This document shows positions 1 through 64,000 of a stretch of DNA of 64,000 nt, in pieces (the first letter of the stretch is position 1; every line of letters begins with the position of its first letter). Source of the stretch: a virus; IMG/VR virus record IMGVR_UViG_3300034050_000451, positions 206,866-270,865 of that record, one strand, 5' to 3'. The notes under the pieces are model-generated. The model was not told the DNA's origin. It saw only the letters and a program-made list of their open reading frames with translations, and did not search any database. Position numbers and translations under genes: made by a program.

Positions 1-322
1 ATGAAAACGTTTGTTTTAAATTTTCTATATTATCAGAAAATGTAGCTGCTGGTGCTAAGTGACCCTTATCATATACATTTGTACGATAATCATTAGCATC
101 TGATGTATGTACATCCTTTTCAGTATAAAAATCCATAGAACCTCTATTCACATTTGTAGCTCTATTAGTTGATTCATATGTTAACCAAAGTGGTTGTTCG
201 AATACCTCTGAATATAGTACTTCAAATATTGGGGTTTTTACCTTAACTTCATGTCGGTGAGAATCACCTGTAAATGAAAATAATATTAAAATAAATGGGA
301 TAAATAAACTTAATCTTTTCAT
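1..322 (-). CDS. Secreted DNA/RNA non-specific endonuclease, N-terminal part (cut by window edge)
   Basis: The first 107 codons are present; the gene runs off the left edge. Residues 2-18 form a signal peptide (basic start, then an Ile/Leu/Phe-rich stretch), so the product is likely exported. Residues 84-90 read YDKGHLA, matching the D(R/K)GH motif whose His is the general base of the NUC1/Serratia-type ββα-metal nucleases; H88 would be that residue. The upstream TYESTNRATNVNRG stretch also suits this family. The catalytic Asn and the rest of the fold lie outside the window. The gene follows the previous one after 3 bp, so it is probably co-transcribed. Possible roles are degrading extracellular or host DNA; the exported form is unusual for a phage. 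Confidence 0.75.
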   Translation of the reverse strand, partial: MKRLSLFIPFILILFSFTGDSHRHEVKVKTPIFEVLYSEVFEQPLWLTYESTNRATNVNRGSMDFYTEKDVHTSDANDYRTNVYDKGHLAPAATFSDNIENLKQTFS

Positions 323-325
323 TTC

Positions 326-1183
326 TTATTTTGCTAGTTTCTTTTCATTATATGAATCTACGAATTTCTCCATCAACTCAGCCGGTATTGGTTCGTTAGC
401 CAATTTCTCAGCAATCATCTGAGCGAATTTCTCCATATATACATCTTCATTCTCTTCTTCATCTCCAGCAAATATTGCCGCTTTACCTACTCCTTTTAAA
501 ATCGTTTCACCTACTACGTGAGGAATAAACTCCATAGCAACGTGTTGACCGAATGCAGCAGCTCCGTGTGCTAATCCACCGGTTGCAGCTCCAAATAGAG
601 CAGTTGTTACAACTTTAATAGCTACTGCTTTTAAAGCCTTCTTTTGGTGGTCATTCATCTCTTCACCTTTAAATAGTGATTTAACTGCACCACCTGCAGT
701 TTTGAATTCTTCTACTTCACCTTTAGCGCCCTTTTTAACAGCTTCCCAAGCTCCTTTAGCTTTATCTGAAATTGCGTGTCCCCAACTTCTTCTTTCCTTA
801 GAACCTCCTTTATGTGAATCAGATTTAAAGAATTCTTTTTCTTCTTTGGCCCATCCTTTGATTTTATCACTAATTCTACCAACTGCTTCCTTAGCCTTAG
901 CAGCCAATCCCTTTTCGTAATCGGTTTTCTCAGCCGGTTCCTTTGTAGGTTCTTCGGCCGCTTTTGGAGTTTCTCCTCCAGCTTTCTTATCAGCTGGTTT
1001 ATCAAATATATTTACTTTAGGTTTAGGAGGTGCACCAGCATCTCCCTTTTCAGGTTCTTCATAATCGCCGGATTTAATTGCAGCATCTCTGGTTTCTCTT
1101 GAACCAAAGTTTACTACCTTACCCGTTTTTGTTGATTTTGCTACGAAGCTTTCTTCGTTCAACAAGTCCATTAATTTTATCAT
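326..1183 (-). CDS. Probable internal head protein with capsid-targeting leader
   Basis: A 285-residue protein of unknown function. It begins MIKLMDLLNEES, a short amphipathic leader ending in L8-N9-E10, which resembles the leader of T4 internal proteins (recalled as MKTYQEFIAEA) that the prohead protease cuts after L/I-x-E. Residues 12-60 (AKSTKTGKVVNF...VNIFDKP) are homologous to the same region of the gene at 21668-22648, so the two share an N-terminal module. Residues 60-175 are Lys/Glu/Pro-rich and low complexity. Residues 185-235 are a hydrophobic Ala/Gly-rich region containing GLAHGAAAFGQH that could touch membranes. Start overlaps the kinase gene upstream by 4 bp. Packaging and cleavage are inferred. 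Confidence 0.6.
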   Translation of the reverse strand: MIKLMDLLNEESFVAKSTKTGKVVNFGSRETRDAAIKSGDYEEPEKGDAGAPPKPKVNIFDKPADKKAGGETPKAAEEPTKEPAEKTDYEKGLAAKAKEAVGRISDKIKGWAKEEKEFFKSDSHKGGSKERRSWGHAISDKAKGAWEAVKKGAKGEVEEFKTAGGAVKSLFKGEEMNDHQKKALKAVAIKVVTTALFGAATGGLAHGAAAFGQHVAMEFIPHVVGETILKGVGKAAIFAGDEEENEDVYMEKFAQMIAEKLANEPIPAELMEKFVDSYNEKKLAK

Positions 1184-1932
1184 TTCTTAATCAGATTAGA
1201 TTTTTTTAATATTCTAGCAGTTGCTACCCATTTTTTTCCAATTGGATTATAAAGTGGTTTTCTTAAGAACGCATCTACTGCTTGTTGTACTGGTCTATTT
1301 ACCGGTTTGTAAACGGTATTATCTACAATTACAAAGTTACCACTAAACATACCTTGGAATGCTCCTAAGTTATTTTGACAATCTTTCCAAATTTTGGTTA
1401 CCAACTCATCCGATAGAACTCTATCTCGGTTTTTATTTCTTTCCAATGCTACTTCCAATGATGTATTTACAAACACCATTGAACAATCATATCCTAATGA
1501 TTCAGCATGTTCCATTTTCTTTTTAATCTTAGATACCTCATCTCCGGTTCCATCGATAATCATACCCAATCTACCAGCTTCATAAAAAGCTCTTTGTTTA
1601 TCGGTAATCGCTTTTGCTTTTCCTCTAATTGAATTATCTCCCTTAGTGATTAAATCCCAAAGTTCCGGGTCATTCTTTTCAATGTTACCCAACTCCTTCA
1701 TATCAATACCATTATCTTTAAGACCCTTCTCAAATGCAGTATCAGAATTTACTAATTTCAATCCACCAGCAGATACCGATGAAAATGCAGATTTACCCAC
1801 TCCAAATATCTCTTTAGCAGTAAATGATTTCCCACTTCCAGGTCCTCCTGCCATAAATACACATTTTAAGATTCCCGGGTCATCAACACCCTCACTTAGA
1901 ATCCCTTTAATTATTTCCTTTAAACTTATCAT
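1180..1932 (-). CDS. P-loop kinase (polynucleotide kinase / zeta-toxin type) with capsid-targeting leader
   Basis: A 250-residue protein with Walker A GGPGSGKS at residues 29-36, a DGTG segment near 126-129 and a basic lid region (LERNKNRDR, ~165-173). This layout fits small P-loop kinases such as polynucleotide kinase or zeta-toxin-like enzymes; the substrate cannot be told from sequence. The first 14 residues, MISLKEIIKGILSE, are nearly the same as in the next gene downstream and end in a L-S-E|G site like a T4 prohead-protease cleavage site, so the kinase may be packaged in the head and ejected with DNA. It overlaps the downstream gene by 4 bp and meets the upstream stop at one base. A separate HAD protein with a similar leader lies at 24975-25505. 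Confidence 0.7.
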   Translation of the reverse strand: MISLKEIIKGILSEGVDDPGILKCVFMAGGPGSGKSFTAKEIFGVGKSAFSSVSAGGLKLVNSDTAFEKGLKDNGIDMKELGNIEKNDPELWDLITKGDNSIRGKAKAITDKQRAFYEAGRLGMIIDGTGDEVSKIKKKMEHAESLGYDCSMVFVNTSLEVALERNKNRDRVLSDELVTKIWKDCQNNLGAFQGMFSGNFVIVDNTVYKPVNRPVQQAVDAFLRKPLYNPIGKKWVATARILKKSNLIKK

Positions 1933-2345
1933 TATCTTATTTTATTTAAATTCTTTACTATTGAGGTTACTTCACTATTATCAAAATTATGTTCCGATGA
2001 TATTTGTGACCGGTTTATGGTTTTCCATATCGGAGTTCCATTTATAGTGATATCGGATAGTATATCGTTTTTACTTCTACATCCGTTATAATCACAATAC
2101 TTCCCACCATACAAAACACAAACGTGAACCATCGCTTTCGTTTCCGGTTCTATTATAGCTACATACTTACCTCTATTTCCTAAATACTTATTCAGACCAT
2201 CAGCAAATGTATAACATCCTCCACTCATATACCAATCTGTCCAATTGGTATCTTTTCTATATTGTTCTAATGTATCATCTAAATCCGATACACTTATCAC
2301 AACCTCATTTAGTACTTCATAGATAATTTCTTTTAAACTTATCAT
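1932..2345 (-). CDS. Papain/transglutaminase-like cysteine peptidase candidate with capsid-targeting leader
   Basis: A 137-residue protein. Its leader MISLKEIIYEVLNE (L12-N13-E14|V) is almost identical to that of the downstream kinase. The body has GGCYTFADGL (candidate nucleophile Cys), then VHVCVLYGGKYCDYNG, giving the Cys ... His ... Asp/Asn spacing of the NlpC/papain/transglutaminase-like superfamily. It may cut a protein or peptidoglycan, or be an inactive relative; substrate unknown. If the leader targets it to the head, it would be an ejected enzyme. Fold and catalytic assignment are inferred from motif spacing only. Confidence 0.5.
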   Translation of the reverse strand: MISLKEIIYEVLNEVVISVSDLDDTLEQYRKDTNWTDWYMSGGCYTFADGLNKYLGNRGKYVAIIEPETKAMVHVCVLYGGKYCDYNGCRSKNDILSDITINGTPIWKTINRSQISSEHNFDNSEVTSIVKNLNKIR

Positions 2346-2346
2346 A

Positions 2347-3117
2347 TTAATACTTTTTAATTTGCTTATAATCTAATATAGATATTGGTTTTACAATTAT
2401 TTCGTTCCAAAGTGAGGTTTTGTTCTCAGTACAATTCACTAAATCCGTACATAGATTATTCTCATTATCCGGGTATGAAAAACGGAATAAGTTAGCTGCC
2501 CGATTTCCTCTATCAGTTGCAAATGATTTTACATCTGATTTAAATGCGGCTACTAACTCTCCTCTTATCTTTACCAATATATTACTCTCCGGTCTAAAGA
2601 ACTCCTTTGCTTGGGTAGTAAACGTTGATATAGAAAAACTATACCCACTTCGGATACTATCTGCAAGGTTTCTGAATCCCTCCTCAGATGTCCAATGGTA
2701 CGTTACCACCTCAGAACCTACGTTACCATAAGTATCCTTAGTAAACGATTTATCCAATAGAATATAAGGTTCAATTGCTCCTCTACTATTAAAGAACGCA
2801 ATCCTATCATTGTTTATGTTCTTTATATAATCCCCAAACTCATCTCTGATTCCCCATATCCTATGGTTTACAAAATCTTCAATAAAGTCTAAAACGTTTT
2901 TCTTGGTCAAATCCCCATACAAATCGGTTTCAACCCATAGTTGATATCCAAAATAAGTATCTATAAGTTCCATCATCTTCGGGTCCGTAGGTAAAACCCC
3001 ACCCCTAGTATCGGAACCACCCTTTTGTAGGTCTAAAAAACGCTTAGAGATACGTTCCCACTCTCCAATAGTGTGGAACGAATCCTCCGGTTTTTGATAT
3101 CCTCTTACTTTGTACAT
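2347..3117 (-). CDS. Hypothetical protein, weakly ADP-ribosyltransferase-like C-terminal half
   Basis: A 256-residue protein I do not firmly recognise. The C-terminal half has TYHWTSEEGFRNLADSI, then FSISTFTTQAKEF, then WNEIIVKPISI. The order His-containing strand, S-T-x strand, late (N/Q/x)E strand is loosely that of PARP/ADP-ribosyltransferase folds, but the key residues are not a clean match. No leader tag is seen at its N-terminus. It sits just upstream of the tagged peptidase and kinase genes with a 1-bp gap, so it belongs to the same transcript. A TATAAATAT (+ strand reading) motif lies 33 bp before the start. Confidence 0.35.
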   Translation of the reverse strand: MYKVRGYQKPEDSFHTIGEWERISKRFLDLQKGGSDTRGGVLPTDPKMMELIDTYFGYQLWVETDLYGDLTKKNVLDFIEDFVNHRIWGIRDEFGDYIKNINNDRIAFFNSRGAIEPYILLDKSFTKDTYGNVGSEVVTYHWTSEEGFRNLADSIRSGYSFSISTFTTQAKEFFRPESNILVKIRGELVAAFKSDVKSFATDRGNRAANLFRFSYPDNENNLCTDLVNCTENKTSLWNEIIVKPISILDYKQIKKY

Positions 3118-3148
3118 AGACTCGAAATTGGGTTGTTACTTAACTCCC

Positions 3149-3256
3149 CTATAAATATGGATAATTTCCATTTTTGGTTGCTTCCCATATCCCTTCCCCA
3201 GCTTCTAATGTAAGAGATACTAACCTCTTCCAAAACCTTTTTAGTTTATCCCTCAT
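3149..3256 (-). CDS. Small hypothetical protein (35 aa)
   Basis: A 35-codon frame beginning MRDKLKRFWKRLVSL and ending GNYPYL. It is basic and amphipathic at the N-terminus. It overlaps the upstream gene's end by 11 bp and fills an otherwise empty 128-bp gap, which is the style of small phage genes here. No function can be assigned. Confidence 0.4.
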   Translation of the reverse strand: MRDKLKRFWKRLVSLTLEAGEGIWEATKNGNYPYL

Positions 3257-3455
3257 ATGGTATCTCCATCTGCCTATCTACTAAAGTTCGTTCGGTTTCA
3301 CCACTTTGACGGGAGTATATCGTTTTTCCCTTATCCGGGGATTCAAAGATTTTCTCCCCAGTTGTGGATTCTCTCCAATACGCTCTACGGATAACATTTC
3401 CCAACTCAGCATCGTTTGGGTATTTGTTGATTAACTCTATAATTTTATTGTCCAT
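3246..3455 (-). CDS. Hypothetical protein (69 aa)
   Basis: A small acidic-basic mixed protein (starts MDNKIIELINKYPND, ends RQMEIPYEG). No family recognised and no membrane segment or Cys/His cluster. The start overlaps the end of the upstream gene by 19 bp, suggesting translational coupling. Confidence 0.5.
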   Translation of the reverse strand: MDNKIIELINKYPNDAELGNVIRRAYWRESTTGEKIFESPDKGKTIYSRQSGETERTLVDRQMEIPYEG

Positions 3456-3655
3456 CCTTTTAAAAAATTTATTCTTAAGTAATACAATGTACTACATATC
3501 CCCTTATCCTTAAACTCCTTATACGTCTTTAACTTCTCATCGGTTTGAAGTAAATCCCTTTCCCATTTTGGTTGTATTCCCAAGCGGCTTTGTATTTCGT
3601 ATATAAATCTTTCTAATCTACTACGTTGTGGATTCGGATGTGCGGAGTTATTCAT
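3437..3655 (-). CDS. Hypothetical protein (72 aa)
   Basis: An open frame extends back to 3724, but the promoter -7 box at 3692-3699 puts the transcription start near 3685, so the Met at 3655 (MNNSAHPNPQRSRLE) is the first usable start, with a leader of about 30 nt. The protein is basic, with helical stretch RLERFIYEIQSRLGIQPKWERDL cut here only by position (residues ~13-35). No function is recognised. Confidence 0.5.
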   Translation of the reverse strand: MNNSAHPNPQRSRLERFIYEIQSRLGIQPKWERDLLQTDEKLKTYKEFKDKGICSTLYYLRINFLKGWTIKL

Positions 3656-3691
3656 ATAGTAATAAGTGTAAGGATAGCTAAATGTAATATT

Positions 3692-3725
3692 CAAATATAA
3701 GTATAAATATAACAAAACTATCAAA
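3692..3725 (-). promoter_or_regulatory. Bacteroidota-type promoter
   Basis: On the minus strand TATATTTG (3692-3699) with a TTTG about 22 bp upstream (3722-3725). It drives the small-gene group ending near 3.4 kb. Confidence 0.5.
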
Positions 3726-3765
3726 AAAATTAAGGTTGCGACTCACCCCCCACCGAATCGATGAA

Positions 3766-3781
3766 AAGGAGGTATCCCCTT
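3766..3781 (-). terminator. Possible weak terminator hairpin
   Basis: The minus-strand RNA reads AAGGGG, ATA loop, CC-U-CCUU, then UU: a short stem with one bulge and a brief U run, just after the 36-residue gene at 3793. Weak; could be chance. Confidence 0.25.
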
Positions 3782-3792
3782 AATCCCAATAA

Positions 3793-3903
3793 CTAAATTT
3801 CATCTACACCATCTACATGCGTATCTCCATACTCATCATCGGTGTGGGGTTCGTTATTCCACTCTTCATTAAAATACTTAAAAGTTGGATATTTGATTTC
3901 CAT
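3793..3903 (-). CDS. Small acidic protein (36 aa)
   Basis: A 36-codon frame beginning MEIKYPTFKYFNEEW and ending HVDGVDEI, strongly acidic in the second half. Its start is 1 bp from the upstream stop at 3905, so it is placed like a real gene. No function recognised. Confidence 0.45.
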   Translation of the reverse strand: MEIKYPTFKYFNEEWNNEPHTDDEYGDTHVDGVDEI

Positions 3904-3904
3904 C

Positions 3905-4099
3905 TTAAAATATATTAATTACAATTTTTGCTATTTGATTTTGTGATACCCGAATGGGTACTATTGTATCCCCTGTTATAGGGTTGATTAGAAGTCTACC
4001 ATCGTTCAACATTTTGTTTTGGGCCGCTGTAAGTGATTCCAATATCTTTTTAGTGATAAGTGGGTCTTGTACTTCTGCCTCTGATAGTAAACCAAACAT
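3905..4099 (-). CDS. Hypothetical protein (64 aa)
   Basis: Begins MFGLLSEAEVQDP; L5-S6-E7|A looks like the [LIV]-x-E sites of the tagged proteins but the leader lacks the usual basic residue, so tagging is uncertain. The rest (GRLLINPITGDTIVPIRVS) looks like a small β-rich domain. Function unknown. Confidence 0.5.
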   Translation of the reverse strand: MFGLLSEAEVQDPLITKKILESLTAAQNKMLNDGRLLINPITGDTIVPIRVSQNQIAKIVINIF

Positions 4100-4110
4100 A
4101 ATCTATTCTC

Positions 4111-4386
4111 CTAATAAGATAATTTAACCCCTACAATGCATTCTACCAATCCTTCGTACTTTGAATCAATTGGTGTGATTGATGTTATAATCCATTTTGA
4201 TTTTTGAAAATTAAGTACTCCTCCTACCGATAATACCGGTCCACCTTCAAAGTCAAACATTACCGTTTCACCGGAATCATTTGTTGATGTTCTTTGAAAT
4301 TGAGATTCCCCAGTAATCCTAAGTCTATTGGTATCTAATTTTTCGATAACTCTCTCTAATCCGTATCTGCTTTTAATCATTTCCAT
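4111..4386 (-). CDS. Hypothetical protein (91 aa)
   Basis: A β-rich small protein (starts MEMIKSRYGLERVIEK; contains MFDFEGGPVLSVGGVL). A second Met at residue 3 is an equally good start. It follows the 58-residue gene at 4398-4574 after 11 bp. No family recognised. Confidence 0.55.
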   Translation of the reverse strand: MEMIKSRYGLERVIEKLDTNRLRITGESQFQRTSTNDSGETVMFDFEGGPVLSVGGVLNFQKSKWIITSITPIDSKYEGLVECIVGVKLSY

Positions 4387-4397
4387 ATCAATAAGTA

Positions 4398-4574
4398 TTA
4401 TAGTTGATATTCTTTTAGTTTTTCATTATAAATAGTATCCAAAGATTCAATTAAATCCTTGTCATCATACATATTACTAAAATTATTTATTAATTTTTTC
4501 ACACTTCCATTTGCCATTGCAGCGTATTGTGCAGTTTTAATTGTATTTAGTACTTTAAAGTATGCTTCTTTCAT
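4398..4574 (-). CDS. Small hypothetical protein (58 aa)
   Basis: A 58-codon frame (MKEAYFKVLNTIKTAQ...) whose ATG overlaps the TGA of the upstream gene in an ATGA junction, strong evidence for a real coupled gene. It is mostly helical by composition. Function unknown. Confidence 0.6.
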   Translation of the reverse strand: MKEAYFKVLNTIKTAQYAAMANGSVKKLINNFSNMYDDKDLIESLDTIYNEKLKEYQL

Positions 4575-5032
4575 ATGATTCCTCTAATTTGTAATTCTGA
4601 TTTAGTGTAACCAAGCTTACATTGTTTTTTATACCACCAATATAAATCTTCAGTAGTACCCTTACCCCGCTTTCTTTCCATAGCCTTCTCCCATAAATCC
4701 TTTTCGAATTCTTCGGCTAATGCTCTTTGTAATTCTCGCAATCGTTTATTCTCATCAGTATTACCTACTTCATCTAACTTAAGAGCTTTTACTCTTTTAA
4801 TTCTACCAGCATACAATGCCTCCATCTCTAATTGAGCTGGGTCTGAAATAAGTGCATTCTTTTTAGTCAATTCATAAGCTTCAATCGCAAGTTCTCTATT
4901 ATACTTTGCCTCATCAAAATAAGGTGAAACTTCAAAATCACCATTTTGAATCCTTCGGAGTAATGGAGCTGATTTTGGTAGTGGCTTCTTTCTAAGTTTA
5001 GATGTGTACCAACGGAATTTATTATATGCCAT
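4571..5032 (-). CDS. Hypothetical helical protein (153 aa)
   Basis: Begins MAYNKFRWYTSKLRKKP, with a very basic N-terminus and a long charged helical region (residues ~45-120, rich in Glu, Lys, Arg, Leu), ending in an aromatic stretch LYWWYKKQCKLGYTK. A structural or nucleic-acid-binding role is possible but not shown. It meets the next gene by a 4-bp overlap. Confidence 0.6.
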   Translation of the reverse strand: MAYNKFRWYTSKLRKKPLPKSAPLLRRIQNGDFEVSPYFDEAKYNRELAIEAYELTKKNALISDPAQLEMEALYAGRIKRVKALKLDEVGNTDENKRLRELQRALAEEFEKDLWEKAMERKRGKGTTEDLYWWYKKQCKLGYTKSELQIRGII

Positions 5033-5033
5033 A

Positions 5034-5297
5034 TTACAATTTTTGGATTTGTTCTAATATATCAGTAACTTCTGTTTCTGATAAATACCCAATAACATCA
5101 TCTGTAATTGGAGTATCATATGTCAAATCACCATCAGTACCTAATACTGCTAATTCATATTTTCCCCTATCACCACCATAGGTATATGGGGTCTTAACTA
5201 CACTAGCACCATATCCATTTTCAAATATGATACGACTCATCACACCTCCCATTCCGGCAGTATGTGGTTTAAATTCTAAATCTTTGAATGTTTTCAT
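5034..5297 (-). CDS. Hypothetical protein (87 aa)
   Basis: Starts MKTFKDLEFKPHTAGMGG. The frame continues upstream to 5339, but that Met lies only 4 nt past the promoter's TATATTTG box, so 5297 (leader ~40 nt) is preferred; a leaderless start at 5339 is the alternative. The segment DTPITDDVIGYLSETEV is typical of a small phage protein that I recall as widespread but uncharacterised. Confidence 0.6.
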   Translation of the reverse strand: MKTFKDLEFKPHTAGMGGVMSRIIFENGYGASVVKTPYTYGGDRGKYELAVLGTDGDLTYDTPITDDVIGYLSETEVTDILEQIQKL

Positions 5298-5343
5298 CTT
5301 TATCTTTTTTACGAATGCTTGTATATTATAGTAATTCATATTT

Positions 5344-5375
5344 CAAATATACAAAAAATAATTCAAATAACCTAA
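5344..5375 (-). promoter_or_regulatory. Bacteroidota-type promoter
   Basis: Minus strand TTAG - 20 bp - TATATTTG (box 5344-5351, upstream element 5372-5375). Drives the group starting with the 87-residue gene. Confidence 0.6.
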
Positions 5376-5512
5376 TTTCTTTCCAAAATCTTTTTTAATT
5401 GTGATTCTTTCAATAGTTTCTTTGGTTCTTGTTTTTTGGATTTGTCCTCTTCCAATGGAATTCGATAGTTCTTTACTAACTTTTCCATCCAATCTTTGGT
5501 GTCTTTACTCAT
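5372..5512 (-). CDS. Small basic protein (46 aa)
   Basis: MSKDTKDWMEKLVKNYRIPL..., rich in Lys/Glu, overlapping the end of the ligase gene by 8 bp. An in-frame Met at 5518 is an alternative start. Its last codons overlap the -33 element of the next promoter. Function unknown. Confidence 0.55.
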   Translation of the reverse strand: MSKDTKDWMEKLVKNYRIPLEEDKSKKQEPKKLLKESQLKKILERN

Positions 5513-6599
5513 ACTCATTTCTATTTATTTTTATAACATAAGGAAATCGGGGAATTCCATCCGGTGTTAGGTTAAAGTACTTAACAGTTGCTTCTTTACC
5601 TATCAAGGAATCTTTGTTTTCTAAAATCTCAGCTGTTTCAGCAAATGTCCCCTTTACATTTGATTTGAATCGCTTTCCATCTTTGGTATTAAATACCATA
5701 TATCCACAAGTGCCGGTTCGGTTACCCTCACCTTCACATATATCTAAAATCGTATATTCCTCATCTACAAAGGATTTATGCTTCAAAAGGTACTTACTTC
5801 GTTTATTCTCATAAAGTCCACCAGTACGAAGCATTTGCCCCTCATAACCCTGCTCAACATATTTACCATACAAATCCATAACACCAGCCTCATCCCTAAC
5901 AGGGTGGGTTGTTACAAACTCACAAGTAGATGGTAACTTAACACCATACAATGCTTTGAATCTTTCAACAAATTCACCACCATGTGATGGGAAATCATAG
6001 ATATGGTATTTGATTACTTTTTTACATTCCTCTAAATCAGATGGAGTTGGCTTTGTTTTTTTCACCAACGATACAATCTTATTGAAATCATTAGCGAACT
6101 TATCAGCGTACAATTCTCCATCAAATATTAGATTTGGATTCTCATCAAACAAATATTTCATTGATTCAAAAATGTGAGGTGCTGATACAATTGGTTTACC
6201 ATTCCTACTAAACATACCATCTTTGGTAAGGATACATCGGATACCATCTAATTTTGGTTGAGAGAATATTGGGTATTCAATTTTATCTTTGTAATCTTCC
6301 CACTTGGCCGCCAACATAGGTTCAAAGTATTGTTTAGTATCAATGTTATTAATACTTTCAAAATAACCACTCTCTAACTTTTTAGTTCTCTTAGCTATTG
6401 CTTCTTTAAGAGCTTGTTCGTTATCAGTAGTACCATTTGCTTTACCTTCATTTTTACCATACACAACTGTCCATGTGTTTGTGGTAATTACTCCACCACA
6501 TTGTCCACTATGAGTTCTGTATTTATTATCGGATACTTCAATTGTCCACTCTTGAGTTGCACCTGTCTTAGTTTTTTTGTAAATCGTTTCTAATTTCAT
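5505..6599 (-). CDS. ATP-dependent DNA ligase
   Basis: A 364-residue ligase that seals nicks through an enzyme-AMP intermediate. Motif I is K116-L-D-G (adenylated lysine K116); motif III is LIFDGELY near 158-165; motif IV is GYEGQMLR at 251-258; motif V is LLKHKSF at 271-277. An OB-fold follows (~300-364). Residues 1-75 form a WGR-like extension (WTIEVSDNKYRTHSGQCGG), as seen in some large-virus ligases but not in T4 gp30. It overlaps the upstream gene by 4 bp. Likely role: joining Okazaki fragments and repair with the polymerase and FEN exonuclease encoded at 46-60 kb. Confidence 0.93.
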   Translation of the reverse strand: MKLETIYKKTKTGATQEWTIEVSDNKYRTHSGQCGGVITTNTWTVVYGKNEGKANGTTDNEQALKEAIAKRTKKLESGYFESINNIDTKQYFEPMLAAKWEDYKDKIEYPIFSQPKLDGIRCILTKDGMFSRNGKPIVSAPHIFESMKYLFDENPNLIFDGELYADKFANDFNKIVSLVKKTKPTPSDLEECKKVIKYHIYDFPSHGGEFVERFKALYGVKLPSTCEFVTTHPVRDEAGVMDLYGKYVEQGYEGQMLRTGGLYENKRSKYLLKHKSFVDEEYTILDICEGEGNRTGTCGYMVFNTKDGKRFKSNVKGTFAETAEILENKDSLIGKEATVKYFNLTPDGIPRFPYVIKINRNEYE

Positions 6600-6931
6600 C
6601 GTAATATGAATTTTAATACATTGTATTTTATTTTGTGGAATTTATTGAATGTTCGAGGTGACCATACTTTGTGGTCTTGCAACTCATCCAATTGCTTTGC
6701 TAAAGTATTCCTTAAAAAGAACAAATCACCCTCCCATCTAAATCTAAATCGGTTTGTGTAATTTGGTAAGAAACATAAAAATTTAAATAAATAATAAGAA
6801 TGCAATCCCTTTGTTATTTTCAGAATTTCAACACCCCATTGTTCATAAGGTCCGTTGATGTATATATTAAGTAATTTTATATTTAAATTGAACTTTCGCA
6901 TTTTCCAATCTATTGTTTGGAGTATTTTCAT
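6596..6931 (-). CDS. Hypothetical basic protein (111 aa)
   Basis: Very Lys/Phe/Leu-rich (MKILQTIDWKMRKFNLNIK...). A second Met at residue 11 is possible. Residues 26-100 (GPYEQWGVEILKI...) resemble no family I can name. It overlaps the ligase start by 4 bp, so it is expressed with it. Confidence 0.5.
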   Translation of the reverse strand: MKILQTIDWKMRKFNLNIKLLNIYINGPYEQWGVEILKITKGLHSYYLFKFLCFLPNYTNRFRFRWEGDLFFLRNTLAKQLDELQDHKVWSPRTFNKFHKIKYNVLKFILR

Positions 6932-6963
6932 AGTTAATCTTTTTTTTTGAATTTAGAGATTCA

Positions 6964-6980
6964 GGGGGGTATTACCCCCC
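6964..6980 (-). other. Perfect G6/C6 hairpin between genes
   Basis: GGGGGG, 5-nt UAAUA-type loop, CCCCCC, in the 72-bp gap after the MoxR gene. It is the strongest GC stem in the window, but no U run follows on the minus strand, so it may stabilise or process RNA rather than terminate. Confidence 0.45.
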
Positions 6981-7003
6981 ATCTCATTTATAATTGATTA
7001 ACC

Positions 7004-8212
7004 TTAGAACATTGGGATTTCATCTACTAACTCTTCTTTTTGTTCGGTAAAAAGAGCTTCTGCTGATGTATCTTTAACATATTTTTGAACCAGTTGTTTC
7101 ACATAAGTTCTTTCAGAATCTACACCACCATCATTAGAGAAGAATGGGAAGATTGAAATTTCAGCTGATTCGAATAAATCGAATCCATCATAAATTAATC
7201 CAGCCATTTCAACACTAGCTCTCGTCGATACCATAGCGGTAACTTTACCAGAATCACTCATCGATTGAGTTCGAGTGTGGTGAGCGATTTCAGCGATTGC
7301 TTTCAAATCATAATCATTAACCTCAGGGAACATAAACTTTAACAATCCAAATTCCTGCTCATCATTTAGAACATCCATTTCGATAGTTACGAAACGGTCT
7401 AAGATAGCCCTATCGATTACCCTAGTCGAAGTATATTCAGAACCTATGTTAGCGGTAGCGATAAAGGTAACACCTTCAGCCACTTTAACAATTGGTGAAC
7501 CTTCAGCCTCATCCAAACGTAAGTAACGTTGTCCACCATCTAAAACGGTCATCAAAATGTTCCAAGCATCAGGGTGAGCTCTACTCAACTCATCTAATAG
7601 AATCACAGCGTTTGGAGTTTTAATTGCTTTAACGAATGCCGATTCAGCGAAGAAAGTTCCTTTGTTTTTATCAAAGTGAGTATTACCAATCAAAGTAGCA
7701 CGAGGGTCTTGCGTTGCTCCTAAGTTGAAGTAGAAATCAGGTCGGTCAAGTGCTTTAACCAATGCTTTAGCTGCCATTGTTTTACCACAACCAGCAGGTC
7801 CAGTCATCATAATGTTTTTAGCTCTAACAGCTGAACGAACTAAGTATTTCCACTTTAGAGGTGTCATCACCAATTCAATTGGTTTCAAATCAATTGAACT
7901 ATTGTGAATGAAATCTTTGATTGCGTTATGGTCACCTTTATCTTCAAATTGAACACCACCATTATCGGTATTCATTGGGGAAACTAAGTTATTATAAACT
8001 TCCATTCCCACTTTTCGGAAAACCTTCTTACCATTCTTTTGAACGAATGCCTGAAGAGCCAATCCCTGCTCAAATGCATCTTTACGAGTACCGGTTCCGA
8101 TACCCATTGTACCAACTTTTTGACCTTTAGTGTCAATTAACTTAAATGAGTTACCAAAAGCTTCTACTTTGTAAACCTCATTTCCTACGAATCCAATTTT
8201 TAAATCTTTCAT
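7004..8212 (-). CDS. MoxR/CobS-type AAA+ ATPase
   Basis: A 402-residue AAA+ ATPase. Walker A is GPAGCGKT (138-145), Walker B VILLDE (203-208), sensor 1 N255 in FIATANIG, and the arginine finger R273 in ILDRFV. The first ~115 residues are a separate β-rich domain. MoxR ATPases act with von Willebrand A proteins to remodel or insert metals into partner complexes; a VWA partner lies just upstream at 8665-10782, as in CobS/CobT pairs. The target in the infected cell is unknown. It has its own promoter (8260-8291) and a shared leader motif (AAAACCCTAAAA) before the start. Confidence 0.85.
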   Translation of the reverse strand: MKDLKIGFVGNEVYKVEAFGNSFKLIDTKGQKVGTMGIGTGTRKDAFEQGLALQAFVQKNGKKVFRKVGMEVYNNLVSPMNTDNGGVQFEDKGDHNAIKDFIHNSSIDLKPIELVMTPLKWKYLVRSAVRAKNIMMTGPAGCGKTMAAKALVKALDRPDFYFNLGATQDPRATLIGNTHFDKNKGTFFAESAFVKAIKTPNAVILLDELSRAHPDAWNILMTVLDGGQRYLRLDEAEGSPIVKVAEGVTFIATANIGSEYTSTRVIDRAILDRFVTIEMDVLNDEQEFGLLKFMFPEVNDYDLKAIAEIAHHTRTQSMSDSGKVTAMVSTRASVEMAGLIYDGFDLFESAEISIFPFFSNDGGVDSERTYVKQLVQKYVKDTSAEALFTEQKEELVDEIPMF

Positions 8213-8259
8213 TTTTATTTATTTTAGGGTTTTAATTAATTACTCTCTCAATTACCTGT

Positions 8260-8291
8260 CTAATATACGAACAATTTCTGATATAAACAAG
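8260..8291 (-). promoter_or_regulatory. Bacteroidota-type promoter of the MoxR gene
   Basis: Minus strand CTTG - 20 bp - TATATTAG (box 8260-8267). The leader and box are nearly identical to those at 11047-11078. Confidence 0.5.
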
Positions 8292-8317
8292 CTTTTTGCC
8301 AATTATTTTTGCTTTTT

Positions 8318-8542
8318 TTAATAATAAAATCGACTATAATAACCTAATGTACCAGTATCCGAATCTGCGTTGTCTATAAACCCAAATCCTTTGTAATTAT
8401 TGGTATTGAATAGGATTCTTTCAATGGTGGTGGCAATGCCAGCCTTAAATGCCACTGTAGCGAACTCATCGGTTCGTTTTAGTTGTTCATTAGCCCAATC
8501 CAACATAGTACTAACTTCAATCGTTTTTTTACTTTTAGCCAT
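8318..8542 (-). CDS. Hypothetical protein (74 aa)
   Basis: MAKSKKTIEVSTMLDWANEQL...; residues 10-45 look like a helix-turn-helix-sized helical region, but no motif is convincing. It lies between the VWA and MoxR genes with its own promoter (8591-8622), so it may belong to the same functional unit. Confidence 0.55.
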   Translation of the reverse strand: MAKSKKTIEVSTMLDWANEQLKRTDEFATVAFKAGIATTIERILFNTNNYKGFGFIDNADSDTGTLGYYSRFYY

Positions 8543-8590
8543 AATTTAGGGGTTTTTTAAGTGATTTAATCTATCTATCAATCTTATACT

Positions 8591-8622
8591 CAAATATACA
8601 AAAAAGACTTGAGATAAACAAG
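8591..8622 (-). promoter_or_regulatory. Bacteroidota-type promoter
   Basis: Minus strand CTTG - 20 bp - TATATTTG (box 8591-8598), upstream of the 74-residue gene. Confidence 0.6.
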
Positions 8623-8664
8623 CCTTTTTCTAATTATTTTCAATAAAGTTATTAACAATTTGAA

Positions 8665-10782
8665 TTATTTTGTTAAGAACAACTCATTTATTGTTTTAGT
8701 TATTTGAGCCACATTTGTTACATCGATTTTCTTAGCTCCCTTACCATACATCTTCTTAAATCCTCGAGATGGTTCGGTTGTATTTGACCACTCATCTACA
8801 AAGTAAGAAAGAGTTTTAATTCCCATTCCTTCGATTTGTTTAACCATTTTACGAGTGTGTTCGAATGCCGGTTCACCACTATATCGGAAAGAACCACCTT
8901 CAAAGTAAGGTTCACCATCTGAGATGTTTAGGAAGTAAGAATCCATATCGTTATTAGAACCTAAGAAATTCTTCATAATTGCCTCAAAACATAATCCCTC
9001 AGGAGTAGTACCACCAGCTCTAAGTGCCGGAAACATTTGTTTTACCTTTGAGAACTTATCAATACGAGAATCGTAAGCCATAACCACATATGGTGAATTA
9101 CCATGTGTAGTTCTGAATGAAACCTGAATTGATAGGTTTTGAATCATATCAACTGCTTTACAAAGTGCAACCACATTGGTTAAGGTATTAACCCATTTAG
9201 AACCACCCATTGAACCACTAGCATCAATTGAGATATGTAGGTTAGCTTTTTTGTAAGAATCGGTTTCCATATATTGGAACACATTTTCATTACCAAATCC
9301 TAATGATGAAATCATTCGTTTATCAATACTACCATTCTTTTGGCGATTGAACACCGTAGAACGGTCCTCACCTCTAACCTGAAGTTTCTTTCCTAATATA
9401 GTTCCAATTCGAATTCCATTTTGAACTTCAGTCTCATAATGCATTTTAATCAATCCAGTCTCTTCAGGTTTGTACCAATTGTTATCAGTCATTGGGAACA
9501 TTTGATTTTCAAATAATGATTTGGTAAGTTTCTTAACTACTATACAAGTTGTACCCTTTCGAGAGTTACCCCAACCATCATTAACACCAGCACCAACTGA
9601 AGTAATTTCTGAACCACTTTCCTCAATTGCGTTAACATTATTTGCTTCAGTTCGAGTGATAGATTTTTTACGAATTTCACCTCTCATAAACTCTTTCTGC
9701 TTTTGAATTTTCTTTTTAAGGAGGTTTTTTTGGTTATCACTAAGAGTTAATTTATTTGATTCCTTACCACCTTCAGTTGATTCAGTTGCTTCACCACGCT
9801 CAACACCTTCAGGCATTTCAATTTCCATAGAAGAACCACCAGTTGGTTTACTATCCATATCACCCGTCATTGGAGATGAACCATCCAATGAATCCATTAA
9901 ATCATCAAATTCAGAATCACTCATTTCACGTGATTCATTTGAACTACCATTACCATTTCCATTTTGATTTTGATTTTCTTCAGAATCACCCTGTCCACCA
10001 GTACCCTCACCTTCACCATCAGATAATGATGGTAAGTTATTTAGAATAATTTGAAAAACTTCCATAGCCACATTAAATGTATCTAAGGTAGATTTCAATC
10101 GGTTAATAGTACCTAAACCAATTGTTTTATAGATTTCGGTGAAACCCGGTAAAGCGTTAAGGTTTGTATTTTTGTTGTGAATGTTAATGATTCGGAACAT
10201 ATAAGAATCAATTGTTGATTCAGTATATTCATCTGAAGTTAATCCCTTATCAATTAATGGGTCATTAAAGTATTTATCGTACATTGAACGATAGTAATCT
10301 CTATAACCCGGAGCGGAGGTAAAAACGTAGTAATCAATTCTACGGTCCTCAACCACATTCCAAATATCTTTGATAGTTGAAATTGGATTAGTAATACCTT
10401 TTTTGATTGCCCCATCTTTAATATGAGATGGAACCAAATTGTAAATATCACCTAATGTTTTAAAATCTGAAAGTTTAATGTGAGAACCTTCGTGCAATGC
10501 TAATCCAACAGCCACATCAAAATCCTTAGGGTCTACGATTTGTGAACCAATTACCACAGTCTTACCATCGGTATAGGAATCACCACGTGTACTAAATTTA
10601 ACAGGAATTGAATCGTTGGTAACGATATTAACGAAGTTGGAGATAGCTCGTTTAGAAGCGGCTAATTTGTAAAGGTCATGTGATTTACGTTCCACATCAT
10701 TCATTTGATTAACAATGATGTCATCATCTTCCCAGTCCTTTAACCAATAAGAAGAATTTCCGTACTTTTTAAATTTACTCAT
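8665..10782 (-). CDS. VWA-domain protein with HExxH motif (CobT-like partner of MoxR)
   Basis: A 705-residue protein. Residues 97-101 read HEGSH inside LALHEGSHIKLSDF, a zinc-metallopeptidase-type HExxH. The middle (~260-350) is a disordered Gly/Ser/Asn/Glu-rich linker. The C-terminal VWA domain carries the MIDAS motif D520-x-S522-x-S524 (IDASGSMGG), the conserved Thr near 592 (AGGTTPEG) and an ISDGEP segment near 620. VWA proteins of this type work with MoxR ATPases, and the ATPase is the second gene downstream. The combination suggests a chaperone/metal-insertion or protease machine used during infection; the substrate is unknown. Confidence 0.8.
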   Translation of the reverse strand: MSKFKKYGNSSYWLKDWEDDDIIVNQMNDVERKSHDLYKLAASKRAISNFVNIVTNDSIPVKFSTRGDSYTDGKTVVIGSQIVDPKDFDVAVGLALHEGSHIKLSDFKTLGDIYNLVPSHIKDGAIKKGITNPISTIKDIWNVVEDRRIDYYVFTSAPGYRDYYRSMYDKYFNDPLIDKGLTSDEYTESTIDSYMFRIINIHNKNTNLNALPGFTEIYKTIGLGTINRLKSTLDTFNVAMEVFQIILNNLPSLSDGEGEGTGGQGDSEENQNQNGNGNGSSNESREMSDSEFDDLMDSLDGSSPMTGDMDSKPTGGSSMEIEMPEGVERGEATESTEGGKESNKLTLSDNQKNLLKKKIQKQKEFMRGEIRKKSITRTEANNVNAIEESGSEITSVGAGVNDGWGNSRKGTTCIVVKKLTKSLFENQMFPMTDNNWYKPEETGLIKMHYETEVQNGIRIGTILGKKLQVRGEDRSTVFNRQKNGSIDKRMISSLGFGNENVFQYMETDSYKKANLHISIDASGSMGGSKWVNTLTNVVALCKAVDMIQNLSIQVSFRTTHGNSPYVVMAYDSRIDKFSKVKQMFPALRAGGTTPEGLCFEAIMKNFLGSNNDMDSYFLNISDGEPYFEGGSFRYSGEPAFEHTRKMVKQIEGMGIKTLSYFVDEWSNTTEPSRGFKKMYGKGAKKIDVTNVAQITKTINELFLTK

Positions 10783-10823
10783 ATTTTTAGGGTTTTAATT
10801 AATTTATCTCTTAATCTTATACT

Positions 10824-10855
10824 CAAATATACGACAAATACCTGAGATATCCAAA
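10824..10855 (-). promoter_or_regulatory. Bacteroidota-type promoter of the VWA gene
   Basis: Minus strand TTTG - 20 bp - TATATTTG (box 10824-10831). A full consensus match; the leader ends in the AAAACCCTAAAA motif just before the ATG. Confidence 0.7.
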
Positions 10856-10866
10856 TAAAATTGAAG

Positions 10867-11007
10867 TTATTTTTGATAAAATTTATCAATCTCTAATTTG
10901 GCTTGTTTTAGTGTCTTTTTAGCTTTGGTTTTTTTACCACTAAAAAGTAGTTCCATCGACTCGATTAACAATCGTCTGTGGGTTGGAAGGGTGTTTTTTG
11001 GTTTCAT
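10867..11007 (-). CDS. Small basic protein (46 aa)
   Basis: MKPKNTLPTHRRLLIESMELL..., ending LEIDKFYQK. A Lys-rich helical protein. Its own promoter (11047-11078) and the conserved leader motif before its ATG support a real gene. Together with the next small gene it fills most of the 529-bp stretch 10783-11311, which otherwise holds only promoters. Function unknown. Confidence 0.6.
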   Translation of the reverse strand: MKPKNTLPTHRRLLIESMELLFSGKKTKAKKTLKQAKLEIDKFYQK

Positions 11008-11046
11008 ATATTAGGGGTTTGATTAATTACTCTCTCAATTACCTGT

Positions 11047-11078
11047 CTAATATACGAATAATATTTGATATAAACAAG
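11047..11078 (-). promoter_or_regulatory. Bacteroidota-type promoter
   Basis: Minus strand CTTG - 20 bp - TATATTAG (box 11047-11054). The run from the box to the start codon closely repeats that of the MoxR gene at 8213-8291. Confidence 0.5.
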
Positions 11079-11105
11079 GGTTTTCTTAAAAATCTTACGA
11101 TTTTC

Positions 11106-11264
11106 TTAAAAATCTTCCTCAAATGTAGATGGAAAATCTGAATCTAAGTCTGCTAATAGAAATAATAACTCTTTTCTAGCATCCTCTACCTGTTTCCACT
11201 CTTCATATGATATTGCCTCCTCTAAACCATCAATAATATCTTGAATTCTTTCACTTATATCCAT
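11106..11264 (-). CDS. Small acidic protein (52 aa)
   Basis: MDISERIQDIIDGLEEAISYEEW..., ending FPSTFEEDF. Strongly acidic and helical, the kind of composition seen in small phage regulators or DNA mimics, but no family is recognised. It lies between the CpeT-like gene and the 46-residue gene. Confidence 0.5.
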   Translation of the reverse strand: MDISERIQDIIDGLEEAISYEEWKQVEDARKELLFLLADLDSDFPSTFEEDF

Positions 11265-11311
11265 AATAATGTTTTTATTTATATGGGTTTAAATATAAGA
11301 TATTTGAAAAA

Positions 11312-11998
11312 TTAGTGATTTGCAACTTTTGAGTAGATATATGGACCTGTTTTTGGCCCCCATATTTGAGTTCCAGAATCATCCCAACCCCTCTCCCAAC
11401 TAATAACTTCGTGTTGGTATATTACAAACTCAGTTGTAGTGTAGGTTGCTCCCTTAAATGAGCCTTTACAATCCGATTCATTGGTACTACCTCTAAATGC
11501 CCCTAAGTTATCTTTGTATATCTTTATATCACACCCCACTTTATATGGTAGGTCATAGATGGCAAGTGCCTTTAGTTTGTTGGTATCAACTTTAAATGTT
11601 ATATCATCTAAATTAAACTTACCAGACGCAACTTTGGTATCAGTTAGTACATTCCAAAAATCAACTTCATTTGGTATTGAGAATATGTTTAAACCAATGT
11701 AATAATCATCAATTTGGTATATTGCGTATATACGTTGTCTATATGGATAGTACTTACCCTCAATTAGTTCACCTTGCTGAGTATAGATTAGAGTCGCTTC
11801 ATCATGTGTATCATACTCTACAGTCCTTACTAATACATCACCTCTGGTGGTATCAATGGTTGAATGGTATTTAGTTGAAAACCTACCTGTAATTGAATGT
11901 ATGTACTTATCAAAATCAAGTGAGTCCAATTTGGTTTGAGAATATCCAAATATTGGTAGTAATACTACGGAAATGGTTATAAAAATAAACTTTTTCAT
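11312..11998 (-). CDS. Secreted CpeT/CpcT-family protein
   Basis: A 228-residue protein with a signal peptide (residues 1-20, MKKFIFITISVVLLPIFGYS, with likely cleavage before Gln). The C-terminal part has the CpeT hallmark series: YKVGCDIKIY (152-161), a later conserved Cys in STNESDCKGSF, then SWERGWDDSG, WGPKTGPYIYSK. In cyanobacteria and cyanophages CpeT/CpcT proteins attach bilins to phycobiliproteins, but relatives occur in non-photosynthetic Bacteroidota, where the role is unknown. Here a signal peptide and the surrounding surface-glycan genes argue against pigment work and for a periplasmic or envelope job. It overlaps the upstream gene by 4 bp. Confidence 0.75.
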   Translation of the reverse strand: MKKFIFITISVVLLPIFGYSQTKLDSLDFDKYIHSITGRFSTKYHSTIDTTRGDVLVRTVEYDTHDEATLIYTQQGELIEGKYYPYRQRIYAIYQIDDYYIGLNIFSIPNEVDFWNVLTDTKVASGKFNLDDITFKVDTNKLKALAIYDLPYKVGCDIKIYKDNLGAFRGSTNESDCKGSFKGATYTTTEFVIYQHEVISWERGWDDSGTQIWGPKTGPYIYSKVANH

Positions 11999-13488
11999 AT
12001 TTTGAATTTTTCTTTAATATTTGCTTTGTAGAATAAATCTTTTTGTGGTTCCAGTTCCATAAAATCCGATTGTAAAATCTCTTCATTTATATCAACACCA
12101 TTACAATATACTTCATCCTCAGTTCCTCTGGATGTTCTTGTGATTGTTATGTTATTAACCATAAATCTAATTGGAACGTTTATTTTGTTCATATGAATAT
12201 GCAACATATGCTCATGTGGAACCAAATAATACCCTTCAGTTAAATAATTCATTATGAAAAAATAGCACGTTGAATAATAATCCATCATCTTTGGTGAACC
12301 ATATGCAAATAGGTCCGATATACCCTCCGATTTATCGTGATTATTTAACCTAACCCTACCATGTGGTAAATTTAACATATCATTAATGGATATATCTAAA
12401 TTATCATCAAAATAAGTATCAGTTCTAGCTCTTATTACAATATCATAATCAATACCCAAATCCTTTGTTAATAAATTTGCTCTCCAAATTTTGTACCACA
12501 TACTCATTGTACCAAAGTTCACACAGGAATCTCTTAAAAAATACAATAATGAAGTTGGTGGTTCAATACCAATTCTTAGAATAGATAAGGTAGATTCATT
12601 AAATGAATTATAATTTTCAACCTCCACCTTCTTAACATTGTATATCCTATGAAAGTTTTCAATAGTATCACCACATTCAGTATTATAAGTGTCCCAGAAT
12701 GAACCATATACATCAATGTCATACTTCTTAATCAATTCACCCCAATACTCCTTAGTTCTATCTAAATCTCTTATTTCACCAGAGAAACACAATGCTATCT
12801 TTGGCTTATGTAAACTGTTAGTTTGTTTTTTTGTGTTCATTTCTGATTTATTAAATGAATATCCGAAATAATCCAAGTCAGATTTCCATAATTTTGTTAA
12901 TCTCTCAATTTGGTCATCTCTATATGTTATAACGTTATCAACCTTTGGTTGTGTGAATTCAAGCGATATTGGTAAATTTATTGTTTCTGAGAATTTAGCT
13001 AAATCCTCATTAATATATTCACTCCTTATTATAATACTATTATCATCAAATAACCAATTACCATTGATATCCTTTAATTGTGAAAACATTGAGTTACGAA
13101 ATGCGGGTGCATGAAATACAATAGATTTATTTAGATAGATATCCACAAATTTTTGGAAATCATCAACTGAATTTATATCAGCTAGATTATAATGAGTCTT
13201 TAGATTAGCCCAGTTTTCTTTATAATAATCTACCAAAATATTAAATGGATTTCTAATAGTTGTAATAAATACATCATTTGGACTTAACTTAAATGTAGCT
13301 ACATCTCTAAATATATTAGGTGTTTGTTGTGGGTAATCCCAATCTTGCCAACCTTTTATTTTAGTAGGATAGTTCCAACTATGTCCTGCTGAATGTATTT
13401 TGTATTCATTGGCTCTTTTGCCATGAAATAAATTTTCAAATAACCCAAAATCGGATGCTGGTATTTTTATGTAAACGTAATTTATCAT
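11995..13488 (-). CDS. Two-domain protein: sulfotransferase-like plus glycosyltransferase-like
   Basis: A 497-residue fusion. Residues 1-215 resemble sulfotransferases (TTIRNPFNILVDYY at 76-89; SEYIN near 156-160; a YRDDQIERLTKLW...DLDYFGY tail), but the N-terminal 5'-phosphosulfate loop is not convincing. Residues ~230-497 (KIALCFSGEIRDLDRT..., later DYDIVIRARTDTYF) are related to the gene at 31857-32582 (MKIALCLHG..., EYDIIIKARFDL). The second domain looks like a sugar-transferase family. A joined enzyme could add a sugar and a sulfate to a surface glycan. The upstream cupin gene overlaps by 4 bp. Confidence 0.55.
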   Translation of the reverse strand: MINYVYIKIPASDFGLFENLFHGKRANEYKIHSAGHSWNYPTKIKGWQDWDYPQQTPNIFRDVATFKLSPNDVFITTIRNPFNILVDYYKENWANLKTHYNLADINSVDDFQKFVDIYLNKSIVFHAPAFRNSMFSQLKDINGNWLFDDNSIIIRSEYINEDLAKFSETINLPISLEFTQPKVDNVITYRDDQIERLTKLWKSDLDYFGYSFNKSEMNTKKQTNSLHKPKIALCFSGEIRDLDRTKEYWGELIKKYDIDVYGSFWDTYNTECGDTIENFHRIYNVKKVEVENYNSFNESTLSILRIGIEPPTSLLYFLRDSCVNFGTMSMWYKIWRANLLTKDLGIDYDIVIRARTDTYFDDNLDISINDMLNLPHGRVRLNNHDKSEGISDLFAYGSPKMMDYYSTCYFFIMNYLTEGYYLVPHEHMLHIHMNKINVPIRFMVNNITITRTSRGTEDEVYCNGVDINEEILQSDFMELEPQKDLFYKANIKEKFKI

Positions 13489-13805
13489 AGTAAATATTTA
13501 TCACCCTCTACACAAGGGAATTTAATAACTGTTGTTGTTGTATTATCTAAAACTTTAAAATCAGTAGATTCACCGGGTTCGATTGTAATTACATCACCCT
13601 TTGTATAAACAGTACCATTCATACGAACCAATCCTTGTGTTATAATTGTTATTTCAGTTGCAACTTTGTGATAATGGGCTACTTCATAATCCCCTGTTTT
13701 ATATTCCTTAACAGCTACCTCAAAATCGTTCGTTTTGAAAAGAGATGGGTTGAAGTTTCCAACTACCCATCCTTTAAAAAAATCATTTAATTTATCTACT
13801 TTCAT
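13485..13805 (-). CDS. Cupin-fold protein
   Basis: A 106-residue single cupin. Metal-ligand-like residues H44, H46 and E51 are in AHYHKVATEIT. The second cupin motif (GDVITIEPGESTDF) lacks the usual His, so metal binding may be partial. It sits in the glycan/lipid group and could be a sugar-nucleotide isomerase/epimerase or a binding protein. One-base overlap with the Nudix gene upstream. Confidence 0.7.
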   Translation of the reverse strand: MKVDKLNDFFKGWVVGNFNPSLFKTNDFEVAVKEYKTGDYEVAHYHKVATEITIITQGLVRMNGTVYTKGDVITIEPGESTDFKVLDNTTTTVIKFPCVEGDKYLL

Positions 13806-14191
13806 TATAAATAATCTTGCATTAATAAGTTAGCAACTATATAGTTTGTAGATGCCATTGGAATTGAATCCAAATTAGAAATATCAAACCAAGTTACATC
13901 AATATGTTCTTTTGCTTTTGCTCCACTACCATCATTATCATCTTTGGTAAGTTCTACATTATAGAACCAAACATCATATGGATGTTCTTGTACGCTGGTA
14001 TAAAATTCACCAACTTTAACAATTGCATCTAATTCCTCTATCCACTCCCTTTCAAGAGCTTGTTTATCAATTTCACCAACTTCCACCTTTCCACCAGGAA
14101 ATTCCCAATGCCCATCAGGTTTCAATCCTAATAACACATATGGTGTGTTATCAATATACTTAATACAAATCCCCGCTACTACTTTTTTCAT
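13805..14191 (-). CDS. Nudix hydrolase
   Basis: A 128-residue Nudix protein. The box is G34-x5-E40-x7-R48-E49-W-I-E52-E53, fitting GX5EX7REUXEEXGU except that D55 lies near the usual Gly. It would hydrolyse a nucleoside-diphosphate-X compound such as a nucleotide sugar. The overlap of 32 bp with the upstream phosphodiesterase-like gene is larger than typical here. Confidence 0.8.
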   Translation of the reverse strand: MKKVVAGICIKYIDNTPYVLLGLKPDGHWEFPGGKVEVGEIDKQALEREWIEELDAIVKVGEFYTSVQEHPYDVWFYNVELTKDDNDGSGAKAKEHIDVTWFDISNLDSIPMASTNYIVANLLMQDYL

Positions 14192-14624
14192 CTTTGTAAT
14201 TTTTTATATAATCCGAACAAACTCCTTTACATTCTGAAATATCATCATTATGAATTTCAGGCATTACTGCAATACTATTTTTAACAGGTTGTTTTCCTGG
14301 ATACACCCACATATAACCATGTGATGTTAATGTCATTGTATCTTCTTCATGCCAAAAGTAATTGAATCCACCAATCATATTAAACCACTCTATTGCTTCT
14401 ACATTTTTACAATGTATCCACAACTTAGAATGTCTTTCGTTTAACCAGTGTTGTGAGATTCCATATTGTGGTTCATCATGTCCTAATAAAAGAACACCTT
14501 CTATCATCCACACATCAATTTCAACATCATATCCAGCATTAAGTGCTTCATCTATATAATCAGGTCTATTTTCAACATCCGTTAATTTACCTTCTAAATT
14601 TCCCCTATGTGATATTAGTATCAT
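14160..14624 (-). CDS. Short glycerophosphodiester phosphodiesterase-like protein
   Basis: About 154 residues. It has the GDPD/PI-PLC barrel signature: HRGN near the start, ENRPDY, then GYDVEIDVW (metal-binding Glu and Asp), then LGHDEP. The predicted catalytic His-Glu-Asp-His set is intact, but the protein is much shorter than the usual ~250 residues, so part of the barrel is missing or minimal. The Met at 14624 gives an ATGA junction with the upstream stop; a Met at 14630 is the alternative. Such short forms occur next to surface-glycan genes; the substrate is unknown. Confidence 0.65.
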   Translation of the reverse strand: MILISHRGNLEGKLTDVENRPDYIDEALNAGYDVEIDVWMIEGVLLLGHDEPQYGISQHWLNERHSKLWIHCKNVEAIEWFNMIGGFNYFWHEEDTMTLTSHGYMWVYPGKQPVKNSIAVMPEIHNDDISECKGVCSDYIKNYKDEKSSSGDLY

Positions 14625-15370
14625 TTCCATTTGTTATAAGGCAATATTTCATCAAATAATTCATTTATATTTTCTATACTTTCATTATTATGTGGTGAAA
14701 AATCACTATACCAATGCGTTTTAAATATATTTGCAATTACTTTATATGGTTTTAATTTATCCAATTTTAATATATCAAAATTTTCAAACATTATTTCTGC
14801 TGGGGTTTCATTTACCAAATCAGTTTTATACTTAGCCATTAAAAATGAACGAGTTAGATGGATTTCAGGTTCCCAATATTTATGTTTAACCCCATCCTTT
14901 ACATGAAATATCAATTCATTATCAAATGCATACTTAGCTGCACTATACATAAATTTAAGAGATTCGATTGTACCACCAATGATGTGGTCTGATATATGAT
15001 ATTTGAAATGTAATGGGTGTCTAAAAAATATAGGTGCTGACCATATCTTTGATGGGTTACTTTTTATAGATTCACTAATGGTATTTATATTTGAAAAATA
15101 CTCATCTCCTCTAAATTTTATTACATATTTAGTTTTAACATTACTAAGTCCATTTAACGTAGATATGAATTGATAGTTCATATTCTGGTCACCTGATTTT
15201 TCAGGTAAATGAGATTGAACTATTGTTAAATTATTAGGAAAATAAGAAAGGTCTAATTGATGATTAGACCAAGTTGAAATTACAATTGGATATTGAGGAT
15301 AGGCCTCAACATAGAAATTATAGGTTTCTTGGGTAATTTTACCCTGAATTAAAATTGTAACATCTTCCAT
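14621..15370 (-). CDS. WavE-like glycan-synthesis protein
   Basis: A 249-residue protein resembling the WavE lipopolysaccharide-synthesis family: VTILIQGKITQETYNF at the start, PIVISTWSN, TKYVIKFRGDEYFS (a DxD-like GDE site), then FFRHPLHFKYHISDH. Probably a glycosyltransferase acting on a surface glycan. It is the first gene of the downstream glycan group. Confidence 0.6.
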   Translation of the reverse strand: MEDVTILIQGKITQETYNFYVEAYPQYPIVISTWSNHQLDLSYFPNNLTIVQSHLPEKSGDQNMNYQFISTLNGLSNVKTKYVIKFRGDEYFSNINTISESIKSNPSKIWSAPIFFRHPLHFKYHISDHIIGGTIESLKFMYSAAKYAFDNELIFHVKDGVKHKYWEPEIHLTRSFLMAKYKTDLVNETPAEIMFENFDILKLDKLKPYKVIANIFKTHWYSDFSPHNNESIENINELFDEILPYNKWK

Positions 15371-15391
15371 TAAACAAGTATAACCTAATGA

Positions 15392-15532
15392 TTAGTAATC
15401 ATCTGAGAATCTATCCTTACGATACTTCTCTTTTCTTTTATATTCAGTTTTTTTCTTATTTGCGAGTTTCTTTTTCATTCCATCAAACTCATTATCCCAA
15501 TGGTTTGAAGAAAGTGAATTATTCTGCTTCAT
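15392..15532 (-). CDS. Small basic protein (46 aa)
   Basis: MKQNNSLSSNHWDNEFDGMKK..., then a Lys/Arg-rich helix and acidic end. It occupies the 181-bp gap between the membrane-protein genes and the WavE-like gene. A structural or RNA/DNA-contacting role is possible but unsupported. Confidence 0.5.
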   Translation of the reverse strand: MKQNNSLSSNHWDNEFDGMKKKLANKKKTEYKRKEKYRKDRFSDDY

Positions 15533-15551
15533 AATAAACTAATACTTAAAT

Positions 15552-15833
15552 TTATTTTTGTGAATCAAATTTATTGACTTGTGAATCAATCAACTTAGCT
15601 AAAGTGTTTTGCAACTTTTCTAATTTTTGGATTTCATTAAAATAGTATGAACTATCTTTATGTACCAATTGATTAATTTTATCTTCAATTCTATCCAAAT
15701 CCTTTTGGCAATTTACTTTAGCCAATTTTAGTTCATATTTCAATTCATTAGTTTGATACATCATTCTAATGATTACAAAAATCCCTAATATGAATATAAT
15801 TGCGATTATACTAAAAATCAATAAATAATCCAT
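15552..15833 (-). CDS. Membrane-anchored coiled-coil protein (93 aa)
   Basis: One membrane segment at residues 4-23 (LLIFSIIAIIFILGIFVII), followed by a charged coiled-coil (~30-90). The topology resembles small inner-membrane proteins near lysis genes (i-spanin-like), but no lysis partner is proven. It begins 1 bp after the upstream stop. Confidence 0.6.
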   Translation of the reverse strand: MDYLLIFSIIAIIFILGIFVIIRMMYQTNELKYELKLAKVNCQKDLDRIEDKINQLVHKDSSYYFNEIQKLEKLQNTLAKLIDSQVNKFDSQK

Positions 15834-16133
15834 TTATTTTTTTGTAGATGGTTTTCTTTTTCCTTTAGAAGTTCCTTTAACTGCATCAATTACATCTTTA
15901 GATTCTTTAGCAACTTTCTTAACCGCTGCAACAACTTCTTTAGATTCTTTAGCAATATTATTAGCTCTAACCTTAACTTGCTTAGTTACTTCTTTAACTT
16001 TAGCTGCTGTATCTTCAATTGAGTCTGGAATTAAATCTCCATCCTTATCTTCTATTTTACCTGTCTTTTGTAAATAGATTACGATACCAATAGCTACAGC
16101 TAATACTCCAATAATAATTAAAATTGTGTTCAT
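15834..16133 (-). CDS. Membrane protein with Asp-rich loop and Lys-rich repeats (99 aa)
   Basis: A membrane segment at residues 3-21, then DKDGDLIPDSIED (a calcium-binding-like Asp loop), then Lys/Ala/Val heptads (AKESKEVVAAVKKVAKESKD, a near-repeat) and a Lys-rich tail. It may bridge membrane and DNA or virion. A TATAAATAT (+ reading) motif lies 31 bp upstream of the start. Confidence 0.6.
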   Translation of the reverse strand: MNTILIIIGVLAVAIGIVIYLQKTGKIEDKDGDLIPDSIEDTAAKVKEVTKQVKVRANNIAKESKEVVAAVKKVAKESKDVIDAVKGTSKGKRKPSTKK

Positions 16134-16163
16134 TCTTTTTTTTTTTAAATTAATTTACTTTGA

Positions 16164-16172
16164 TATAAATAT
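16164..16172 (-). promoter_or_regulatory. Candidate late-promoter motif (minus ATATTTATA)
   Basis: Recurs 20-50 bp upstream of several late-type genes that lack TATATTTG boxes (also 3150-3158, 17473-17481, 24960-24968, 26831-26839). The base composition makes chance matches likely, so this is tentative. Confidence 0.3.
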
Positions 16173-16180
16173 TATCAAAA

Positions 16181-16327
16181 TTAGATAAACATATGAAAAT
16201 CATCATCAACTGAATCCGAAACCATATCTTTGTTTATTACATGTAGTTTCTTATCTGATAAGATGGTTACAAATGTTATTGCTAATCCTAATAATAATCT
16301 TTTAAAATAGGTTCTAATACTCTCCAT
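16181..16327 (-). CDS. Small membrane protein (48 aa)
   Basis: MESIRTYFKRLLLGLAITFVT... with one hydrophobic helix (residues 10-24), then an acidic tail ending DDDFHMFI. It overlaps the upstream gene by 14 bp. A small lysis or envelope protein is possible. Confidence 0.5.
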   Translation of the reverse strand: MESIRTYFKRLLLGLAITFVTILSDKKLHVINKDMVSDSVDDDFHMFI

Positions 16328-16577
16328 ACAATGAATACTTTTTATCGGGTTGTGGTTCTATTACTTTTTGTTCTTTTTCAATCACGTAAGTGAAACCATC
16401 CTTAGCATCCATGTAAAATTGTGTATTGCCTCTTTTCTGATAAACATACTCTAATAAATCGGTCAACGATTCAAGTATGACTGAAGTGTTGTCTAAGGGA
16501 GTCCACCTGTCTCCAGGTGCTACTCTCTTAGCAACTTTTATTTTCACCTCTTCGGTAATAACTTCAGGTTCTTTCAT
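16314..16577 (-). CDS. Hypothetical protein (87 aa)
   Basis: MKEPEVITEEVKIKVAKRV..., with a later KRGNTQFYMDAKDGFTYVI. Mixed α/β composition, no family recognised. One-base overlap with the DUF4494-like gene suggests they act together. Confidence 0.55.
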   Translation of the reverse strand: MKEPEVITEEVKIKVAKRVAPGDRWTPLDNTSVILESLTDLLEYVYQKRGNTQFYMDAKDGFTYVIEKEQKVIEPQPDKKYSLYGEY

Positions 16578-16789
16578 TATTCAATAACTCTGATAATTCT
16601 GCTTTCTCTTGCTCCACTTACTTTGTAGTCTACAACCACACCCGCATCCATAAAGTCTTTTACAACTCTTGCTTCAGCTTCTGTTACCGATTGTGCATCT
16701 ACTAAATAAATTTCTTTGTTCTTCTTGTCTTTACCATTCTTAAGAGTGGCAACTACAACTTCTACTGTAACTTCAAAATACTTGTTCAT
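16577..16789 (-). CDS. DUF4494-like protein (70 aa)
   Basis: YLVDAQSVTEAEARV (residues ~29-43) matches the core I recall for DUF4494, a small family common in Bacteroidota and their phages. The product is an αβ protein of unknown function. It supports the host assignment. It has a promoter of slightly off consensus (16828-16859). Confidence 0.6.
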   Translation of the reverse strand: MNKYFEVTVEVVVATLKNGKDKKNKEIYLVDAQSVTEAEARVVKDFMDAGVVVDYKVSGARESRIIRVIE

Positions 16790-16827
16790 AATTTGTGTTT
16801 TATATTTATATATATTGTTTATTTATG

Positions 16828-16859
16828 TAAAGATACGAAAAAAATCTGAATTTACCAAA
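16828..16859 (-). promoter_or_regulatory. Bacteroidota-type promoter, imperfect box
   Basis: Minus strand TTTG - 20 bp - TATCTTTA (box 16828-16835). The last base departs from TAnnTTTG; the spacing is exact. Confidence 0.5.
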
Positions 16860-16871
16860 CTTTTTTTAAAA

Positions 16872-17444
16872 TTAATATTCGTACTCCGCTTTTGGACCTG
16901 TAAGGTTCCCATTTATAAGGAATGAGCAATTAAAACATAGCATTCTAAGGTTCTCATATTTGTGGTTGCATCTATCTCCATCAATAAAATCTAATACTAA
17001 TGGAACCTTGAAATCGGTTACCCGTTTTTCTTCAAATCCACAACTATTACATTTTTCTAACATATATCCATTATTCAATAATCTCTTTTTGAATTTATGT
17101 ATTGGGTAATTGGGATACATACCAGCTAAGATATCATCCAATGCATGGGTACTACCCTTATCAGATGAACCTTTGGTTATACCAAGTCCAAATGGATTCT
17201 TCAAATCTTCAAAGATACCATAATCTCTTGCGTATTTCTTATATGTATTGTATGATACTCCCAACATTCTAGCAGCTTCCATAGCGGAACGTGCTTTTTG
17301 TTGTACATCTCTAATTTCAGATTCCATTAGAGGTTTTGCACCTAACCCACGTTTAGTTCGTTGTTTGGGTGCTTTCGATAAATCTTTGGTTGGGTCAAAG
17401 TTTGGGAACATTGGTTCCTCATTTGTAACATCTTCCATTTTCAT
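16872..17444 (-). CDS. HTH plus degenerate HNH-like zinc protein
   Basis: A 190-residue protein. Residues ~50-78 form a helix-turn-helix-like segment (AARMLGVSYNTYKKYA). Residues 132-173 hold two CxxC pairs (C132/C135, C170/C173) around LVLDFIDGD and NLRMLC, the frame of an HNH endonuclease. The His expected in LDHIDGD is F153, and the His after the last Cys pair is Ser174, so cutting activity is doubtful. It may be a DNA-binding regulator derived from a homing endonuclease. Start at residue 1 or 3 is undecided. Confidence 0.65.
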   Translation of the reverse strand: MKMEDVTNEEPMFPNFDPTKDLSKAPKQRTKRGLGAKPLMESEIRDVQQKARSAMEAARMLGVSYNTYKKYARDYGIFEDLKNPFGLGITKGSSDKGSTHALDDILAGMYPNYPIHKFKKRLLNNGYMLEKCNSCGFEEKRVTDFKVPLVLDFIDGDRCNHKYENLRMLCFNCSFLINGNLTGPKAEYEY

Positions 17445-17472
17445 ATACTATTTTAAGTTTCTACTATATGTA

Positions 17473-17481
17473 TATAAATAT
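17473..17481 (-). promoter_or_regulatory. Candidate late-promoter motif (minus ATATTTATA)
   Basis: 29 bp before the start of the HTH/HNH-like gene; same motif as at 16164-16172. Tentative. Confidence 0.3.
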
Positions 17482-17496
17482 AGGTTATTTGATTTT

Positions 17497-17967
17497 TTAT
17501 AATTTATGATTATCTATTAGATAATTAACTATACTCCCAAATGAAAGTTCAAAATTATTTCGGAATGTATCAACTGATATGAAGTTTTCGGTTGGTGCAC
17601 CATATGTGGAATAATCCAATGGTTGCTTTGAATTGTGAACATAAAATTCAGAAAAGTTAGTCAAACCTATTCTACGTTTAAACTCCTCTCTAACCTCTTT
17701 ATATGGTGATATATCAGATACTACTACATCACAACCCGTTGTGTGTAGGTATTGGGCAATCATTTGTAAATGTCTTATGTGTTTGATTGTACCAGAATCA
17801 GTATAATCTGTATTATTTGTAATCTTTCTTAACTCTTCACTATCTAAGTAAAATACATCCCTTCTCCAATTTCTTTTTTCAGATTGGAGAAGTGTGTGAA
17901 GTCTTTTTCCCAATTCTCTACTATTACTAGCTTCACCAGTAAACCAATAGATTCTACCTTTTGACAT
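17497..17967 (-). CDS. Adenylylsulfate-kinase-like protein with altered P-loop
   Basis: A 156-residue protein with the overall pattern of APS kinase: IYWFTGE start, VFYLDSEELR, HIRHLQMIAQYL, DVVVSDISPYKEVREEFK, FSEFYVHNS. The Walker A site should be GxxxxGK(S/T) but reads G11-E-A-S-N-S16-R17-E18, so Gly, Lys and Ser/Thr are all replaced and ATP binding by the normal route is unlikely. It may bind a nucleotide or act as a non-enzymatic subunit. A full-consensus promoter lies 18 bp upstream. Confidence 0.6.
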   Translation of the reverse strand: MSKGRIYWFTGEASNSRELGKRLHTLLQSEKRNWRRDVFYLDSEELRKITNNTDYTDSGTIKHIRHLQMIAQYLHTTGCDVVVSDISPYKEVREEFKRRIGLTNFSEFYVHNSKQPLDYSTYGAPTENFISVDTFRNNFELSFGSIVNYLIDNHKL

Positions 17968-17984
17968 AACTTTTATTTATTTTA

Positions 17985-18016
17985 CAAATATACGAAATTA
18001 ATTTGGATTATACAAA
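17985..18016 (-). promoter_or_regulatory. Bacteroidota-type promoter
   Basis: Minus strand TTTG - 20 bp - TATATTTG (box 17985-17992). Its upstream element lies inside the end of the fibre gene. The only full-consensus promoter in the 16-25 kb region. Confidence 0.65.
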
Positions 18017-20518
18017 ATTATTTTTTACCGAAGTTACATAAACATCAGTAGAATTGAATTTTGTAAGTGTTATAATATCAATACTACCAACCAAAGATGC
18101 GGTGTAGAATGAACCAAATGGTTGTCTTACGTTTGAACTAAATGATGCAGTAGATTGATTAGCAGTTGTAATTAATACCGTTGCAGTTTGACCGAATGAT
18201 ATATTACTAGCTGATATGTGTGTTATAGCATTTCCGTCTAAATTTATTTCAAATAAATTACCTATACTAAAATCTAAAGATGCCGTAAATCCATTTACTG
18301 ATATGGCTGTTATTTCATTAATAACAGGGTTATTAAATGTAGATGTACCAGCAAAGGTAGCTGCTCCTTGAAAGTCACTAATACCAGTTACAGTTAAATC
18401 GGTAGTTTGAACTTCACCATTTACAGTTTGATTACCATAGAATGTATTTGTAGAACCAGTCTTAGCAAATAAATTATATCCATCTACTTGTAATGATGAT
18501 GATACCAAATTATTTGGTTTTGATGTTATACTATTCCACGTAGGTGCCGATGCGTTATTTGTTATAGTAATTGCGTTCTCTAAACTTTGAGATATTAAAA
18601 TACCATCTCCAGGTGCGAATGTTGGTGTATTTTGAATAAAATCATAATCAATTTGTGCAGATGCGGTTAATACTACATTTGATAAATTAACAATTCTACT
18701 TGCTAATGATGATGATGTTAACCCAAATCCACCACTTGAACCCGTCCAATTATTTAATCCTGCTAAACTTCCGTTACTCACAAATCCTAAATTGGATATT
18801 TGTGTTGATGATGATACTATACCATTAGTTAATAATGAACTACTAATCGATGATACTAATGATGAAAATTGAGTTAATGTAGGTGATAGTACCTCAATAA
18901 TAACCCAAGGACTACTATATCCAGAGGAGCCAGATGTAATAAAAACATTATTAGAACCAGTATAGAATACTGGTTTGTTATATATTAGTTGGTAATCTAT
19001 TTGAGATGATGAACTAACCGAACCAGATGGTAATCCGAATGAACCAGATACTAATGTTAATCCATTTAGTACATTTTGAACTCTAGCATCAGTATAATAT
19101 TTATAATTTACATTTTCAGCAACATAGGATGTATCAAATCCACCAGTGTTAGAATTTGTTAATGTAATTTGTGCGGATGATGATATAAACCCATTACCAA
19201 TCAAAGATGATGTTGTTGCAAATCCTAAATTAGTTATTTGAGTTGAACCACTAATAACTCCGCTTGGTAATCTATTAACTATGTATGTTGAATTAACATC
19301 TGTTGATGTAAGGAATCCAAATCCATTTAATTGTGCGGATGATGATACCAATCCATTTGGAAATTGAACAAAATCATTAAATGCTGAACCAACCCCAGTA
19401 AATGTTAATCTATTATTACCAAATGTAACATTTGAAATATAATCAGAACCACCACCAGCTCCAAACCTAGAATCTAACGATGCTGAAAATTGTGAAAATG
19501 TTATTGTTCTGGTTTTATCTACATATACCGATGATAATAATAAATTAGAATCAATAGGGTCAGTAGCTATTATAGATTGTGATATTATATGGAAATTTGG
19601 CCCAGTTGCTAATGAACTTGTAGTTACAAATCCTAAACCAACTATTTGTTGAGAACCAGAAACAGTCCCCTGAGGAATTGTTGTACCACCAGATGCGCTT
19701 ATAAACCCAAAATCACTTATTTGTTGTGATGATGATATTAGACCAAATGAACTACTTAAAAAACCTAAATTAGTTATTTGTTGTGATGATGATACAATAG
19801 ATGCTGCTTTTAATGATGAAGTATATGCTTCAATACTATTAACCTCACCTCTAATAGAACCAGTAAATGAATTAATAGAACCAGTAGTTAAATTAATAGA
19901 ACCAGTAGTTGAATTAATTGAATTAATAGATGAATTTGCTGATGATGTGAATGAATTTAATGCAGATATATTCGTAGCTGTACCTGATATAGTAACAGTT
20001 ATATCACCATTAGTGTTATCAGCAATTGTTGCGCCTGGAAATGTAATAGTATCAACACTACTAATAGGTATTCCTGAACCATTACCAACAGTTAATGAAG
20101 ATGGTACAGTTACAGTCACATCACCACTACCAGCATTGAAAACAGTTGCATTATTAAATGTAATTTTATCAACAGCAGTTACGTTTGTACTTCCATCAGA
20201 AACAATCAATGAAGTAGATGAACCAGATAATACATTAAGTACGTTTAATCTATCAGTTACCCTAGCATCGGTATAATATTTATAAGATGCGTTCTCAGAG
20301 ATATTAGCAGTTGTTAATCCACTAATGGTGGAGTTAACCGCTGATATTTGCGATGCTAATTCAGCATCCGTTGCTAAATCCGAACTAACGTATGCTTTTA
20401 TAGATGATGCCTGTGCATATAACGTTGTCCCACCATCCACAACTGGTATCTTAGTTGTACCAACTATGGAACCTGATACTAACTGACTTAAATCTGATAT
20501 TTTTATACTTGCTGCCAT
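18008..20518 (-). CDS. Fibre-like structural protein with SSSxQI repeats
   Basis: An 836-residue Ser/Thr/Asn/Gly-rich protein with almost no Cys, the composition of a tail or head fibre. Ten copies of a (V/I)SSSxQIxxLGF-type unit occur between residues 242 and 679 (at 242, 261, 286, 391, 422, 445, 501, 568, 617, 672). The phrase YKYYTDARV is present twice (79-87 and 472-480), as in other marine phage fibres I recall. The C-terminus (~690-836) is non-repetitive and could be the receptor-binding or trimer end. It starts 4 bp after a TATAAATAT motif. Host-surface binding is inferred. Confidence 0.75.
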   Translation of the reverse strand: MAASIKISDLSQLVSGSIVGTTKIPVVDGGTTLYAQASSIKAYVSSDLATDAELASQISAVNSTISGLTTANISENASYKYYTDARVTDRLNVLNVLSGSSTSLIVSDGSTNVTAVDKITFNNATVFNAGSGDVTVTVPSSLTVGNGSGIPISSVDTITFPGATIADNTNGDITVTISGTATNISALNSFTSSANSSINSINSTTGSINLTTGSINSFTGSIRGEVNSIEAYTSSLKAASIVSSSQQITNLGFLSSSFGLISSSQQISDFGFISASGGTTIPQGTVSGSQQIVGLGFVTTSSLATGPNFHIISQSIIATDPIDSNLLLSSVYVDKTRTITFSQFSASLDSRFGAGGGSDYISNVTFGNNRLTFTGVGSAFNDFVQFPNGLVSSSAQLNGFGFLTSTDVNSTYIVNRLPSGVISGSTQITNLGFATTSSLIGNGFISSSAQITLTNSNTGGFDTSYVAENVNYKYYTDARVQNVLNGLTLVSGSFGLPSGSVSSSSQIDYQLIYNKPVFYTGSNNVFITSGSSGYSSPWVIIEVLSPTLTQFSSLVSSISSSLLTNGIVSSSTQISNLGFVSNGSLAGLNNWTGSSGGFGLTSSSLASRIVNLSNVVLTASAQIDYDFIQNTPTFAPGDGILISQSLENAITITNNASAPTWNSITSKPNNLVSSSLQVDGYNLFAKTGSTNTFYGNQTVNGEVQTTDLTVTGISDFQGAATFAGTSTFNNPVINEITAISVNGFTASLDFSIGNLFEINLDGNAITHISASNISFGQTATVLITTANQSTASFSSNVRQPFGSFYTASLVGSIDIITLTKFNSTDVYVTSVKNNFV
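18482..19795 (-). repeat. Imperfect repeat region in the fibre gene
   Basis: Encodes the ten VSSSxQI units. At DNA level the plus strand repeats phrases such as aatcctaaattagttatttg and gatgatgatac at irregular spacing, so recombination between units could vary fibre length. Confidence 0.7.
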
Positions 20519-20545
20519 ATCTATAAATATTCTCTTTTTGAGATA

Positions 20546-20812
20546 TTACTTTTTATTTTTAACTTTCTTTTCCGGAACCTTTATTGTTGTATCTCCATTG
20601 GATATTTTATCCAATATAGTTAATAATTCTTGCCTACGAATAGCATCTTTCATTTGCTTTCTCCTTTTAGTAGTTGGTTTAGTAAATTCCTTCCTATCTC
20701 TCAACTCCAAAAGATGACCTGATTCAAATGTTTTGTTTTTGAATATCTTAAGAGCTTTATTTATATCACCATTTTTAACATAAACTGTAACCAAAGATTT
20801 TTCTTTACTCAT
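20546..20812 (-). CDS. rpsU: Phage-encoded ribosomal protein bS21
   Basis: An 88-residue protein matching bS21: VTVYVKNGDINKALKIFKN, GHLLELRDRKEFTKPTTKRR, then a basic helix. bS21 sits on the 30S platform beside the mRNA exit and the 16S 3' end. Relative to the Bacteroidota bS21 sequences I remember, residue 59 (Arg) takes the place of the Tyr that packs on the anti-Shine-Dalgarno bases, and there is a C-terminal extension (~66-88) ending in a Lys-rich tail. It lies between the fibre gene and internal-head-protein genes, so it is probably made late. Likely roles: replacing host bS21 to favour phage mRNAs. Confidence 0.85.
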   Translation of the reverse strand: MSKEKSLVTVYVKNGDINKALKIFKNKTFESGHLLELRDRKEFTKPTTKRRKQMKDAIRRQELLTILDKISNGDTTIKVPEKKVKNKK

Positions 20813-20816
20813 TATA

Positions 20817-21671
20817 TCAATTAATATAATTAGTTAATTCAAAGTTTCCACTAGCCATACCATATACTGAAATATGTAGTGCCTTTCTTTGGGGTTTACC
20901 ATTTCTCAATAATCCAACAGTAAATGAATTAGTCTTACCAATAGATGGTCTTGAACGAGAATACTTACCTCCCATTGCTATTTGTGTTTGCCAATCATTC
21001 TCATCAATTTCATACCCTTTTTTCATAGCGTATGCTTTAGCAGCTGATGCCGCATCGGTAAATGATTTGAAATAAGTTTCGTTTGATTCTGACATCAAAT
21101 CAGTTAATTTTATCATCGTATTTTCGGTTTTTCTATTTTGTGTTATTTTAGCAGATACAAACATTACAACTGCAATTATAAAAAATATAAAAAATGCGTA
21201 CATTCCCAACTTAGCCCATAAAGAACCTTCAGCTGCTTGTGCACCATATACATCTTCCATTATTTTCATTACCTCAGGTTCTGCTAATCTTTGGATTTCA
21301 GAATAATACCATTGTGAAAATGATGCTGTTGCGTATTGAGTCCAACTACCAGCAGTTAATACAGCTGATATAATTGCTCCCAATGCTGATTTACTTCCTA
21401 CATTAACTGAAAATTTATTAATTGTACTTCGTAAATCCTCATTCATTCCAGTTTGCTTTGAAAAAACCGATTGAGCTTTATTCATTGCTGCCTTTGTATC
21501 CGGTTTATCTTTACTAATTTTATCTAAGTTAAGATGCTTTACCGCATTTCCAGCTTTCTTATCAGCTATCCTTATTGCTAAATTCCTAATCTTAGAAATA
21601 GCATCACCCAACCCCTCATTTAAGTTGGGTTGGGTGTTTTTATTTTCAGTTAACTGATTTAATTTTATCAT
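20817..21671 (-). CDS. Two-tag internal protein: membrane-segment half fused to a second tagged domain
   Basis: A 284-residue protein. It begins with tag MIKLNQLTENKN (L7-T8-E9; another L-N-E at 17-19) and has a membrane segment at 157-172 (MYAFFIFFIIAVVMFV). At residue 186 a second full tag, MIKLTDLMSESNE, starts inside the frame and leads a domain with GGKYSRSRPSIGKT and a KALHISVYG ending. Either protease cutting after M-S-E splits the polypeptide into two proteins, or translation starts again at 21116. The tags resemble T4 capsid-targeting leaders. Overlaps the upstream gene by 4 bp. Confidence 0.6.
   Translation of the reverse strand: MIKLNQLTENKNTQPNLNEGLGDAISKIRNLAIRIADKKAGNAVKHLNLDKISKDKPDTKAAMNKAQSVFSKQTGMNEDLRSTINKFSVNVGSKSALGAIISAVLTAGSWTQYATASFSQWYYSEIQRLAEPEVMKIMEDVYGAQAAEGSLWAKLGMYAFFIFFIIAVVMFVSAKITQNRKTENTMIKLTDLMSESNETYFKSFTDAASAAKAYAMKKGYEIDENDWQTQIAMGGKYSRSRPSIGKTNSFTVGLLRNGKPQRKALHISVYGMASGNFELTNYIN
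21605..21636 (+). terminator. Plus-strand terminator-like hairpin inside a minus-strand gene
   Basis: CACCCAACCC / GGGTTGGGTG, perfect 10-bp stem with a 12-nt loop, followed on the plus strand by TTTTTATTTT. It is oriented to stop antisense transcription. May be accidental. Confidence 0.35.
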
Positions 21672-22648
21672 TTCATTAAGTTCTTAAGTGAAGTTCTATT
21701 AACTTTACCTTCTTTAATTACTGATTGTATCTTATCTGCTAATTTATGAAATCCGTTCATTCTTAATTCAAATGCAATTCCATCAATTGCGGTATCTCCA
21801 CTCCATCCGGCTGCTTGTGATGCGGCTACCCCCAAATCTTGTGCATCATCATCAGGTGAACTATATACTGAATCATATTTAGCTCTGATTACATCCATCT
21901 TTTCTCTGAACTTAGGGTCTGATGGGTTGGGGTAATCTGGCTTCTCTGCTAATTCAGGTTTCCCTTCTAATGCTGCTACTAACTCTCTTGCTTCACTATG
22001 GAAGTTTGAATCAGTAAGTGCCGCAACTGCTGCTTGAGCCATTTTCTTTTGATACTCAGTTTTATCCATCTTATCAGATGAAATTCCCATCTTTTGAGCT
22101 ATCTTTCTAACTTCTTTATTTACCGTTGGGTCACCTTTTCTTGGTGCTTTTGGTTCAGCTGCTTTTGGTTCATCACTATCAGGTGCAAATGGATTCCATA
22201 AACCTCTACTATCTACCTCTTTTTGAGTAGATGGTGCAACTTTAGCATCTTTTTGATGTGGATACTTTGTTGGGTTATATGGTTCTAATTCAGATGTATT
22301 TACATTACCATCTGCATCGGTTTTTGTTTCACCTCTTTCATCTGCCATTCTTACAATACCAACTGATTTAGTTCTCGTATTATAAACAACTTTATCAACA
22401 GCTAAACTAGCAGGAGTTGCTTTGGGTGTATCCGATTTTGGTTCATCTTTAGATGGTGTATTAAAGATATTCACACCAGACTTAGCATCACCACCCTTTG
22501 ATGTTTTTGCAGTTGGGTCCTCATGTGAACCAGCCTTAATAGCTTTATCATAAGAATCTTTTGATTTGAAGTGTACTAACTTTCCACTTTCCTTACTCTT
22601 AGCAGTGAAATCACTAGCCTCATTTATCAATTGTTTTAATTGTATCAT
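21668..22648 (-). CDS. Probable internal head protein with capsid-targeting leader (paralogue of 326-1183)
   Basis: A 326-residue protein. Tag MIQLKQLINEAS (I8-N9-E10|A) is nearly the T4 leader pattern. Residues 13-65 (AKSKESGKLVHF...VNIFNTP) are homologous to the protein at 326-1183, then the two diverge. The middle is Pro/Lys/Asp-rich; the C-terminal part (DDDAQDLGVAASQAAGWSGD) is a helical domain. Function after ejection is unknown. It overlaps the two-tag gene by 4 bp. Confidence 0.6.
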   Translation of the reverse strand: MIQLKQLINEASDFTAKSKESGKLVHFKSKDSYDKAIKAGSHEDPTAKTSKGGDAKSGVNIFNTPSKDEPKSDTPKATPASLAVDKVVYNTRTKSVGIVRMADERGETKTDADGNVNTSELEPYNPTKYPHQKDAKVAPSTQKEVDSRGLWNPFAPDSDEPKAAEPKAPRKGDPTVNKEVRKIAQKMGISSDKMDKTEYQKKMAQAAVAALTDSNFHSEARELVAALEGKPELAEKPDYPNPSDPKFREKMDVIRAKYDSVYSSPDDDAQDLGVAASQAAGWSGDTAIDGIAFELRMNGFHKLADKIQSVIKEGKVNRTSLKNLMK

Positions 22649-22663
22649 AATTATATTTTGTTA

Positions 22664-22939
22664 TTAAAATCCTATACTAACTCGTTTACCCAAATCTTCT
22701 TCAACCCAACGAACTTTTGCTGCTATTAATTTTTTCATAGTATCTACATCAAATCGATATGCACCATGATAATTTTGTAATTTTATAGCAACTACAAAAC
22801 CATGTATACCATCCCAAATCATTTCGGCCTTTCCACCGATTATTGATTCGAATGCTTTAATTTGCTTTTGTTGAATTGGAGTTAATTCACTTAATTCAAC
22901 AACAGATGCTTCGTTTATTAATTTACTTAATCGTATCAT
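22664..22939 (-). CDS. Tagged internal protein (91 aa)
   Basis: The frame reads back to 22999, but the Met at 22939 gives MIRLSKLINEAS, a tag nearly identical to that of the downstream gene, and a 1-bp gap to the upstream stop, so it is the chosen start. The body (GGKAEMIWDGIHGFVVAIK) is an αβ domain of unknown function. Confidence 0.65.
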   Translation of the reverse strand: MIRLSKLINEASVVELSELTPIQQKQIKAFESIIGGKAEMIWDGIHGFVVAIKLQNYHGAYRFDVDTMKKLIAAKVRWVEEDLGKRVSIGF

Positions 22940-22940
22940 A

Positions 22941-23465
22941 TTATTTTGAAAATTTTGTATATTTGAAATTACTATCGGTAAATCTTCTATCCACCCCATG
23001 TTTCTTATAAAACATATTTAATGTACTCACCAAATCTCTTACAAATGATGTATATCTTTCTTTAGATTCTGGTGTTACTACATTAACTATATCTCTTGGA
23101 ATTAAATCAGTTGCCACATTTTGTATTGACATTTGAACTAACTCATCTATACTTTCAGTAACTCCACTTAGTTTTAAAAATTCAGTTGGATTATATTTTA
23201 CATTTTCATAATCAAACTTTTTCATCATTTTAGCAGCTATCTCTTTTCTATTTTCGGTATCACTTACCATAGAAACAATTTCAGCTACACCAACTACCAT
23301 TTCTCTATCATTATCAGGTTGAGTTACTACTTCTTCCTCTTCTCTGATTTGTTGTGGAGTTTTGAATGGTGGAATATCTTTAAATGTATAAACTTTTCCA
23401 AGCTCAACTTTCATACCCTTCCATTCTATTTCCGATAATATGGTTTTTAATTTAGATGAGCTCAT
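22941..23465 (-). CDS. Probable tagged structural/internal protein (174 aa)
   Basis: Begins MSSSKLKTILSEIEW; L10-S11-E12|I is a candidate prohead-protease site. The rest has an acidic middle (IREEEEVVTQPDND) and a helical C-terminus. It overlaps the upstream gene by 1 bp. No family recognised. Confidence 0.5.
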   Translation of the reverse strand: MSSSKLKTILSEIEWKGMKVELGKVYTFKDIPPFKTPQQIREEEEVVTQPDNDREMVVGVAEIVSMVSDTENRKEIAAKMMKKFDYENVKYNPTEFLKLSGVTESIDELVQMSIQNVATDLIPRDIVNVVTPESKERYTSFVRDLVSTLNMFYKKHGVDRRFTDSNFKYTKFSK

Positions 23466-24652
23466 TACTTTAATAATTTAAATGCCATTGATTGCATACC
23501 CATTAATCCAGTACTTACGAATTTATCTTTGTTTGATTGTTGCTTAAGTGCATCATATACTTTAGTTATTGCTGATGCTGAGTACAAATCAACTCTTACT
23601 TTTTTACCACTCTTTGGGTCTACTAAAACTTTATTTGAACTAGTCTTAACTATATCCTTTAATTGGGTTATAATAGTTGGTTCGGTGTTTTCTGTTAACT
23701 TAGAACCACCACACCCACAACCACAACCACATCCGGCTCCTTCATTTACAGAACTACCACCAATCAATTCATTATATGAACTCATATCGATTGTACCCTT
23801 TTCCTTTGTAAGCTTAATAGCTCTTTCAGCAAAATCATGCAAATCCATATCAGTTTTAGCATCTTCTCTTGCAAATTCCAATGTTCTAATAAACAATGGT
23901 ATATCCATAGTGATTGTATCAATTACATCACCTACTTCAGTTAACCCTTGCTCTTTGTTTTTCATATCAGCGAATGCTTGAGCTTCAGGTTGTGTTTCAA
24001 ATCCCTTTACTCTAATATCACCTTCCCATACAGCCCATTTTTCAATTGGGTCTTTACAAGGTTTTACAACGTATTTATCGGATGGGTCTCCGCTATGGTC
24101 TTCGTTATTTATTTTCTTACCAGCTTTAACTGCATCTTTATGTGCATCAGAATTACCATGTGCAGGTTTCTCACCTCTCGCTCTTTTAGCTCGGATGTTT
24201 GCCCAAAGACCAGGTTTTTCTTCGTTTATTGATTCAAATTTCAATCCAAATCCAGTAGCCTCATCTCTTAACTCATCCCAATCACGACCACCATTACTTC
24301 TAATATAATCAACTGCACCTTTAAAATTAGAAAATCCTAATTTCTTTAGTATTTTGTTATTACGATACAACGCTCTTAAAAAATCTCTAACACCAGCTGA
24401 TGATAAAGAAATTTCATTAATCATTTCTTCAACAGTTTGAGGAAGTGCATCTGCCACTCTTTCCAATTCATCAGATTCAGTACCTTCACTAACTGATTTA
24501 TAGGTATCTTCCAACCATTTCATCGCATCTCTATTTTTAGGGAAGTCTTTGAATTCTTTGTAAAATTCCTTAACGAATTCTTTAAATGATGATGCCTCTT
24601 TAGCCATCAAATCTACATCACTCATCGAACCCTCTTTTATTGATTTTTTCAT
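23465..24652 (-). CDS. Multi-module internal/structural protein with Cys-Gly run
   Basis: A 395-residue protein that looks like several modules joined by cleavable-looking linkers: I5-K-E7, SINE (141-144), VNE before the Cys-Gly run, and LTE (319-321). Residues 146-170 (KPGLWANIRAKRARGEKPA) are a basic linker I recall from other phage structural proteins. Residues 307-316 read GCGCGCGCGG. C-terminal residues ~325-395 form a small domain (VLVDPKSGKKVRVDLYSAS). It may be a polyprotein trimmed in the prohead; no enzyme is recognised. Confidence 0.5.
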   Translation of the reverse strand: MKKSIKEGSMSDVDLMAKEASSFKEFVKEFYKEFKDFPKNRDAMKWLEDTYKSVSEGTESDELERVADALPQTVEEMINEISLSSAGVRDFLRALYRNNKILKKLGFSNFKGAVDYIRSNGGRDWDELRDEATGFGLKFESINEEKPGLWANIRAKRARGEKPAHGNSDAHKDAVKAGKKINNEDHSGDPSDKYVVKPCKDPIEKWAVWEGDIRVKGFETQPEAQAFADMKNKEQGLTEVGDVIDTITMDIPLFIRTLEFAREDAKTDMDLHDFAERAIKLTKEKGTIDMSSYNELIGGSSVNEGAGCGCGCGCGGSKLTENTEPTIITQLKDIVKTSSNKVLVDPKSGKKVRVDLYSASAITKVYDALKQQSNKDKFVSTGLMGMQSMAFKLLK

Positions 24653-24658
24653 AATCTT

Positions 24659-24940
24659 CTATAATTTCTTTAATAAGCTGTACATATCTATTTTAAACCC
24701 ATATCCAGCACCTTTATAATCAAAATCAATATCAATTGGTAATTTTAATTTTGATTCCAAATAACTTTGTAATGCCTTTGGAATAACTAATGCTTCATTT
24801 GAATCAGATATTATATTTTGTAAAACATCCAAATCTTTTGAAGTTTTTGCAATACAAGCAATCCCACCATCTTTAATGTTGGGATGTACACCAAATTCAG
24901 CTGAATATGTATTACCTTTTAGTTTAAAGTTTAATTTCAT
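24659..24940 (-). CDS. Hypothetical protein (93 aa)
   Basis: MKLNFKLKGNTYSAEFGVHPN..., a small β-rich domain with GGIACIAKTSKDL. No tag and no family recognised. A TATAAATAT (+ reading) motif is 20 bp upstream. Confidence 0.5.
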   Translation of the reverse strand: MKLNFKLKGNTYSAEFGVHPNIKDGGIACIAKTSKDLDVLQNIISDSNEALVIPKALQSYLESKLKLPIDIDFDYKGAGYGFKIDMYSLLKKL

Positions 24941-24959
24941 AGTTGTACTTTGTTATTCT

Positions 24960-24968
24960 TATAAATAT
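24960..24968 (-). promoter_or_regulatory. Candidate late-promoter motif (minus ATATTTATA)
   Basis: 20 bp before the 93-residue gene; same motif as at 16164-16172. Tentative. Confidence 0.3.
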
Positions 24969-24974
24969 ATCTTT

Positions 24975-25505
24975 TTAATGTTTTATATGTTGTACTCTCC
25001 ATCTAACATCCTTACCTCTTAACATTGCTTTGGTTGCCTCTACATTCTTTTCAGAATCATCCGCAAAGTAAACATCATCATAACCTTCGTTATCGATTTT
25101 ATCTTCTATCCAATCTGCTTTATCTTTCGGGTTGTTAGATGCTAATGCAACTACAAATATTTTATTAGAATTAATACCAATATCCTTTAGATATTGTTTA
25201 ATAGGTTGATATGCTGCTCTTGCAGTTAGGATGTAAACACCATCTCCACCACTACTACCCATTACTCTACGAAGTACATTCGTAATCTTTTTTATTTCTT
25301 GAGGATTCTGAACTTTTTGAAAATCAGAAAAATCAAATTCATCACCAGGTTTTTCATTATAAACAGCGTATTGACCTGGAGTTAATTTTGATTTTTTTCC
25401 ATTAGAATGCGTTATGTATATAAATGATGTTGTTTTTACTAATGTATCATCAAAATCAAATATTCTTAACTTCTTAGATTCCACTAATAAACTCCTTGCT
25501 ATCAT
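24975..25505 (-). CDS. HAD-family phosphatase with capsid-targeting-like leader
   Basis: A 176-residue HAD hydrolase: motif I DFDDTLV (Asp nucleophile), motif II ILTARA, motif III Lys in NPKDKADW, motif IV FADDSEKN. These enzymes remove phosphate, for example from nucleotides or 3' ends. The start MIARSLLVESKK has an L7-V8-E9|S site like the other tags. Upstream Mets (25529, 25541) coincide with the promoter box at 25531-25538, so 25505 is the sensible start. The tagged kinase at 1180-1932 could be its partner, as the two activities are fused in T4 Pnkp. Confidence 0.75.
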   Translation of the reverse strand: MIARSLLVESKKLRIFDFDDTLVKTTSFIYITHSNGKKSKLTPGQYAVYNEKPGDEFDFSDFQKVQNPQEIKKITNVLRRVMGSSGGDGVYILTARAAYQPIKQYLKDIGINSNKIFVVALASNNPKDKADWIEDKIDNEGYDDVYFADDSEKNVEATKAMLRGKDVRWRVQHIKH

Positions 25506-25530
25506 ATTTTCTTGTTTGATTGTTAACATA

Positions 25531-25562
25531 CAAATATACAATTTTTTTCTGATATATCCTAA
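25531..25562 (-). promoter_or_regulatory. Bacteroidota-type promoter
   Basis: Minus strand TTAG - 20 bp - TATATTTG (box 25531-25538). It sets the HAD start at 25505 with a leader of about 20 nt. Confidence 0.6.
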
Positions 25563-25566
25563 TAAA

Positions 25567-25884
25567 TTAGGAGCTTTGTTTCAGAAATTGAGTATTTAAT
25601 TCTAACAATTTTTTATTTTCCATTTCAAGATATTGAACTTTAATAGTTAATTCTGCCAAATCTCTAGTAAGATTTAGTATCTTATCCCTAAGTTCATCTT
25701 TTTCTTGACTACTTCTTTCTAACAATTGTTCCAATCTATCAATTCTCTTAGAGCAATCATGTTTAATAAATTCATCTTCCTTTTCCTGTCTTTCGGCTTT
25801 TTTCTCATAAAACCTCCAAGCTCCAGCTGAACCTAATACTGTTATTAGTGTTATTATTACTGCGTAAATTGATTCTGATTGCAT
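25567..25884 (-). CDS. Membrane-anchored coiled-coil protein (105 aa)
   Basis: Membrane segment at residues ~6-24 (IYAVIITLITVLGSAGAW), then a long charged coiled-coil to the end. Topology resembles the gene at 15552-15833. An i-spanin-like or septum-associated role is possible given the holin-like gene nearby, but not shown. Confidence 0.6.
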   Translation of the reverse strand: MQSESIYAVIITLITVLGSAGAWRFYEKKAERQEKEDEFIKHDCSKRIDRLEQLLERSSQEKDELRDKILNLTRDLAELTIKVQYLEMENKKLLELNTQFLKQSS

Positions 25885-25896
25885 TGTTAGTTATTT

Positions 25897-26457
25897 TTAA
25901 TTATTTTTTTCTAATTCTGACCTTAAGTAGTGTTTAGCCGCAATCATATCTTCTTTAGCATTAACTATCTTAGCTTGCCACCAATGTGGAAAATCAACTT
26001 CTTCACCAGTACTATCAAACTGAGCCAACATCTCACCTAATTCTTCAGCATATCTTTCGATAATACTTAAATCAGCTCTTAACATACCCGGTTCATCATC
26101 CTGATGACCTAAATCCGTATCTTCGGAAACTACCAATTCATCATCTTTACCTAAATCCTTTATGTATCTTTCCTCCATATCATACAAATCGATAAGATTT
26201 TTGTGTAGTGCATTTATTTTTTTGGTGATGTCTAAAATTGGTTTAACCAATGTATTTCTTTTATTTACATCCGTTTCACTATTAACTTTAGCAGCATATG
26301 CTCCACCAAATTTTTGTTTTCTTTCTGCAGTTAATTTTTCTATTTGTTTCTTAACTGCTTCAATTTTTAGAAATAATTTAGGAATACCCTCACTCATTAA
26401 TTTTGATGCGGTTCTTTTCCCATAATTCTCTACAATGTATTTTTCAACTGATTTCAT
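25897..26457 (-). CDS. Hypothetical phage protein (186 aa)
   Basis: Helical protein. The C-terminal third (GHQDDEPGMLRADLSII, then DFPHWWQAKIVNAKEDM) is a domain I recall from many phage structural or head-associated proteins of unknown function. The N-terminus has LMSEGIP, similar to the cleavage tags but at residue 20. It sits in the tagged-protein group. Confidence 0.55.
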   Translation of the reverse strand: MKSVEKYIVENYGKRTASKLMSEGIPKLFLKIEAVKKQIEKLTAERKQKFGGAYAAKVNSETDVNKRNTLVKPILDITKKINALHKNLIDLYDMEERYIKDLGKDDELVVSEDTDLGHQDDEPGMLRADLSIIERYAEELGEMLAQFDSTGEEVDFPHWWQAKIVNAKEDMIAAKHYLRSELEKNN

Positions 26458-26515
26458 ACTTTAATCCTTTTTATATCATTTACAATAAATATAAAGATAT
26501 TTTTATTTAACAATA

Positions 26516-26539
26516 AAAGCCCCCCAATTGGGAGGCTTT
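26516..26539 (-). terminator. Rho-independent terminator
   Basis: On the minus strand AAAGCCTCCC - AATT - GGGGGGCTTT then TTAT. The single mismatch becomes a U-G pair only in minus-strand RNA, so it is oriented to end transcription of the holin-like gene. Confidence 0.8.
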
Positions 26540-26545
26540 ATGTTA

Positions 26546-26779
26546 TTACTCTTCTCTCTTTCCAGCAAACTTTTGTAATCCATCGATTCCAAATGAACCC
26601 AACGTAATTATTACGAATGAATTATAAATGAATTCTTGAACCATTAAGTCTTTTCCTAAAAATCCAGTTACGATATCAGCTAATGCGAATATTACCATTA
26701 CTGCGAATGATGCAAATCCTACTACATTTTTTTCGTTAATTTCGTTACTGTCTTTAAACATGTCTTTGATAAATCCCAT
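26546..26779 (-). CDS. Small two-helix membrane protein, holin-like
   Basis: A 77-residue protein with two hydrophobic helices (about 20-42 and 50-66) and a charged C-terminus (GREE preceded by Lys), the size and topology of a class II holin. No sequence family is claimed. It is a single-gene unit with a TATAAATAT motif 52 bp upstream and a strong terminator just after its stop, consistent with independent late control. Confidence 0.5.
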   Translation of the reverse strand: MGFIKDMFKDSNEINEKNVVGFASFAVMVIFALADIVTGFLGKDLMVQEFIYNSFVIITLGSFGIDGLQKFAGKREE

Positions 26780-26830
26780 AATTTTGTTTCTTAATTAGAT
26801 TTAATGTAACCAATTCTGAAACGTATTTGG

Positions 26831-26839
26831 TATAAATAT
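26831..26839 (-). promoter_or_regulatory. Candidate late-promoter motif (minus GATATTTATA)
   Basis: 52 bp before the holin-like gene, in the gap after the glycan cassette. The gene's own terminator implies it needs a promoter here, and no TATATTTG box is present. Confidence 0.35.
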
Positions 26840-26850
26840 CAAATTAATGA

Positions 26851-27735
26851 TTAAGTGATACTTTTTTGTTTTAATCTTTCTACAAATGCCACCAATTCAT
26901 CTCTACCAATTGCTTCTGCGTTTTTGTAAAATTCAGATTTTTTGTCAATAGTTTTAATTTTACCATCAAATGATGGAACTCTATTTATATAATCTTCTGT
27001 AATGTATAATCCATCTAAAACGTATTGATTCACTACATAACCAGCTTCTAATGCTATTCTACCAGCTGTCATACCATAAGTATCTTCGGGTCCATAACCA
27101 CCAAATGATTCAGGTATTCCAACAAACTGCCAAAATGATTTAGAATATAGAGTATGCATACCACATCCAAATTTAATATATGGTAACTTCTTAAGTTGCA
27201 TATTAGTTGGAGTTTGTGTAAATGCACCTAACATAGTTTCTTCACTAAATGCTTCGGCATTTTTCATTGAATCACTTACTAAACCATCCCAACTCATATC
27301 CCACCACTTTGGAATTGATGGTGAAAGTATATACATACCCTCCAATCTTTCTGCTGCTTGTAATTGGTATATTAACTGATGTTCATGCATCACAATATCC
27401 GTATCACAAAATATAAATTGGTCAAAGTAATCAATTTTAATAGATTCTCTCTTTTGTTGAGTTGTACCCCACATAGATTCATCTAATATAATTTGATTTA
27501 TATTTTTCAATTCTTTATATTGAAACTGAGCATTGAAGATATTCATAAAGTAATCTTGCTTTAACTCACTATTTTCCCAATCCGTAAGTTTTGGGTTTAA
27601 ATTCAAAGTTGCTTTTATAGTAACATCATATTCTCTACAATACGATAATGCTTTTCTATATTGTTCCATAAACCTTTGAAACATTTCTATTTCAGATGGC
27701 ATTATATGGATACATACTAATGTCTTTTTTTTCAT
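26851..27735 (-). CDS. Glycosyltransferase, GT-A-like
   Basis: A 294-residue enzyme. FIFCDTDIVMHEHQ contains a DxD metal/sugar-nucleotide site (~residue 110). IPESFGGYGPEDTYGM matches the acceptor-side GGYGxED motif of galactosyltransferase-like families. It is the last gene of the 15-kb glycan cassette and overlaps the upstream one by 1 bp. Sugar and acceptor unknown. Confidence 0.7.
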   Translation of the reverse strand: MKKKTLVCIHIMPSEIEMFQRFMEQYRKALSYCREYDVTIKATLNLNPKLTDWENSELKQDYFMNIFNAQFQYKELKNINQIILDESMWGTTQQKRESIKIDYFDQFIFCDTDIVMHEHQLIYQLQAAERLEGMYILSPSIPKWWDMSWDGLVSDSMKNAEAFSEETMLGAFTQTPTNMQLKKLPYIKFGCGMHTLYSKSFWQFVGIPESFGGYGPEDTYGMTAGRIALEAGYVVNQYVLDGLYITEDYINRVPSFDGKIKTIDKKSEFYKNAEAIGRDELVAFVERLKQKSIT

Positions 27736-28973
27736 TAAAATACGTTTTTAAAGTGAGGTTTAATCATGTCAATTGTATTTAAAGATAAAATACTTATTTC
27801 AAATATATCCCAATTGAATGTACCCAATTGCCCAGTTTGTTCAATAATAAATGGTAATTTTTTAATAAATTCAGTAAAATGTTGATTAGTTAATTTACTA
27901 GCATCAAATTTAATGTGTACATTATTTTTAACATCATTACCAATTGAATGAACTTTATCGGATATTATATATTCCGATTTAGAATCTTCATTCATAATAT
28001 ATGAGTTAAATTCACAATCTACATAGATATCATCACACCAGGGTTCTAATATTGAAAGTAGTTGTGGTCTACAATTTTCAATTATAAATGATGTTGAATA
28101 TCTTTTAGGAACTATTGGCATCATATTATCATCATGTAAAACATCAGTATGCCACTTTCTCCACCACTCTCTAAATTTGGTTGCTCTTAGTTGTAAATAT
28201 TCTTCAGAGTCTTTTGGTTTGAACCATATTGTACCATCTGGTAGTGGTATCTCTTTTTCTATTTCGATACCATCTTTAAATCTACTACCTCTACAAGTCA
28301 TATGATATACAAATGCATCTCTACTCTGAATTAATTGGTACCCATTCAAATGGAACCTATTAAATATATCAGAATCTTCCAACTCCATAGGTGCAAATAA
28401 TTTATCATGCCCACCAATAGATACAAAATCTTCTTTATATAACATCCAAGGTGCAAAGATACCATTAGTAACTTTACCCTCATTTAGATACTCAGCTTCA
28501 TATACAAATTTTAAGAAATTGGATTTGGCATCAGTAAACTCATCCACATCCATTCCAAAATTCTTAACATATTTTTCAGGACCAGGTGGATGCAATGGTG
28601 GTTCGATTCTAGTGGCTGAAACTACACTCATTGGTTTAAGGTGTTTCAACATATTCCCAACATAGTTTGGTGTTACAATCATATCTGAATGTAATATTGT
28701 TACGATTGGTGTTCTAGCTAATTGAATACCTATATCGTATAAAACAGTATGCCCAACTCTATCTTTTCCACCATTTCTATAAGTTAAAATATGATTCTTA
28801 TCCGAACCATATTTTTCAATCCATTCCCAACTATCATCAGTTGATGCATCATCCATTATCACAATATCATGCCCATCACCATAATGTTCTTCAATTGATG
28901 AAACGGCTTGTTGTAAAAATCTTAAATTATTCCTACAAGGTATAATAAAGGTAACTCTTTGATAATTTGTCAT
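27735..28973 (-). CDS. Family 2 glycosyltransferase with C-terminal extension
   Basis: A 412-residue protein. Residues 1-280 are GT2: FIIPCRNNLRFLQQAV, DIVIMDDASTDDSWEW, VTILHSDMIVTP (DxD-like site), ELEDSDIFNRF. Residues ~300-412 (YSTSFIIENCRPQLLSIL) are an added domain of unknown role. Part of the same operon as its neighbours. Confidence 0.8.
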   Translation of the reverse strand: MTNYQRVTFIIPCRNNLRFLQQAVSSIEEHYGDGHDIVIMDDASTDDSWEWIEKYGSDKNHILTYRNGGKDRVGHTVLYDIGIQLARTPIVTILHSDMIVTPNYVGNMLKHLKPMSVVSATRIEPPLHPPGPEKYVKNFGMDVDEFTDAKSNFLKFVYEAEYLNEGKVTNGIFAPWMLYKEDFVSIGGHDKLFAPMELEDSDIFNRFHLNGYQLIQSRDAFVYHMTCRGSRFKDGIEIEKEIPLPDGTIWFKPKDSEEYLQLRATKFREWWRKWHTDVLHDDNMMPIVPKRYSTSFIIENCRPQLLSILEPWCDDIYVDCEFNSYIMNEDSKSEYIISDKVHSIGNDVKNNVHIKFDASKLTNQHFTEFIKKLPFIIEQTGQLGTFNWDIFEISILSLNTIDMIKPHFKNVF

Positions 28974-28983
28974 TATTATTTTT

Positions 28984-29811
28984 TTATTTATCTATATATC
29001 CAGCATTATCCGAATGTACTATTAATTTTATATTATCATACTTTTTATGGTTTACACCATTTACAGACCAATACGATTGAAATTCATTACTAACAATATC
29101 CTTTTGTTCTTGTGTTAATCTAAAATCCTCAACTGCTGAAATTTCGGATTTAAATGGTAATTCAATATGTTTGATTTTAAAATTTTTAAAACAAACTAAC
29201 CATATTATATAAACCAAATAATCAAATGCATAATATTCTGATTGTAATGTATTTAAATTTTCAGATGATTTATACCAATCATAGAAATCTATAAACAATT
29301 CTTTTTTATAAACAGGTATTTCACTAAACCACCAATATAGAGAATAATTTTTAGTTTGATTTATTAATATTTCATTAGTATCCAATCCCATATATCCTGC
29401 TGCTAACTTTATTATATTACCTCCAATTTCAGATTCGTTAGCCTTTACATAATCATATGATGCAATATTTTCATATATGGTATCTAAGTTACAATTTTTA
29501 ACAAATTCAGATTCACAATCATATACACCAACATAATCATAATCGTTAATTATAGATTGTAATGCAAACATTTTTTTAACATTAACAATACTTTTTTTAT
29601 CTCTCAATGATTCATCCAATATTAATGGTTTATAATTATCCATATATTTGTATTCGGATTTCCAATTAAAATCAAACATTTCATTTTCATTTGTAAAAAT
29701 AAAATATAAGTCATGTGGTTTCTCTACATATTTTATATAGGATTCCAATAAATTAAATGCATGATGAAATTTAGGATTATGAGTTGTTATTATAGTAGCT
29801 GTTTTAATCAT
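28984..29811 (-). CDS. Putative glycosyltransferase (275 aa)
   Basis: Starts TATIITTHNPKFHHAFNLL, has YDYVGVYDCESEFV (a possible DxE metal site) and SLYWWFSEIPVYKKE. The pattern fits a GT-A-type transferase but weakly. It overlaps the HAD/nucleotidyltransferase gene by 8 bp. Confidence 0.5.
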   Translation of the reverse strand: MIKTATIITTHNPKFHHAFNLLESYIKYVEKPHDLYFIFTNENEMFDFNWKSEYKYMDNYKPLILDESLRDKKSIVNVKKMFALQSIINDYDYVGVYDCESEFVKNCNLDTIYENIASYDYVKANESEIGGNIIKLAAGYMGLDTNEILINQTKNYSLYWWFSEIPVYKKELFIDFYDWYKSSENLNTLQSEYYAFDYLVYIIWLVCFKNFKIKHIELPFKSEISAVEDFRLTQEQKDIVSNEFQSYWSVNGVNHKKYDNIKLIVHSDNAGYIDK

Positions 29812-31171
29812 TTTTATAATTTTCTAAATAATATTTTAAATCCTCAGGGGTTCCCAATCCCCACATTTTAGGTACATCGAATGTTCTAACCTTTAATCCA
29901 GCTTTAATTGCGTTGTTATAAACAGGACAAACATAGAATTCTCCATTCACTCTAATATCTTGCTCAATCATCTCTTCAGCGTATTTCACAAAATCCGAAC
30001 CATGTTTCCAATAATAAAAACCAATTGTTGCCAAATCAGATATTGGGTTTTTCTCTTGTACTTCGGTTACAAATCCATCATCATCTAACTTAGCAAAACT
30101 CCATTTTGGGTGAGTTGCTTTAAATGTTGGTATTCCACCATCACAATCGTTCTCATTCATTTTGTAAAAGAATTCGTTTGAATCCCATTCTACAAATTGG
30201 TCTGAATTTGCAAAGAAAAGTGGTGCCTCTGAATCAATAAATTCTTTAGCCAATAATGCCGTACAAGCAGCTCCTTCGGTTAATGTATCTACTTCTACTA
30301 CTTTACAACCAGGTGTAATTAAATTTAGTAAGGTATCTAAGTTATATTGCTCTCTATGTGCTTTCTGAACTACATATATGTAATTTGCATCTATGTTCAA
30401 ATTTTCTACCACAACTTGAATCATTGGTTTACCCTCTACATCAATTAGTGGTTTTGGGAATGTATAACCAGCAGTTTGGAATCTACTTCCAGCACCAGCC
30501 ATTGGAATTAATACATTCAACTTTTTATCTACCCATTTAGGTGTTGTTTCTATTTTACCCATTTGTATTTCAGTTAATTTTTTAAATATGTTCGTATAGG
30601 TTACTTCTTGTGGATTTCTAACTCTCAAAATATGAGATTTGGAACGAGATGCCGCAAGTAACCCATAAGGTGAATCCTCTACAATTAGAGTTTCTTCTGG
30701 TAAACAACTCATCATTGAAATTGCTTTCCAATACATCTCAGGGTGTGGTTTAGAATTCTTAACATCTTCATTTGAGATAATTAAATCCATAAACTCCATT
30801 ATTCCCAATTTTGAAAGTACAGTCAAAACTGTCTTTCTGATTGAATTAGAACAAACTGCTAATTTGTATCCATCTTCAGAAAGTGCATTCATTACCGATT
30901 GTAGAGTTTGATTTGGTTTCAACTCTTTTAACATCTGTAATGTGTACTTTTGTTTTTTATCCCATACTTGTTTATGTAATTCAGTTGGTAATCCCTTTTG
31001 TTCACTCAACATATTCAACTTTTGGTTTGTTTTCAAACCATCATAAGTTGAAAGGTGTTCAGCCCAACTTATTTCATATTCAGGTCCTAATGCATTATTT
31101 AGTGCATCAAAGTGGATATTCTTAGCTTCTACTAAAACTCCATCTAAATCAAATACTATTAATTTTATCAT
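29804..31171 (-). CDS. HAD phosphatase fused to sugar-nucleotidyltransferase
   Basis: A 455-residue fusion. Residues 1-205 are a β-phosphoglucomutase-like HAD (D8-L-D10-G; SKPHPE with K141; E165-D166-S). Residues ~218-455 are a nucleotidyltransferase (PMAGAGSRF at 223-231, FPKPLIDVEGKPMIQ at 238-252, a later GYTF context and NSDQFVEWD). It would shape or dephosphorylate a sugar phosphate and then activate it with a nucleotide, supplying the cassette's transferases. The two activities are usually separate proteins. Confidence 0.85.
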   Translation of the reverse strand: MIKLIVFDLDGVLVEAKNIHFDALNNALGPEYEISWAEHLSTYDGLKTNQKLNMLSEQKGLPTELHKQVWDKKQKYTLQMLKELKPNQTLQSVMNALSEDGYKLAVCSNSIRKTVLTVLSKLGIMEFMDLIISNEDVKNSKPHPEMYWKAISMMSCLPEETLIVEDSPYGLLAASRSKSHILRVRNPQEVTYTNIFKKLTEIQMGKIETTPKWVDKKLNVLIPMAGAGSRFQTAGYTFPKPLIDVEGKPMIQVVVENLNIDANYIYVVQKAHREQYNLDTLLNLITPGCKVVEVDTLTEGAACTALLAKEFIDSEAPLFFANSDQFVEWDSNEFFYKMNENDCDGGIPTFKATHPKWSFAKLDDDGFVTEVQEKNPISDLATIGFYYWKHGSDFVKYAEEMIEQDIRVNGEFYVCPVYNNAIKAGLKVRTFDVPKMWGLGTPEDLKYYLENYKND

Positions 31172-31866
31172 ACTATTCCTCTTTCAAATGGCATTACACC
31201 ATATTCATTAAACATTTTATCCAATTCTTTTTGGTATTCACTCATATTCCATTTTCCTTTATTAATAGCAGTTGCTATATAAGGGAAAACAATACTATCA
31301 TAGTGATACATACCTCTTTTTTTCTCACTACCAACTCGTATCATAAAATCCCGACCATATGAAATAATAGCTTCTTCAAATTGCCAAATATTTAACGAAC
31401 CAATAGTATTAACTAAATTTTGAAATATTTCCTTTTTAACTAGTGTTGGTTGGATTGAAAACTTTGCGTATTGATTGGTAACTAATGTACTATCTATGGT
31501 TGATGGAAGAAATGAATCACCTGCTAATATCATTTTAATACTCTCAACTACTCCACTTTTAACATAACCATAATACTTTTCTAATAATTCAAAATTAGGT
31601 GTATCGAATAATATCATATCCTCATGCAAAAACATAATAACATCTTCCTCAATTTGTGGAAGTATTTGTCTCCAGCGCTCTGTATATGATTTTGAATCAT
31701 CATATACCAATTGGATATAATCCGATGGTATTTGCGTATCTATTTGATTAACAGCCACATACACTTTATAACCATTGATATATTTTTTGAATTGTCCAAA
31801 AAACATTGGCCATACATCCTTCATATCGGTGTGAGTGTACACTACTATTGGTAATTCTATTCCCAT
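31168..31866 (-). CDS. Putative glycosyltransferase (232 aa)
   Basis: LPIVVYTHTDMKDVWPMFF start, then EEDVIMFLHEDMILFD (HED site where DxD is expected) and RDFMIRVGSEKKRGMYHY. Likely a GT-A-like transferase or related. It overlaps both neighbours by a few bases. Confidence 0.5.
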   Translation of the reverse strand: MGIELPIVVYTHTDMKDVWPMFFGQFKKYINGYKVYVAVNQIDTQIPSDYIQLVYDDSKSYTERWRQILPQIEEDVIMFLHEDMILFDTPNFELLEKYYGYVKSGVVESIKMILAGDSFLPSTIDSTLVTNQYAKFSIQPTLVKKEIFQNLVNTIGSLNIWQFEEAIISYGRDFMIRVGSEKKRGMYHYDSIVFPYIATAINKGKWNMSEYQKELDKMFNEYGVMPFERGIV

Positions 31867-32582
31867 ATTGTTTGTAAATTTATTCTATTTTCCCAAAGTC
31901 CATTTTGTATCATCCACCATTTATAAAATGCTATGGAATTTGAAAGGTCACCAGGGTTTCCTTCTATCTGAGCTGCAAATGTGTGAAATGGACTTCTAAA
32001 TTCCATTTGCTCCTCTAATGAATTATATAATGATGTAAATGGTTTCATAGTTTCCATTGTACCATAAAACCACATATCCGCTGGTCCCATTTTGAAATGA
32101 TTCCAATCTGCCATATATATTTTATCAGATTCGATTTCAGTTTGAAAATTAATACATTGAACTGGGTATGGGTTACCTCTACCTGGTCCAGATGTATCTC
32201 TATTTATTCTACCCAAATCAAAACGAGCTTTAATAATGATATCATATTCTGAATTAGTTATATATGGTAACTTCATTGATTCAGTTACACTATAAAGATG
32301 GGATAATACACTTTGAGGTGAACGTGGTGTTCCACTCAAATTATTTAAACCTCTACCATTTACCAATTCATTAAAATCTTTTGGGGCTTCAAATATGGCT
32401 GACGTTGGATTATATAACTTAGTGATTTCACTCTCTTTTTCAATATCCCAACTATGGATAAACACATCAGTATCAGTAATATCTAAAATGTGTTTTTTAA
32501 TATGGTTGTATCCATCATAACCATTGGAACTACCATCAGTTGTTGAATCAAATAAACCATGTAAACATAGTGCTATTTTCAT
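31857..32582 (-). CDS. Glycan-related protein, relative of the C-terminal domain at 11995-13488
   Basis: A 241-residue protein. MKIALCLHGLFDSTTDG, DTDVFIHSWD and EYDIIIKARFDL align with KIALCFSGEIRDL, DIDVYGSFWD and DYDIVIRARTDT of the fusion gene at 11995-13488. The family looks like a glycosyltransferase but I cannot name it. Two copies in one genome suggest two related linkages. Confidence 0.5.
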   Translation of the reverse strand: MKIALCLHGLFDSTTDGSSNGYDGYNHIKKHILDITDTDVFIHSWDIEKESEITKLYNPTSAIFEAPKDFNELVNGRGLNNLSGTPRSPQSVLSHLYSVTESMKLPYITNSEYDIIIKARFDLGRINRDTSGPGRGNPYPVQCINFQTEIESDKIYMADWNHFKMGPADMWFYGTMETMKPFTSLYNSLEEQMEFRSPFHTFAAQIEGNPGDLSNSIAFYKWWMIQNGLWENRINLQTIWE

Positions 32583-32583
32583 A

Positions 32584-33249
32584 CTATTTTCTTTTCCACA
32601 TTTTTATAAAATGAGAACTAACACCATCACCAACAGAATATATTTCAGTATGAGTATTACCAATCCATCCAAATAATTTTGATTGATTTTCTTTACCAAT
32701 AAAATTATGGAATTCTCCAGTTATGTAATTTACTTTTGATAAATCCTTTTGGTACAATACATCCACTTCAGCACCTTCTATATCAATTTTCAACAAACCA
32801 ATAGTACCAACCATTTCTAAAATGGTTTCTAAACTAATAGTTTCAACCTCTTCATATTCATCACCCCTAAATCCATGTTTGTTATGTTCATTTACAAAAC
32901 CTGTTATTGAAAAGTTTCCAGAATTAGTATCATCATCATTGTTACCCATATATTTTTTTAACTTTACAATTTCACCATCTTTAGATGATACTGCTTTGTG
33001 TAAAATTTGATGAGAATGTCTACTTTTATATTGTTCAACATTATATGAGGCTGCATCAATTGCTAAGATATTATGAAAGCGATAATTCCATGCTTCACTA
33101 AAACCACCAACATTACATCCCATATCAACGAGTTTTTCCGATGCATCTATGTCAACTAAATGAATTGGATATTCATCCCTACATTCTTTTGTTATTTGAT
33201 TAAACCAATTTGATGGTTGATTTTTACTAATTAATTTTTCTACTTTCAT
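32584..33249 (-). CDS. FkbM-family methyltransferase
   Basis: A 221-residue SAM-dependent methyltransferase: VDMGCNVGGFSEAW (SAM loop), ILAIDAASYNVEQYK, GLLKIDIEGAEVDVLY (the FkbM DIEGAE signature), and TGEFHNF. FkbM enzymes O-methylate sugars and related groups, here probably a residue of the phage-directed glycan. Confidence 0.85.
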   Translation of the reverse strand: MKVEKLISKNQPSNWFNQITKECRDEYPIHLVDIDASEKLVDMGCNVGGFSEAWNYRFHNILAIDAASYNVEQYKSRHSHQILHKAVSSKDGEIVKLKKYMGNNDDDTNSGNFSITGFVNEHNKHGFRGDEYEEVETISLETILEMVGTIGLLKIDIEGAEVDVLYQKDLSKVNYITGEFHNFIGKENQSKLFGWIGNTHTEIYSVGDGVSSHFIKMWKRK

Positions 33250-33875
33250 TATTCTATAACTTTATTGCTTTTGAAAACAGTAAATTCGGTTAAATCTCTA
33301 TAACCATTATCTTCACCTAAATCACTCATATGTTCTGGATAGTTTTGAAACATAGCCAAACCTTGAGCTGCTTGTTGTGGAGTCATATACATATTCCAAC
33401 CATGGAATGTAATATCATCCTCTTTGTAATATTTTTCACTTCTACCTTCATAACGAGCTTTTTTAAACCAATCAGCCGCATCAGCATTATCGGTTAGAAT
33501 CATACCACCTTTCCAAATTGGAAGTAACTTTTTAATGTGGAATGATAACCCCATATAAGTTCCGGGTATGTACATACCGCTTGTTAATCGTTTTGCGGCA
33601 TCGTAGATAGGATATGGTTTGAATTGGTATAAACCCTTCCAATGGTTTGTTTCTGCTCTCTTATCGAAGATAACTGTACCACCAGCATGTATAATCGATT
33701 GAGGTACTGATAGATACGTTTTTGATGGGATTGTAACTTCCTTCACCTCATTGTATTTACAAATAAGGAATAATGCGTTTGTACAACTATCAATTGAGAT
33801 AGCGTAAGGAGCGCCGGTATAATTAGCGATTTCCTCTTCAAACATTCTTACAATTTTGTATGGATTGTGTAACAT
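33249..33875 (-). CDS. Short DegT/DnrJ-type sugar aminotransferase-like protein
   Basis: A 208-residue protein with the order of DegT enzymes: APYAISIDSCTNALFL, EVTIPSKTYLSVPQSI, PIYDAAKRLTSG, then GLSFHIKKLLPIWKGGMI, in which the Lys of SFHIKK would carry PLP. It stops about 150 residues short of typical members, so the C-terminal domain is absent; it may be a minimal or inactive form. One-base overlap with FkbM gene. Confidence 0.65.
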   Translation of the reverse strand: MLHNPYKIVRMFEEEIANYTGAPYAISIDSCTNALFLICKYNEVKEVTIPSKTYLSVPQSIIHAGGTVIFDKRAETNHWKGLYQFKPYPIYDAAKRLTSGMYIPGTYMGLSFHIKKLLPIWKGGMILTDNADAADWFKKARYEGRSEKYYKEDDITFHGWNMYMTPQQAAQGLAMFQNYPEHMSDLGEDNGYRDLTEFTVFKSNKVIE

Positions 33876-33878
33876 AAT

Positions 33879-34262
33879 TTAATCTTTAGTTAATATATAA
33901 TATTTTTTTGTAAATCCACAAGCTTCGAATAATTTCATACTTGCTTCATTATCTATTTTTACTTTTGCAAATGCGGTAGGCCATGTAACCATACATTGGT
34001 TTATCATAAACTTACCAACTCCCAAACCTTGAAAATCAGGATGTGTACATACTCTGATATCATCTTCAATAACACCAACGTATCCAGCAGGTTTACCATT
34101 AACCAATGCTATACGATAAAACTGAGAATGTGTTTTCATATATGAATTCTGCATTTCTTCAGTAATATGAGTTGATTTGATAAATCCACTCAATACTCTT
34201 TTATCATTTCTAAGAACTCTTACAAATTCCCAATATCCGCTTGTACATTCTACTAATTCCAT
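33879..34262 (-). CDS. GNAT N-acetyltransferase
   Basis: A 127-residue GNAT: PAGYVGVIEDDIRVCTHPDF, then the acetyl-CoA loop QGLGVGKFM, and NEASMKLFEACGF. The Met at 34262 (MELVECTSG) gives a 10-bp overlap with the upstream gene; the Met at 34304 gives 52 bp and is less likely. Likely acetylates an amino sugar or protein; with the DegT-like gene next to it a 4-acetamido sugar route is plausible. Confidence 0.8.
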   Translation of the reverse strand: MELVECTSGYWEFVRVLRNDKRVLSGFIKSTHITEEMQNSYMKTHSQFYRIALVNGKPAGYVGVIEDDIRVCTHPDFQGLGVGKFMINQCMVTWPTAFAKVKIDNEASMKLFEACGFTKKYYILTKD

Positions 34263-35029
34263 ATGCAAATCTTTTGAATATCTTGTGTGTTTTGGTAATT
34301 CCAAAATGATTGTAAATACCCTCTATGAGTTGGCATATCCATCATTGGTGTTAAACAAGTCCCAATATCAACATAAGTGTTATCAGGGTAATCTCTAAAC
34401 AACTCCACAATTGCCAAATTGGTAAAAGTAGAAGCCGAAAAAAGGAATATGTGGTTTTTAACATTATTTGTTCTAATCCACTCTTTAATATTTTCAATTT
34501 TTCCATAATCATTAATCATTGCGTTATAACCCACTCTAAAGTCTTTCACAAAAAATGGTAATCTATTTAAGTTAGCATCCTCATGTCCAATAAACACACA
34601 ATCTCTACTATAAAAAATTGGTAGAATATGTGTTATGAATATAGGATAGTTTCCGTTTACCCAAAGATTAGCCCAAGTTAGTGATTCATCATCACCACCA
34701 GCTAAATCAACCTGCCAATCAAATGCTTCCTTACCTACACAACAACTACAACTAATTCCTTTGTAATAATTGTGTTGTTTGTATTGAAGTGATTCAACTA
34801 ACTTCTGTTGATAAAATGAATGTTCTTTTGGGTCAAAGTGTTTGAAATCAGGTGACTGATAAACACCACCTTGCTTTTCATTTCCAATCTGAATTAGCCC
34901 ATTATCTAATACTAATTCTTTATTTTGTAAGATATACATTTCACCATCTGAATAACGTGAAAATGCGAAGTTTTCTTTATTATCCAATTTGGATTTAAAT
35001 TTAAAAAAGTGTTCTCTAAAATTTTTCAT
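34253..35029 (-). CDS. GT-D-type glycosyltransferase-like protein
   Basis: A 258-residue protein. FAFSRYSDGEMYIL near the N-terminus resembles the RxGDGE core of GT-D (DUF1792) transferases, and VFIGHEDANLNRL and HIFLFSASTFTNLAIV recall the rest of the domain. CSCCVGKEAFDW is a Cys-rich stretch. Specificity unknown. Confidence 0.55.
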   Translation of the reverse strand: MKNFREHFFKFKSKLDNKENFAFSRYSDGEMYILQNKELVLDNGLIQIGNEKQGGVYQSPDFKHFDPKEHSFYQQKLVESLQYKQHNYYKGISCSCCVGKEAFDWQVDLAGGDDESLTWANLWVNGNYPIFITHILPIFYSRDCVFIGHEDANLNRLPFFVKDFRVGYNAMINDYGKIENIKEWIRTNNVKNHIFLFSASTFTNLAIVELFRDYPDNTYVDIGTCLTPMMDMPTHRGYLQSFWNYQNTQDIQKICIWN

Positions 35030-36017
35030 CTCTTAATATATTTAAAACTTTAATAGCAGTATCACCATCACCATATGGACAATTTTCACTAATATACGGA
35101 TTATTATTAACTTTTCCAAATAATTTTTTTAAATCATTTGGATTTTTACATAAATGTAAATGACCTGTATATAATCCTTCAGGTCTTTCGGTTGTAGTTC
35201 TACATACAATTACTTGCTTATTAAAAAATGAGCCCTCTTCTTGTAATCCACCACTATCCGAAATAATGAATCTACATTTCTTAATATGTAAAATCATATC
35301 AGTATGTTCCATTGGTTCAACCACATTAACACTGGTTAATAGATGTTTCCATTTTTGAACATTTGGATTTGGATGAATTGGTAAAATAAATTCCAAATCA
35401 GGATTAGCTATTGCTAAATCATTAAGTTCTGTAAACCACTTATCCATCCAATAATGATTTTCTCTACGATGTAAAGTAATCAGTACAAAGTTTTCATAAG
35501 TTGGGTCACCAAAATCTACCAAATTATCCAATACAGAGTTTCCAACTACATGAATTTTACCATGTACTTTTTCTTTTATTAGATTATTAGCCGATAATTG
35601 AGTTGGTGCAAGATTCACATCTGCTATTCTTGCTATCATTTGTCTATATCCCTCTTCAGGGTATGGGTGTTGTAAATCACCACTTCTTAACCCAGCTTCC
35701 AAATAGTAAATCTTTAACTGTCTATTGAATGCTGCTAATGCACAGCCAAATGCTGAACCAGTATCACCTTGAACTAATACTGAACTGAATTCCCCATTAG
35801 GGAATTGTAACATACAATCTGATATAATTGAATCCAATCTATTATCAGAATTGTTTATATTAATTTTATAATCTACTTTAACATTTTGAAGTAAATCAGG
35901 GTGTTGACCTGTAAATAGAAGTTTATATTCACTTCTATCCATAATCTTAATCAATGGTTTAATTTTTAACCATTCGGGTCTTGTCCCAAAACAGAGTAAT
36001 ATTGTATTATTTTTCAT
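35016..36017 (-). CDS. wecB: UDP-N-acetylglucosamine 2-epimerase-like (WecB)
   Basis: A 333-residue protein: FGTRPEWLKIKPL, LVQGDTGSAFGCALAAF, YLEAGLRSGD, PEEGYRQMIARIADVNLAPT, ITLHRREN, ISDSGGLQEEG and RTTTERPEG are the WecB/epimerase signature series. It interconverts UDP-GlcNAc and UDP-ManNAc or a related 2-epimer pair for the cassette. Slightly shorter than typical (~370), missing little. Overlaps the upstream GT2 by 11 bp. Confidence 0.9.
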   Translation of the reverse strand: MKNNTILLCFGTRPEWLKIKPLIKIMDRSEYKLLFTGQHPDLLQNVKVDYKININNSDNRLDSIISDCMLQFPNGEFSSVLVQGDTGSAFGCALAAFNRQLKIYYLEAGLRSGDLQHPYPEEGYRQMIARIADVNLAPTQLSANNLIKEKVHGKIHVVGNSVLDNLVDFGDPTYENFVLITLHRRENHYWMDKWFTELNDLAIANPDLEFILPIHPNPNVQKWKHLLTSVNVVEPMEHTDMILHIKKCRFIISDSGGLQEEGSFFNKQVIVCRTTTERPEGLYTGHLHLCKNPNDLKKLFGKVNNNPYISENCPYGDGDTAIKVLNILRDEKF

Positions 36018-36777
36018 TTACTAATTTCCAACCTTTAATTCTTTGTTCGTGAAAATATTGATTCATTAATTGTTTAAATGGTGTACCTTCTACACTAGCT
36101 TGGTTTGATTCCCATAGTGAGTTAGCATCACCACCATATTCAGCTCCTTTGATACTCCCCCATAGGGATTTATCATCTTTAGGATGTGGCGGTACAAATG
36201 TAGGTATTCCTGCATACTTTTGTAACATATACGAAAAGTGCATATCTTCACCACAGGTATTGTATTTTGGGTCAGGTAATTCTCTCACCATATGAGATAA
36301 CCATTCTTTCTTAAAGAACCAACTATGTCCAACTAAATCAACTTGTACAGTTCTTTCATTGTTACCTAATTCCGGCCATCCGAATCTTAAGTAGTGTTCG
36401 TAATAAGATGAATGTTCCGCTGGTAATGGGTTTGGATAAAGTAATCCAACTGAACCCAATAAACCTTCATGTGTTTTCATAGTTTCCATACAATTTTCTA
36501 ACCATCTTTCGCCAGGGATTGTATCATCATCAAATACACAAACATAAGGATTTCTAGCGTTCATTGCGAAGTAGAATCTTGCCCATACACCAAAGTTGTA
36601 ATTACAATATGCAACTGGAATTTCCGTTCCAATATCATAATTCAACAAATCGTTATCACCTGGATTATTATACCATAAAAGAATCTCATCCGGCTTTACC
36701 GTTTGATTCCTTAGAGCTTCTAATTGTTCGTTGAGGTTTTCGCCTCTCTTATAACCATTTAATATAACTGTTATCAT
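36007..36777 (-). CDS. Family 2 glycosyltransferase
   Basis: A 256-residue GT2: MITVILNGYKRGENLNEQL, PDEILLWYNN, YVCVFDDDTIPGERWL (DDD metal site), then LVGHSWFFKKEWL and CGEDMHFSYML (acceptor-side ED). 4-bp overlap with next gene. Confidence 0.85.
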   Translation of the reverse strand: MITVILNGYKRGENLNEQLEALRNQTVKPDEILLWYNNPGDNDLLNYDIGTEIPVAYCNYNFGVWARFYFAMNARNPYVCVFDDDTIPGERWLENCMETMKTHEGLLGSVGLLYPNPLPAEHSSYYEHYLRFGWPELGNNERTVQVDLVGHSWFFKKEWLSHMVRELPDPKYNTCGEDMHFSYMLQKYAGIPTFVPPHPKDDKSLWGSIKGAEYGGDANSLWESNQASVEGTPFKQLMNQYFHEQRIKGWKLVNEK

Positions 36778-37751
36778 ATTTTATTCATCATTTGTTTTAA
36801 CCAAACTTCTTTTGTATAGTAAGTTTGGTAATTATCTTTTGCTTCTTCACTTTTCTTTTTGTAGAAAATGGGGTCTTTTAACATCTCAACCATTAACATA
36901 GCTGATTCAATATCAGATACATCTACTGATAAGTTTGGATGTAGCAATCGTTGTGTATCTAACTTTTCATTACCAATTACAGGTATCCCAAAATATGCAC
37001 AATTAAGTGAGAATGTACCAGCTGCTACCGTTGGCATTAGATGTACACCATATTTGAATTTAGATACTTCTACCATCCAATCGTTCCAATTCATTCTTGG
37101 GAAGTGGGATAGGTTACCAATACCACCTTCATTTACTCTTTTTGAGTGAGATTCTTGTCCCCATATTGGTAATCCAAATTCAGATGCTACCATATAAGAT
37201 TCAAACCCACCATACCATCGGGAGAAGTTACCACCAATCAGTACTTTATCCTCAGTAATAGGTTGAATATCTTTGATGAAATCCTCTATCATAAGTGAAT
37301 GAATTATCTCTACCTTTTTATTCCAGAATAATCCTCTATAATATTGAGAATCTGATAGATTGTGTGCAAATATACCATCAGTAAGTGATAAAAAGTTATA
37401 GAACTGAATTTGGTCTATAACTTCATAATCATTCCACCACCAATGTGGTCCTTCTTGAATGTAATATACTTTAGTATTACTTTCTTTTAAAGTTGGTATT
37501 ATTGGTTGTTGTAAATATTTAGATACTGGATTTACTCCATTTACTAATGTACTACCTTCAGAATTTAAATAGGTTTTTCCTTTTGGAAATATGATAAATA
37601 CAACATCATAGTTTTTAACCGAATCATAAGTTTCTAATGGATAGTGAACCGCATTAAGAGCGTTCATCCAAGCAAACTCAGTTCTCATATTATTATGAGT
37701 TGGTGGGATAGTTCCACTAAATCCCATTTCAGTTAAAAATGCTATTCTCAT
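36774..37751 (-). CDS. GT-B-type glycosyltransferase-like protein
   Basis: A 325-residue protein. MRIAFLTEMGFSGT start, IPTLKESNTKVYYIQEGPHWWWND, then YFGIPVIGNEKLDTQRLLHP (the typical second-domain E-type loop). Fits GT-B; exact family unclear. Confidence 0.65.
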   Translation of the reverse strand: MRIAFLTEMGFSGTIPPTHNNMRTEFAWMNALNAVHYPLETYDSVKNYDVVFIIFPKGKTYLNSEGSTLVNGVNPVSKYLQQPIIPTLKESNTKVYYIQEGPHWWWNDYEVIDQIQFYNFLSLTDGIFAHNLSDSQYYRGLFWNKKVEIIHSLMIEDFIKDIQPITEDKVLIGGNFSRWYGGFESYMVASEFGLPIWGQESHSKRVNEGGIGNLSHFPRMNWNDWMVEVSKFKYGVHLMPTVAAGTFSLNCAYFGIPVIGNEKLDTQRLLHPNLSVDVSDIESAMLMVEMLKDPIFYKKKSEEAKDNYQTYYTKEVWLKQMMNKI

Positions 37752-38377
37752 ATAGTATCGTACAATTCGTTTTGTTTTTCTTGTCTTTCTATTCCTTTAG
37801 GGTGATAGATAGCGTATTCCTCTTGCAATGGTAGGATAGTTAATGTATTATAACCTTTGATTCTTTCATGTACTTTACCATCCCACTCAATCTCCGATGT
37901 TCTTCGGTAAATTCTAGTTTGTAAATCAGGCCAGTTAATCCAACCATTTGGATTTAATTGCCATCCCCATTTTTTAATATGTTCATCGGTTAATCCTTCA
38001 ACGGTATTAACTCTTGGTACAAAGAATAAATCAATATCTAAGTTAGCTTCGATTAAATCGTGCATATTTTCAATCAAAAATTCCGATGGGATTTCATCTG
38101 CATCCAATTGGAAAATAAAGATACCATTTGCATGATTCTTTAAGTTGTTTTTAAAACTTGCAAAATCCTTATTAAGTGGAAAACTTATTATGTTTATGTT
38201 TTGATGTAATTCACCTATAATTCTTAGATAGTTTACCACATCTTCAGTAGCCCCATCTGAATCATATTGAATCAAAATCTCATCCTCTTTTTGAATTCTC
38301 GGATGTATGAAATTGATTAATTTTGTAATCTCTTCAATTTCATTACAAACTGTAACTGCATATGTTATATTAACCAT
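37748..38377 (-). CDS. Family 2 glycosyltransferase (LgtF/WaaE-like)
   Basis: A 209-residue GT2: TYAVTVCNEIEEITKLI, DEILIQYDSDGATEDV, FIFQLDADEIPSEF (DxD), then a W-rich acceptor region (NGWINWPDLQTRIYRRT) and EWDGKVHERIKGY. The order matches LPS-core transferases. Confidence 0.8.
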   Translation of the reverse strand: MVNITYAVTVCNEIEEITKLINFIHPRIQKEDEILIQYDSDGATEDVVNYLRIIGELHQNINIISFPLNKDFASFKNNLKNHANGIFIFQLDADEIPSEFLIENMHDLIEANLDIDLFFVPRVNTVEGLTDEHIKKWGWQLNPNGWINWPDLQTRIYRRTSEIEWDGKVHERIKGYNTLTILPLQEEYAIYHPKGIERQEKQNELYDTI

Positions 38378-38855
38378 AATATTCTTCTAATACATTTTTC
38401 TTAAAAAATACTTCACTCATATATTGAATCCCATCTTTGTTATATGTACGATATGGATTTTCAATCTTTTTTAATTCAATACCAGTTTTAACGTAACTAT
38501 TATAGATACGTTCTCCACCTCTATCATATACAGTTGCTATATCATATAATCCAACATTTGTAGTTTTTTGTTCATTTAAAACTTTATTAGCTTTATCTTC
38601 CAATTTCTTAAACCATTTGAAAAAATCTTCCGGTTTAATTGATGATAATTTAATTGCTGAGAACTTTTGTTCATATATTCCCGTTACGAATATAATAGTT
38701 GAATCGGCTCCACTTAGGGATTCCTTATTACCATCCGCATATTTGTAAGTAGATATACGATATACCCCATACGGCTGTACAGCCGAACGGGATACACGTT
38801 TTTCTTCTAATATTAGTGGTTTATACTTTATTGCCTGATTTGGAGTAGTTGCCAT
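38370..38855 (-). CDS. Hypothetical phage protein (161 aa)
   Basis: YGVYRISTYKYADGNKESLSG and FVTGIYEQKFSAIKLS form a β-rich domain that I recall as an uncharacterised family in T4-like marine phages. It sits inside the glycan cassette but is not a transferase. It may be a structural protein or a glycan acceptor. Confidence 0.5.
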   Translation of the reverse strand: MATTPNQAIKYKPLILEEKRVSRSAVQPYGVYRISTYKYADGNKESLSGADSTIIFVTGIYEQKFSAIKLSSIKPEDFFKWFKKLEDKANKVLNEQKTTNVGLYDIATVYDRGGERIYNSYVKTGIELKKIENPYRTYNKDGIQYMSEVFFKKNVLEEYYG

Positions 38856-40150
38856 TATACTTTATTTAGTTTAGGTAATTCCATTTTGTTTTTGTTTAAA
38901 TTTGGTAGGTTGAATGGTTTTACCTGCGGTATTCCCTTTTCATATCTTTCCATCATTTGTTTAAAAACTTCATGCATTTTTTCTAATGTAAAATTCTTTA
39001 ATGTGTTGGATTTTAATCCAGCCGATTGTTTTAAATGTACATCGTAATCATTAAATACCTTATATAATTTGTTGGCCGCATCTGAGTAGTTTACACTAAA
39101 CCATTGTGCATTTGCTAATATAAATGTATCAACTGCGGATTCATCAATATTTGTTAATGAACCCTCTAAAAATATAGTGTGTTCTTTTGGTAAGAAATCC
39201 ATTTGTCCGCTCCACCCAGAAACAACAATTGGTTTACCGGTCATAGTGAATTCAGCTAATGGTCTACCATATCCTTCACCTTTAGTAAATGAAACCATTG
39301 CTTTAACTTTTGGATGATGGTATAATGATGCCATTTCATCATCAGTTAAATCACCATGTAAAAGATATACTTTAGGTGCATCCTTACCAAATGGTTTTAA
39401 TATATTATCAATCTTATCTCTTGTAGCTTCTCTATCCATTACTGAAAATCCAGCATGTGAGGTTTTCATAATAAGACCAGGTCTTTTATCTTTAGGTAGA
39501 TATTTGAATACTGTAGCGAATGTTTTAATAACCATACCTACATCTTTCCTATCTTGCCCTAAATTTCCCTTTAACCAATGCCCAACAAATAAGAAATTAA
39601 AATCAGTTTCTAATTTATCTAACTCAGTTAATGAGTTGACCGGGTTTGAGTAAATTTCAGTATTTACACCTTCGAACAAAACTTCAACTGGTTTACTAAT
39701 TCTGAACTCATTTACTATCTGCCCCGTTTGATTATTTTTTTCTTGATATGCAGTACCTAACATCAAATTCTTTGTGAATTGAGATGGTACTATAACCATA
39801 TCCATTTTATTTGAACCATCAATAAATTCCTTTGGTAAAATAGTAGTTTCTACACCAGCAGTAATACCAATGTTAAAATTACCCTTTGCTTCAAATTCAT
39901 TAGCAACGGACATCTGCATAAAGATATCCGGCTTTCGGTTCAATTCGGTAATTACATTTGCAAATACCTTTTTACCAAATTCAGTTGTTTGGTCAACTTG
40001 ATTTTGTGGAGTATTTCCCCATCTGGTTGGTACAACTTTAACATCGTACTTATCCATTTCAAATAAGCTTCGTAAGATATCTCTCGCATGGTCACCATAA
40101 CCACTTCGAGTGAATACTGGAGCTTGATATACTAATAATGGTTTATTCAT
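38855..40150 (-). CDS. Family 1/4 glycosyltransferase
   Basis: A 431-residue GT-B enzyme: PVFTRSGYGDHARDILRS at the acceptor side; NFLFVGHWLKGNLGQDRKDV, KVYLLHGDLTDDEMASLYHH, VSFTKGEGYGRPLAEFTMTGKPIV (E-x7-E region, cut here) at the donor side. First of the two big transferases that open the cassette. Confidence 0.85.
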   Translation of the reverse strand: MNKPLLVYQAPVFTRSGYGDHARDILRSLFEMDKYDVKVVPTRWGNTPQNQVDQTTEFGKKVFANVITELNRKPDIFMQMSVANEFEAKGNFNIGITAGVETTILPKEFIDGSNKMDMVIVPSQFTKNLMLGTAYQEKNNQTGQIVNEFRISKPVEVLFEGVNTEIYSNPVNSLTELDKLETDFNFLFVGHWLKGNLGQDRKDVGMVIKTFATVFKYLPKDKRPGLIMKTSHAGFSVMDREATRDKIDNILKPFGKDAPKVYLLHGDLTDDEMASLYHHPKVKAMVSFTKGEGYGRPLAEFTMTGKPIVVSGWSGQMDFLPKEHTIFLEGSLTNIDESAVDTFILANAQWFSVNYSDAANKLYKVFNDYDVHLKQSAGLKSNTLKNFTLEKMHEVFKQMMERYEKGIPQVKPFNLPNLNKNKMELPKLNKV

Positions 40151-40167
40151 AACTTTTTATTTTCTTC

Positions 40168-41559
40168 TTAATTCAATTTAAATAGTTCGTATGATTTACG
40201 AGGTTTCCAATTTTCAAAGGTTCCTTCCATTCCATCAACTAATGTTTTACACATATTTTCTGAACTTAATCCTATTTCACCAATGAAAGCTTCTCTTCCC
40301 TTTAATCCATTCTCTAAAAGAGTTTCTTTTGGTGTATTGTACATATCCATCATTGCTTTAGCAACATCATAGATATCAACTTTATCATCCCAAATATATG
40401 GTGTTGGAACTGAACCTGTTAATGATTGTGCTCTACTCCATACAGGTCTAACCCAAGGTCCTGGTTCTAATTTATCTTCCCAATCTCTCCAATTGTGAAG
40501 TGAACCAATTTTGATATAATCTTCCGAATTAACCAATTTTCCACTATCTTTATACCTAAAACCACATTGGTCTTGCAAACCACCAGTTACGTTTACGATA
40601 ATTGGGGTACCAGCCATTATAGATTCAGCGGTTGTTAATCCAAATCCCTCATTACCAGCGATATTGATTGTTACATCAGCCATATTGTATAGGTAATTTA
40701 ATTCATTTGTAGTTCTACGTTTATCTGAAAATATAACGTTACAATTTGGTGCTAATGTACTATAAACCGTTGGTAAATCGGTACCATTTTCATCGATAGG
40801 TTGTGTGTGCATCACTAAGCAAACTTTAGATGCTTTTTCTTCACCCAATTCCTCACAAAATTGTTTAAATGCCATAATAACATCAGATGGTTGTTTTCTA
40901 CGAATATTTCGGTTTGACCAAAAGAATACAAAATCATATTCTTTACCACCTAATATCTCAGAACGAAATTCGGCTGGTACTTCTGTTGGGAAATATTCTT
41001 TTGAATTAATACCATGTGGTACATAGGATACCTGCCAATCTGAATGAGGTTTCCAAGTTGGCTTGTCCGTTAATGCGGTTAAACGGGATACGATACCATA
41101 GGTTTGACGAGAAATGCATCCAATCCAATCACAACTTTCGTAATAGTTACGATTATATAATGGGTCTGGTAAATCATCCCAAATAGCGTAAAACATAATT
41201 GGAACATTTTGTCTAATCTCATGCTCCATCTCATATAACCAAATCCAATATCTCGGGTCGGTAAAGTGTAATATAGCATCAGGTTGTTCAGCGTTGATTA
41301 ATTGTCTAACCAATCCAGCATCACCATATCCAGTCCAAGGTAGTATTTTAACACTAGCATCTGCTACACCAGTTTGAGCGGCAACATCAACAGATACATC
41401 CAATACTTTACCTTGCTCAGGGTGATTAATTGCGGCTCCTACTTGGAACCAATCGTACTTGTCAACAGTACCCATTACTAATGCTTTGCTCATAGTGGCA
41501 ATACCACTTGCCATTCGCAAATCATCAGAAAGCAATAAAATCTTTTTCTTTTTATTCAT
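40168..41559 (-). CDS. Family 1/4 glycosyltransferase
   Basis: A 463-residue GT-B enzyme: LLLSDDLRMASGIATMSKAL, IMFYAIWDDLPDPLYN, WQVSYVPHGINSKEYFPTE, NIAGNEGFGLTTAESIMAG, TPIIVNVTGGLQDQCGF. The long acceptor domain is typical of GT4. It is the first gene of the cassette as transcribed, 18 bp before the next. Confidence 0.85.
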   Translation of the reverse strand: MNKKKKILLLSDDLRMASGIATMSKALVMGTVDKYDWFQVGAAINHPEQGKVLDVSVDVAAQTGVADASVKILPWTGYGDAGLVRQLINAEQPDAILHFTDPRYWIWLYEMEHEIRQNVPIMFYAIWDDLPDPLYNRNYYESCDWIGCISRQTYGIVSRLTALTDKPTWKPHSDWQVSYVPHGINSKEYFPTEVPAEFRSEILGGKEYDFVFFWSNRNIRRKQPSDVIMAFKQFCEELGEEKASKVCLVMHTQPIDENGTDLPTVYSTLAPNCNVIFSDKRRTTNELNYLYNMADVTINIAGNEGFGLTTAESIMAGTPIIVNVTGGLQDQCGFRYKDSGKLVNSEDYIKIGSLHNWRDWEDKLEPGPWVRPVWSRAQSLTGSVPTPYIWDDKVDIYDVAKAMMDMYNTPKETLLENGLKGREAFIGEIGLSSENMCKTLVDGMEGTFENWKPRKSYELFKLN

Positions 41560-41582
41560 AACTTATTGAAATAACTTTTTTT

Positions 41583-41780
41583 TTAAAATTGAGAACCAGA
41601 GATTTGTAATTTCAGATATTCGTTCATTTCGTTTCTGAATTTTTCATCTGTAACATATCTCTCTACAGTTCTATTTACTAATTTTTGTAAGGTAACATCC
41701 GATTCAAAAGATACACTTTTAAAATTCGAATATACTCCCTTTAGAATCTTAACAGTTGTTAATTTTGTTTGGGTTTCCAT
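41583..41780 (-). CDS. Ribbon-helix-helix DNA-binding protein (65 aa)
   Basis: TTVKILKGVYSNFKSVSFES, then TLQKLVNRTVERYV: a β-strand followed by two helices as in Arc/MetJ-type regulators. It lies directly upstream of the glycan cassette, so it may control it. No operator is identified. Confidence 0.6.
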   Translation of the reverse strand: METQTKLTTVKILKGVYSNFKSVSFESDVTLQKLVNRTVERYVTDEKFRNEMNEYLKLQISGSQF

Positions 41781-41829
41781 ATTGTTTATATTAATTTATA
41801 TATATAAGTATATGGATATTTATTTTTCG

Positions 41830-42696
41830 TTAAGAAATCCCATCACATAAACCTCGTTGGCCGAATTCACAAAATTTACAATTCTTTTTTCGTTCTCCGG
41901 GGTTTTTTGGATATGGAACATCTCTAAATTTACCCTCATCATCAAATACACTATTCACAAATTCCATAAACTCACCATATACTTTATTTACAGTTGGTTT
42001 TCCAGATGCAGGAATGTGTTTTGACATATATGGAATTGGAAATGGAGCCTCTTCAGGCATTTTCCTTCTCATAATCTGATACTCTACTTTGATTTTATCC
42101 AAAGGAATATTAAATAATTCAGAATAATATTTTTTATAGATTATAATCTGAGCGTTCTTTAACTTATCAGCTTTTTGGTACTTATTCCATCCCATTGTTG
42201 ATGTTTTTAAATCAATGATGATAATTTCACCAGTTGATAAATCTCTCATTACAATATCGATAAATCCAATAAGATATACACCTTCTTTAATAGGTGCATT
42301 AAGTGGAATTTCAATTCCAACTAATTCAAACCCAGTTTTAGTGTAGAACTTATCTAATTTCTTTTTGAACCACTCAAGGATTCTTCTACCATCACCATAG
42401 AACTCTTCTAACTCCAATTGGGTACATATTACACCCGAACTAAGTTTTTCAGTTTCTTTGATATATTCTTTACGCATCCATTCTAATAATAACTTATCAG
42501 TATCAATTAGTTCCGCTTGCTTTTTAGAAACCCCATACATAACCGAAAGGAAATGTTGGATTGTTTCGTGCATTGCGGTTCCAAAGAGTGTATGAATATT
42601 GGCAGAACTTTCACCCAACTTATCGATGTATCTCAACTTATATTGTTGAGGACATGAACTCCATGTTGAGAATTGTGAAAAACTTACTTTTGCCAT
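41830..42696 (-). CDS. PD-(D/E)XK nuclease, RecB/Cas4-like, with probable 4Fe-4S cluster
   Basis: A 288-residue nuclease. Motifs: C15 in SSCPQQYKLRYI, GTAMHETIQHF (His), GFIDIVM (Asp), EIIIIDLKTS (Asp-x-Lys, catalytic). C273, C276 and C284 at the C-terminus with C15 give the 1+3 Cys pattern of Cas4/AddB iron-sulfur nucleases. Likely a replication or recombination exonuclease, as in the T4 gp46/47 context. It starts after a terminator and its own promoter. Confidence 0.85.
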   Translation of the reverse strand: MAKVSFSQFSTWSSCPQQYKLRYIDKLGESSANIHTLFGTAMHETIQHFLSVMYGVSKKQAELIDTDKLLLEWMRKEYIKETEKLSSGVICTQLELEEFYGDGRRILEWFKKKLDKFYTKTGFELVGIEIPLNAPIKEGVYLIGFIDIVMRDLSTGEIIIIDLKTSTMGWNKYQKADKLKNAQIIIYKKYYSELFNIPLDKIKVEYQIMRRKMPEEAPFPIPYMSKHIPASGKPTVNKVYGEFMEFVNSVFDDEGKFRDVPYPKNPGERKKNCKFCEFGQRGLCDGIS

Positions 42697-42714
42697 AACT
42701 TTAATTTTATATTA

Positions 42715-42746
42715 CAAATATACAAAAAAAGTTTGGATTTTCCAAA
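42715..42746 (-). promoter_or_regulatory. Bacteroidota-type promoter overlapping a terminator
   Basis: Minus strand TTTG - 20 bp - TATATTTG (box 42715-42722). The spacer is the downstream half of the terminator stem at 42728-42750. Confidence 0.7.
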
Positions 42747-42750
42747 CTTT
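42728..42750 (-). terminator. Rho-independent terminator after clamp-loader genes
   Basis: Perfect 10-bp stem, AAAGTTTGGA - AAA - TCCAAACTTT, then TTTT on the minus strand, 11 bp after the gp62-like stop. Ends the polymerase/clamp transcript. Confidence 0.8.
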
Positions 42751-42760
42751 AATTGATTTA

Positions 42761-43210
42761 TTATACGTTTATTTTTAGTTTTTTTATCACTTTTGGGTCT
42801 GTCCCATAGTTTTCAGCCAACTCAATAATTTTTTGTTTACCAGTGTGAGATGCATATAATATCTTTAGATAATCTTCTGCTTCTATCTTTGATACTTCAT
42901 AGTTTTTAGCTACCAAATCTATTAACCATCCCTCATACTTATCAGCACCCTTTGGTTTGATGTATTTCATAAAATGTCTACCCTTTGGGAGTAAATCAAT
43001 TAAAGCCAAATACATTGCTTTAGGTGGTACTTCCTGAAGATATGGTTGAACACTAGCGATAGTTTCTACCCACTCATATTTCATAGATAGAAAACGGAGT
43101 ACCATATAGTTTGACCAGGTCTTACGGTCACTCTCATCCAATGTATCCCAATACTTAGGGTTTTGAACATTGGTTATTTGTGTAATATGGTCAAAAAGGG
43201 TAGCTGCCAT
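42761..43210 (-). CDS. gp62: Clamp-loader small subunit (gp62-like)
   Basis: A 149-residue helical protein: KTWSNYMVLRFLSMKYEWVE, PPKAMYLALIDLLPKGRHFM, YIKPKGADKYEGWLIDLVAK, KIEAEDYLKIL. The pattern matches T4 gp62 (small subunit that completes the gp44/62 clamp loader). It directly follows the zinc-ribbon and gp44 genes, the usual position. Short relative to T4 gp62 (187). Confidence 0.75.
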   Translation of the reverse strand: MAATLFDHITQITNVQNPKYWDTLDESDRKTWSNYMVLRFLSMKYEWVETIASVQPYLQEVPPKAMYLALIDLLPKGRHFMKYIKPKGADKYEGWLIDLVAKNYEVSKIEAEDYLKILYASHTGKQKIIELAENYGTDPKVIKKLKINV

Positions 43211-43524
43211 TACTTAGTTTGTTCGTTTGTATTTTGCTTATCTAATTGTTCTAATACTCTCAATTCAGGTGGCATCAATTCCTCACATACTTCACCACAA
43301 TTACCACAAATAAAGATATCAATTGGGATAACTACATCTTGTGGTGTTCCAGTTAGTAACTTTGATATTTTTCTAAACTTACCACCAGTTACAAATGTAT
43401 CGTATCCACATTTTTCACATAAGATTGGTTTAGATTTACCTATATCTATTTTTGGTCCACCAGCTTGCGCTTCAGCTGATGGTTTTTGTGGTTTCCCACT
43501 ATTCATTCCTAATACTTTCGCCAT
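43210..43524 (-). CDS. Zinc-ribbon protein
   Basis: A 104-residue protein with two CxxC pairs (LCEKCGYD; ICGNCGEV) about 36 residues apart, a zinc ribbon. The sequence FVTGGKFRKISKLLTGT between them is conserved-looking. In this position it may couple replication and late transcription, but no T4 equivalent is clear. Confidence 0.6.
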   Translation of the reverse strand: MAKVLGMNSGKPQKPSAEAQAGGPKIDIGKSKPILCEKCGYDTFVTGGKFRKISKLLTGTPQDVVIPIDIFICGNCGEVCEELMPPELRVLEQLDKQNTNEQTK

Positions 43525-44471
43525 TATACTAAATTTAAAATTTCAATTAAACACGCTGCCATTGGGATTTCCTTATCAATTGAATTGAAATGGTTACTTT
43601 GCCCTTGTGATAATGCAATAATAACATTTGCTGTGTTAGATGGAGCGTATTCATCTACCTTATCATATAATAATGTAAACAATTCAGTAAAGTCAGTAAC
43701 TCTACTATCAATAATTGTTTGCCTCATATTCATATACTTATTTCTCTTATCATCTTTTGATTTAAGAATATCCAAAACTTTCATTTTGTAATCGTTTTCC
43801 AATAGATTTTTTGTATCTACTTTCAACTCACCTTTTACTGAATTTAATTGACAGGTATTGATAATCTTACGAATATCAGGATACCCAGCATCAATAATTG
43901 GTACCAAATCTTTAACTTCGAATTTTACTCCTTCATTGTTAAGGATTTTACTAACCTGTACTGCAACATCTTTTTTAGTTGGAGGTACAATTTGGAAAGT
44001 TTGGCAACGAGATTGAATCGGGTCAATTACCTTCTCAACATAATTACAAGTCAAAATGAATCTACAATGTCCACTAAACGTTTCCATTAAGTTACGAAGA
44101 ATTGCCTGTGCATTTTGAGTCATATAATCAAACTCATCCAAAATTACAATCTTCCATTTCTTAAAACCCTGTGATGATGCAAAGTTGGTAACTTTATTAC
44201 GAACTGTCTCCACATTGTTTTCAGATGATGCGTTTATAATCATATAATCACATTCAATTGATTTTACAATCAATTTTGCTAATGTAGTTTTACCCGTACC
44301 AGCTCTACCATACAATAAAAGATGTGGTACATCACCAGTTTCTAAATAACCCGCTACCTTTGCTTTAAGGTGTTCGTTACCTACATAATCATCTAATCGA
44401 GTAGGTCTATATGATTCAACCCACAATGAATTATCTACTTTTTCTTCTATACTTTGTTCGAAAAATGCCAT
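43524..44471 (-). CDS. gp44: Clamp-loader large subunit (gp44)
   Basis: A 315-residue AAA+ ATPase: YVGNEHLKAKVAGYL, Walker A GRAGTGKT (55-62), Walker B VILDEFDYM, arginine-finger SRC motif in PIQSRCQTF. It opens the sliding clamp with ATP and loads it at primer ends, with gp62 as partner. One-base overlap with the zinc-ribbon gene. Confidence 0.93.
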   Translation of the reverse strand: MAFFEQSIEEKVDNSLWVESYRPTRLDDYVGNEHLKAKVAGYLETGDVPHLLLYGRAGTGKTTLAKLIVKSIECDYMIINASSENNVETVRNKVTNFASSQGFKKWKIVILDEFDYMTQNAQAILRNLMETFSGHCRFILTCNYVEKVIDPIQSRCQTFQIVPPTKKDVAVQVSKILNNEGVKFEVKDLVPIIDAGYPDIRKIINTCQLNSVKGELKVDTKNLLENDYKMKVLDILKSKDDKRNKYMNMRQTIIDSRVTDFTELFTLLYDKVDEYAPSNTANVIIALSQGQSNHFNSIDKEIPMAACLIEILNLV

Positions 44472-44487
44472 TTTGTTTTTTTATTTA

Positions 44488-45708
44488 TTATCTACCTACT
44501 TCACTCAATCTCTGAGCCTTAAAATCTTCCCATTCTACACCAATACCATCTATGTAATATAAATGTTCCGGTTTTAATCTACCTTCATCATGCAACTTAG
44601 AATATCTCTTAATTGCCTGTCTTTTCCACCACTTATTAATGTAATCATATCCTTCAGCGAACTTTGGTTTCATTACCAATTCAGATTCTTCAATTTCTGA
44701 ACGTAGGAACTCAGGTCCATTTTCATAAATCATAGCGAGATATACACCTCGTTTAAACCCATGATGATATTCATTTGCTTTAATGTTACATTCTTTGAAT
44801 ATCTGTCCCAAAATCTTTTGTTTAATACCACTTACAGGTCCACTAGCTCCTTCACCAGTACCCATATTAGCCCCATTACGGATTCGTTCGTTTGTGATAG
44901 CAGTTTGATACCACTCTGCACGATTTTCCTTAATCCATTGATGCCAAGGGTCATAGAATTTATCATCCGGCTTTAAACTAATTTTACCAGCTGATTCACC
45001 TAATGTTTTAAAGTGAGGAATTCCATTGTATTGTGAATGTATTCCATAAAGGGAAGTTGTACCAACTGCTATTAGAGTTTGTCCGTACTTCTTTTTCCAA
45101 AATTCCCTAACTTCCGGAACCGTAGTCATCATTGCGGTTAACTTACCCCCTAAGAAGTTGTAACCAAGTGGCTGAGTACATACAATAGATGATGCAATAG
45201 TTGTATAGTTAAGTTTACCTTTAGCAAATTTATCTTCCTTAGTCCAACCAATGTAGTTATCTCTAACACCCATTGCGGTTACATCGGATGCTAATGAAAC
45301 TAATCCTAACAATTTACCACTATTCCTATCTTTTATAAATATCTTCACATTTCGACCAGGATTTGCTGTCCAACTCATTGTGTGAATCATTTTACGAACA
45401 TAAGTCCATTTGGTAGATTGTACTGCATCATCTTCAACAATCTCAACATAAGGGTCTAACTCTTCGATTTCTCTAATAGTTAGTTCCTTATTATTGATAT
45501 CAGTTGGTTTCCATTGAGTATCATATAGAGATGCCATTTGGGATTTATCCCTAAACATAGATTCCTCCTGCAACTCTACCCATTTTTTGTATAAGGTTTG
45601 TTCTTCTACACTCATTGTCATAAGGTAGTTCATATTTTCGATGAGTTTTTGTTTCTCATCTTCAAATACAAATATTGGTTTTTGCGGTTCGGTATCCCAA
45701 AAGCTCAT
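44488..45708 (-). CDS. DUF4338-family protein (DruA-like) in the replisome operon
   Basis: A 406-residue protein. The core LLGLVSLASDVTAMGVRD, NYIGWTKEDKFAKGKLNY, GYNFLGGKLTAMM, YGQTLIAVGTTSLYG resembles DUF4338, the domain of Druantia DruA. The N-terminus (1-100) and C-terminus (290-406) are extra. A role in DNA modification or DNA binding is possible. It lies between the clamp loader and clamp genes, a place where T4 has none. Confidence 0.6.
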   Translation of the reverse strand: MSFWDTEPQKPIFVFEDEKQKLIENMNYLMTMSVEEQTLYKKWVELQEESMFRDKSQMASLYDTQWKPTDINNKELTIREIEELDPYVEIVEDDAVQSTKWTYVRKMIHTMSWTANPGRNVKIFIKDRNSGKLLGLVSLASDVTAMGVRDNYIGWTKEDKFAKGKLNYTTIASSIVCTQPLGYNFLGGKLTAMMTTVPEVREFWKKKYGQTLIAVGTTSLYGIHSQYNGIPHFKTLGESAGKISLKPDDKFYDPWHQWIKENRAEWYQTAITNERIRNGANMGTGEGASGPVSGIKQKILGQIFKECNIKANEYHHGFKRGVYLAMIYENGPEFLRSEIEESELVMKPKFAEGYDYINKWWKRQAIKRYSKLHDEGRLKPEHLYYIDGIGVEWEDFKAQRLSEVGR

Positions 45709-45728
45709 ATGCTACTTTTTAGTTGTTA

Positions 45729-46424
45729 TTATTTAATCTCTACTAAGTAATAATTTGATACATAGTCACCATCGGTAAATGATAACGTTGCCAATCCCTG
45801 TGATGAGATTTGTAATGATGAGGTTGTTGAACCTCTATTAGCCATTAAGATAGCTTTTAGGTATTTTGCTGAGAATGCAATTGCATCCACATTACCTTCA
45901 CATTTACAATCTACACCAATTGAGATTCGGTTAGAGTTTATTGATGAGTATCCTAAGATAATTTCACCTTTACCATCTTTACAAGTGAATGTAAATGTAT
46001 CAGCGTCAGCTAATGCTCCTTTAGATTTGATGAATTTATTAATAAACTCATTATCTAATGTAATATTTACATTGAATGGTGGAAGTGCTTTCAAGTCAGG
46101 TACCGATGGGATAACTGATGGTGCTGCCAACATATACTGAACTTTTGTTCCTTTATCAGAGAACTTCAATGCCCCAGTAACTTCCTCAACAGTGATACCA
46201 TTATCTAATACACTTAACAAACCTCTTAATTGAGATGTGGTGTAAATACCGAACTCACCATTTGGGAATTCCGATTCTACTACACTTACATCACCTAATA
46301 AGGTTTTGTCATCTGAAATCATTCTAACTGATACGCTTGTATCATCTGATTTTAACATTACTGATTCTACTTCACCACCAAGGTTGTAACGATTGATGAA
46401 GCCATCTAATTTTAATTTTTCCAT
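45729..46424 (-). CDS. gp45: DNA polymerase sliding clamp (gp45)
   Basis: A 231-residue clamp: EKLKLDGFINRYNLGG, LKSDDTSVSVRMIS, GIYTTSQLRGLLSVL, YMLAAPSVIPSVPDLKALPP, SAKYLKAILMANRG. It tethers the polymerase to DNA. T4 gp45 is 228 residues. Promoter 46457-46488. Confidence 0.9.
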   Translation of the reverse strand: MEKLKLDGFINRYNLGGEVESVMLKSDDTSVSVRMISDDKTLLGDVSVVESEFPNGEFGIYTTSQLRGLLSVLDNGITVEEVTGALKFSDKGTKVQYMLAAPSVIPSVPDLKALPPFNVNITLDNEFINKFIKSKGALADADTFTFTCKDGKGEIILGYSSINSNRISIGVDCKCEGNVDAIAFSAKYLKAILMANRGSTTSSLQISSQGLATLSFTDGDYVSNYYLVEIK

Positions 46425-46456
46425 AATTTAATTTTAAGTTTTACTTTTTTGTTATA

Positions 46457-46488
46457 CAAATATACGAATTATTTTCCACATTTCCAAA
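46457..46488 (-). promoter_or_regulatory. Bacteroidota-type promoter of the clamp gene
   Basis: Minus strand TTTG - 20 bp - TATATTTG (box 46457-46464); full consensus. Confidence 0.7.
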
Positions 46489-49005
46489 TTAAAATGCAAA
46501 AAACTTTTCTGCTGTTTTGGTTGAGGATAAAACCTCTCCCCAATTTAATGCTCCATAGAAATCTTCCAATTTCTTAAGGAGTTCCCTTTCAAAGATTTTA
46601 TCATAATCAATGTAGGTAGTTACTAAGTCCATAATTTCTTTTGGGTCACTATAACCATTTAATCCAACTGCATCTAATCCAAATGGGTTTTGTTTAAGAT
46701 ATACCCATTTAATTTTATCACCATCTTTTAATGGTGCAAATTGATTTTCTAAACCAAAATGAATTAATAGTTGATTATATGCAATAGATGCTTTAACGTG
46801 TGCTGGGCAACCTGATGGGAATTGAAACATTGCCGTTTGTTGTTTCTTCTTTGGCATGTACTTTGTTAAGTTTTTAACTGCTCCGGCTTTAGCAATCTTA
46901 ACAACATCCATATTAACCAATTCTTTTTTGAAATTATAAACTTTATCAGTTATTTGGGTTTCCGTATCACCTCTAAGAATTTCAATTAATATTTCTCCCA
47001 TAAACTTACGGAAAGCCGCTGGGTATGATGACCTAACCACATCTAATCCCTTTACATCCAATCTATCACAAGGTACACCATTATCGGAAATAATCCATTG
47101 TGCGTATCTCTTTTTAGCAATCCAAATACCAGCTTTTGATACGAATTCCTTTTTAATTTCAAATCTATGCTTATCAATGTTGAATACCCTTTTACCTAAG
47201 ATATCATAGAAGTCATTTAGGTAATTCTGCATCTCACCAGCTATATCATTTACATAACCAGCAATTACATCCTGCTCATCATTTTTCCAATTTGGAATTC
47301 GATGGTCTAAAAGAGGAACTGCGGAGAAAAATACCGAATCAGTATCAATATATATATTACTGTCAGCATCAGGAGTGCCAAGCTCCTTATTGTATTTGAT
47401 GTTAGCCATATCAGCTGTGCTTTTAATAACTGTCTGTCCCGTAGTGGTAACAGCGGTAGCATTATCAACATCATAGAACCTAAAGGCAGGAAGACCAAGC
47501 ACCCCATATAAAGAGTTAAGTAAAATTTTCTGAACCAGCTGGCGTTTTTTATAGAATGCGTACTTTTCTTTATCTCCCTCATCACCATATTTTTTTTCTA
47601 ATTTTCTAAATTCAACCCTTTGAGAGAACCATAAGTCCAATATATCAGGAATACAACCCGGTGTATCCGTTCTATACATAACACCATTTGATGCTACGGA
47701 ATATTTACTTTTCTCTAATAGAATTTTTAGATTTTCTTTTGTTATGTAATTATCACCAACTTTATACTCATTAACTTCACCTTTTAAGTATTTTTGTGCA
47801 TCCCAATCTTCCAACTTACCAACTTTGGTTTCTGGTGAGATATTGATACTCATAATGATTGATGGATATAGGGAAGTTAAATCCAAATCATAAATCCAAT
47901 CATATTTTCCAACAATAGGTGCTTTAACATATGCTCCAATGAATTTCTCTTCATTATTTTCCTTAAGAGCTTCCATTCTCTCTCTTCTATCAGCAGGTTT
48001 GTTAGGTGCTACAATGTTCTTTCTTTTAAGATAACATAATAATGCTCCTTCCAAATACTTTGATGAATATACGAAATCTTCATATGGAACGTGTCCTGCG
48101 TGGCAGATACCTCTAGCGGTATCTATGAATTGTAGTTTCTTATCAAAATCAACAACTAACTCAACATCGACTAAGTTATACTCAATAAACTTTTCAATAT
48201 CATCTCTGAATAAGATATCTAAGTTTCCTTCATATTCAATCTTACCCCTACCCAATTCTCTTTGAGCAATGGTATCTAATCTATATGAATCTAATTCTGA
48301 ATATGTGAAGTTTTTATAAAGTGAAAGGTAATCCAAATAAGATACACCTGCCATAAAATACCTTTTACGATATGGTGACCAAAAACACTGTCCAATTGGT
48401 GATAATCTATTTGCATGTCTTTCACCCAATAAACGTTTGATACGATTATATAACATTGGTGTATCGAAATAATCAATATTCCAACCAGTTACAATAGATG
48501 GATTTATATACTCATACAATTCCAAATATTTCATTAACATATCTTCTTCATGTGTAAACGGAATAACGATAGCTTTATCAGTTTTACGCTCTACCATTTG
48601 ACCTTTTTTATCCATTACTAATACCCAATATTGGTTAGTAGCAGAATCATGCAGTGCAATTGATGTTAATTCATTCTCTGCTTTTTCTGGGTCAGGTAAT
48701 CCACTCTCCATCTCACACTCAATATCATATGTAAGTGTAACGTGTCCTTCAGATGGAATATCCGAATTGGTGTACATATCTACTAAAACTCTCGTAGTTT
48801 CAGGTACATCTGATTCAAATAGTGTAGGGTCATCTCCTTTGAATTTATAAATCTTAGTCACCTTATCTCCATATAGAGTGGTGTACTCACCATTTACTGC
48901 TTTTTCATAAGCATATCGGGTATATGGAAAACTCCTATACCCTTGAGTATCATCCCACAAATGGACTAAGTTCTTTTCTCTTTGATAATATATGTTTGAA
49001 TACAA
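46489..49005 (-). CDS. gp43: Family B DNA polymerase (gp43)
   Basis: An 838-residue replicative polymerase. Exonuclease I D94-I-E96 (TYDIECE); exonuclease II region GWNIDYFDTPML; exonuclease III YNLVDVELV. Polymerase motif A D373LDLTSLYPS; motif B K493ILLNSLYG; motif C Y552IDTDS. Both proofreading and polymerisation sites are intact. Length is near T4 gp43 (898). Confidence 0.96.
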   Translation of the reverse strand: MYSNIYYQREKNLVHLWDDTQGYRSFPYTRYAYEKAVNGEYTTLYGDKVTKIYKFKGDDPTLFESDVPETTRVLVDMYTNSDIPSEGHVTLTYDIECEMESGLPDPEKAENELTSIALHDSATNQYWVLVMDKKGQMVERKTDKAIVIPFTHEEDMLMKYLELYEYINPSIVTGWNIDYFDTPMLYNRIKRLLGERHANRLSPIGQCFWSPYRKRYFMAGVSYLDYLSLYKNFTYSELDSYRLDTIAQRELGRGKIEYEGNLDILFRDDIEKFIEYNLVDVELVVDFDKKLQFIDTARGICHAGHVPYEDFVYSSKYLEGALLCYLKRKNIVAPNKPADRRERMEALKENNEEKFIGAYVKAPIVGKYDWIYDLDLTSLYPSIIMSINISPETKVGKLEDWDAQKYLKGEVNEYKVGDNYITKENLKILLEKSKYSVASNGVMYRTDTPGCIPDILDLWFSQRVEFRKLEKKYGDEGDKEKYAFYKKRQLVQKILLNSLYGVLGLPAFRFYDVDNATAVTTTGQTVIKSTADMANIKYNKELGTPDADSNIYIDTDSVFFSAVPLLDHRIPNWKNDEQDVIAGYVNDIAGEMQNYLNDFYDILGKRVFNIDKHRFEIKKEFVSKAGIWIAKKRYAQWIISDNGVPCDRLDVKGLDVVRSSYPAAFRKFMGEILIEILRGDTETQITDKVYNFKKELVNMDVVKIAKAGAVKNLTKYMPKKKQQTAMFQFPSGCPAHVKASIAYNQLLIHFGLENQFAPLKDGDKIKWVYLKQNPFGLDAVGLNGYSDPKEIMDLVTTYIDYDKIFERELLKKLEDFYGALNWGEVLSSTKTAEKFFAF

Positions 49006-49028
49006 ATTTCTTTTATTTAATTGTTCTA

Positions 49029-49059
49029 CAAATATACGATAATTTTTTTACTTATCAAA
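49029..49059 (-). promoter_or_regulatory. Bacteroidota-type promoter of the polymerase gene
   Basis: Minus strand TTTG - 19 bp - TATATTTG (box 49029-49036). Confidence 0.65.
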
Positions 49060-50169
49060 AGTATTTCTCGCATTATTTACGAAGTTTTCTTCGATTTTCC
49101 AACTTTTAAGTTGAGATTCCCATAATAGTGATTGAGCAATGTGAGTTATATCAGGTCTTTCAATTTCACCATCTAATAATTTAACAACCATTTCTTTAAA
49201 TTCTTTTTTTCCATTGTAAAGAAGTGGGTATTCGTTACCAACCATTTCAGGGTAACAAAAATCATTAGGTAGTAAATAAGGTACACCTCTACTTAACCCA
49301 TCAGTTGCACTCATACTCCATGCTGAATAACCTTGAAACGTTCCTACACCAAAATGAGCTTCTGCTAATTGATTCATATAAACATTCCTATCAGCATGTC
49401 CAATATATTTGGTATATGGTTTATTCATATTGTTTAAGGAAGTCCAAACTTCAAAATCTTGTCTTTCTTTCCATAGGTTATCCATAGTTTCAAAAAACCA
49501 ATCTGAACCTGTATATACACCTTCTCTATGATTAAACACAATAGTTTTTGGTTTATATGTTTGAGTTGGTGTTGCTGAATCGCATCCTAAATACCAAGGT
49601 TGAATAATCTCTTCTAACTTATCAGTAATATGCGATTTAAATGTTTCTTTTGCTCTTTTAATAACCAAATCTTTAACCCATTGTGAGTTTACACCACAAA
49701 CCTTCATTTGTAACATGCCTTTCACATTTCTCCAAAATGAATTATCATCTCTAGCACCATTATCTTTAATTTCCCACCAATGACAATAACCAATAATAGG
49801 TTGTGTTTTATTGTAAATACGAGTAATTTTAAACTCATTAGTCCATTCAGGTAAATGTGACCAAATTAGATTAAATTCACCATTATATTTTTCAATAATT
49901 CGGTTGAAGAAATTATTGGGATAATCTACTCTCATTTTTGGTGGAAAACAATCCAATCCATCCATTTTAACCAACTTAACATTGGGATATTCAAATTGAT
50001 TGATTATACCAGGGTGGTTATTTAAATCTGGGTATGGGAGAATCCATTCCCATTCTTTTCCTATTTCGGTGTTGTCTAAAAATGACTTAAACACCAATAG
50101 GAACGAATCCCTATTGATGTCTTTTGCCATACCAAAATTTGTGTAATTAGGTATTACTAATACTCTCAT
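49048..50169 (-). CDS. GT-B glycosyltransferase in the replication region
   Basis: A 373-residue protein. MRVLVIPNYTNFGMAKDINR, KPKTIVFNHREGVYTGSDWF, EVWTSLNNMNKPYTKYIGHA, GVGTFQGYSAWSMSATDGLS, RGVPYLLPNDFCYPEMVG: the last two are the donor loop of GT-B enzymes. Its place between the polymerase and the Mom/DGQHR genes suggests it may glycosylate DNA, like T4 α- or β-glucosyltransferases, rather than surface glycan. No base-hydroxylating enzyme is seen nearby, so this stays open. Confidence 0.6.
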   Translation of the reverse strand: MRVLVIPNYTNFGMAKDINRDSFLLVFKSFLDNTEIGKEWEWILPYPDLNNHPGIINQFEYPNVKLVKMDGLDCFPPKMRVDYPNNFFNRIIEKYNGEFNLIWSHLPEWTNEFKITRIYNKTQPIIGYCHWWEIKDNGARDDNSFWRNVKGMLQMKVCGVNSQWVKDLVIKRAKETFKSHITDKLEEIIQPWYLGCDSATPTQTYKPKTIVFNHREGVYTGSDWFFETMDNLWKERQDFEVWTSLNNMNKPYTKYIGHADRNVYMNQLAEAHFGVGTFQGYSAWSMSATDGLSRGVPYLLPNDFCYPEMVGNEYPLLYNGKKEFKEMVVKLLDGEIERPDITHIAQSLLWESQLKSWKIEENFVNNARNTFDK

Positions 50170-50174
50170 CCATT

Positions 50175-51698
50175 TTATTTTAAAATTGCTTTATTTGATT
50201 TTCTGATATTTGATGTTTTATTTCTGATTACTAAATTTTGTATAGTAGTTTCATTACCACTTGCTCTAGCATCAATATGGTCACCTTCCATAATTGAATT
50301 AGTACCCATTAGTTGCTCAAATGTGAACTCATTCCCATCAGCATCAATCCAATCATTTTGAATTGCTGCGTTTAATTTTTGTTTTTTAGTATAGTTTGTA
50401 GTATCAATTAAAGTAATAACACCACTAGCGAAAAGTTTATCATAACTTTTATAAAACTTTTCCATAATCATAGTAGAACGAATTTGTATATCATCCGTTT
50501 TCTTAGCTCCACATTTTCTTTTAAATGATTCGGCGTTTGTTGATTTCTTACCAGTAATAGGATGTACATAATCTTTTCCAGTTGCCGGGTCTATAAGGAA
50601 TTCATCTTCCTTTCTCAAAGTTGCTTCAGTTTTTGCAAACCAATCGATAAACTTTTTATAACTATTAATTTTTATCTCCTTATCTTTATTATTCATTGGG
50701 TGAGATGGAGTATTCAATACCGTCATTAATATAAATAAGTTATCTAAGAATGTTCTTTCAAATTTAACATCTCCGGCTGAATTTGCTAATTCTATCGATT
50801 TACTGATTAATGATTTAGTATCATTCATTCTCTTTTTACTATGTTTTGGTAATCCTTCAATTGAAGCCATAGTATCTAACATAGAATTCTTTGGCCAACT
50901 ATATATGTTACCCTCCAATACGTTGTAATAATATGCAAACCATTCAGCTATTATAAGTGCATCACCCTTTTTCAAAAGAGAGTAATCGCTTGATAGATTC
51001 TTTGTATTATTAAACATTGCTGTTAATAATGGGTTATTATTCATAAATGAATGTAGGAATCTATTGAATTGAGATGGTATGATAATTCTTCGTTCATTAT
51101 CATTCCAAGGTTCTCCGATATTGGTATAGATTGTAATATCAACCATATCCTGCAAAGTTGCTTTTTCAACTAATACAATTGTAATTGGTAAATCCAATAC
51201 TTGCTTTTGAGTAAGTTCCGGCATATCTTTGAAATATATACCTTTCATTTCAAATGGTATTGTATTACCATCTTTACTTTCGATTAAATCAATTACTGAT
51301 TCTGTAATTGTAAATTTGGAATTTAAATAGTCAGAATAACATTCCACTCTATGTTGACCATCTATATTTAGATAACGATATCCTAACTTTGTTAGGTTTT
51401 GTAAGTAATCAATTGTTTCTTTAACAGATTCATATCTGTCATCTCCTTCAGAATATTGAGATATCAATGATTCACAATAGTCTAAACATCCATCAATACT
51501 TACTAATACAATTGTGTAGATATTTGAGTGTCCAATTAAACACGCTTTCATATGTTTTGCTGATGTTGTATCCTCCCACTTATCAAGCAATCTTTGTAAT
51601 TGATGCTTATCCACATAAATATAAGGGGACATTTCTCTTAGTTTGTTTAGAGTTCCACCAGAAAGAACTTTTGCGCTAATTGATTTTTTAATAGCCAT
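50175..51698 (-). CDS. DGQHR-motif protein with C-terminal HNH endonuclease
   Basis: A 507-residue protein. Residues 108-117 read RYLNIDGQHR, the DGQHR/DGQQR motif (D113-R117) of DndB-like and DUF262/GmrS-type proteins. Residues 473-500 (DHIDARASGNETTIQ, NLVIRNKTSNIRKSNK) form an HNH-type nuclease end with H474, N488 and N497. The layout is like GmrSD-type modification-dependent nucleases, but in one chain. With Mom-like genes upstream it may cut DNA by modification status, or be a homing-type nuclease. Its leader carries two hairpins. Confidence 0.7.
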   Translation of the reverse strand: MAIKKSISAKVLSGGTLNKLREMSPYIYVDKHQLQRLLDKWEDTTSAKHMKACLIGHSNIYTIVLVSIDGCLDYCESLISQYSEGDDRYESVKETIDYLQNLTKLGYRYLNIDGQHRVECYSDYLNSKFTITESVIDLIESKDGNTIPFEMKGIYFKDMPELTQKQVLDLPITIVLVEKATLQDMVDITIYTNIGEPWNDNERRIIIPSQFNRFLHSFMNNNPLLTAMFNNTKNLSSDYSLLKKGDALIIAEWFAYYYNVLEGNIYSWPKNSMLDTMASIEGLPKHSKKRMNDTKSLISKSIELANSAGDVKFERTFLDNLFILMTVLNTPSHPMNNKDKEIKINSYKKFIDWFAKTEATLRKEDEFLIDPATGKDYVHPITGKKSTNAESFKRKCGAKKTDDIQIRSTMIMEKFYKSYDKLFASGVITLIDTTNYTKKQKLNAAIQNDWIDADGNEFTFEQLMGTNSIMEGDHIDARASGNETTIQNLVIRNKTSNIRKSNKAILK

Positions 51699-51716
51699 AA
51701 TAATTTAATTTTTTTT

Positions 51717-51739
51717 GGTATCGTTGTTGTGGTGATACC
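51717..51739 (-). other. Leader hairpin 1 of the DGQHR/HNH gene
   Basis: GGTATC / GATACC stem with an 11-nt loop, directly before the start codon region. It could fold over the start and control translation. Confidence 0.4.
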
Positions 51740-51759
51740 TTTACCACATTGTTTATTTT

Positions 51760-51781
51760 GAACTCATATAAGGGTGAGTTC
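51760..51781 (-). other. Leader hairpin 2 of the DGQHR/HNH gene
   Basis: GAACTCA / TGAGTTC, 7-bp stem with an 8-nt loop, in the same ~100-nt leader. Confidence 0.4.
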
Positions 51782-51800
51782 TTACCCTATCTTTATAACA

Positions 51801-51831
51801 CTAAGATACGAATTATAATTCATATAGCAAA
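51801..51831 (-). promoter_or_regulatory. Bacteroidota-type promoter, imperfect box
   Basis: Minus strand TTTG - 19 bp - TATCTTAG (box 51801-51808). Gives the DGQHR/HNH gene a leader of about 100 nt. Confidence 0.45.
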
Positions 51832-51880
51832 ATGTTTTTTAATTATTTTATAACTAATTGATTATCAATAAGTTAGTATT

Positions 51881-52684
51881 TTACCAAAAATTGATGTCAT
51901 TACTCTCTTCTGGTGCGTATGTAGTGTGATGTACTACTTCGGTATTATAATCGTTTAAATCCTTTGGATATGGCTGTATTGGATGTTTTAATCTACCCAT
52001 CAAGTCCTTTCTCTCCTTCTTATTTTGGGGTAATATTTGAATATACCTATGTTTTGGTGGTTCTTCTCTTCTCCAAAACTCCTTATATCCATCCTTTCCA
52101 ATTTCCTTTCTAAGATGCTCCAAATTACCACTTCCCCAGTTATTATAAACTGTCCTACTATGAATCCAATCGAATGGGTCATTAATTAATGAAATTCCCC
52201 AATTTGGCATCAATGCAATATCAGTATTTAATCCCTGATAAATCCAATTGGTAGCTTTGTATATCCCACCAACGTGTCCTTGTCCATTATTAGCGTATGA
52301 TAGTAATACTTTAATATTAGTATCATTTTCTCTAATCCATTGGAATGTTTTACCTAATGCACAACTTTCAATATTTGAACCATATCCATCATCAACATAC
52401 AAACGGGTAAGTTCTAAGATGTTATCTTTTGTTAACCCATCACATACCGATGTTGGTGCTTTGGCTCCAACAGGGAACCCATAAACTGCTACTCCAACTA
52501 ATTTGTTATCTGAAAACCCAACTGATGTTTCATCTTCTCTATAATAGATACCCAATGCGTATCTACATGCTGTCCAAGCATGAGTGTAGTGTTTTTTAAC
52601 AATCATATCTTTAGCGATAGATTTAGCAATAGGAGCTACACTTACTCTACTGGCATCAACATAATGTTTACCTTCTTCTTTCAT
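51881..52684 (-). CDS. Mom-like DNA modification protein, copy 1
   Basis: A 267-residue protein. Segments KHYTHAWTACRYALGIYY, NKLVGVAVYGFPVG, LELTRLYVDDGYGSNIES and LLSYANNGQGHVGGIYKATN match the Mom family (Mu Mom, which adds a methylcarbamoyl group to adenine; GNAT-like fold). It is a clear paralogue of the gene at 53075-53842. Function would be to mask phage DNA from restriction. The small gene at 52686 precedes it with a 1-bp gap. Confidence 0.7.
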   Translation of the reverse strand: MKEEGKHYVDASRVSVAPIAKSIAKDMIVKKHYTHAWTACRYALGIYYREDETSVGFSDNKLVGVAVYGFPVGAKAPTSVCDGLTKDNILELTRLYVDDGYGSNIESCALGKTFQWIRENDTNIKVLLSYANNGQGHVGGIYKATNWIYQGLNTDIALMPNWGISLINDPFDWIHSRTVYNNWGSGNLEHLRKEIGKDGYKEFWRREEPPKHRYIQILPQNKKERKDLMGRLKHPIQPYPKDLNDYNTEVVHHTTYAPEESNDINFW

Positions 52685-52685
52685 T

Positions 52686-52838
52686 TTACTTTACCCACTC
52701 ATTAAATGCGTTTTCAAATGCGGTTACCTTATCCACTCCTTCAGATTGATATTGTTTTGCAGTTTCTATTACTTCAAAACGTAAACCAAATGCGGATGCC
52801 TCCATTAAGATTTCTTCAATTTGCTCCTCTGCTGTCAT
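52686..52838 (-). CDS. Small acidic protein (50 aa)
   Basis: MTAEEQIEEILMEASAFGLR..., ending FENAFNEWVK. The amphipathic helical protein lies between two Mom-like genes, 1 and 2 bp from its neighbours, so it is part of the module. It could be a subunit or regulator; no family recognised. Confidence 0.6.
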   Translation of the reverse strand: MTAEEQIEEILMEASAFGLRFEVIETAKQYQSEGVDKVTAFENAFNEWVK

Positions 52839-52840
52839 AA

Positions 52841-53044
52841 CTAATTTAATTTGATTGTTGTATTAATATAATGCTCTCTTACTTTGTTTAACCACACCTT
52901 ATCTTTTGGGTGGTAATGACCTGAACGTAATGTGAAATCAACTAATTGTTGATGTGGATAATCTCCACCAATAGTCTTTATAAGTTTCAAAAGTTCCCTT
53001 AACTCATTTGTTAGTGGAAAAAACTTTATAGGTTTCCTAGCCAT
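52841..53044 (-). CDS. Hypothetical protein (67 aa)
   Basis: MARKPIKFFPLTNELREL..., with DYPHQQLVDFTLRSGHYHPK. His- and Lys-rich, small. Its own full-consensus promoter (53062-53093) precedes it. Function unknown. Confidence 0.5.
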   Translation of the reverse strand: MARKPIKFFPLTNELRELLKLIKTIGGDYPHQQLVDFTLRSGHYHPKDKVWLNKVREHYINTTIKLN

Positions 53045-53061
53045 ATATTTAATTTATAAAA

Positions 53062-53093
53062 CAAATATACGAAATTAATTTGATATTTCCAAA
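53062..53093 (-). promoter_or_regulatory. Bacteroidota-type promoter of the second module half
   Basis: Minus strand TTTG - 20 bp - TATATTTG (box 53062-53069); full consensus. Confidence 0.7.
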
Positions 53094-53842
53094 TTAATCG
53101 GTTCCATTTTTGTAATTTGTTCTATAAATTCCTCATTTTCCTTTGGATATGGGAATAATGGGTGCTTTATGGTTTTCATAAGTTTCCTACGTTCGCCACC
53201 TTTTGAGAGAATATACACATATCTATGTTTTCTTGGGTTCTTTCGTATCCAAAACGTAGATGATGCTATCTTTTGGATTTCAGTTGGATTGTTAGTTCCA
53301 AATTTGACATAAGATGTTCGTTGGTGGTGCCAATCACCATCTTCTTCCCATCGAAAATCCCAACTATCGTTAAATCTTAGTTTGTTACCCTGATACAACC
53401 AATTTGTGGCTTGATATATAGTACCACAATGTCCTTCTTTCGGGTCTGAATATGATATTAGTGCTTTAATGTTTGGTACATTTTCTCTTAACCAATCAAA
53501 TGTTTGAGATAGGAACCAACTTTCAATATTAGAACCATAACCATCAAATACAAATAATCGAGTTAATTCTAATACCTCATCCCGTTCTAATAGGGGTGTA
53601 ATTGATTGCCCAGCACTTCTACCTATTGGGTCACCATAACAAGCAACTCCAATTAATTTATCTTCTACATTACTAAAGAATGTATGCTCTTCTACTTCAG
53701 AGGTAAATAAACCAATAGCATAGGATACTTTAGTCCACAAACCACTATAATGATTGTTTACTATAATATCCTTTGCTACCGATTTGGTTATTAATCTAAT
53801 TGATAGCTTTGAAGTATCGCAATATTGTTTGTTTTCTTTCAT
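53075..53842 (-). CDS. Mom-like DNA modification protein, copy 2
   Basis: A 255-residue paralogue of the gene at 51881-52684: NNHYSGLWTKVSYAIGLF (the HYSG start of Mom), DKLIGVACYGDPIG, LELTRLFVFDGYGSNIES and LISYSDPKEGHCGTIYQATN. The end QRTSYVKFGTNNPTEIQK and KHRYVYIL also align. The two copies are well diverged, so they may recognise different sites. 4-bp overlap with the HTH gene upstream. Confidence 0.7.
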   Translation of the reverse strand: MKENKQYCDTSKLSIRLITKSVAKDIIVNNHYSGLWTKVSYAIGLFTSEVEEHTFFSNVEDKLIGVACYGDPIGRSAGQSITPLLERDEVLELTRLFVFDGYGSNIESWFLSQTFDWLRENVPNIKALISYSDPKEGHCGTIYQATNWLYQGNKLRFNDSWDFRWEEDGDWHHQRTSYVKFGTNNPTEIQKIASSTFWIRKNPRKHRYVYILSKGGERRKLMKTIKHPLFPYPKENEEFIEQITKMEPINLEISN

Positions 53843-54042
53843 AAACTACCAGTCCAAAATTCATTTAAGTGTGTCCATGTCTCATTTCTCACAATTCTTA
53901 GAATATTGGCTGAGGAACATTTGTTGTTTTGAGCAATTACTCTAACATTTCGGTGTCCCATTTTCCATAACCTTCTTATTTGTATAACCTGCTCATCTGT
54001 CAATTTTGATGACGGGTGAGACTGACCTCTTAGTATTGGCAT
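53839..54042 (-). CDS. Small helix-turn-helix protein (67 aa)
   Basis: SSKLTDEQVIQIRRLW, then RVIAQNNKCSSANILRIV and NETWTHL: this is the solitary DNA-binding repeat of NUMOD/homing-endonuclease-associated domains. It may be a regulator left from a mobile endonuclease, now joined to the Mom-like gene by an ATGA overlap. Confidence 0.65.
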   Translation of the reverse strand: MPILRGQSHPSSKLTDEQVIQIRRLWKMGHRNVRVIAQNNKCSSANILRIVRNETWTHLNEFWTGSL

Positions 54043-54051
54043 TTTTTTATA

Positions 54052-54315
54052 TTAATTTTTCCATTCATTAATTGCGTTTGTATATGCCATTTCAGATTGA
54101 ACTCCAGAAAATCGTTGTACTTCTTTTCCGTTTTTTTCAATAACCACTAATGGAATACTACGAACTGAGTATTGAGATGCTGCCTCAAAATCTTTATCAA
54201 CATCAATATCTCTAAAAGTAACATCACTATGTTGTTCTTTTAATCGTTCAATCGTTGGTGTTAACATTTTACACGGTCCACACCAAGTTCCATAAAATTT
54301 CTTTACTTCTAACAT
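54052..54315 (-). CDS. Thioredoxin
   Basis: An 87-residue thioredoxin with W11-C-G-P-C15. It probably re-reduces NrdA during ribonucleotide reduction; the nrdA gene is next upstream. The shorter length suits phage thioredoxins/glutaredoxins. Confidence 0.9.
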   Translation of the reverse strand: MLEVKKFYGTWCGPCKMLTPTIERLKEQHSDVTFRDIDVDKDFEAASQYSVRSIPLVVIEKNGKEVQRFSGVQSEMAYTNAINEWKN

Positions 54316-54340
54316 CTTCTTTTTGTTTTAATTGTTTATT

Positions 54341-56122
54341 CTATCCATCACAACTCAAGCAATCAATATCCATTGCTCTATCAGCAATATCACCTCTGAG
54401 TACTGATTCAGTTCTCATATAATAAAGTGTTTTAACACCTTGCTTCCATGCTTCCATACTTACAGTATGTATCCATTTTGGTGTTGCGGTAGATGGGAAT
54501 GCCAAATTTAATGAAACCGCTTGGTCAATATACTGCTGTCTAATTCCAGCTTGTCTAACCAATTCTAATTGATTTATTTCTTTGAATGTTTTAAATACAT
54601 CCTTAATATTAAATGATTTTTCGTAATCTAATTCAGATATATCTTCTTTCTTTAATACTTTACCATTTAAGAATCTCCATTCATTCAATTCATTAATATC
54701 CTGAATTGAACCTCCATCTGCCATAATTTTATCCCAAATTTCTTTTGTATTGATTCCTATTTTTTTAAAAACCCTTTCCAATTCACCATTCTTACGAATA
54801 AAAGTTCCTTTAGCAGTTTGTTCCGTAAATACGTTAGCTGCCCAAGGTTCAATACCAGCAGATACATCACCACTCAATTTAGAGTTTGATACCGTTGGTG
54901 CAATTGCTCTTAAGTGTGTATTTCTAAACCCACTATCTCTACACCATAAAGGTTCACCCAATTCAACTGCCATATCTCTACTTGCTCTTTCAGATTCAAT
55001 CTTTAATTGAGAGAAAATCTTACGAGTTTCAAATTGTGCAATCATTCCTTCAAATGGAATACCCCTTTGTTGTAAATAAGTGTGCCATCCTAATACACCT
55101 AATCCCAATGCTCTACCTTTTTCAGCAGAACGAACTGAGTTTTCAAATCCTTTTAAGTTTTTAGCTTTTTGGATAAATTCTGAAAGAACTCCATCTAAAA
55201 ACCAAGTTGCGGTATATACTAAATCAGTATCTTTCCACTCATCGTACTTAGCTAAGTTTAAAGATGATAAACAACATACAAATGAATGTGATTCATCAGT
55301 ATGAAGAGCGATTTCAGAACATATGTTTGTCATATGAACTTTCAATCCATTAACTTTGTACATCTCTGGGTTTTGTTTATTAACATTACCCTTAAACATA
55401 ATATAAGGTTCTCCAGTTGCTTTACGTTTCTGAAGTAATTTACCCCATTTTCTACGAGCTTCTTCATCTCCGTTTTCCAACTTTCTCATAAACTTATCAC
55501 CTACTACTGCACATTGGTGTAGGTTAAGTGATTGGCGATTTACATCACCTTTTGGTTCTCTAATCTCTAACCAATCTTCAAAATCTTTATGGTCAATGTT
55601 TAGGTTAACAGATGCTGCTCCCCTACGAACTGAACCCTGATTTGTGGCAAGTATGGTTGAATCATAGATTTTTGTAAATGGAATTACACCATCAGATGTT
55701 CCATTTCCAGTAATTTGTGCTCCAGCTGGTCTAATTTGATTAATACCAATTCCAACCCCACCACCATGTTTTGCTAATAACATTAGTTCTAAATTCTTAG
55801 TACCAATATCAAATATTGAATCAGCTACATCAATTCCGAAACAAGATATAGGTAAACCCCTATCAGTTCCAGTGTTTGATAAAACAGGTGTAGCCAAGTT
55901 TAACCAACCTTTCCAAATGTAATCAAAAAACTTTGATGCCAATTGTGGTTTGTTTAATCGTTGTGCTACTTTAGTAGAAACTCTCCAATATGCATCTTTT
56001 GGTTTCTCTCCAGCTAGCAAATACCCTTTACTAATAGTTTTTACATAGATTTCGGTATTTCCCCATTCTGGAAAATCTACTCCCAATTCCCAACCTAAAT
56101 CTTCTCCGTAATTTTTAGCCAT
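54341..56122 (-). CDS. nrdA: Ribonucleotide reductase class Ia large subunit (NrdA)
   Basis: A 593-residue subunit that makes dNTPs. C94 (LPISCFG), the N266-x-C268-x-E270 catalytic set and C283/C284 give the active-site cysteines; C588-x-x-C591 at the tail exchanges with thioredoxin. It has no N-terminal ATP-cone (E. coli NrdA is ~760 residues), so dATP feedback inhibition is probably absent. Downstream of NrdB, MazG-like and SET genes. Confidence 0.93.
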   Translation of the reverse strand: MAKNYGEDLGWELGVDFPEWGNTEIYVKTISKGYLLAGEKPKDAYWRVSTKVAQRLNKPQLASKFFDYIWKGWLNLATPVLSNTGTDRGLPISCFGIDVADSIFDIGTKNLELMLLAKHGGGVGIGINQIRPAGAQITGNGTSDGVIPFTKIYDSTILATNQGSVRRGAASVNLNIDHKDFEDWLEIREPKGDVNRQSLNLHQCAVVGDKFMRKLENGDEEARRKWGKLLQKRKATGEPYIMFKGNVNKQNPEMYKVNGLKVHMTNICSEIALHTDESHSFVCCLSSLNLAKYDEWKDTDLVYTATWFLDGVLSEFIQKAKNLKGFENSVRSAEKGRALGLGVLGWHTYLQQRGIPFEGMIAQFETRKIFSQLKIESERASRDMAVELGEPLWCRDSGFRNTHLRAIAPTVSNSKLSGDVSAGIEPWAANVFTEQTAKGTFIRKNGELERVFKKIGINTKEIWDKIMADGGSIQDINELNEWRFLNGKVLKKEDISELDYEKSFNIKDVFKTFKEINQLELVRQAGIRQQYIDQAVSLNLAFPSTATPKWIHTVSMEAWKQGVKTLYYMRTESVLRGDIADRAMDIDCLSCDG

Positions 56123-56123
56123 T

Positions 56124-56432
56124 TTAATTCTCTTCTTTTATGAAAACACCATTAACAGTATTTCCTTTTCTATTCTTAATTTCATTCCAAGCATGCTCTA
56201 AACATTCAGCTGGTTCTAATCCCAACTGATATGCTAATATGATTAATGTTACAAATGTATCACCAATCCCATCTTGGATTTCTTCTGTTTTTTTGTTCTT
56301 TGCGATTGCTCCAGCGGTTTCACCCAACTCTTCCATCACTTTCATCAATTGTTTGGGTGCGTTTTCTGCTTTTAGGATATCCTTAGCATCAGCCCATCCT
56401 TTTACGTTTTGTATTAATTCATCAAAATTCAT
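56124..56432 (-). CDS. MazG-like nucleotide pyrophosphohydrolase
   Basis: A 102-residue protein. KVMEELGETAGAIAK (ExxE) and IQDGIGDTFVTLIILA (ExxD-type) are the metal-binding helices of MazG/all-α NTP-PPases. It would hydrolyse dNTPs or alarmones, here next to RNR. 4-bp overlap upstream. Confidence 0.8.
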   Translation of the reverse strand: MNFDELIQNVKGWADAKDILKAENAPKQLMKVMEELGETAGAIAKNKKTEEIQDGIGDTFVTLIILAYQLGLEPAECLEHAWNEIKNRKGNTVNGVFIKEEN

Positions 56433-56842
56433 AATATTGTGCTATCTAAATCGTAGGTTCCGAATAATTCTTCACCTGCTTTAATGTGTGTAATTGCTAT
56501 TTTATTTTGAGTGTTGAAGTTAGCCCTTTCAACACCTAATGTGTTTGTATATGCCAATGGATTTACTAAATTAAAATATCCATCATTATATAATTTAAAC
56601 CATACAAAGGGGTATTCACCCCTTTTATTTTCGTATGATTTAAGTATTATGCGTTTAACATATATTGGTAGTTGTTCAAATTCTAAATGGGTTATTGTAT
56701 ATGTTCCAGTTTCCCCATCCCATCTTTCAAATAATGATTCACCGGCTTTGATATCTCTAAGAGCAAATGTACCAATTCCATGTATTGGGCTTGGTGCAAT
56801 ATCAGTTTTGATGCAATTATTTAAATATGTGAATGTACTCAT
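56429..56842 (-). CDS. SET-domain methyltransferase-like protein
   Basis: A 137-residue single SET domain: SPIHGIGTFALRDIKAGES at the N-terminus, NTLGVERANF where NHxxxPN is usual, and AITHIKAGEELFGTYD at the C-terminus. Such proteins methylate lysines using S-adenosylmethionine; the degenerate Asn-His site leaves activity open. The start codon is 5 nt past the promoter's TTTG, so the mRNA may be leaderless. Confidence 0.8.
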   Translation of the reverse strand: MSTFTYLNNCIKTDIAPSPIHGIGTFALRDIKAGESLFERWDGETGTYTITHLEFEQLPIYVKRIILKSYENKRGEYPFVWFKLYNDGYFNLVNPLAYTNTLGVERANFNTQNKIAITHIKAGEELFGTYDLDSTIL

Positions 56843-56846
56843 ACTA

Positions 56847-56878
56847 CAAATATACGAAATTTATTTGATTAAACCTAA
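56847..56878 (-). promoter_or_regulatory. Bacteroidota-type promoter, leaderless for the SET gene
   Basis: Minus strand TTAG - 20 bp - TATATTTG (box 56847-56854). The ATG begins about 5 nt after the box. Confidence 0.6.
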
Positions 56879-56884
56879 TGTTTA

Positions 56885-57880
56885 TTAAAATAAATCTCCC
56901 CAATCTTCCCCTTCATTAGCCTTTGAATAATCAGTAGGTCTAATAGCGAAGAAATCAGTATGTGTAGTACCACCAGTTAAGTGATAGAACCATTCTAAAT
57001 TATCAGCTTTCTTAGAGTTGAATTCGAAAATACCATCATAACCTAATTCTCTAAGTTTGGTATTTGTTCTCGCTTTAATAAATTCTTTCAAATCTGATGA
57101 TTTTAGATTTTCTAAATCACCATTTTCAAACATCTTATCAATAAAATGAGATTCTAATTCTACGATTAGTTTAGCTGCTTCTTCGATTGATTCTTTACTA
57201 GCTTCCTTTAATTCAGGAAACTCTTCACACATATGATTGAACAATTGACAACCCATCTTAGAATGTAAGGATTCATCCCTTACAGACCATTTCATTTGTT
57301 GTCCTATACCTTTCAATAGATTTCTCATTTGGAACGAATATAGAACCGCAAATGATGAATAGAGCGATACTCCTTCAGCGAATGCTGAAAAGATTGCCAA
57401 ACTTCTTGCTACTTCCTGTCTTGCTATCGGATTTGTTTCCAAATCGTTATGTGTCCAATCAGCTGTAGTAGAAGTTAAGAGTTGGAATTTCTCAGCAACT
57501 GCAGGTTCGTGCAAAAATGCTGAGAAATCATCTAACCCTAATGTTTCATTTAGATATGAATATGCGGTTGCATGAATTGTTTCTTGTGAACCAAACATCA
57601 TAGCCATCTGCTTAATTTCATGCTTTGGAAACCATTTGGTTACCATCGTAGTCCAATAATCAGATACAGCACATTCAGTTTGAGCAAAACCCAATAGAAT
57701 GTTACCAACCAAATGTTTTTCATCAGATGTAAGATTTTCATTCCAATCTTTAACATCACCCTGCATTGAGATTTCAGTATGTAACCAAAATGCCTGAGCT
57801 TGTTTTAACCAGCCTTCTTCATAATACACTGGAAATTCAAATGGTTTGTAGGGTATTCTTTCAGTAAATAATTTGCTCAT
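56885..57880 (-). CDS. nrdB: Ribonucleotide reductase class Ia small subunit (NrdB)
   Basis: A 331-residue di-iron subunit. QTECAVSDYWT, SQETIHATAYSYLNE (ExxH plus the radical Tyr), EGVSLYSSF and RDESLHSKMG (ExxH) are the iron-ligand motifs. It makes the tyrosyl radical for NrdA. The C-terminal tail (ANEGEDWGDLF) docks on NrdA. Confidence 0.95.
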   Translation of the reverse strand: MSKLFTERIPYKPFEFPVYYEEGWLKQAQAFWLHTEISMQGDVKDWNENLTSDEKHLVGNILLGFAQTECAVSDYWTTMVTKWFPKHEIKQMAMMFGSQETIHATAYSYLNETLGLDDFSAFLHEPAVAEKFQLLTSTTADWTHNDLETNPIARQEVARSLAIFSAFAEGVSLYSSFAVLYSFQMRNLLKGIGQQMKWSVRDESLHSKMGCQLFNHMCEEFPELKEASKESIEEAAKLIVELESHFIDKMFENGDLENLKSSDLKEFIKARTNTKLRELGYDGIFEFNSKKADNLEWFYHLTGGTTHTDFFAIRPTDYSKANEGEDWGDLF

Positions 57881-57893
57881 AGTTTTAACTCTA

Positions 57894-58064
57894 TTATTTA
57901 GTTTCCTCTATGGATACTTTTCTATAATCAGTTACCAATTTTTTAATCTCACCAATAGCTTTTCTAGCTCTTGATTTAGCAGCTTTGGTTGTACCATTGT
58001 GCTCTTTTTCAAATTGAGTGTATAACTCTTTAATTTGTTCGAAAATTTCTTGCGAATTTGCCAT
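57894..58064 (-). CDS. Histone H1-like (Hc1-type) nucleoid protein
   Basis: A 56-residue protein: FEQIKELYTQFEKEHN, KAAKSRARKAIGEIKKL, Lys/Arg-rich. It matches the short Hc1-like family widespread in Bacteroidota, which binds DNA. The frame goes back to 58151, but the promoter box (58156-58163) makes the Met at 58064 (MANSQEIFE) the better start with an ~85-nt leader. Confidence 0.75.
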   Translation of the reverse strand: MANSQEIFEQIKELYTQFEKEHNGTTKAAKSRARKAIGEIKKLVTDYRKVSIEETK

Positions 58065-58155
58065 AATCTTTATTTTGTTTTTAATTGTTAAGTCCAACCA
58101 TTTTTTCAGTTGGGTGATTATAACTATTGTATATATTGAAAAAGAATTCAATTTA

Positions 58156-58163
58156 CAAAGTTA
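58156..58163 (-). promoter_or_regulatory. Candidate promoter box of the Hc1-like gene
   Basis: TAACTTTG on the minus strand matches TAnnTTTG. No TTTG element is found at the usual distance. Confidence 0.4.
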
Positions 58164-58219
58164 ATTTTTTTATTTTTTTGTTTGGTATTTTTACATACCA
58201 CATATTGATTGATTGAGTA

Positions 58220-59578
58220 TTATCCAAAGTTATCTACATATTTTTTATGTAATAATTTCTTCTCCATAATCGCCCCATCATTACTTTCTTTTGATGTAAT
58301 AATTCCATCAGATGATGATGCTTCAAATACTTCAATTGAACCAATATTAGTATCCATTTTAGATGGGAATGTTAATCCATCCGGTCCGAATCTATTCTTC
58401 ATCACGTGAAATCTAGCGGTGTTGTTTAATTTATCTTTAGATTTTCTACTGATACTCATAATGAAATCTGCGTTCATAACTTTAGCGTATGAATCAGCCA
58501 CTTTATCAGCTTCAATAACTTCACTATCAATTGCCGAACGATTGGTTTGAGATGCTGTCCAAACGGGTATTCCTAACATACCACCCATTCCTCTTAGTTC
58601 AATATAAACACCACCTTGCTCACCATAAGTTGATTCTGATTTGTTTGTAGTAGAGAGTAGTAAATCAGCGTAATCAATAATAACTAAATCCGGTTTATTA
58701 CCCGCAGCAGTCATCTTTTCAATGTGAGATTCGATGTTTCTAGCTGATATACCCTTTGGTGGAAAATACTTAATGAGTAATCTACCTTTTAGTTTTTTAA
58801 TCTTTTGAAGTACATCCTCTTTTCTATTTTTTAAATCCCCAGATGGGATTTGTGTGAATACAGTATCATATCGCTGTCCTACATAATGTTCGGATAATTC
58901 TAATGAATAATGTACTACATTCATTCCAGCTTTCACAGCAGCCGCTCCAAGTGCACATAGTACCCAAGTTTTACCAACTCCTGATGGTGCAACTATTACT
59001 CCCAATTCACCGGGTCCTAATCCACCATCCATTAACCCATTAATACAATCCCAAGAAGTTGGTACAGTTGTTCTATTTAAATCTTCACTACGTTCTTCAA
59101 AATCTAAAACGTAATCTAAACCCAAATCAGTATCAACTCCAACTTTCATTGCTTTATCTACTAAATCTTTAATTCTATCATAAGAACCAGCTTTTAATAA
59201 ATCAACGGATTGTACAATTGCTTCTTTAAGATTCTGATTGATGCAAAAGTTAGAAAATTCTTTTTTTACATAATCCAAGTCATTATCACCTAATTGGGTA
59301 AATGCCAATTTAAGTTGTTCAACAATTCGTTTCTGCATTCCAGAATCTTCCATTTTTGAAATTTCAACTTTAAACACATCTAATGATGGTGTACGTTTGA
59401 AATCATCATAATATTCCATTATCTCCTCAACAATCCATTTGTTTGCTTCGGATTCAAAAAACTTAGGATGTATAACCTCTCTGAGCGTATCTAATAAACG
59501 AACATCAGCAATCAAACAAGATAAAACTTTTGTTTGAAATGATTGTCCGTATTTAGATAGTGTGTCTGTATTTTGCAT
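58220..59578 (-). CDS. gp41: Replicative DNA helicase (DnaB/gp41-like)
   Basis: A 452-residue helicase. The N-terminal helical domain (1-150) is followed by a RecA-type ATPase: Walker A APSGVGKT (197-204), LVIIDYADLLLS, and WTASQTNRSAIDS. It unwinds the fork ahead of the polymerase. Promoter 59601-59632. Confidence 0.93.
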   Translation of the reverse strand: MQNTDTLSKYGQSFQTKVLSCLIADVRLLDTLREVIHPKFFESEANKWIVEEIMEYYDDFKRTPSLDVFKVEISKMEDSGMQKRIVEQLKLAFTQLGDNDLDYVKKEFSNFCINQNLKEAIVQSVDLLKAGSYDRIKDLVDKAMKVGVDTDLGLDYVLDFEERSEDLNRTTVPTSWDCINGLMDGGLGPGELGVIVAPSGVGKTWVLCALGAAAVKAGMNVVHYSLELSEHYVGQRYDTVFTQIPSGDLKNRKEDVLQKIKKLKGRLLIKYFPPKGISARNIESHIEKMTAAGNKPDLVIIDYADLLLSTTNKSESTYGEQGGVYIELRGMGGMLGIPVWTASQTNRSAIDSEVIEADKVADSYAKVMNADFIMSISRKSKDKLNNTARFHVMKNRFGPDGLTFPSKMDTNIGSIEVFEASSSDGIITSKESNDGAIMEKKLLHKKYVDNFG

Positions 59579-59600
59579 GTATATAACCTATTTGTTTCCA

Positions 59601-59632
59601 CAAAGATATAAAAAATTTGTGATAAAACCTAA
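59601..59632 (-). promoter_or_regulatory. Bacteroidota-type promoter of the helicase gene
   Basis: Minus strand TTAG - 20 bp - TATCTTTG (box 59601-59608). Confidence 0.55.
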
Positions 59633-59633
59633 T

Positions 59634-60680
59634 TTATTTTATAATAATGTTGTGGAATGTCGATTGTAACCAATCATTAATGTCTCTCCAATTTTGTAAA
59701 ACCTTATATTTGTTACCAACTTTAAGGAATTCTAATTTATTGAATGCAACATCATCTTCTCTGAATCTATCAATTATCTTAAGCTTTTGATTTGTTGGTA
59801 TATGTGGTTCTTTCAACTCCATTAATCGCTTATTCATAAGGAGTTGTTCCCTTGCTTCTAAAATATCATTATAAAGTTTGATTTTACCCAATTTACCTTC
59901 ACACATTTGAAACAATTCATCATGCGTAATAAGTCTATCTTCAGATAGTTCAGGAAATCGTTTAAGAAGTGTTTTGATACCACATCCTTTAATACCCGGA
60001 ATGTTATCGGACTTATCCCCATCTAATGTACGATATAATAGGAGATTTTCAGGCCAAATTTCAAATTCATCAAATACAACTTGTCTATTATATAGTTTCT
60101 TTTTAGTTGGTGAAAATACACTAACTTTATCAGAAACTAATTGTAGGAAATCTTTATCAGTTGAAACAATTACAACTTCACCATCATACTCATTTTGAGT
60201 ATATTGGGTTAAATATGCAATAGTATCATCTGCTTCAATTCCATCGTAAATCATTGTTTGAACTGGTAGATAATCCAACATATCATTCAGCCATACAAAT
60301 TGTTGCCTCATTGATAATCGTTCATCCTCTTCACTCATCATCTCACCATAGGTGCGATTAACTCTAAATCTATTCTTCTCTCTACCAGCTTTATATCCTT
60401 CGTGGATTTTCTTTCTGGATTCAGAACCATTCTTACCATCAAAAGTTACAATAACTCTCGTTGGGTTGAATTCTCTGATTTGATATCCAATTGATTTTAA
60501 TGAACCAATAACTCCACCCGTATGGTCACCATCCTCATTCATTGTAGGATTAGTTGTCCAGCTACGGATGAAGGTATTAAGTCCATCAATGATAAGAACT
60601 CTACTGTTTCTCTCTCTTAGGTGGTTTGTTTTGTGTTCCTCACTCACTTTATTGAGGATATCTTTATAGAGTTCTTTCAT
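59634..60680 (-). CDS. rnh: 5'-3' exonuclease / RNase H (FEN family)
   Basis: A 348-residue FEN-type nuclease. LIIDGLNTFIRSW, IVTFDGKNGSESRKK, DGIEADDTIAYL, IVSTDKDFLQL, DGDKSDNIPGIKGCGIKT (the helix-hairpin-helix) are the family's acidic and HhH motifs. It removes RNA primers from Okazaki fragments, as T4 RNase H does. Confidence 0.93.
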   Translation of the reverse strand: MKELYKDILNKVSEEHKTNHLRERNSRVLIIDGLNTFIRSWTTNPTMNEDGDHTGGVIGSLKSIGYQIREFNPTRVIVTFDGKNGSESRKKIHEGYKAGREKNRFRVNRTYGEMMSEEDERLSMRQQFVWLNDMLDYLPVQTMIYDGIEADDTIAYLTQYTQNEYDGEVVIVSTDKDFLQLVSDKVSVFSPTKKKLYNRQVVFDEFEIWPENLLLYRTLDGDKSDNIPGIKGCGIKTLLKRFPELSEDRLITHDELFQMCEGKLGKIKLYNDILEAREQLLMNKRLMELKEPHIPTNQKLKIIDRFREDDVAFNKLEFLKVGNKYKVLQNWRDINDWLQSTFHNIIIK

Positions 60681-60898
60681 TAGTTAGTTTTATCAGAGTT
60701 AAAATAAGTTTCTATTGCTTTCAATCTATCATCTGCATCTACCAACATTTGAAGAGCTTCTTCAGCGTTGTTATAGAAATCATTTGTAGAATGGTCACCA
60801 ATTCCAGCTGGATTCTTTTCTAATAATTCTAATGTAAGTAGTGCTTTTGCTCTATCGGCTTGTGCACTTGTTTTTAACATTTCTTTCAATCTACTCAT
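60680..60898 (-). CDS. Small hypothetical protein (72 aa)
   Basis: MSRLKEMLKTSAQADRAKALLTLELL... acidic and helical, ending YFNSDKTN. One-base overlap with the exonuclease gene and 18 bp from UvsX, so it is expressed with them. Function unknown. Confidence 0.55.
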   Translation of the reverse strand: MSRLKEMLKTSAQADRAKALLTLELLEKNPAGIGDHSTNDFYNNAEEALQMLVDADDRLKAIETYFNSDKTN

Positions 60899-60915
60899 AA
60901 CATATTTTTTATAAT

Positions 60916-62037
60916 TTAATCCCCGATTACCTCAGAATCTACTACCAAATTATCGGTATCCATTGAATCCTTTTTATATTGTAAGATTGTTGCTTCACAA
61001 ATTCCTTTGTAAATTTGTTCTCTAATAGAGTCATTATCTTGTAATAATTTTGGGAAATCTTTAGATTGATATTTGATAATTTCACCAGTATCAATATCGG
61101 TGTACTCATACCAAGCACCAGTTTGTTTTACCAAACCATGCTCTTTCATTTGCGCCAACCATGCTCCATAGTTATCGATTCCTCTATCAAAGAAGATATC
61201 GAAATCAGCGGAACGTAATGGTGGACCCATACGATTTTTAACAACCTGACAACGTACTTTGATACCTACGATTCTATCGTTACCATTTTCCTTTGCCTTA
61301 ATGGTTCCCATACTCTTTAATCTTAAACGAACCGATGCGTGGAAAGCGATTGCTTTACCACCAGAAGTTGTCCAAGGGTCAGAGAATGGCATAGCGTTCA
61401 TCTTCTGTCTTAATTGATTTGTGAAAACCAATGTGATTTTCTGTCTACCAATTAAGTTTGTGATTTTACGCATTGCCTTTGAGATAATAATTGCTTTATC
61501 GGTTGCGTATCCATCTTTACCATAATCTGCTTCCATCTCCTTTTCAGTTGATGCTGCTGCTACTGAATCCACTACGATTGTTACGAGTTTATCTTTCGAT
61601 GCTACTCGCACTTTCTCAATAATGATTTCGGTGTATTCGAAACATTGTTCTACTGTCTCAGCCGCTACATATAGTAATTTAGATACATCTACTCCAATTG
61701 CCTGTAAGAACTCTCTACTGACCGCATTTTCGGTATCTATTAGAACCGCAACACCACCTTGCTTTTGTGTTTCAGCAAGGAGGTGAGCAGATACTAATGA
61801 TTTTCCAGATTGTTCAAGTCCAGTAATTTCGGTGATTCTACCAATAGGTAATCCACCATAAGGTCGATTAGAAATGGCAACATCTAGCATTGATGCTCCA
61901 GTTGATACCCACCCACTCACGTCGGTTGGGGAATCTCCGGCATCCAAAAAGAATGCTACTCTTTGGTCTTTGGATTGTTTGTTTAGGGAATCAGCAAGAA
62001 CACTTGCTAAATCCACCTCTTTCGATGTTTTTGCCAT
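60916..62037 (-). CDS. uvsX: RecA-like recombinase (UvsX)
   Basis: A 373-residue recombinase. Walker A GLEQSGKS (73-80), LIDTENAVSREFLQAIG, LVTIVVDSVAAAST (Walker B), TLVFTNQLRQKM (L2-type loop), FHASVRLRL. It promotes strand exchange during recombination-dependent replication, with gp32. Length is close to T4 UvsX (390). Confidence 0.93.
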   Translation of the reverse strand: MAKTSKEVDLASVLADSLNKQSKDQRVAFFLDAGDSPTDVSGWVSTGASMLDVAISNRPYGGLPIGRITEITGLEQSGKSLVSAHLLAETQKQGGVAVLIDTENAVSREFLQAIGVDVSKLLYVAAETVEQCFEYTEIIIEKVRVASKDKLVTIVVDSVAAASTEKEMEADYGKDGYATDKAIIISKAMRKITNLIGRQKITLVFTNQLRQKMNAMPFSDPWTTSGGKAIAFHASVRLRLKSMGTIKAKENGNDRIVGIKVRCQVVKNRMGPPLRSADFDIFFDRGIDNYGAWLAQMKEHGLVKQTGAWYEYTDIDTGEIIKYQSKDFPKLLQDNDSIREQIYKGICEATILQYKKDSMDTDNLVVDSEVIGD

Positions 62038-62052
62038 ATAACTTTTTAGTTT

Positions 62053-62886
62053 TTAGTTGTTGAATAAGTCATCAAATGCTGATGCTACATCATCCATTTT
62101 CTTACGTTCCTCAACTGCTGGTGTAGCGGCGAATGCTTCATTTTTAATTGGAGCTGCTGCTGGTGCCGATTGTGGAGCCGGAGCCGGTGTTGATAATGTT
62201 GATTGTGAAGTTGATTCAGAACCTTCATCACCAGTTGGATTCAACCACCCTTCTAATACACCTTTTAATTCAGCGTAAGAAAGTTCCTGATAGATATCAG
62301 TAATGTTAGTTTGACCTTCCATTGCTGCTTTCAATTTTTCAGAATCTTCCAAAATAGGAGTTTGAGTTGGTTTAACTCTAATTGTAGTTACAGGATAAGA
62401 AGTTCCTGCATCTTCAGCTGATACATAATCAATAGTGATATCTCTACCAGTTGTTGGGTCGGTAATATCTCCATAATCTGGGTCAGCGATGTAACCTAAG
62501 ATTTCCTGATAAACCGTCTTACCAAATCCCCAAAATTTAACTCCTTCGTTTTCTTCACCTCTTACAATAACAGGTACGAATGTTCTCAACTTCGGTTCCA
62601 TTTTCTTAGCAGCTTTCCAATCTTCCTTATCACCCATTCGTTTAAGTTTGTCAGCAAACTCAACAATTGGGTCAGGTCTTCCGAAAGACATCGGAGATAG
62701 ATAAGATTTGTTGTTAATGTTGTAGTGGAAATAAAGTTCGATAAAAGGATTTTCTTTGTTGAACTTGTAAGGTACGATTCTCACTTGAGTCTTACCATTT
62801 GCTGGTTTCCAAAGATTGTTTTTTGTACTTCCAGTGTTTTGTAGTTTGTTTAGTCTACCTCTAATTGCATCTAAATTAATAGCCAT
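62053..62886 (-). CDS. gp32: Single-stranded DNA-binding protein (gp32)
   Basis: A 277-residue protein. The N-terminal self-association segment (LRGRLNK after MAINLDAI-type start), KTQVRIVPYKFNKENPF, FHYNINNKSYLSPMSFG, KFWGFGKTVYQEIL and an acidic tail MDDVASAFDDLFNN match gp32. The acidic tail binds partner proteins. T4 gp32 has a zinc motif; here the Cys are absent. An ~113-nt leader could allow autoregulation. Confidence 0.88.
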   Translation of the reverse strand: MAINLDAIRGRLNKLQNTGSTKNNLWKPANGKTQVRIVPYKFNKENPFIELYFHYNINNKSYLSPMSFGRPDPIVEFADKLKRMGDKEDWKAAKKMEPKLRTFVPVIVRGEENEGVKFWGFGKTVYQEILGYIADPDYGDITDPTTGRDITIDYVSAEDAGTSYPVTTIRVKPTQTPILEDSEKLKAAMEGQTNITDIYQELSYAELKGVLEGWLNPTGDEGSESTSQSTLSTPAPAPQSAPAAAPIKNEAFAATPAVEERKKMDDVASAFDDLFNN

Positions 62887-62934
62887 TGTTTTTTGTTTTA
62901 AAAGTTTATAATTAAGTTTTAATGGTTTTATTAT

Positions 62935-62951
62935 GGTGTCTTTCCTACACC
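62935..62951 (-). other. Small hairpin in the gp32 leader
   Basis: GGTGT / ACACC, 5-bp stem with 7-nt loop, about 50 nt before the start. T4 gp32 mRNA has a leader structure it binds; whether this is similar is unknown. Confidence 0.3.
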
Positions 62952-62954
62952 TTA

Positions 62955-62963
62955 TATAAATAT
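62955..62963 (-). promoter_or_regulatory. Candidate late-promoter motif (minus GATATTTATA)
   Basis: In the gp32 leader, 69 bp before the ATG, so gp32 might also be made late. Tentative. Confidence 0.25.
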
Positions 62964-63005
62964 CAAAAAACCAAGTTTTAAGATGGTCTTATCCATTTAT
63001 TTATA

Positions 63006-63037
63006 CAAATATACGAATAAAATCTGATACTTCCAAA
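63006..63037 (-). promoter_or_regulatory. Bacteroidota-type promoter of gp32/uvsX
   Basis: Minus strand TTTG - 20 bp - TATATTTG (box 63006-63013); full consensus. Confidence 0.7.
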
Positions 63038-63051
63038 TTTTATCCGTAATA

Positions 63052-63441
63052 TTATTTTTTAGTACGATGGTTTGTCAATGCGTTGATTATATTAACCAAT
63101 CGTTCAATTTCTTTATCTTTATTACTGATGATATCCATCAATGTAGGTTCAATTGAATTGAGTGCTTCTATCTTTGCTTCCACTCTTGCCAACTCAATAC
63201 CTCTTATTTCTTTAGTTGAATGAAATTCATGTTCATATTCTCCCAATTGTCTATGACATTGAATTTCCAATTCTGCAACTTCTTTTAATCTTTTGATTTT
63301 ATGAGTTTCAATATCATTATCTACTTGATTAAATTTTTCTCTACGATACAATTCAATTTCTCTATTGATTATATTCTTTTCAATTTCCAAATCTCTCAAT
63401 TCCTGAGCTTTGGTATTATTTGATTTATTTCTTCCAAACAT
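63052..63441 (-). CDS. Coiled-coil protein (129 aa)
   Basis: Almost entirely charged helix (EKNIINREIELYRREKFN..., EVAELEIQCHRQ, RVEAKIEALN) with a Lys/Arg end. Two-stranded coiled coil likely. It has its own promoter and lies before gp32. Function unknown. Confidence 0.6.
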   Translation of the reverse strand: MFGRNKSNNTKAQELRDLEIEKNIINREIELYRREKFNQVDNDIETHKIKRLKEVAELEIQCHRQLGEYEHEFHSTKEIRGIELARVEAKIEALNSIEPTLMDIISNKDKEIERLVNIINALTNHRTKK

Positions 63442-63463
63442 AACGTTAGTTTTATTATTTATA

Positions 63464-63495
63464 CAAATATACGAAATTTATCTGAGAATACCAAA
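63464..63495 (-). promoter_or_regulatory. Bacteroidota-type promoter
   Basis: Minus strand TTTG - 20 bp - TATATTTG (box 63464-63471); full consensus, for the coiled-coil gene. Confidence 0.7.
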
Positions 63496-63514
63496 TGTTT
63501 TCTCAAATACTTTA

Positions 63515-63919
63515 TTAAGTTCTAAAGTGAGCTCCCCCACCATAGTTATATTGTGGTGCATTTGAACTCCATCCTTTGGAATGATTACTAAATGGTTTGG
63601 CTGCTTGTGCGAATCTACCATATGATTGAACTGATTTAGAAGGTCCACCCATTGAATCCCAAGCAGATTCCCATTTCTCAGGCATTACACCATTTTTAAA
63701 TTCTATAACTGGTGTATCTAAATCTTCCAATAATTGGGTTACCTCTTTAATTGGGAATTTGTAAAAGGTATTTACTCTAAGTGTTTTATCCACTTCTATA
63801 AAAAGTATAGAACGAGCTTTAAGTTTACATAACTTTAATCTTTTTGTTTTAGTTGCGGTTCCTTGTGAAACCTTTACATCAAAAATCTGTCCAGCGGGTA
63901 CTCTATCAAAATTTATCAT
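63515..63919 (-). CDS. Hypothetical protein (134 aa)
   Basis: N-terminal half β-rich and basic (FDVKVSQGTATKTKRLKLC, RSILFIEVDKTLRVNTFY), C-terminal tail Ser/Gly/Asn-rich (SNAPQYNYGGGAHF). No family recognised. Own promoter with the AAAACCCTAAAA leader motif before the ATG. Confidence 0.55.
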   Translation of the reverse strand: MINFDRVPAGQIFDVKVSQGTATKTKRLKLCKLKARSILFIEVDKTLRVNTFYKFPIKEVTQLLEDLDTPVIEFKNGVMPEKWESAWDSMGGPSKSVQSYGRFAQAAKPFSNHSKGWSSNAPQYNYGGGAHFRT

Positions 63920-63945
63920 ATCTTTTAGGGTTTTAAGTTATAACT

Positions 63946-63977
63946 CAAATATACAACAAATATTTGATAATTCCAAA
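63946..63977 (-). promoter_or_regulatory. Bacteroidota-type promoter
   Basis: Minus strand TTTG - 20 bp - TATATTTG (box 63946-63953); full consensus, for the 134-residue gene. Confidence 0.7.
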
Positions 63978-64000
63978 TAAAAAAGGGAAAACTTTCGCTT

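Follow-up and report, generated by a model that had tools for sequence, protein, structure and literature searches.

A conserved Mom operon adjoining a hypervariable slot that holds a putative GmrSD-type nuclease gene with predicted leader pseudoknots in a phage

The window (the whole 64,000-nucleotide stretch of phage DNA analysed here) contains a block of genes, all coded on the minus strand, which we read, at somewhat better than an even chance, as two adjoining units: a Mom operon and an exchangeable slot, the latter holding a GmrSD-type, restriction-like nuclease whose translation is gated by pseudoknots. Judged by its family, the operon (HTH67, MomB, small genes, MomA) probably places a mark on adenines of the phage's own DNA, while the slot lies upstream of a glycosyltransferase-like gene (gt) and the DNA polymerase. 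The protein encoded in the slot would join a DUF262-like NTP-binding sensor fold with a DGQHR motif to an HNH-like nuclease end, and would most likely cut DNA that lacks the resident phage's modification or is differently modified, be it host DNA or that of rival phages. The pattern of exchange suggests that slot genes would be swapped by homologous recombination, with MomA and the leader on one side and gt and the polymerase on the other, which would let the phage population retain many specificities. In the DGQHR family two tandem pseudoknots just before the start codon probably gate translation. The features of the block and its surroundings are as follows.

44488-45708, minus strand: DruA-family homologue; in other phages members of this family occupy the Mom slot or lie upstream of genes in it
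49048-50169, minus strand: glycosyltransferase-like protein (gt), after a 5-nt gap downstream of the nuclease; gt type and nuclease family are associated
50175-51698, minus strand: DGQHR-HNH protein, 507 aa, GmrSD/SspE/BrxU-like, with a ParB/Srx-type N-terminal part and a C-terminal HNH-like part
51717-51748, minus strand: predicted pseudoknot PK2, S1 TGTGGT/ACCACA, S2 GGTATC/GATACC (covariation, shuffles, background scan)
51760-51788, minus strand: predicted pseudoknot PK1, S1 AGGGT/ACCCT, S2 GAACTC/GAGTTC (covariation, shuffles, background scan)
51852-51874, no strand assigned: exact palindrome AACTTATTGATAATCAATTAGTT (minus-strand letters), shortly after the MomA stop
51881-52684, minus strand: MomA, 267 aa, predicted Mom-family DNA modification enzyme (Pfam, PHROG and joint-profile matches)
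52686-52838, minus strand: small acidic gene s50, 50 aa, pI 4.2
52841-53044, minus strand: small basic gene s67, 67 aa, pI 9.9
53062-53093, minus strand: promoter-like site of Bacteroidota type, upstream of the s67-s50-MomA genes
53075-53842, minus strand: MomB, 255 aa, predicted second Mom-family enzyme (Pfam, PHROG and joint-profile matches)
53839-54042, minus strand: HTH67, 67-aa HTH-like protein whose gene opens the Mom operon, is conserved there and overlaps the start of MomB by 4 nt

The slot, the linked gt-like gene and the leader RNA are all absent from an earlier, sequence-only reading of this DNA.

The Mom operon

That reading had proposed two diverged Mom-like paralogues with a small acidic gene between them. 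The paralogues are confirmed: Pfam Mom (PF25680) matches MomA and MomB over nearly the whole domain (E 5.5e-44 and 1.5e-44), and the two proteins score 150.7 and 152.5 bits against a curated cut-off of 27.1. Both match PHROG 1384 ('Mom-like'), and a joint MomA and MomB profile reaches the solved Mu Mom chain 8bv8 (E 3e-13), the ELxR and YQAxN stretches being kept in the alignment. MomA and MomB share 44% identity, and no other Mom match occurs in the whole 270,865-base record. The acidic gene is also present, with relatives in some related loci, but two small genes lie between the Moms, the second of them basic.

HTH67-Mom-Mom is a conserved operon among relatives: 36 of 44 dereplicated loci have an HTH gene no more than 60 nt from their first Mom. 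Additionally, the window contains 14 promoter-like matches, against a shuffle mean of 4.2, and none of 100 shuffles reaches 14; the site at 53062-53093 resembles the Bacteroidota promoter consensus. The phage is large, and its host is probably a member of Bacteroidota.

A hypervariable slot after MomA

More than 300 nt are inserted at the MomA-gt junction in 24 of 27 dereplicated loci. The corresponding counts are 2/34 for HTH67-MomB, 7/37 for MomB-MomA, 2/23 for gt-pol43, 6/21 for pol43-gp45, 3/28 for nrdA-trx, 10/27 for nrdB-nrdA and 15/40 for trx-HTH67; genes are also taken up at other junctions, trx-HTH67 above all, which counts against the preferred explanation. The MomA-gt occupants belong to seven or more gene groups that are unrelated to one another, several being nuclease-like. 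Close relatives show the replacement directly. Loci L044 and L047 are 92.8% identical before the slot, as far as the leader, and 97.4% identical after it, with unrelated genes between, and in L048 and L053 the flanks are 94.5% and 95.3% identical and the gene between them is replaced. The slot is hypervariable, one gene taking the place of another between flanks that can be as much as 97% identical. Among phages whose Mom genes are almost the same, this junction holds different slot genes or no slot gene; L029 (occupied) and L030 (no slot gene) have flanks 91.6% and 88.5% identical, but their gt differs too.

Full-length occupants of the main groups measure 387-682 aa, and those that can be classified look like proteins of restriction type, with GmrSD_N-HNH, with HATPase and weak matches to HSDR_N/PDDEXK, or, in one member, with ParB_N. 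Against the preferred explanation, others are DruA or helicase-like, and in several no nuclease domain is recognised. GIY-ParB, ParB-RE, HNH600a and HNH600b are family names coined in this analysis from motifs judged by eye, for which Pfam backing is weak (ParB_N in 1/5, best 0.0015) or absent; SegE GIY-YIG matches one of five members of one such family at E 0.38, ranked behind unrelated weak matches.

In an alternative scenario, which we consider unlikely, the slot is occupied by selfish genes for endonucleases, homing-type or free-standing, which establish themselves between MomA and the DNA polymerase since junctions of essential genes favour their spread, their proximity to Mom being incidental. 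Their fast turnover on near-identical backbones fits this proposal, as does the entry of GIY-YIG/NUMOD3 genes into the slot (in L066, NUMOD3 E 7e-20 and GIY-YIG 1.8e-6), and homing genes often lie near essential phage genes (PMC10448857, excerpt). Furthermore, third-codon divergence between the window and L004 is 0.31 for the nuclease and 0.41-0.50 for six neighbours, as expected with a later transfer. That the window gene was recently transferred by homing is nevertheless not clear, its four-fold-site divergence (0.42) being near that of nrdA (0.45) and pol43 (0.44). Against selfish genes stand the size and restriction-type character of the occupants, the dedicated structured leader, and the rarity of near-empty junctions: fewer than 300 nt are found in 3 of 27 dereplicated loci. 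Without dereplication, 12 of 63 loci in which both MomA and a gt or pol43 downstream of it are visible have so short a junction, and four of these 12 carry a slot-type gene one or two genes beyond it. The window nuclease family is, by its sequence divergence, also under strong purifying selection, the protein being 92% identical between the window and L004 and the six neighbours 57-83%, which counts for the preferred explanation and against the selfish scenario.

The palindrome after MomA was considered as a cassette recombination site. It occurs on average 0.02 times in shuffled sequence, relatives carry copies, it separates MomA from several unrelated slot genes, and it accompanies the slot gene when that gene is placed after gt. 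This candidate was demoted, as the palindrome also follows many unrelated phage genes and is found in bacterial contigs: 69 of 89 codirectional sites in phages precede a gene outside six slot families, and bacterial contigs contain it in at least 120 stretches. Among the 80 matches listed most are titled Bacteroidota, 35 coming from one Microscillaceae MAG. Six sequence strings searched in literature text gave no match.

The slot nuclease and its possible partners

The DGQHR motif (residues 113-117 of 507) is joined to an HNH-like end, in keeping with the earlier claim. D113-R117 and Q35-R36 are invariant in 17/17 aligned family members, and D473, H474, N488 and N497, forming a C-terminal (E/D)H-N-N motif, in 14/14 members reaching that far. 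The window protein matches HNH PF01844 weakly, below Pfam's cut-off (E 0.022); the relatives' invariant residues and a profile comparison back the assignment. In that comparison the last third of the protein aligns to a GmrSD_N-HNH family from the slot itself at an hhalign probability of 93.9% (E 1.6e-7). The GmrSD_N (DUF262) profile gives no match to the window protein itself at E <= 1, while among the 17 members it touches two (best 0.0086) and HNH three (best 0.0037).

The structure model used, built from 17 sequences, has pLDDT 70.2 and pTM 0.68, its HNH end being of low confidence; an earlier model, for which only 7 sequences served, was of poor quality (pLDDT 53.3) and was discarded. The top five rows of its VIA-align comparison are all BrxU and SspE, the next, unrelated row having Z 4.6. 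SspE rows have Z 5.4-5.9 (rmsd 3.8-4.7 over 147-156 residues) and BrxU rows Z 5.5-6.0, but with rmsd about 14 over 282-283 residues, and all of these fall below Z 8, where a match can reflect no more than a shared arrangement. Seven of 11 BFVD fold matches at E <= 0.001 are named DUF262 or GmrSD_N, with low TM-scores of 0.2-0.4 by query length. Foldseek against PDB gave nothing at E <= 0.001 (best SspE, E 0.1), and neither sequence-profile searches of PDB with the family nor NCBIfam gave a credible match. Searches of annotated phage records with the protein and PADLOC on the block's three main proteins returned no match, and bacterial genomes scanned with the family yielded 48 pattern stretches and no relative. 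Profile and modelled fold together are suggestive rather than conclusive that the DGQHR-HNH protein belongs with GmrSD/SspE/BrxU-type (DUF262-HNH) nucleases, in support of the GmrSD/DUF262-type likeness noted earlier.

Nuclease family and Mom type show no association among 31 dereplicated loci (z -0.7 to 0.6), so that self-protection by Mom is unproven; that Mom protects against the slot nuclease is possible but unsupported. The dedicated Mom-nuclease self/non-self pair of the sequence-only reading finds no support in this result, in the variation of slot genes on near-identical Moms or in the slot families that occur without detectable Mom. Of its broader proposal, a phage-borne nuclease system marking self and cutting unmarked DNA, the restriction-like nuclease is plausible and the dedicated pairing unsupported.

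One could also drop the Mom role from the preferred explanation and regard the DGQHR-HNH protein as a type IV modification-dependent enzyme cutting other phages' modified DNA, a possibility that we hold tentatively and consider somewhat unlikely. Both GmrSD and BrxU belong to the type IV enzymes (PDB titles; PMC4619093, excerpt). Slot families also occur without detectable Mom: in 18 records, most of them fragments, chosen for a slot gene without adjacent Mom, none was found in 15, one such Mom-less record measuring 148,235 bases. SspE, equally close in fold, nevertheless works with a self-mark, so the fold cannot decide the question, and a type IV enzyme would have to tolerate the phage's own Mom mark.

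In contrast to Mom, the downstream gt is associated with nuclease family (z 4.1 to 8.5 in the same 31 loci), and pol43 is not. In 55 dereplicated nuclease-gt pairs the observed mutual information was reached by 0/5000 shuffles, and gt starts 0-9 nt after the nuclease's last sense codon in 110 of 124 neighbour pairs (copies kept in). The true partner could then be gt, which would place a sugar on phage DNA, each nuclease sparing its own sugar type and cutting others; GmrSD does attack glucosylated hydroxymethylcytosine DNA (PMC4619093, excerpt). We find this highly doubtful. Non-homologous slot genes are exchangeable solely through homology in gt or beyond, so plain linkage suffices to explain the association, and for that reason matched nuclease-gt weapon pairs are kept as no more than a rival. 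Moreover, of the 7 gt groups that have several members at 90% identity, 6 contain more than one nuclease family, and the gt proteins of the window and L004 are 57% identical beside nucleases at 92%. The gt assignment itself is weak: Glyco_transf_4 matches 8/20 members (best 1.4e-5), and the window protein has no credible family match, nor a credible one in a PDB sequence search. A single gene of the thymidylate-synthase family and no source of a hydroxymethyl base were seen, and a Tet_JBP search matched neither the phage proteins nor its control.

Leader pseudoknots and comparison with known systems

Returning to the preferred explanation of a Mom operon beside an exchangeable slot, prediction and covariation place two tandem H-type pseudoknots in the nuclease 5' leader, with compensatory changes in both. 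They end 15-20 nt upstream of the nuclease start codon, PK2 ending 18 nt before the ATG. In PK1 all 44 cells are paired, with both sides changed in 5 of 11 pairs (4 distinct sequences); in PK2 97.2% of cells are paired and both sides changed in 3 of 12 pairs (6 distinct sequences). Seven other slot leaders, one hand-chosen example each, have no comparable pseudoknot, Rfam gives no credible match to the leader, and a terminator in it finds no support (fold z -1.35, 22 of 200 shuffles folding equally well). The pair is probably a dedicated leader RNA tied to the DGQHR nuclease family that gates translation.

The block is best read as a restriction-like weapon, carried by the phage, exchangeable and controlled by RNA. 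If true, a large phage group, probably of Bacteroidota, has a standard socket for swappable restriction-like genes, adjoining DNA-marking enzymes and the DNA polymerase. Phage-versus-phage DNA restriction would become directly testable, since close relatives differing at the slot occur in nature, and several unclassed protein families would be gained, together with a new structured RNA tied to one nuclease family. The slot nuclease would be a possible tool against rival phages or host DNA.

In Mu the com and mom genes overlap, and here too a small gene overlaps a Mom start, although it encodes an HTH-like protein rather than the zinc finger Com, and there are two Mom genes. Jumbo-phage Mom domains fused to REase-fold nucleases have been predicted to guard phage DNA, the nuclease attacking the DNA of the host or of a superinfecting phage (Iyer et al. 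2021; PMC7824862, excerpt). These likewise combine Mom and an endonuclease within one phage, and the novelty claimed earlier for the Mom and nuclease set is reduced by that prediction. In the window, in contrast, the genes are separate, the Moms are in tandem and the slot gene is swapped while Mom stays. The new parts are the exchangeable slot and the leader pseudoknots.

With GmrSD, BrxU and SspE the window protein may share, as profile and fold suggest, an N-terminal ParB/Srx-like DUF262 fold and an HNH-like C-terminal end, and it has QR and DGQ(H/Q)R motifs as they do (PMC4619093, excerpt); it differs in having DGQHR instead of DGQQR, no GmrSD_N match of its own, and a phage-borne setting beside Mom genes and a gt-like gene with a structured leader RNA. 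Phage homing endonucleases are also mobile nuclease genes beside essential genes (PMC10448857, excerpt), but lack the window family's domain architecture, strong purifying selection and leader RNA. The T4/RB69 gene 32 translational operator likewise has a pseudoknot upstream of a start codon in a T4-like phage mRNA (PMC535899, excerpt), whereas the window, compared by description, has two in tandem before a nuclease gene. Type III toxin-antitoxin systems (ToxIN, CptIN, TenpIN) also place tandem pseudoknot units 5' of a nuclease gene, ToxI-type units being 34-36 nt (PMC5086642, excerpt) and those of the window about 40-42 nt by hand count. By analogy, and as a long shot, the tandem pseudoknot RNA might bind and restrain the GmrSD-type nuclease, releasing it when rival phage or host DNA upsets the RNA supply, with the slot as a population reservoir of exchangeable weapons on a common Mom-marked chassis. 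Unlike those systems, the window has only two RNA units, and motifs, profile and fold point to the GmrSD type for its protein, where those systems have a ToxN-fold RNase.

Gene order and the Mom operon

Between its ribonucleotide reductase and DNA polymerase genes, the virus record (270,865 bases) carries, in transcription order, thioredoxin, HTH67 (a 67-aa HTH-like protein at 53839-54042), MomB, a 67-aa gene, a 50-aa gene, MomA, the DGQHR-HNH gene and gt, a glycosyltransferase-like gene. The surrounding features are:

44488-45708: DruA-family homologue, between the clamp and clamp-loader genes
45729-46424, minus strand: clamp, T4-like replication gene named by eye
46489-49005, minus strand: DNA polymerase (pol43), T4-like replication gene named by eye
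54341-56122 and 56885-57880, minus strand: ribonucleotide reductase, T4-like replication genes named by eye

HTH67 and MomB overlap by 4 nt, a gap of 182 nt separates MomA from the DGQHR-HNH gene, and 5 nt lie between the latter and gt. A palindrome of the type TAACTnATTGATnATCAATnAGTTA, at 51852-51874, is found directly after stop codons in these phages, namely those of MomA, gt and a gene that is GroES-like by eye; it also occurs in many bacterial contigs, most of the 80 matches listed being titled Bacteroidota, and is a candidate terminator, operator or recombination site. Elsewhere in the window, a run of glycosyltransferase-like genes with a UDP-GlcNAc 2-epimerase-like gene (35016-41559, named by eye) could be a sugar source for virion, DNA or cell surface, and a 137-aa ORF at 56429-56842 is SET-domain-like by eye, unusual in a phage.

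Profile matches place both MomA and MomB clearly in the Mom family, and their joint profile picks up the solved Mu enzyme (8bv8). The two are 44% identical. Three relatives with a 92% identical nuclease (loci L004-L006; L numbers denote relatives' loci on viral contigs) have one orthologue of each at 68-70%, and thus the paralogues stay distinct. From the best 80 of at least 560 confirmed relatives, dereplicated at 95% MomA identity into 45 groups, 44 loci could be scored: 33 have two Mom genes, 10 have one and 1 has three, and in 36 the first Mom gene has an HTH67 homologue no more than 60 nt away. HTH67 is the operon's conserved first gene and, by analogy with Com in Mu, may be its regulator. 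It is also similar to the tail part of HNH endonucleases in PHROG (phrog_20467, E 0.001).

The window contains 14 sites of the form TTTG-18/22-TAnnTTTG, which we take to be the Bacteroidota-type promoter consensus, against a mean of 4.2 in shuffles, none of 100 reaching 14. This excess suggests a Bacteroidota host.

A variable slot downstream of MomA

There is good support for a hypervariable slot between MomA and gt, several of whose occupants are nuclease-like.

Junctions longer than 300 nt (dereplicated loci from the best 80 of at least 560 Mom relatives; reverse-order gene pairs dropped)
MomA-gt: 24/27
nrdB-nrdA: 10/27
nrdA-trx: 3/28
trx-HTH67: 15/40
HTH67-MomB: 2/34
MomB-MomA: 7/37
gt-pol43: 2/23
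pol43-gp45: 6/21
With a gene missing: MomA-pol43 4/8; HTH67-MomA 3/6; nrdA-HTH67 2/2

Five ORFs in the nrdB-nrdA inserts are a mazG homologue. The slot's occupants fall into the following groups, between which no similarity was detected:

DGQHR-HNH family together with GmrSD_N-HNH
Proteins in which motifs resembling GIY-YIG and ParB were read by eye
ParB_N-like proteins in which an ExK motif was read by eye
600-aa proteins without Pfam support
DruA (E 4.5e-20)
HATPase protein that matches PDDEXK/HSDR_N weakly
Helicase-like proteins
GIY-YIG/NUMOD3 genes
Several single proteins

In 63 raw loci MomA is visible together with gt or pol43 downstream of it, and 12 of them have fewer than 300 nt at this junction. 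Four of these 12 have a slot-type gene elsewhere, either just past gt (L048, L053) or past the polymerase (L050, L052). The latter two are related (E 2e-32 and 5e-37) to the HATPase protein of L088, which has a weak PDDEXK/HSDR_N-like end; this unclassed family (L050:10562-12121, L052:10554-12155, L088:6891-8408) occurs after the polymerase as well as after MomA. A single 95% MomA group can hold different occupants: one such group, of ten phages, contains GmrSD_N-HNH, GIY-ParB, ParB-RE and HNH600a (the last three named here from motifs by eye, with weak or absent Pfam support), along with four gene-less junctions. Furthermore, L044 and L047 carry unrelated genes between flanks that are 92.8% identical as far as the leader and 97.4% identical past the slot end. 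In L041, on a possibly chimeric contig, a 903-aa ORF, TonB-receptor-like by eye, follows MomA (6864-9572).

Mom is not obligatory beside the slot families. Of 69 GIY-ParB loci, 30 have it at most 500 nt upstream and another 2 at 1.7 kb; otherwise the nearest upstream gene is DruA (17), gt (2), gp44 (1) or nothing known (13), and 4 are cut off. Of the 18 ParB-RE loci, 10 have Mom at most 500 nt upstream and another 2 at up to 1 kb, 2 have DruA and 4 nothing known. The next gene downstream is gt in 44 of the 69 and 14 of the 18, respectively. Mom is upstream in 23 of 25 DGQHR loci, with 0.7-1.9 kb intervening in L109, L110, L112 and L117; the L115 gene is preceded by DruA, and L118, cut 85 nt upstream, appears by eye to begin with the same DruA end. 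We searched 18 records for Mom, namely L118 and 17 of the 39 GIY-ParB/ParB-RE loci whose nearest known upstream gene is not Mom (L124, which shares a contig with L054 and its Mom pair, was left out). Mom was present in 3 and not found in 15 of these records, which are mostly fragments, one being of 148,235 bases. The DruA family itself is found in relatives after MomA, after gt or ahead of slot genes.

The DGQHR-HNH protein and its neighbours

By itself the protein gives an HNH match below threshold, and a protein search of annotated phage records returned no match. Scans of viral contigs yielded 25 loci of the family (identity 39-100%), of which 17 were aligned. Q35-R36 and DGQHR are kept in all 17, and D473, H474, N488 and N497 in all 14 that extend to that region. 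With these residues conserved and the Mom profiles clear, the gene block described in the sequence-only reading, Mom paralogues plus a DGQHR/HNH protein, is confirmed. One copy (L024:984-2500) is broken into two reading frames, by either sequencing error or decay, and is whole in the close relative L023.

As to its class, weak Pfam contacts among the 17 members are with GmrSD_N (2/17) and HNH (3/17). The C-terminal third aligns to the slot family GmrSD_N-HNH (hhalign E 1.6e-7), whose member L037 is above Pfam cut-offs for both domains. With a second AlphaFold model (pLDDT 70.2, pTM 0.68; residues 480-507 low), the first five VIA-align rows are SspE (Z 5.4-5.9, rmsd 3.8-4.7, 147-156 residues) and BrxU (Z 5.5-6.0, rmsd about 14, 282-283 residues) only, followed by an F1-ATPase chain (4.6), ParB (4.5) and a DndBCDE-DndI chain (4.0). 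Foldseek against the PDB gave nothing significant, the best being SspE (E 0.1); a BFVD search was significant, the best match being a DUF262 protein (E 2.8e-9). Alignment and model together suggest, and do not settle, membership of the GmrSD/SspE/BrxU type, and the predicted protein probably acts like it.

Associations between neighbours were examined in 31 dereplicated loci, from 78 having Mom, gt and pol43, with six slot families modelled and the others left out. Nuclease family is clearly associated with gt (z 8.5, 6.8, 6.3 and 4.1 at 50-80% clusters), and in a larger set of 55 dereplicated nuclease-gt pairs none of 5000 shuffles gave an association as strong as the one observed. Neutral linkage fits this result, because unrelated slot genes can exchange only via homology, that of the shared leader or MomA on one side and of gt or polymerase on the other. 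A tight pairing of nuclease and gt is argued against by the occurrence, at 90% identity, of more than one nuclease family in 6 of 7 multi-member gt groups (as in 6 of 8 Mom and 5 of 6 pol43 groups), and by the window and L004, whose nucleases are 92% identical but whose gt genes are 57% identical. In the 31 loci, neither pol43 (z 0 when clustered at 70% and 80%; at 50% and 60% there is one cluster only) nor Mom cluster (z between -0.7 and 0.6) showed an association with nuclease family. Thus a dedicated Mom-nuclease pairing, which the sequence-only reading had taken for a self/non-self system, is unproven. Nor is the weapon idea new, since Iyer et al. 2021 already predicted Mom-REase fusions of jumbo phages as a protect-and-attack device (PMC7824862). 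ParB-HNH fusions in bacteria are reported in a ParB-CTPase fold survey (PMC12704722).

A predicted tandem-pseudoknot leader

The most unexpected element of the locus is its leader, where two H-type pseudoknots are predicted at 51699-51803, the 105 nt ahead of the DGQHR gene:

51760-51788: PK1
51717-51748: PK2

Among relatives the stems vary while pairing persists. The first stem of PK1 reads AGGGT/ACCCT, AAGGT/ACCTT or AGAGT/ACTCT, and the second GAACTC/GAGTTC, GCATTC/GAATGC (GAATGT in L005) or GATATC/GATATC. As the pseudoknots were first spotted by eye in aligned leaders, the counts are biased in their favour: PK1 is paired in 44/44 cells against 27-44% when slid, and both partners differ in 5 of its 11 pairs (8 sequences, 4 distinct); PK2 is paired in 97.2% against 30-58%, and both partners differ in 3 of its 12 pairs (6 sequences, leaving out L005 and L006, identical to L004 in PK2, and L055 and L110, which differ in register). 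The changed-pair count is reached by 10 of 500 shuffles for PK1, and its count of further pair types by 101; for PK2 the figure is 8 of 500, and 5 of its 6 loop pairs are invariant. Such covariation, though in few sequences, supports a tandem-pseudoknot leader.

In a pseudoknot search, seven of eight DGQHR leaders beat all 100 shuffles, and L110 was reached by 4. Among seven other slot leaders the best (L087) was reached by 6 of 100 and three had none; the L115 and L118 leaders have no such pseudoknots. Across 185 loci, copies included (1,576,734 bases scanned on the plus strand), 65 matches reached threshold. Of these, 20 stand immediately ahead of DGQHR-family genes, 4 ahead of another known gene and 41 ahead of no known gene; 3 of the 41 are the window's own site on the opposite strand. 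Rfam returned nothing credible for the leader, and the open PubMed Central listings covered show no description of either the swap slot or pseudoknots before a GmrSD-type gene.

In the ten leaders for which the distance was measured, the final pseudoknot ends 15-20 nt ahead of the ATG, a position from which it could gate ribosome entry. Two known systems offer possible parallels. In T4 and RB69, gene 32 has a pseudoknot operator (PMC535899), as pseudoknots here lie ahead of the DGQHR start codon. In type III toxin-antitoxin systems, tandem pseudoknots, the antitoxins, precede an RNase gene (PMC5086642), whereas here they precede a DGQHR-HNH gene.
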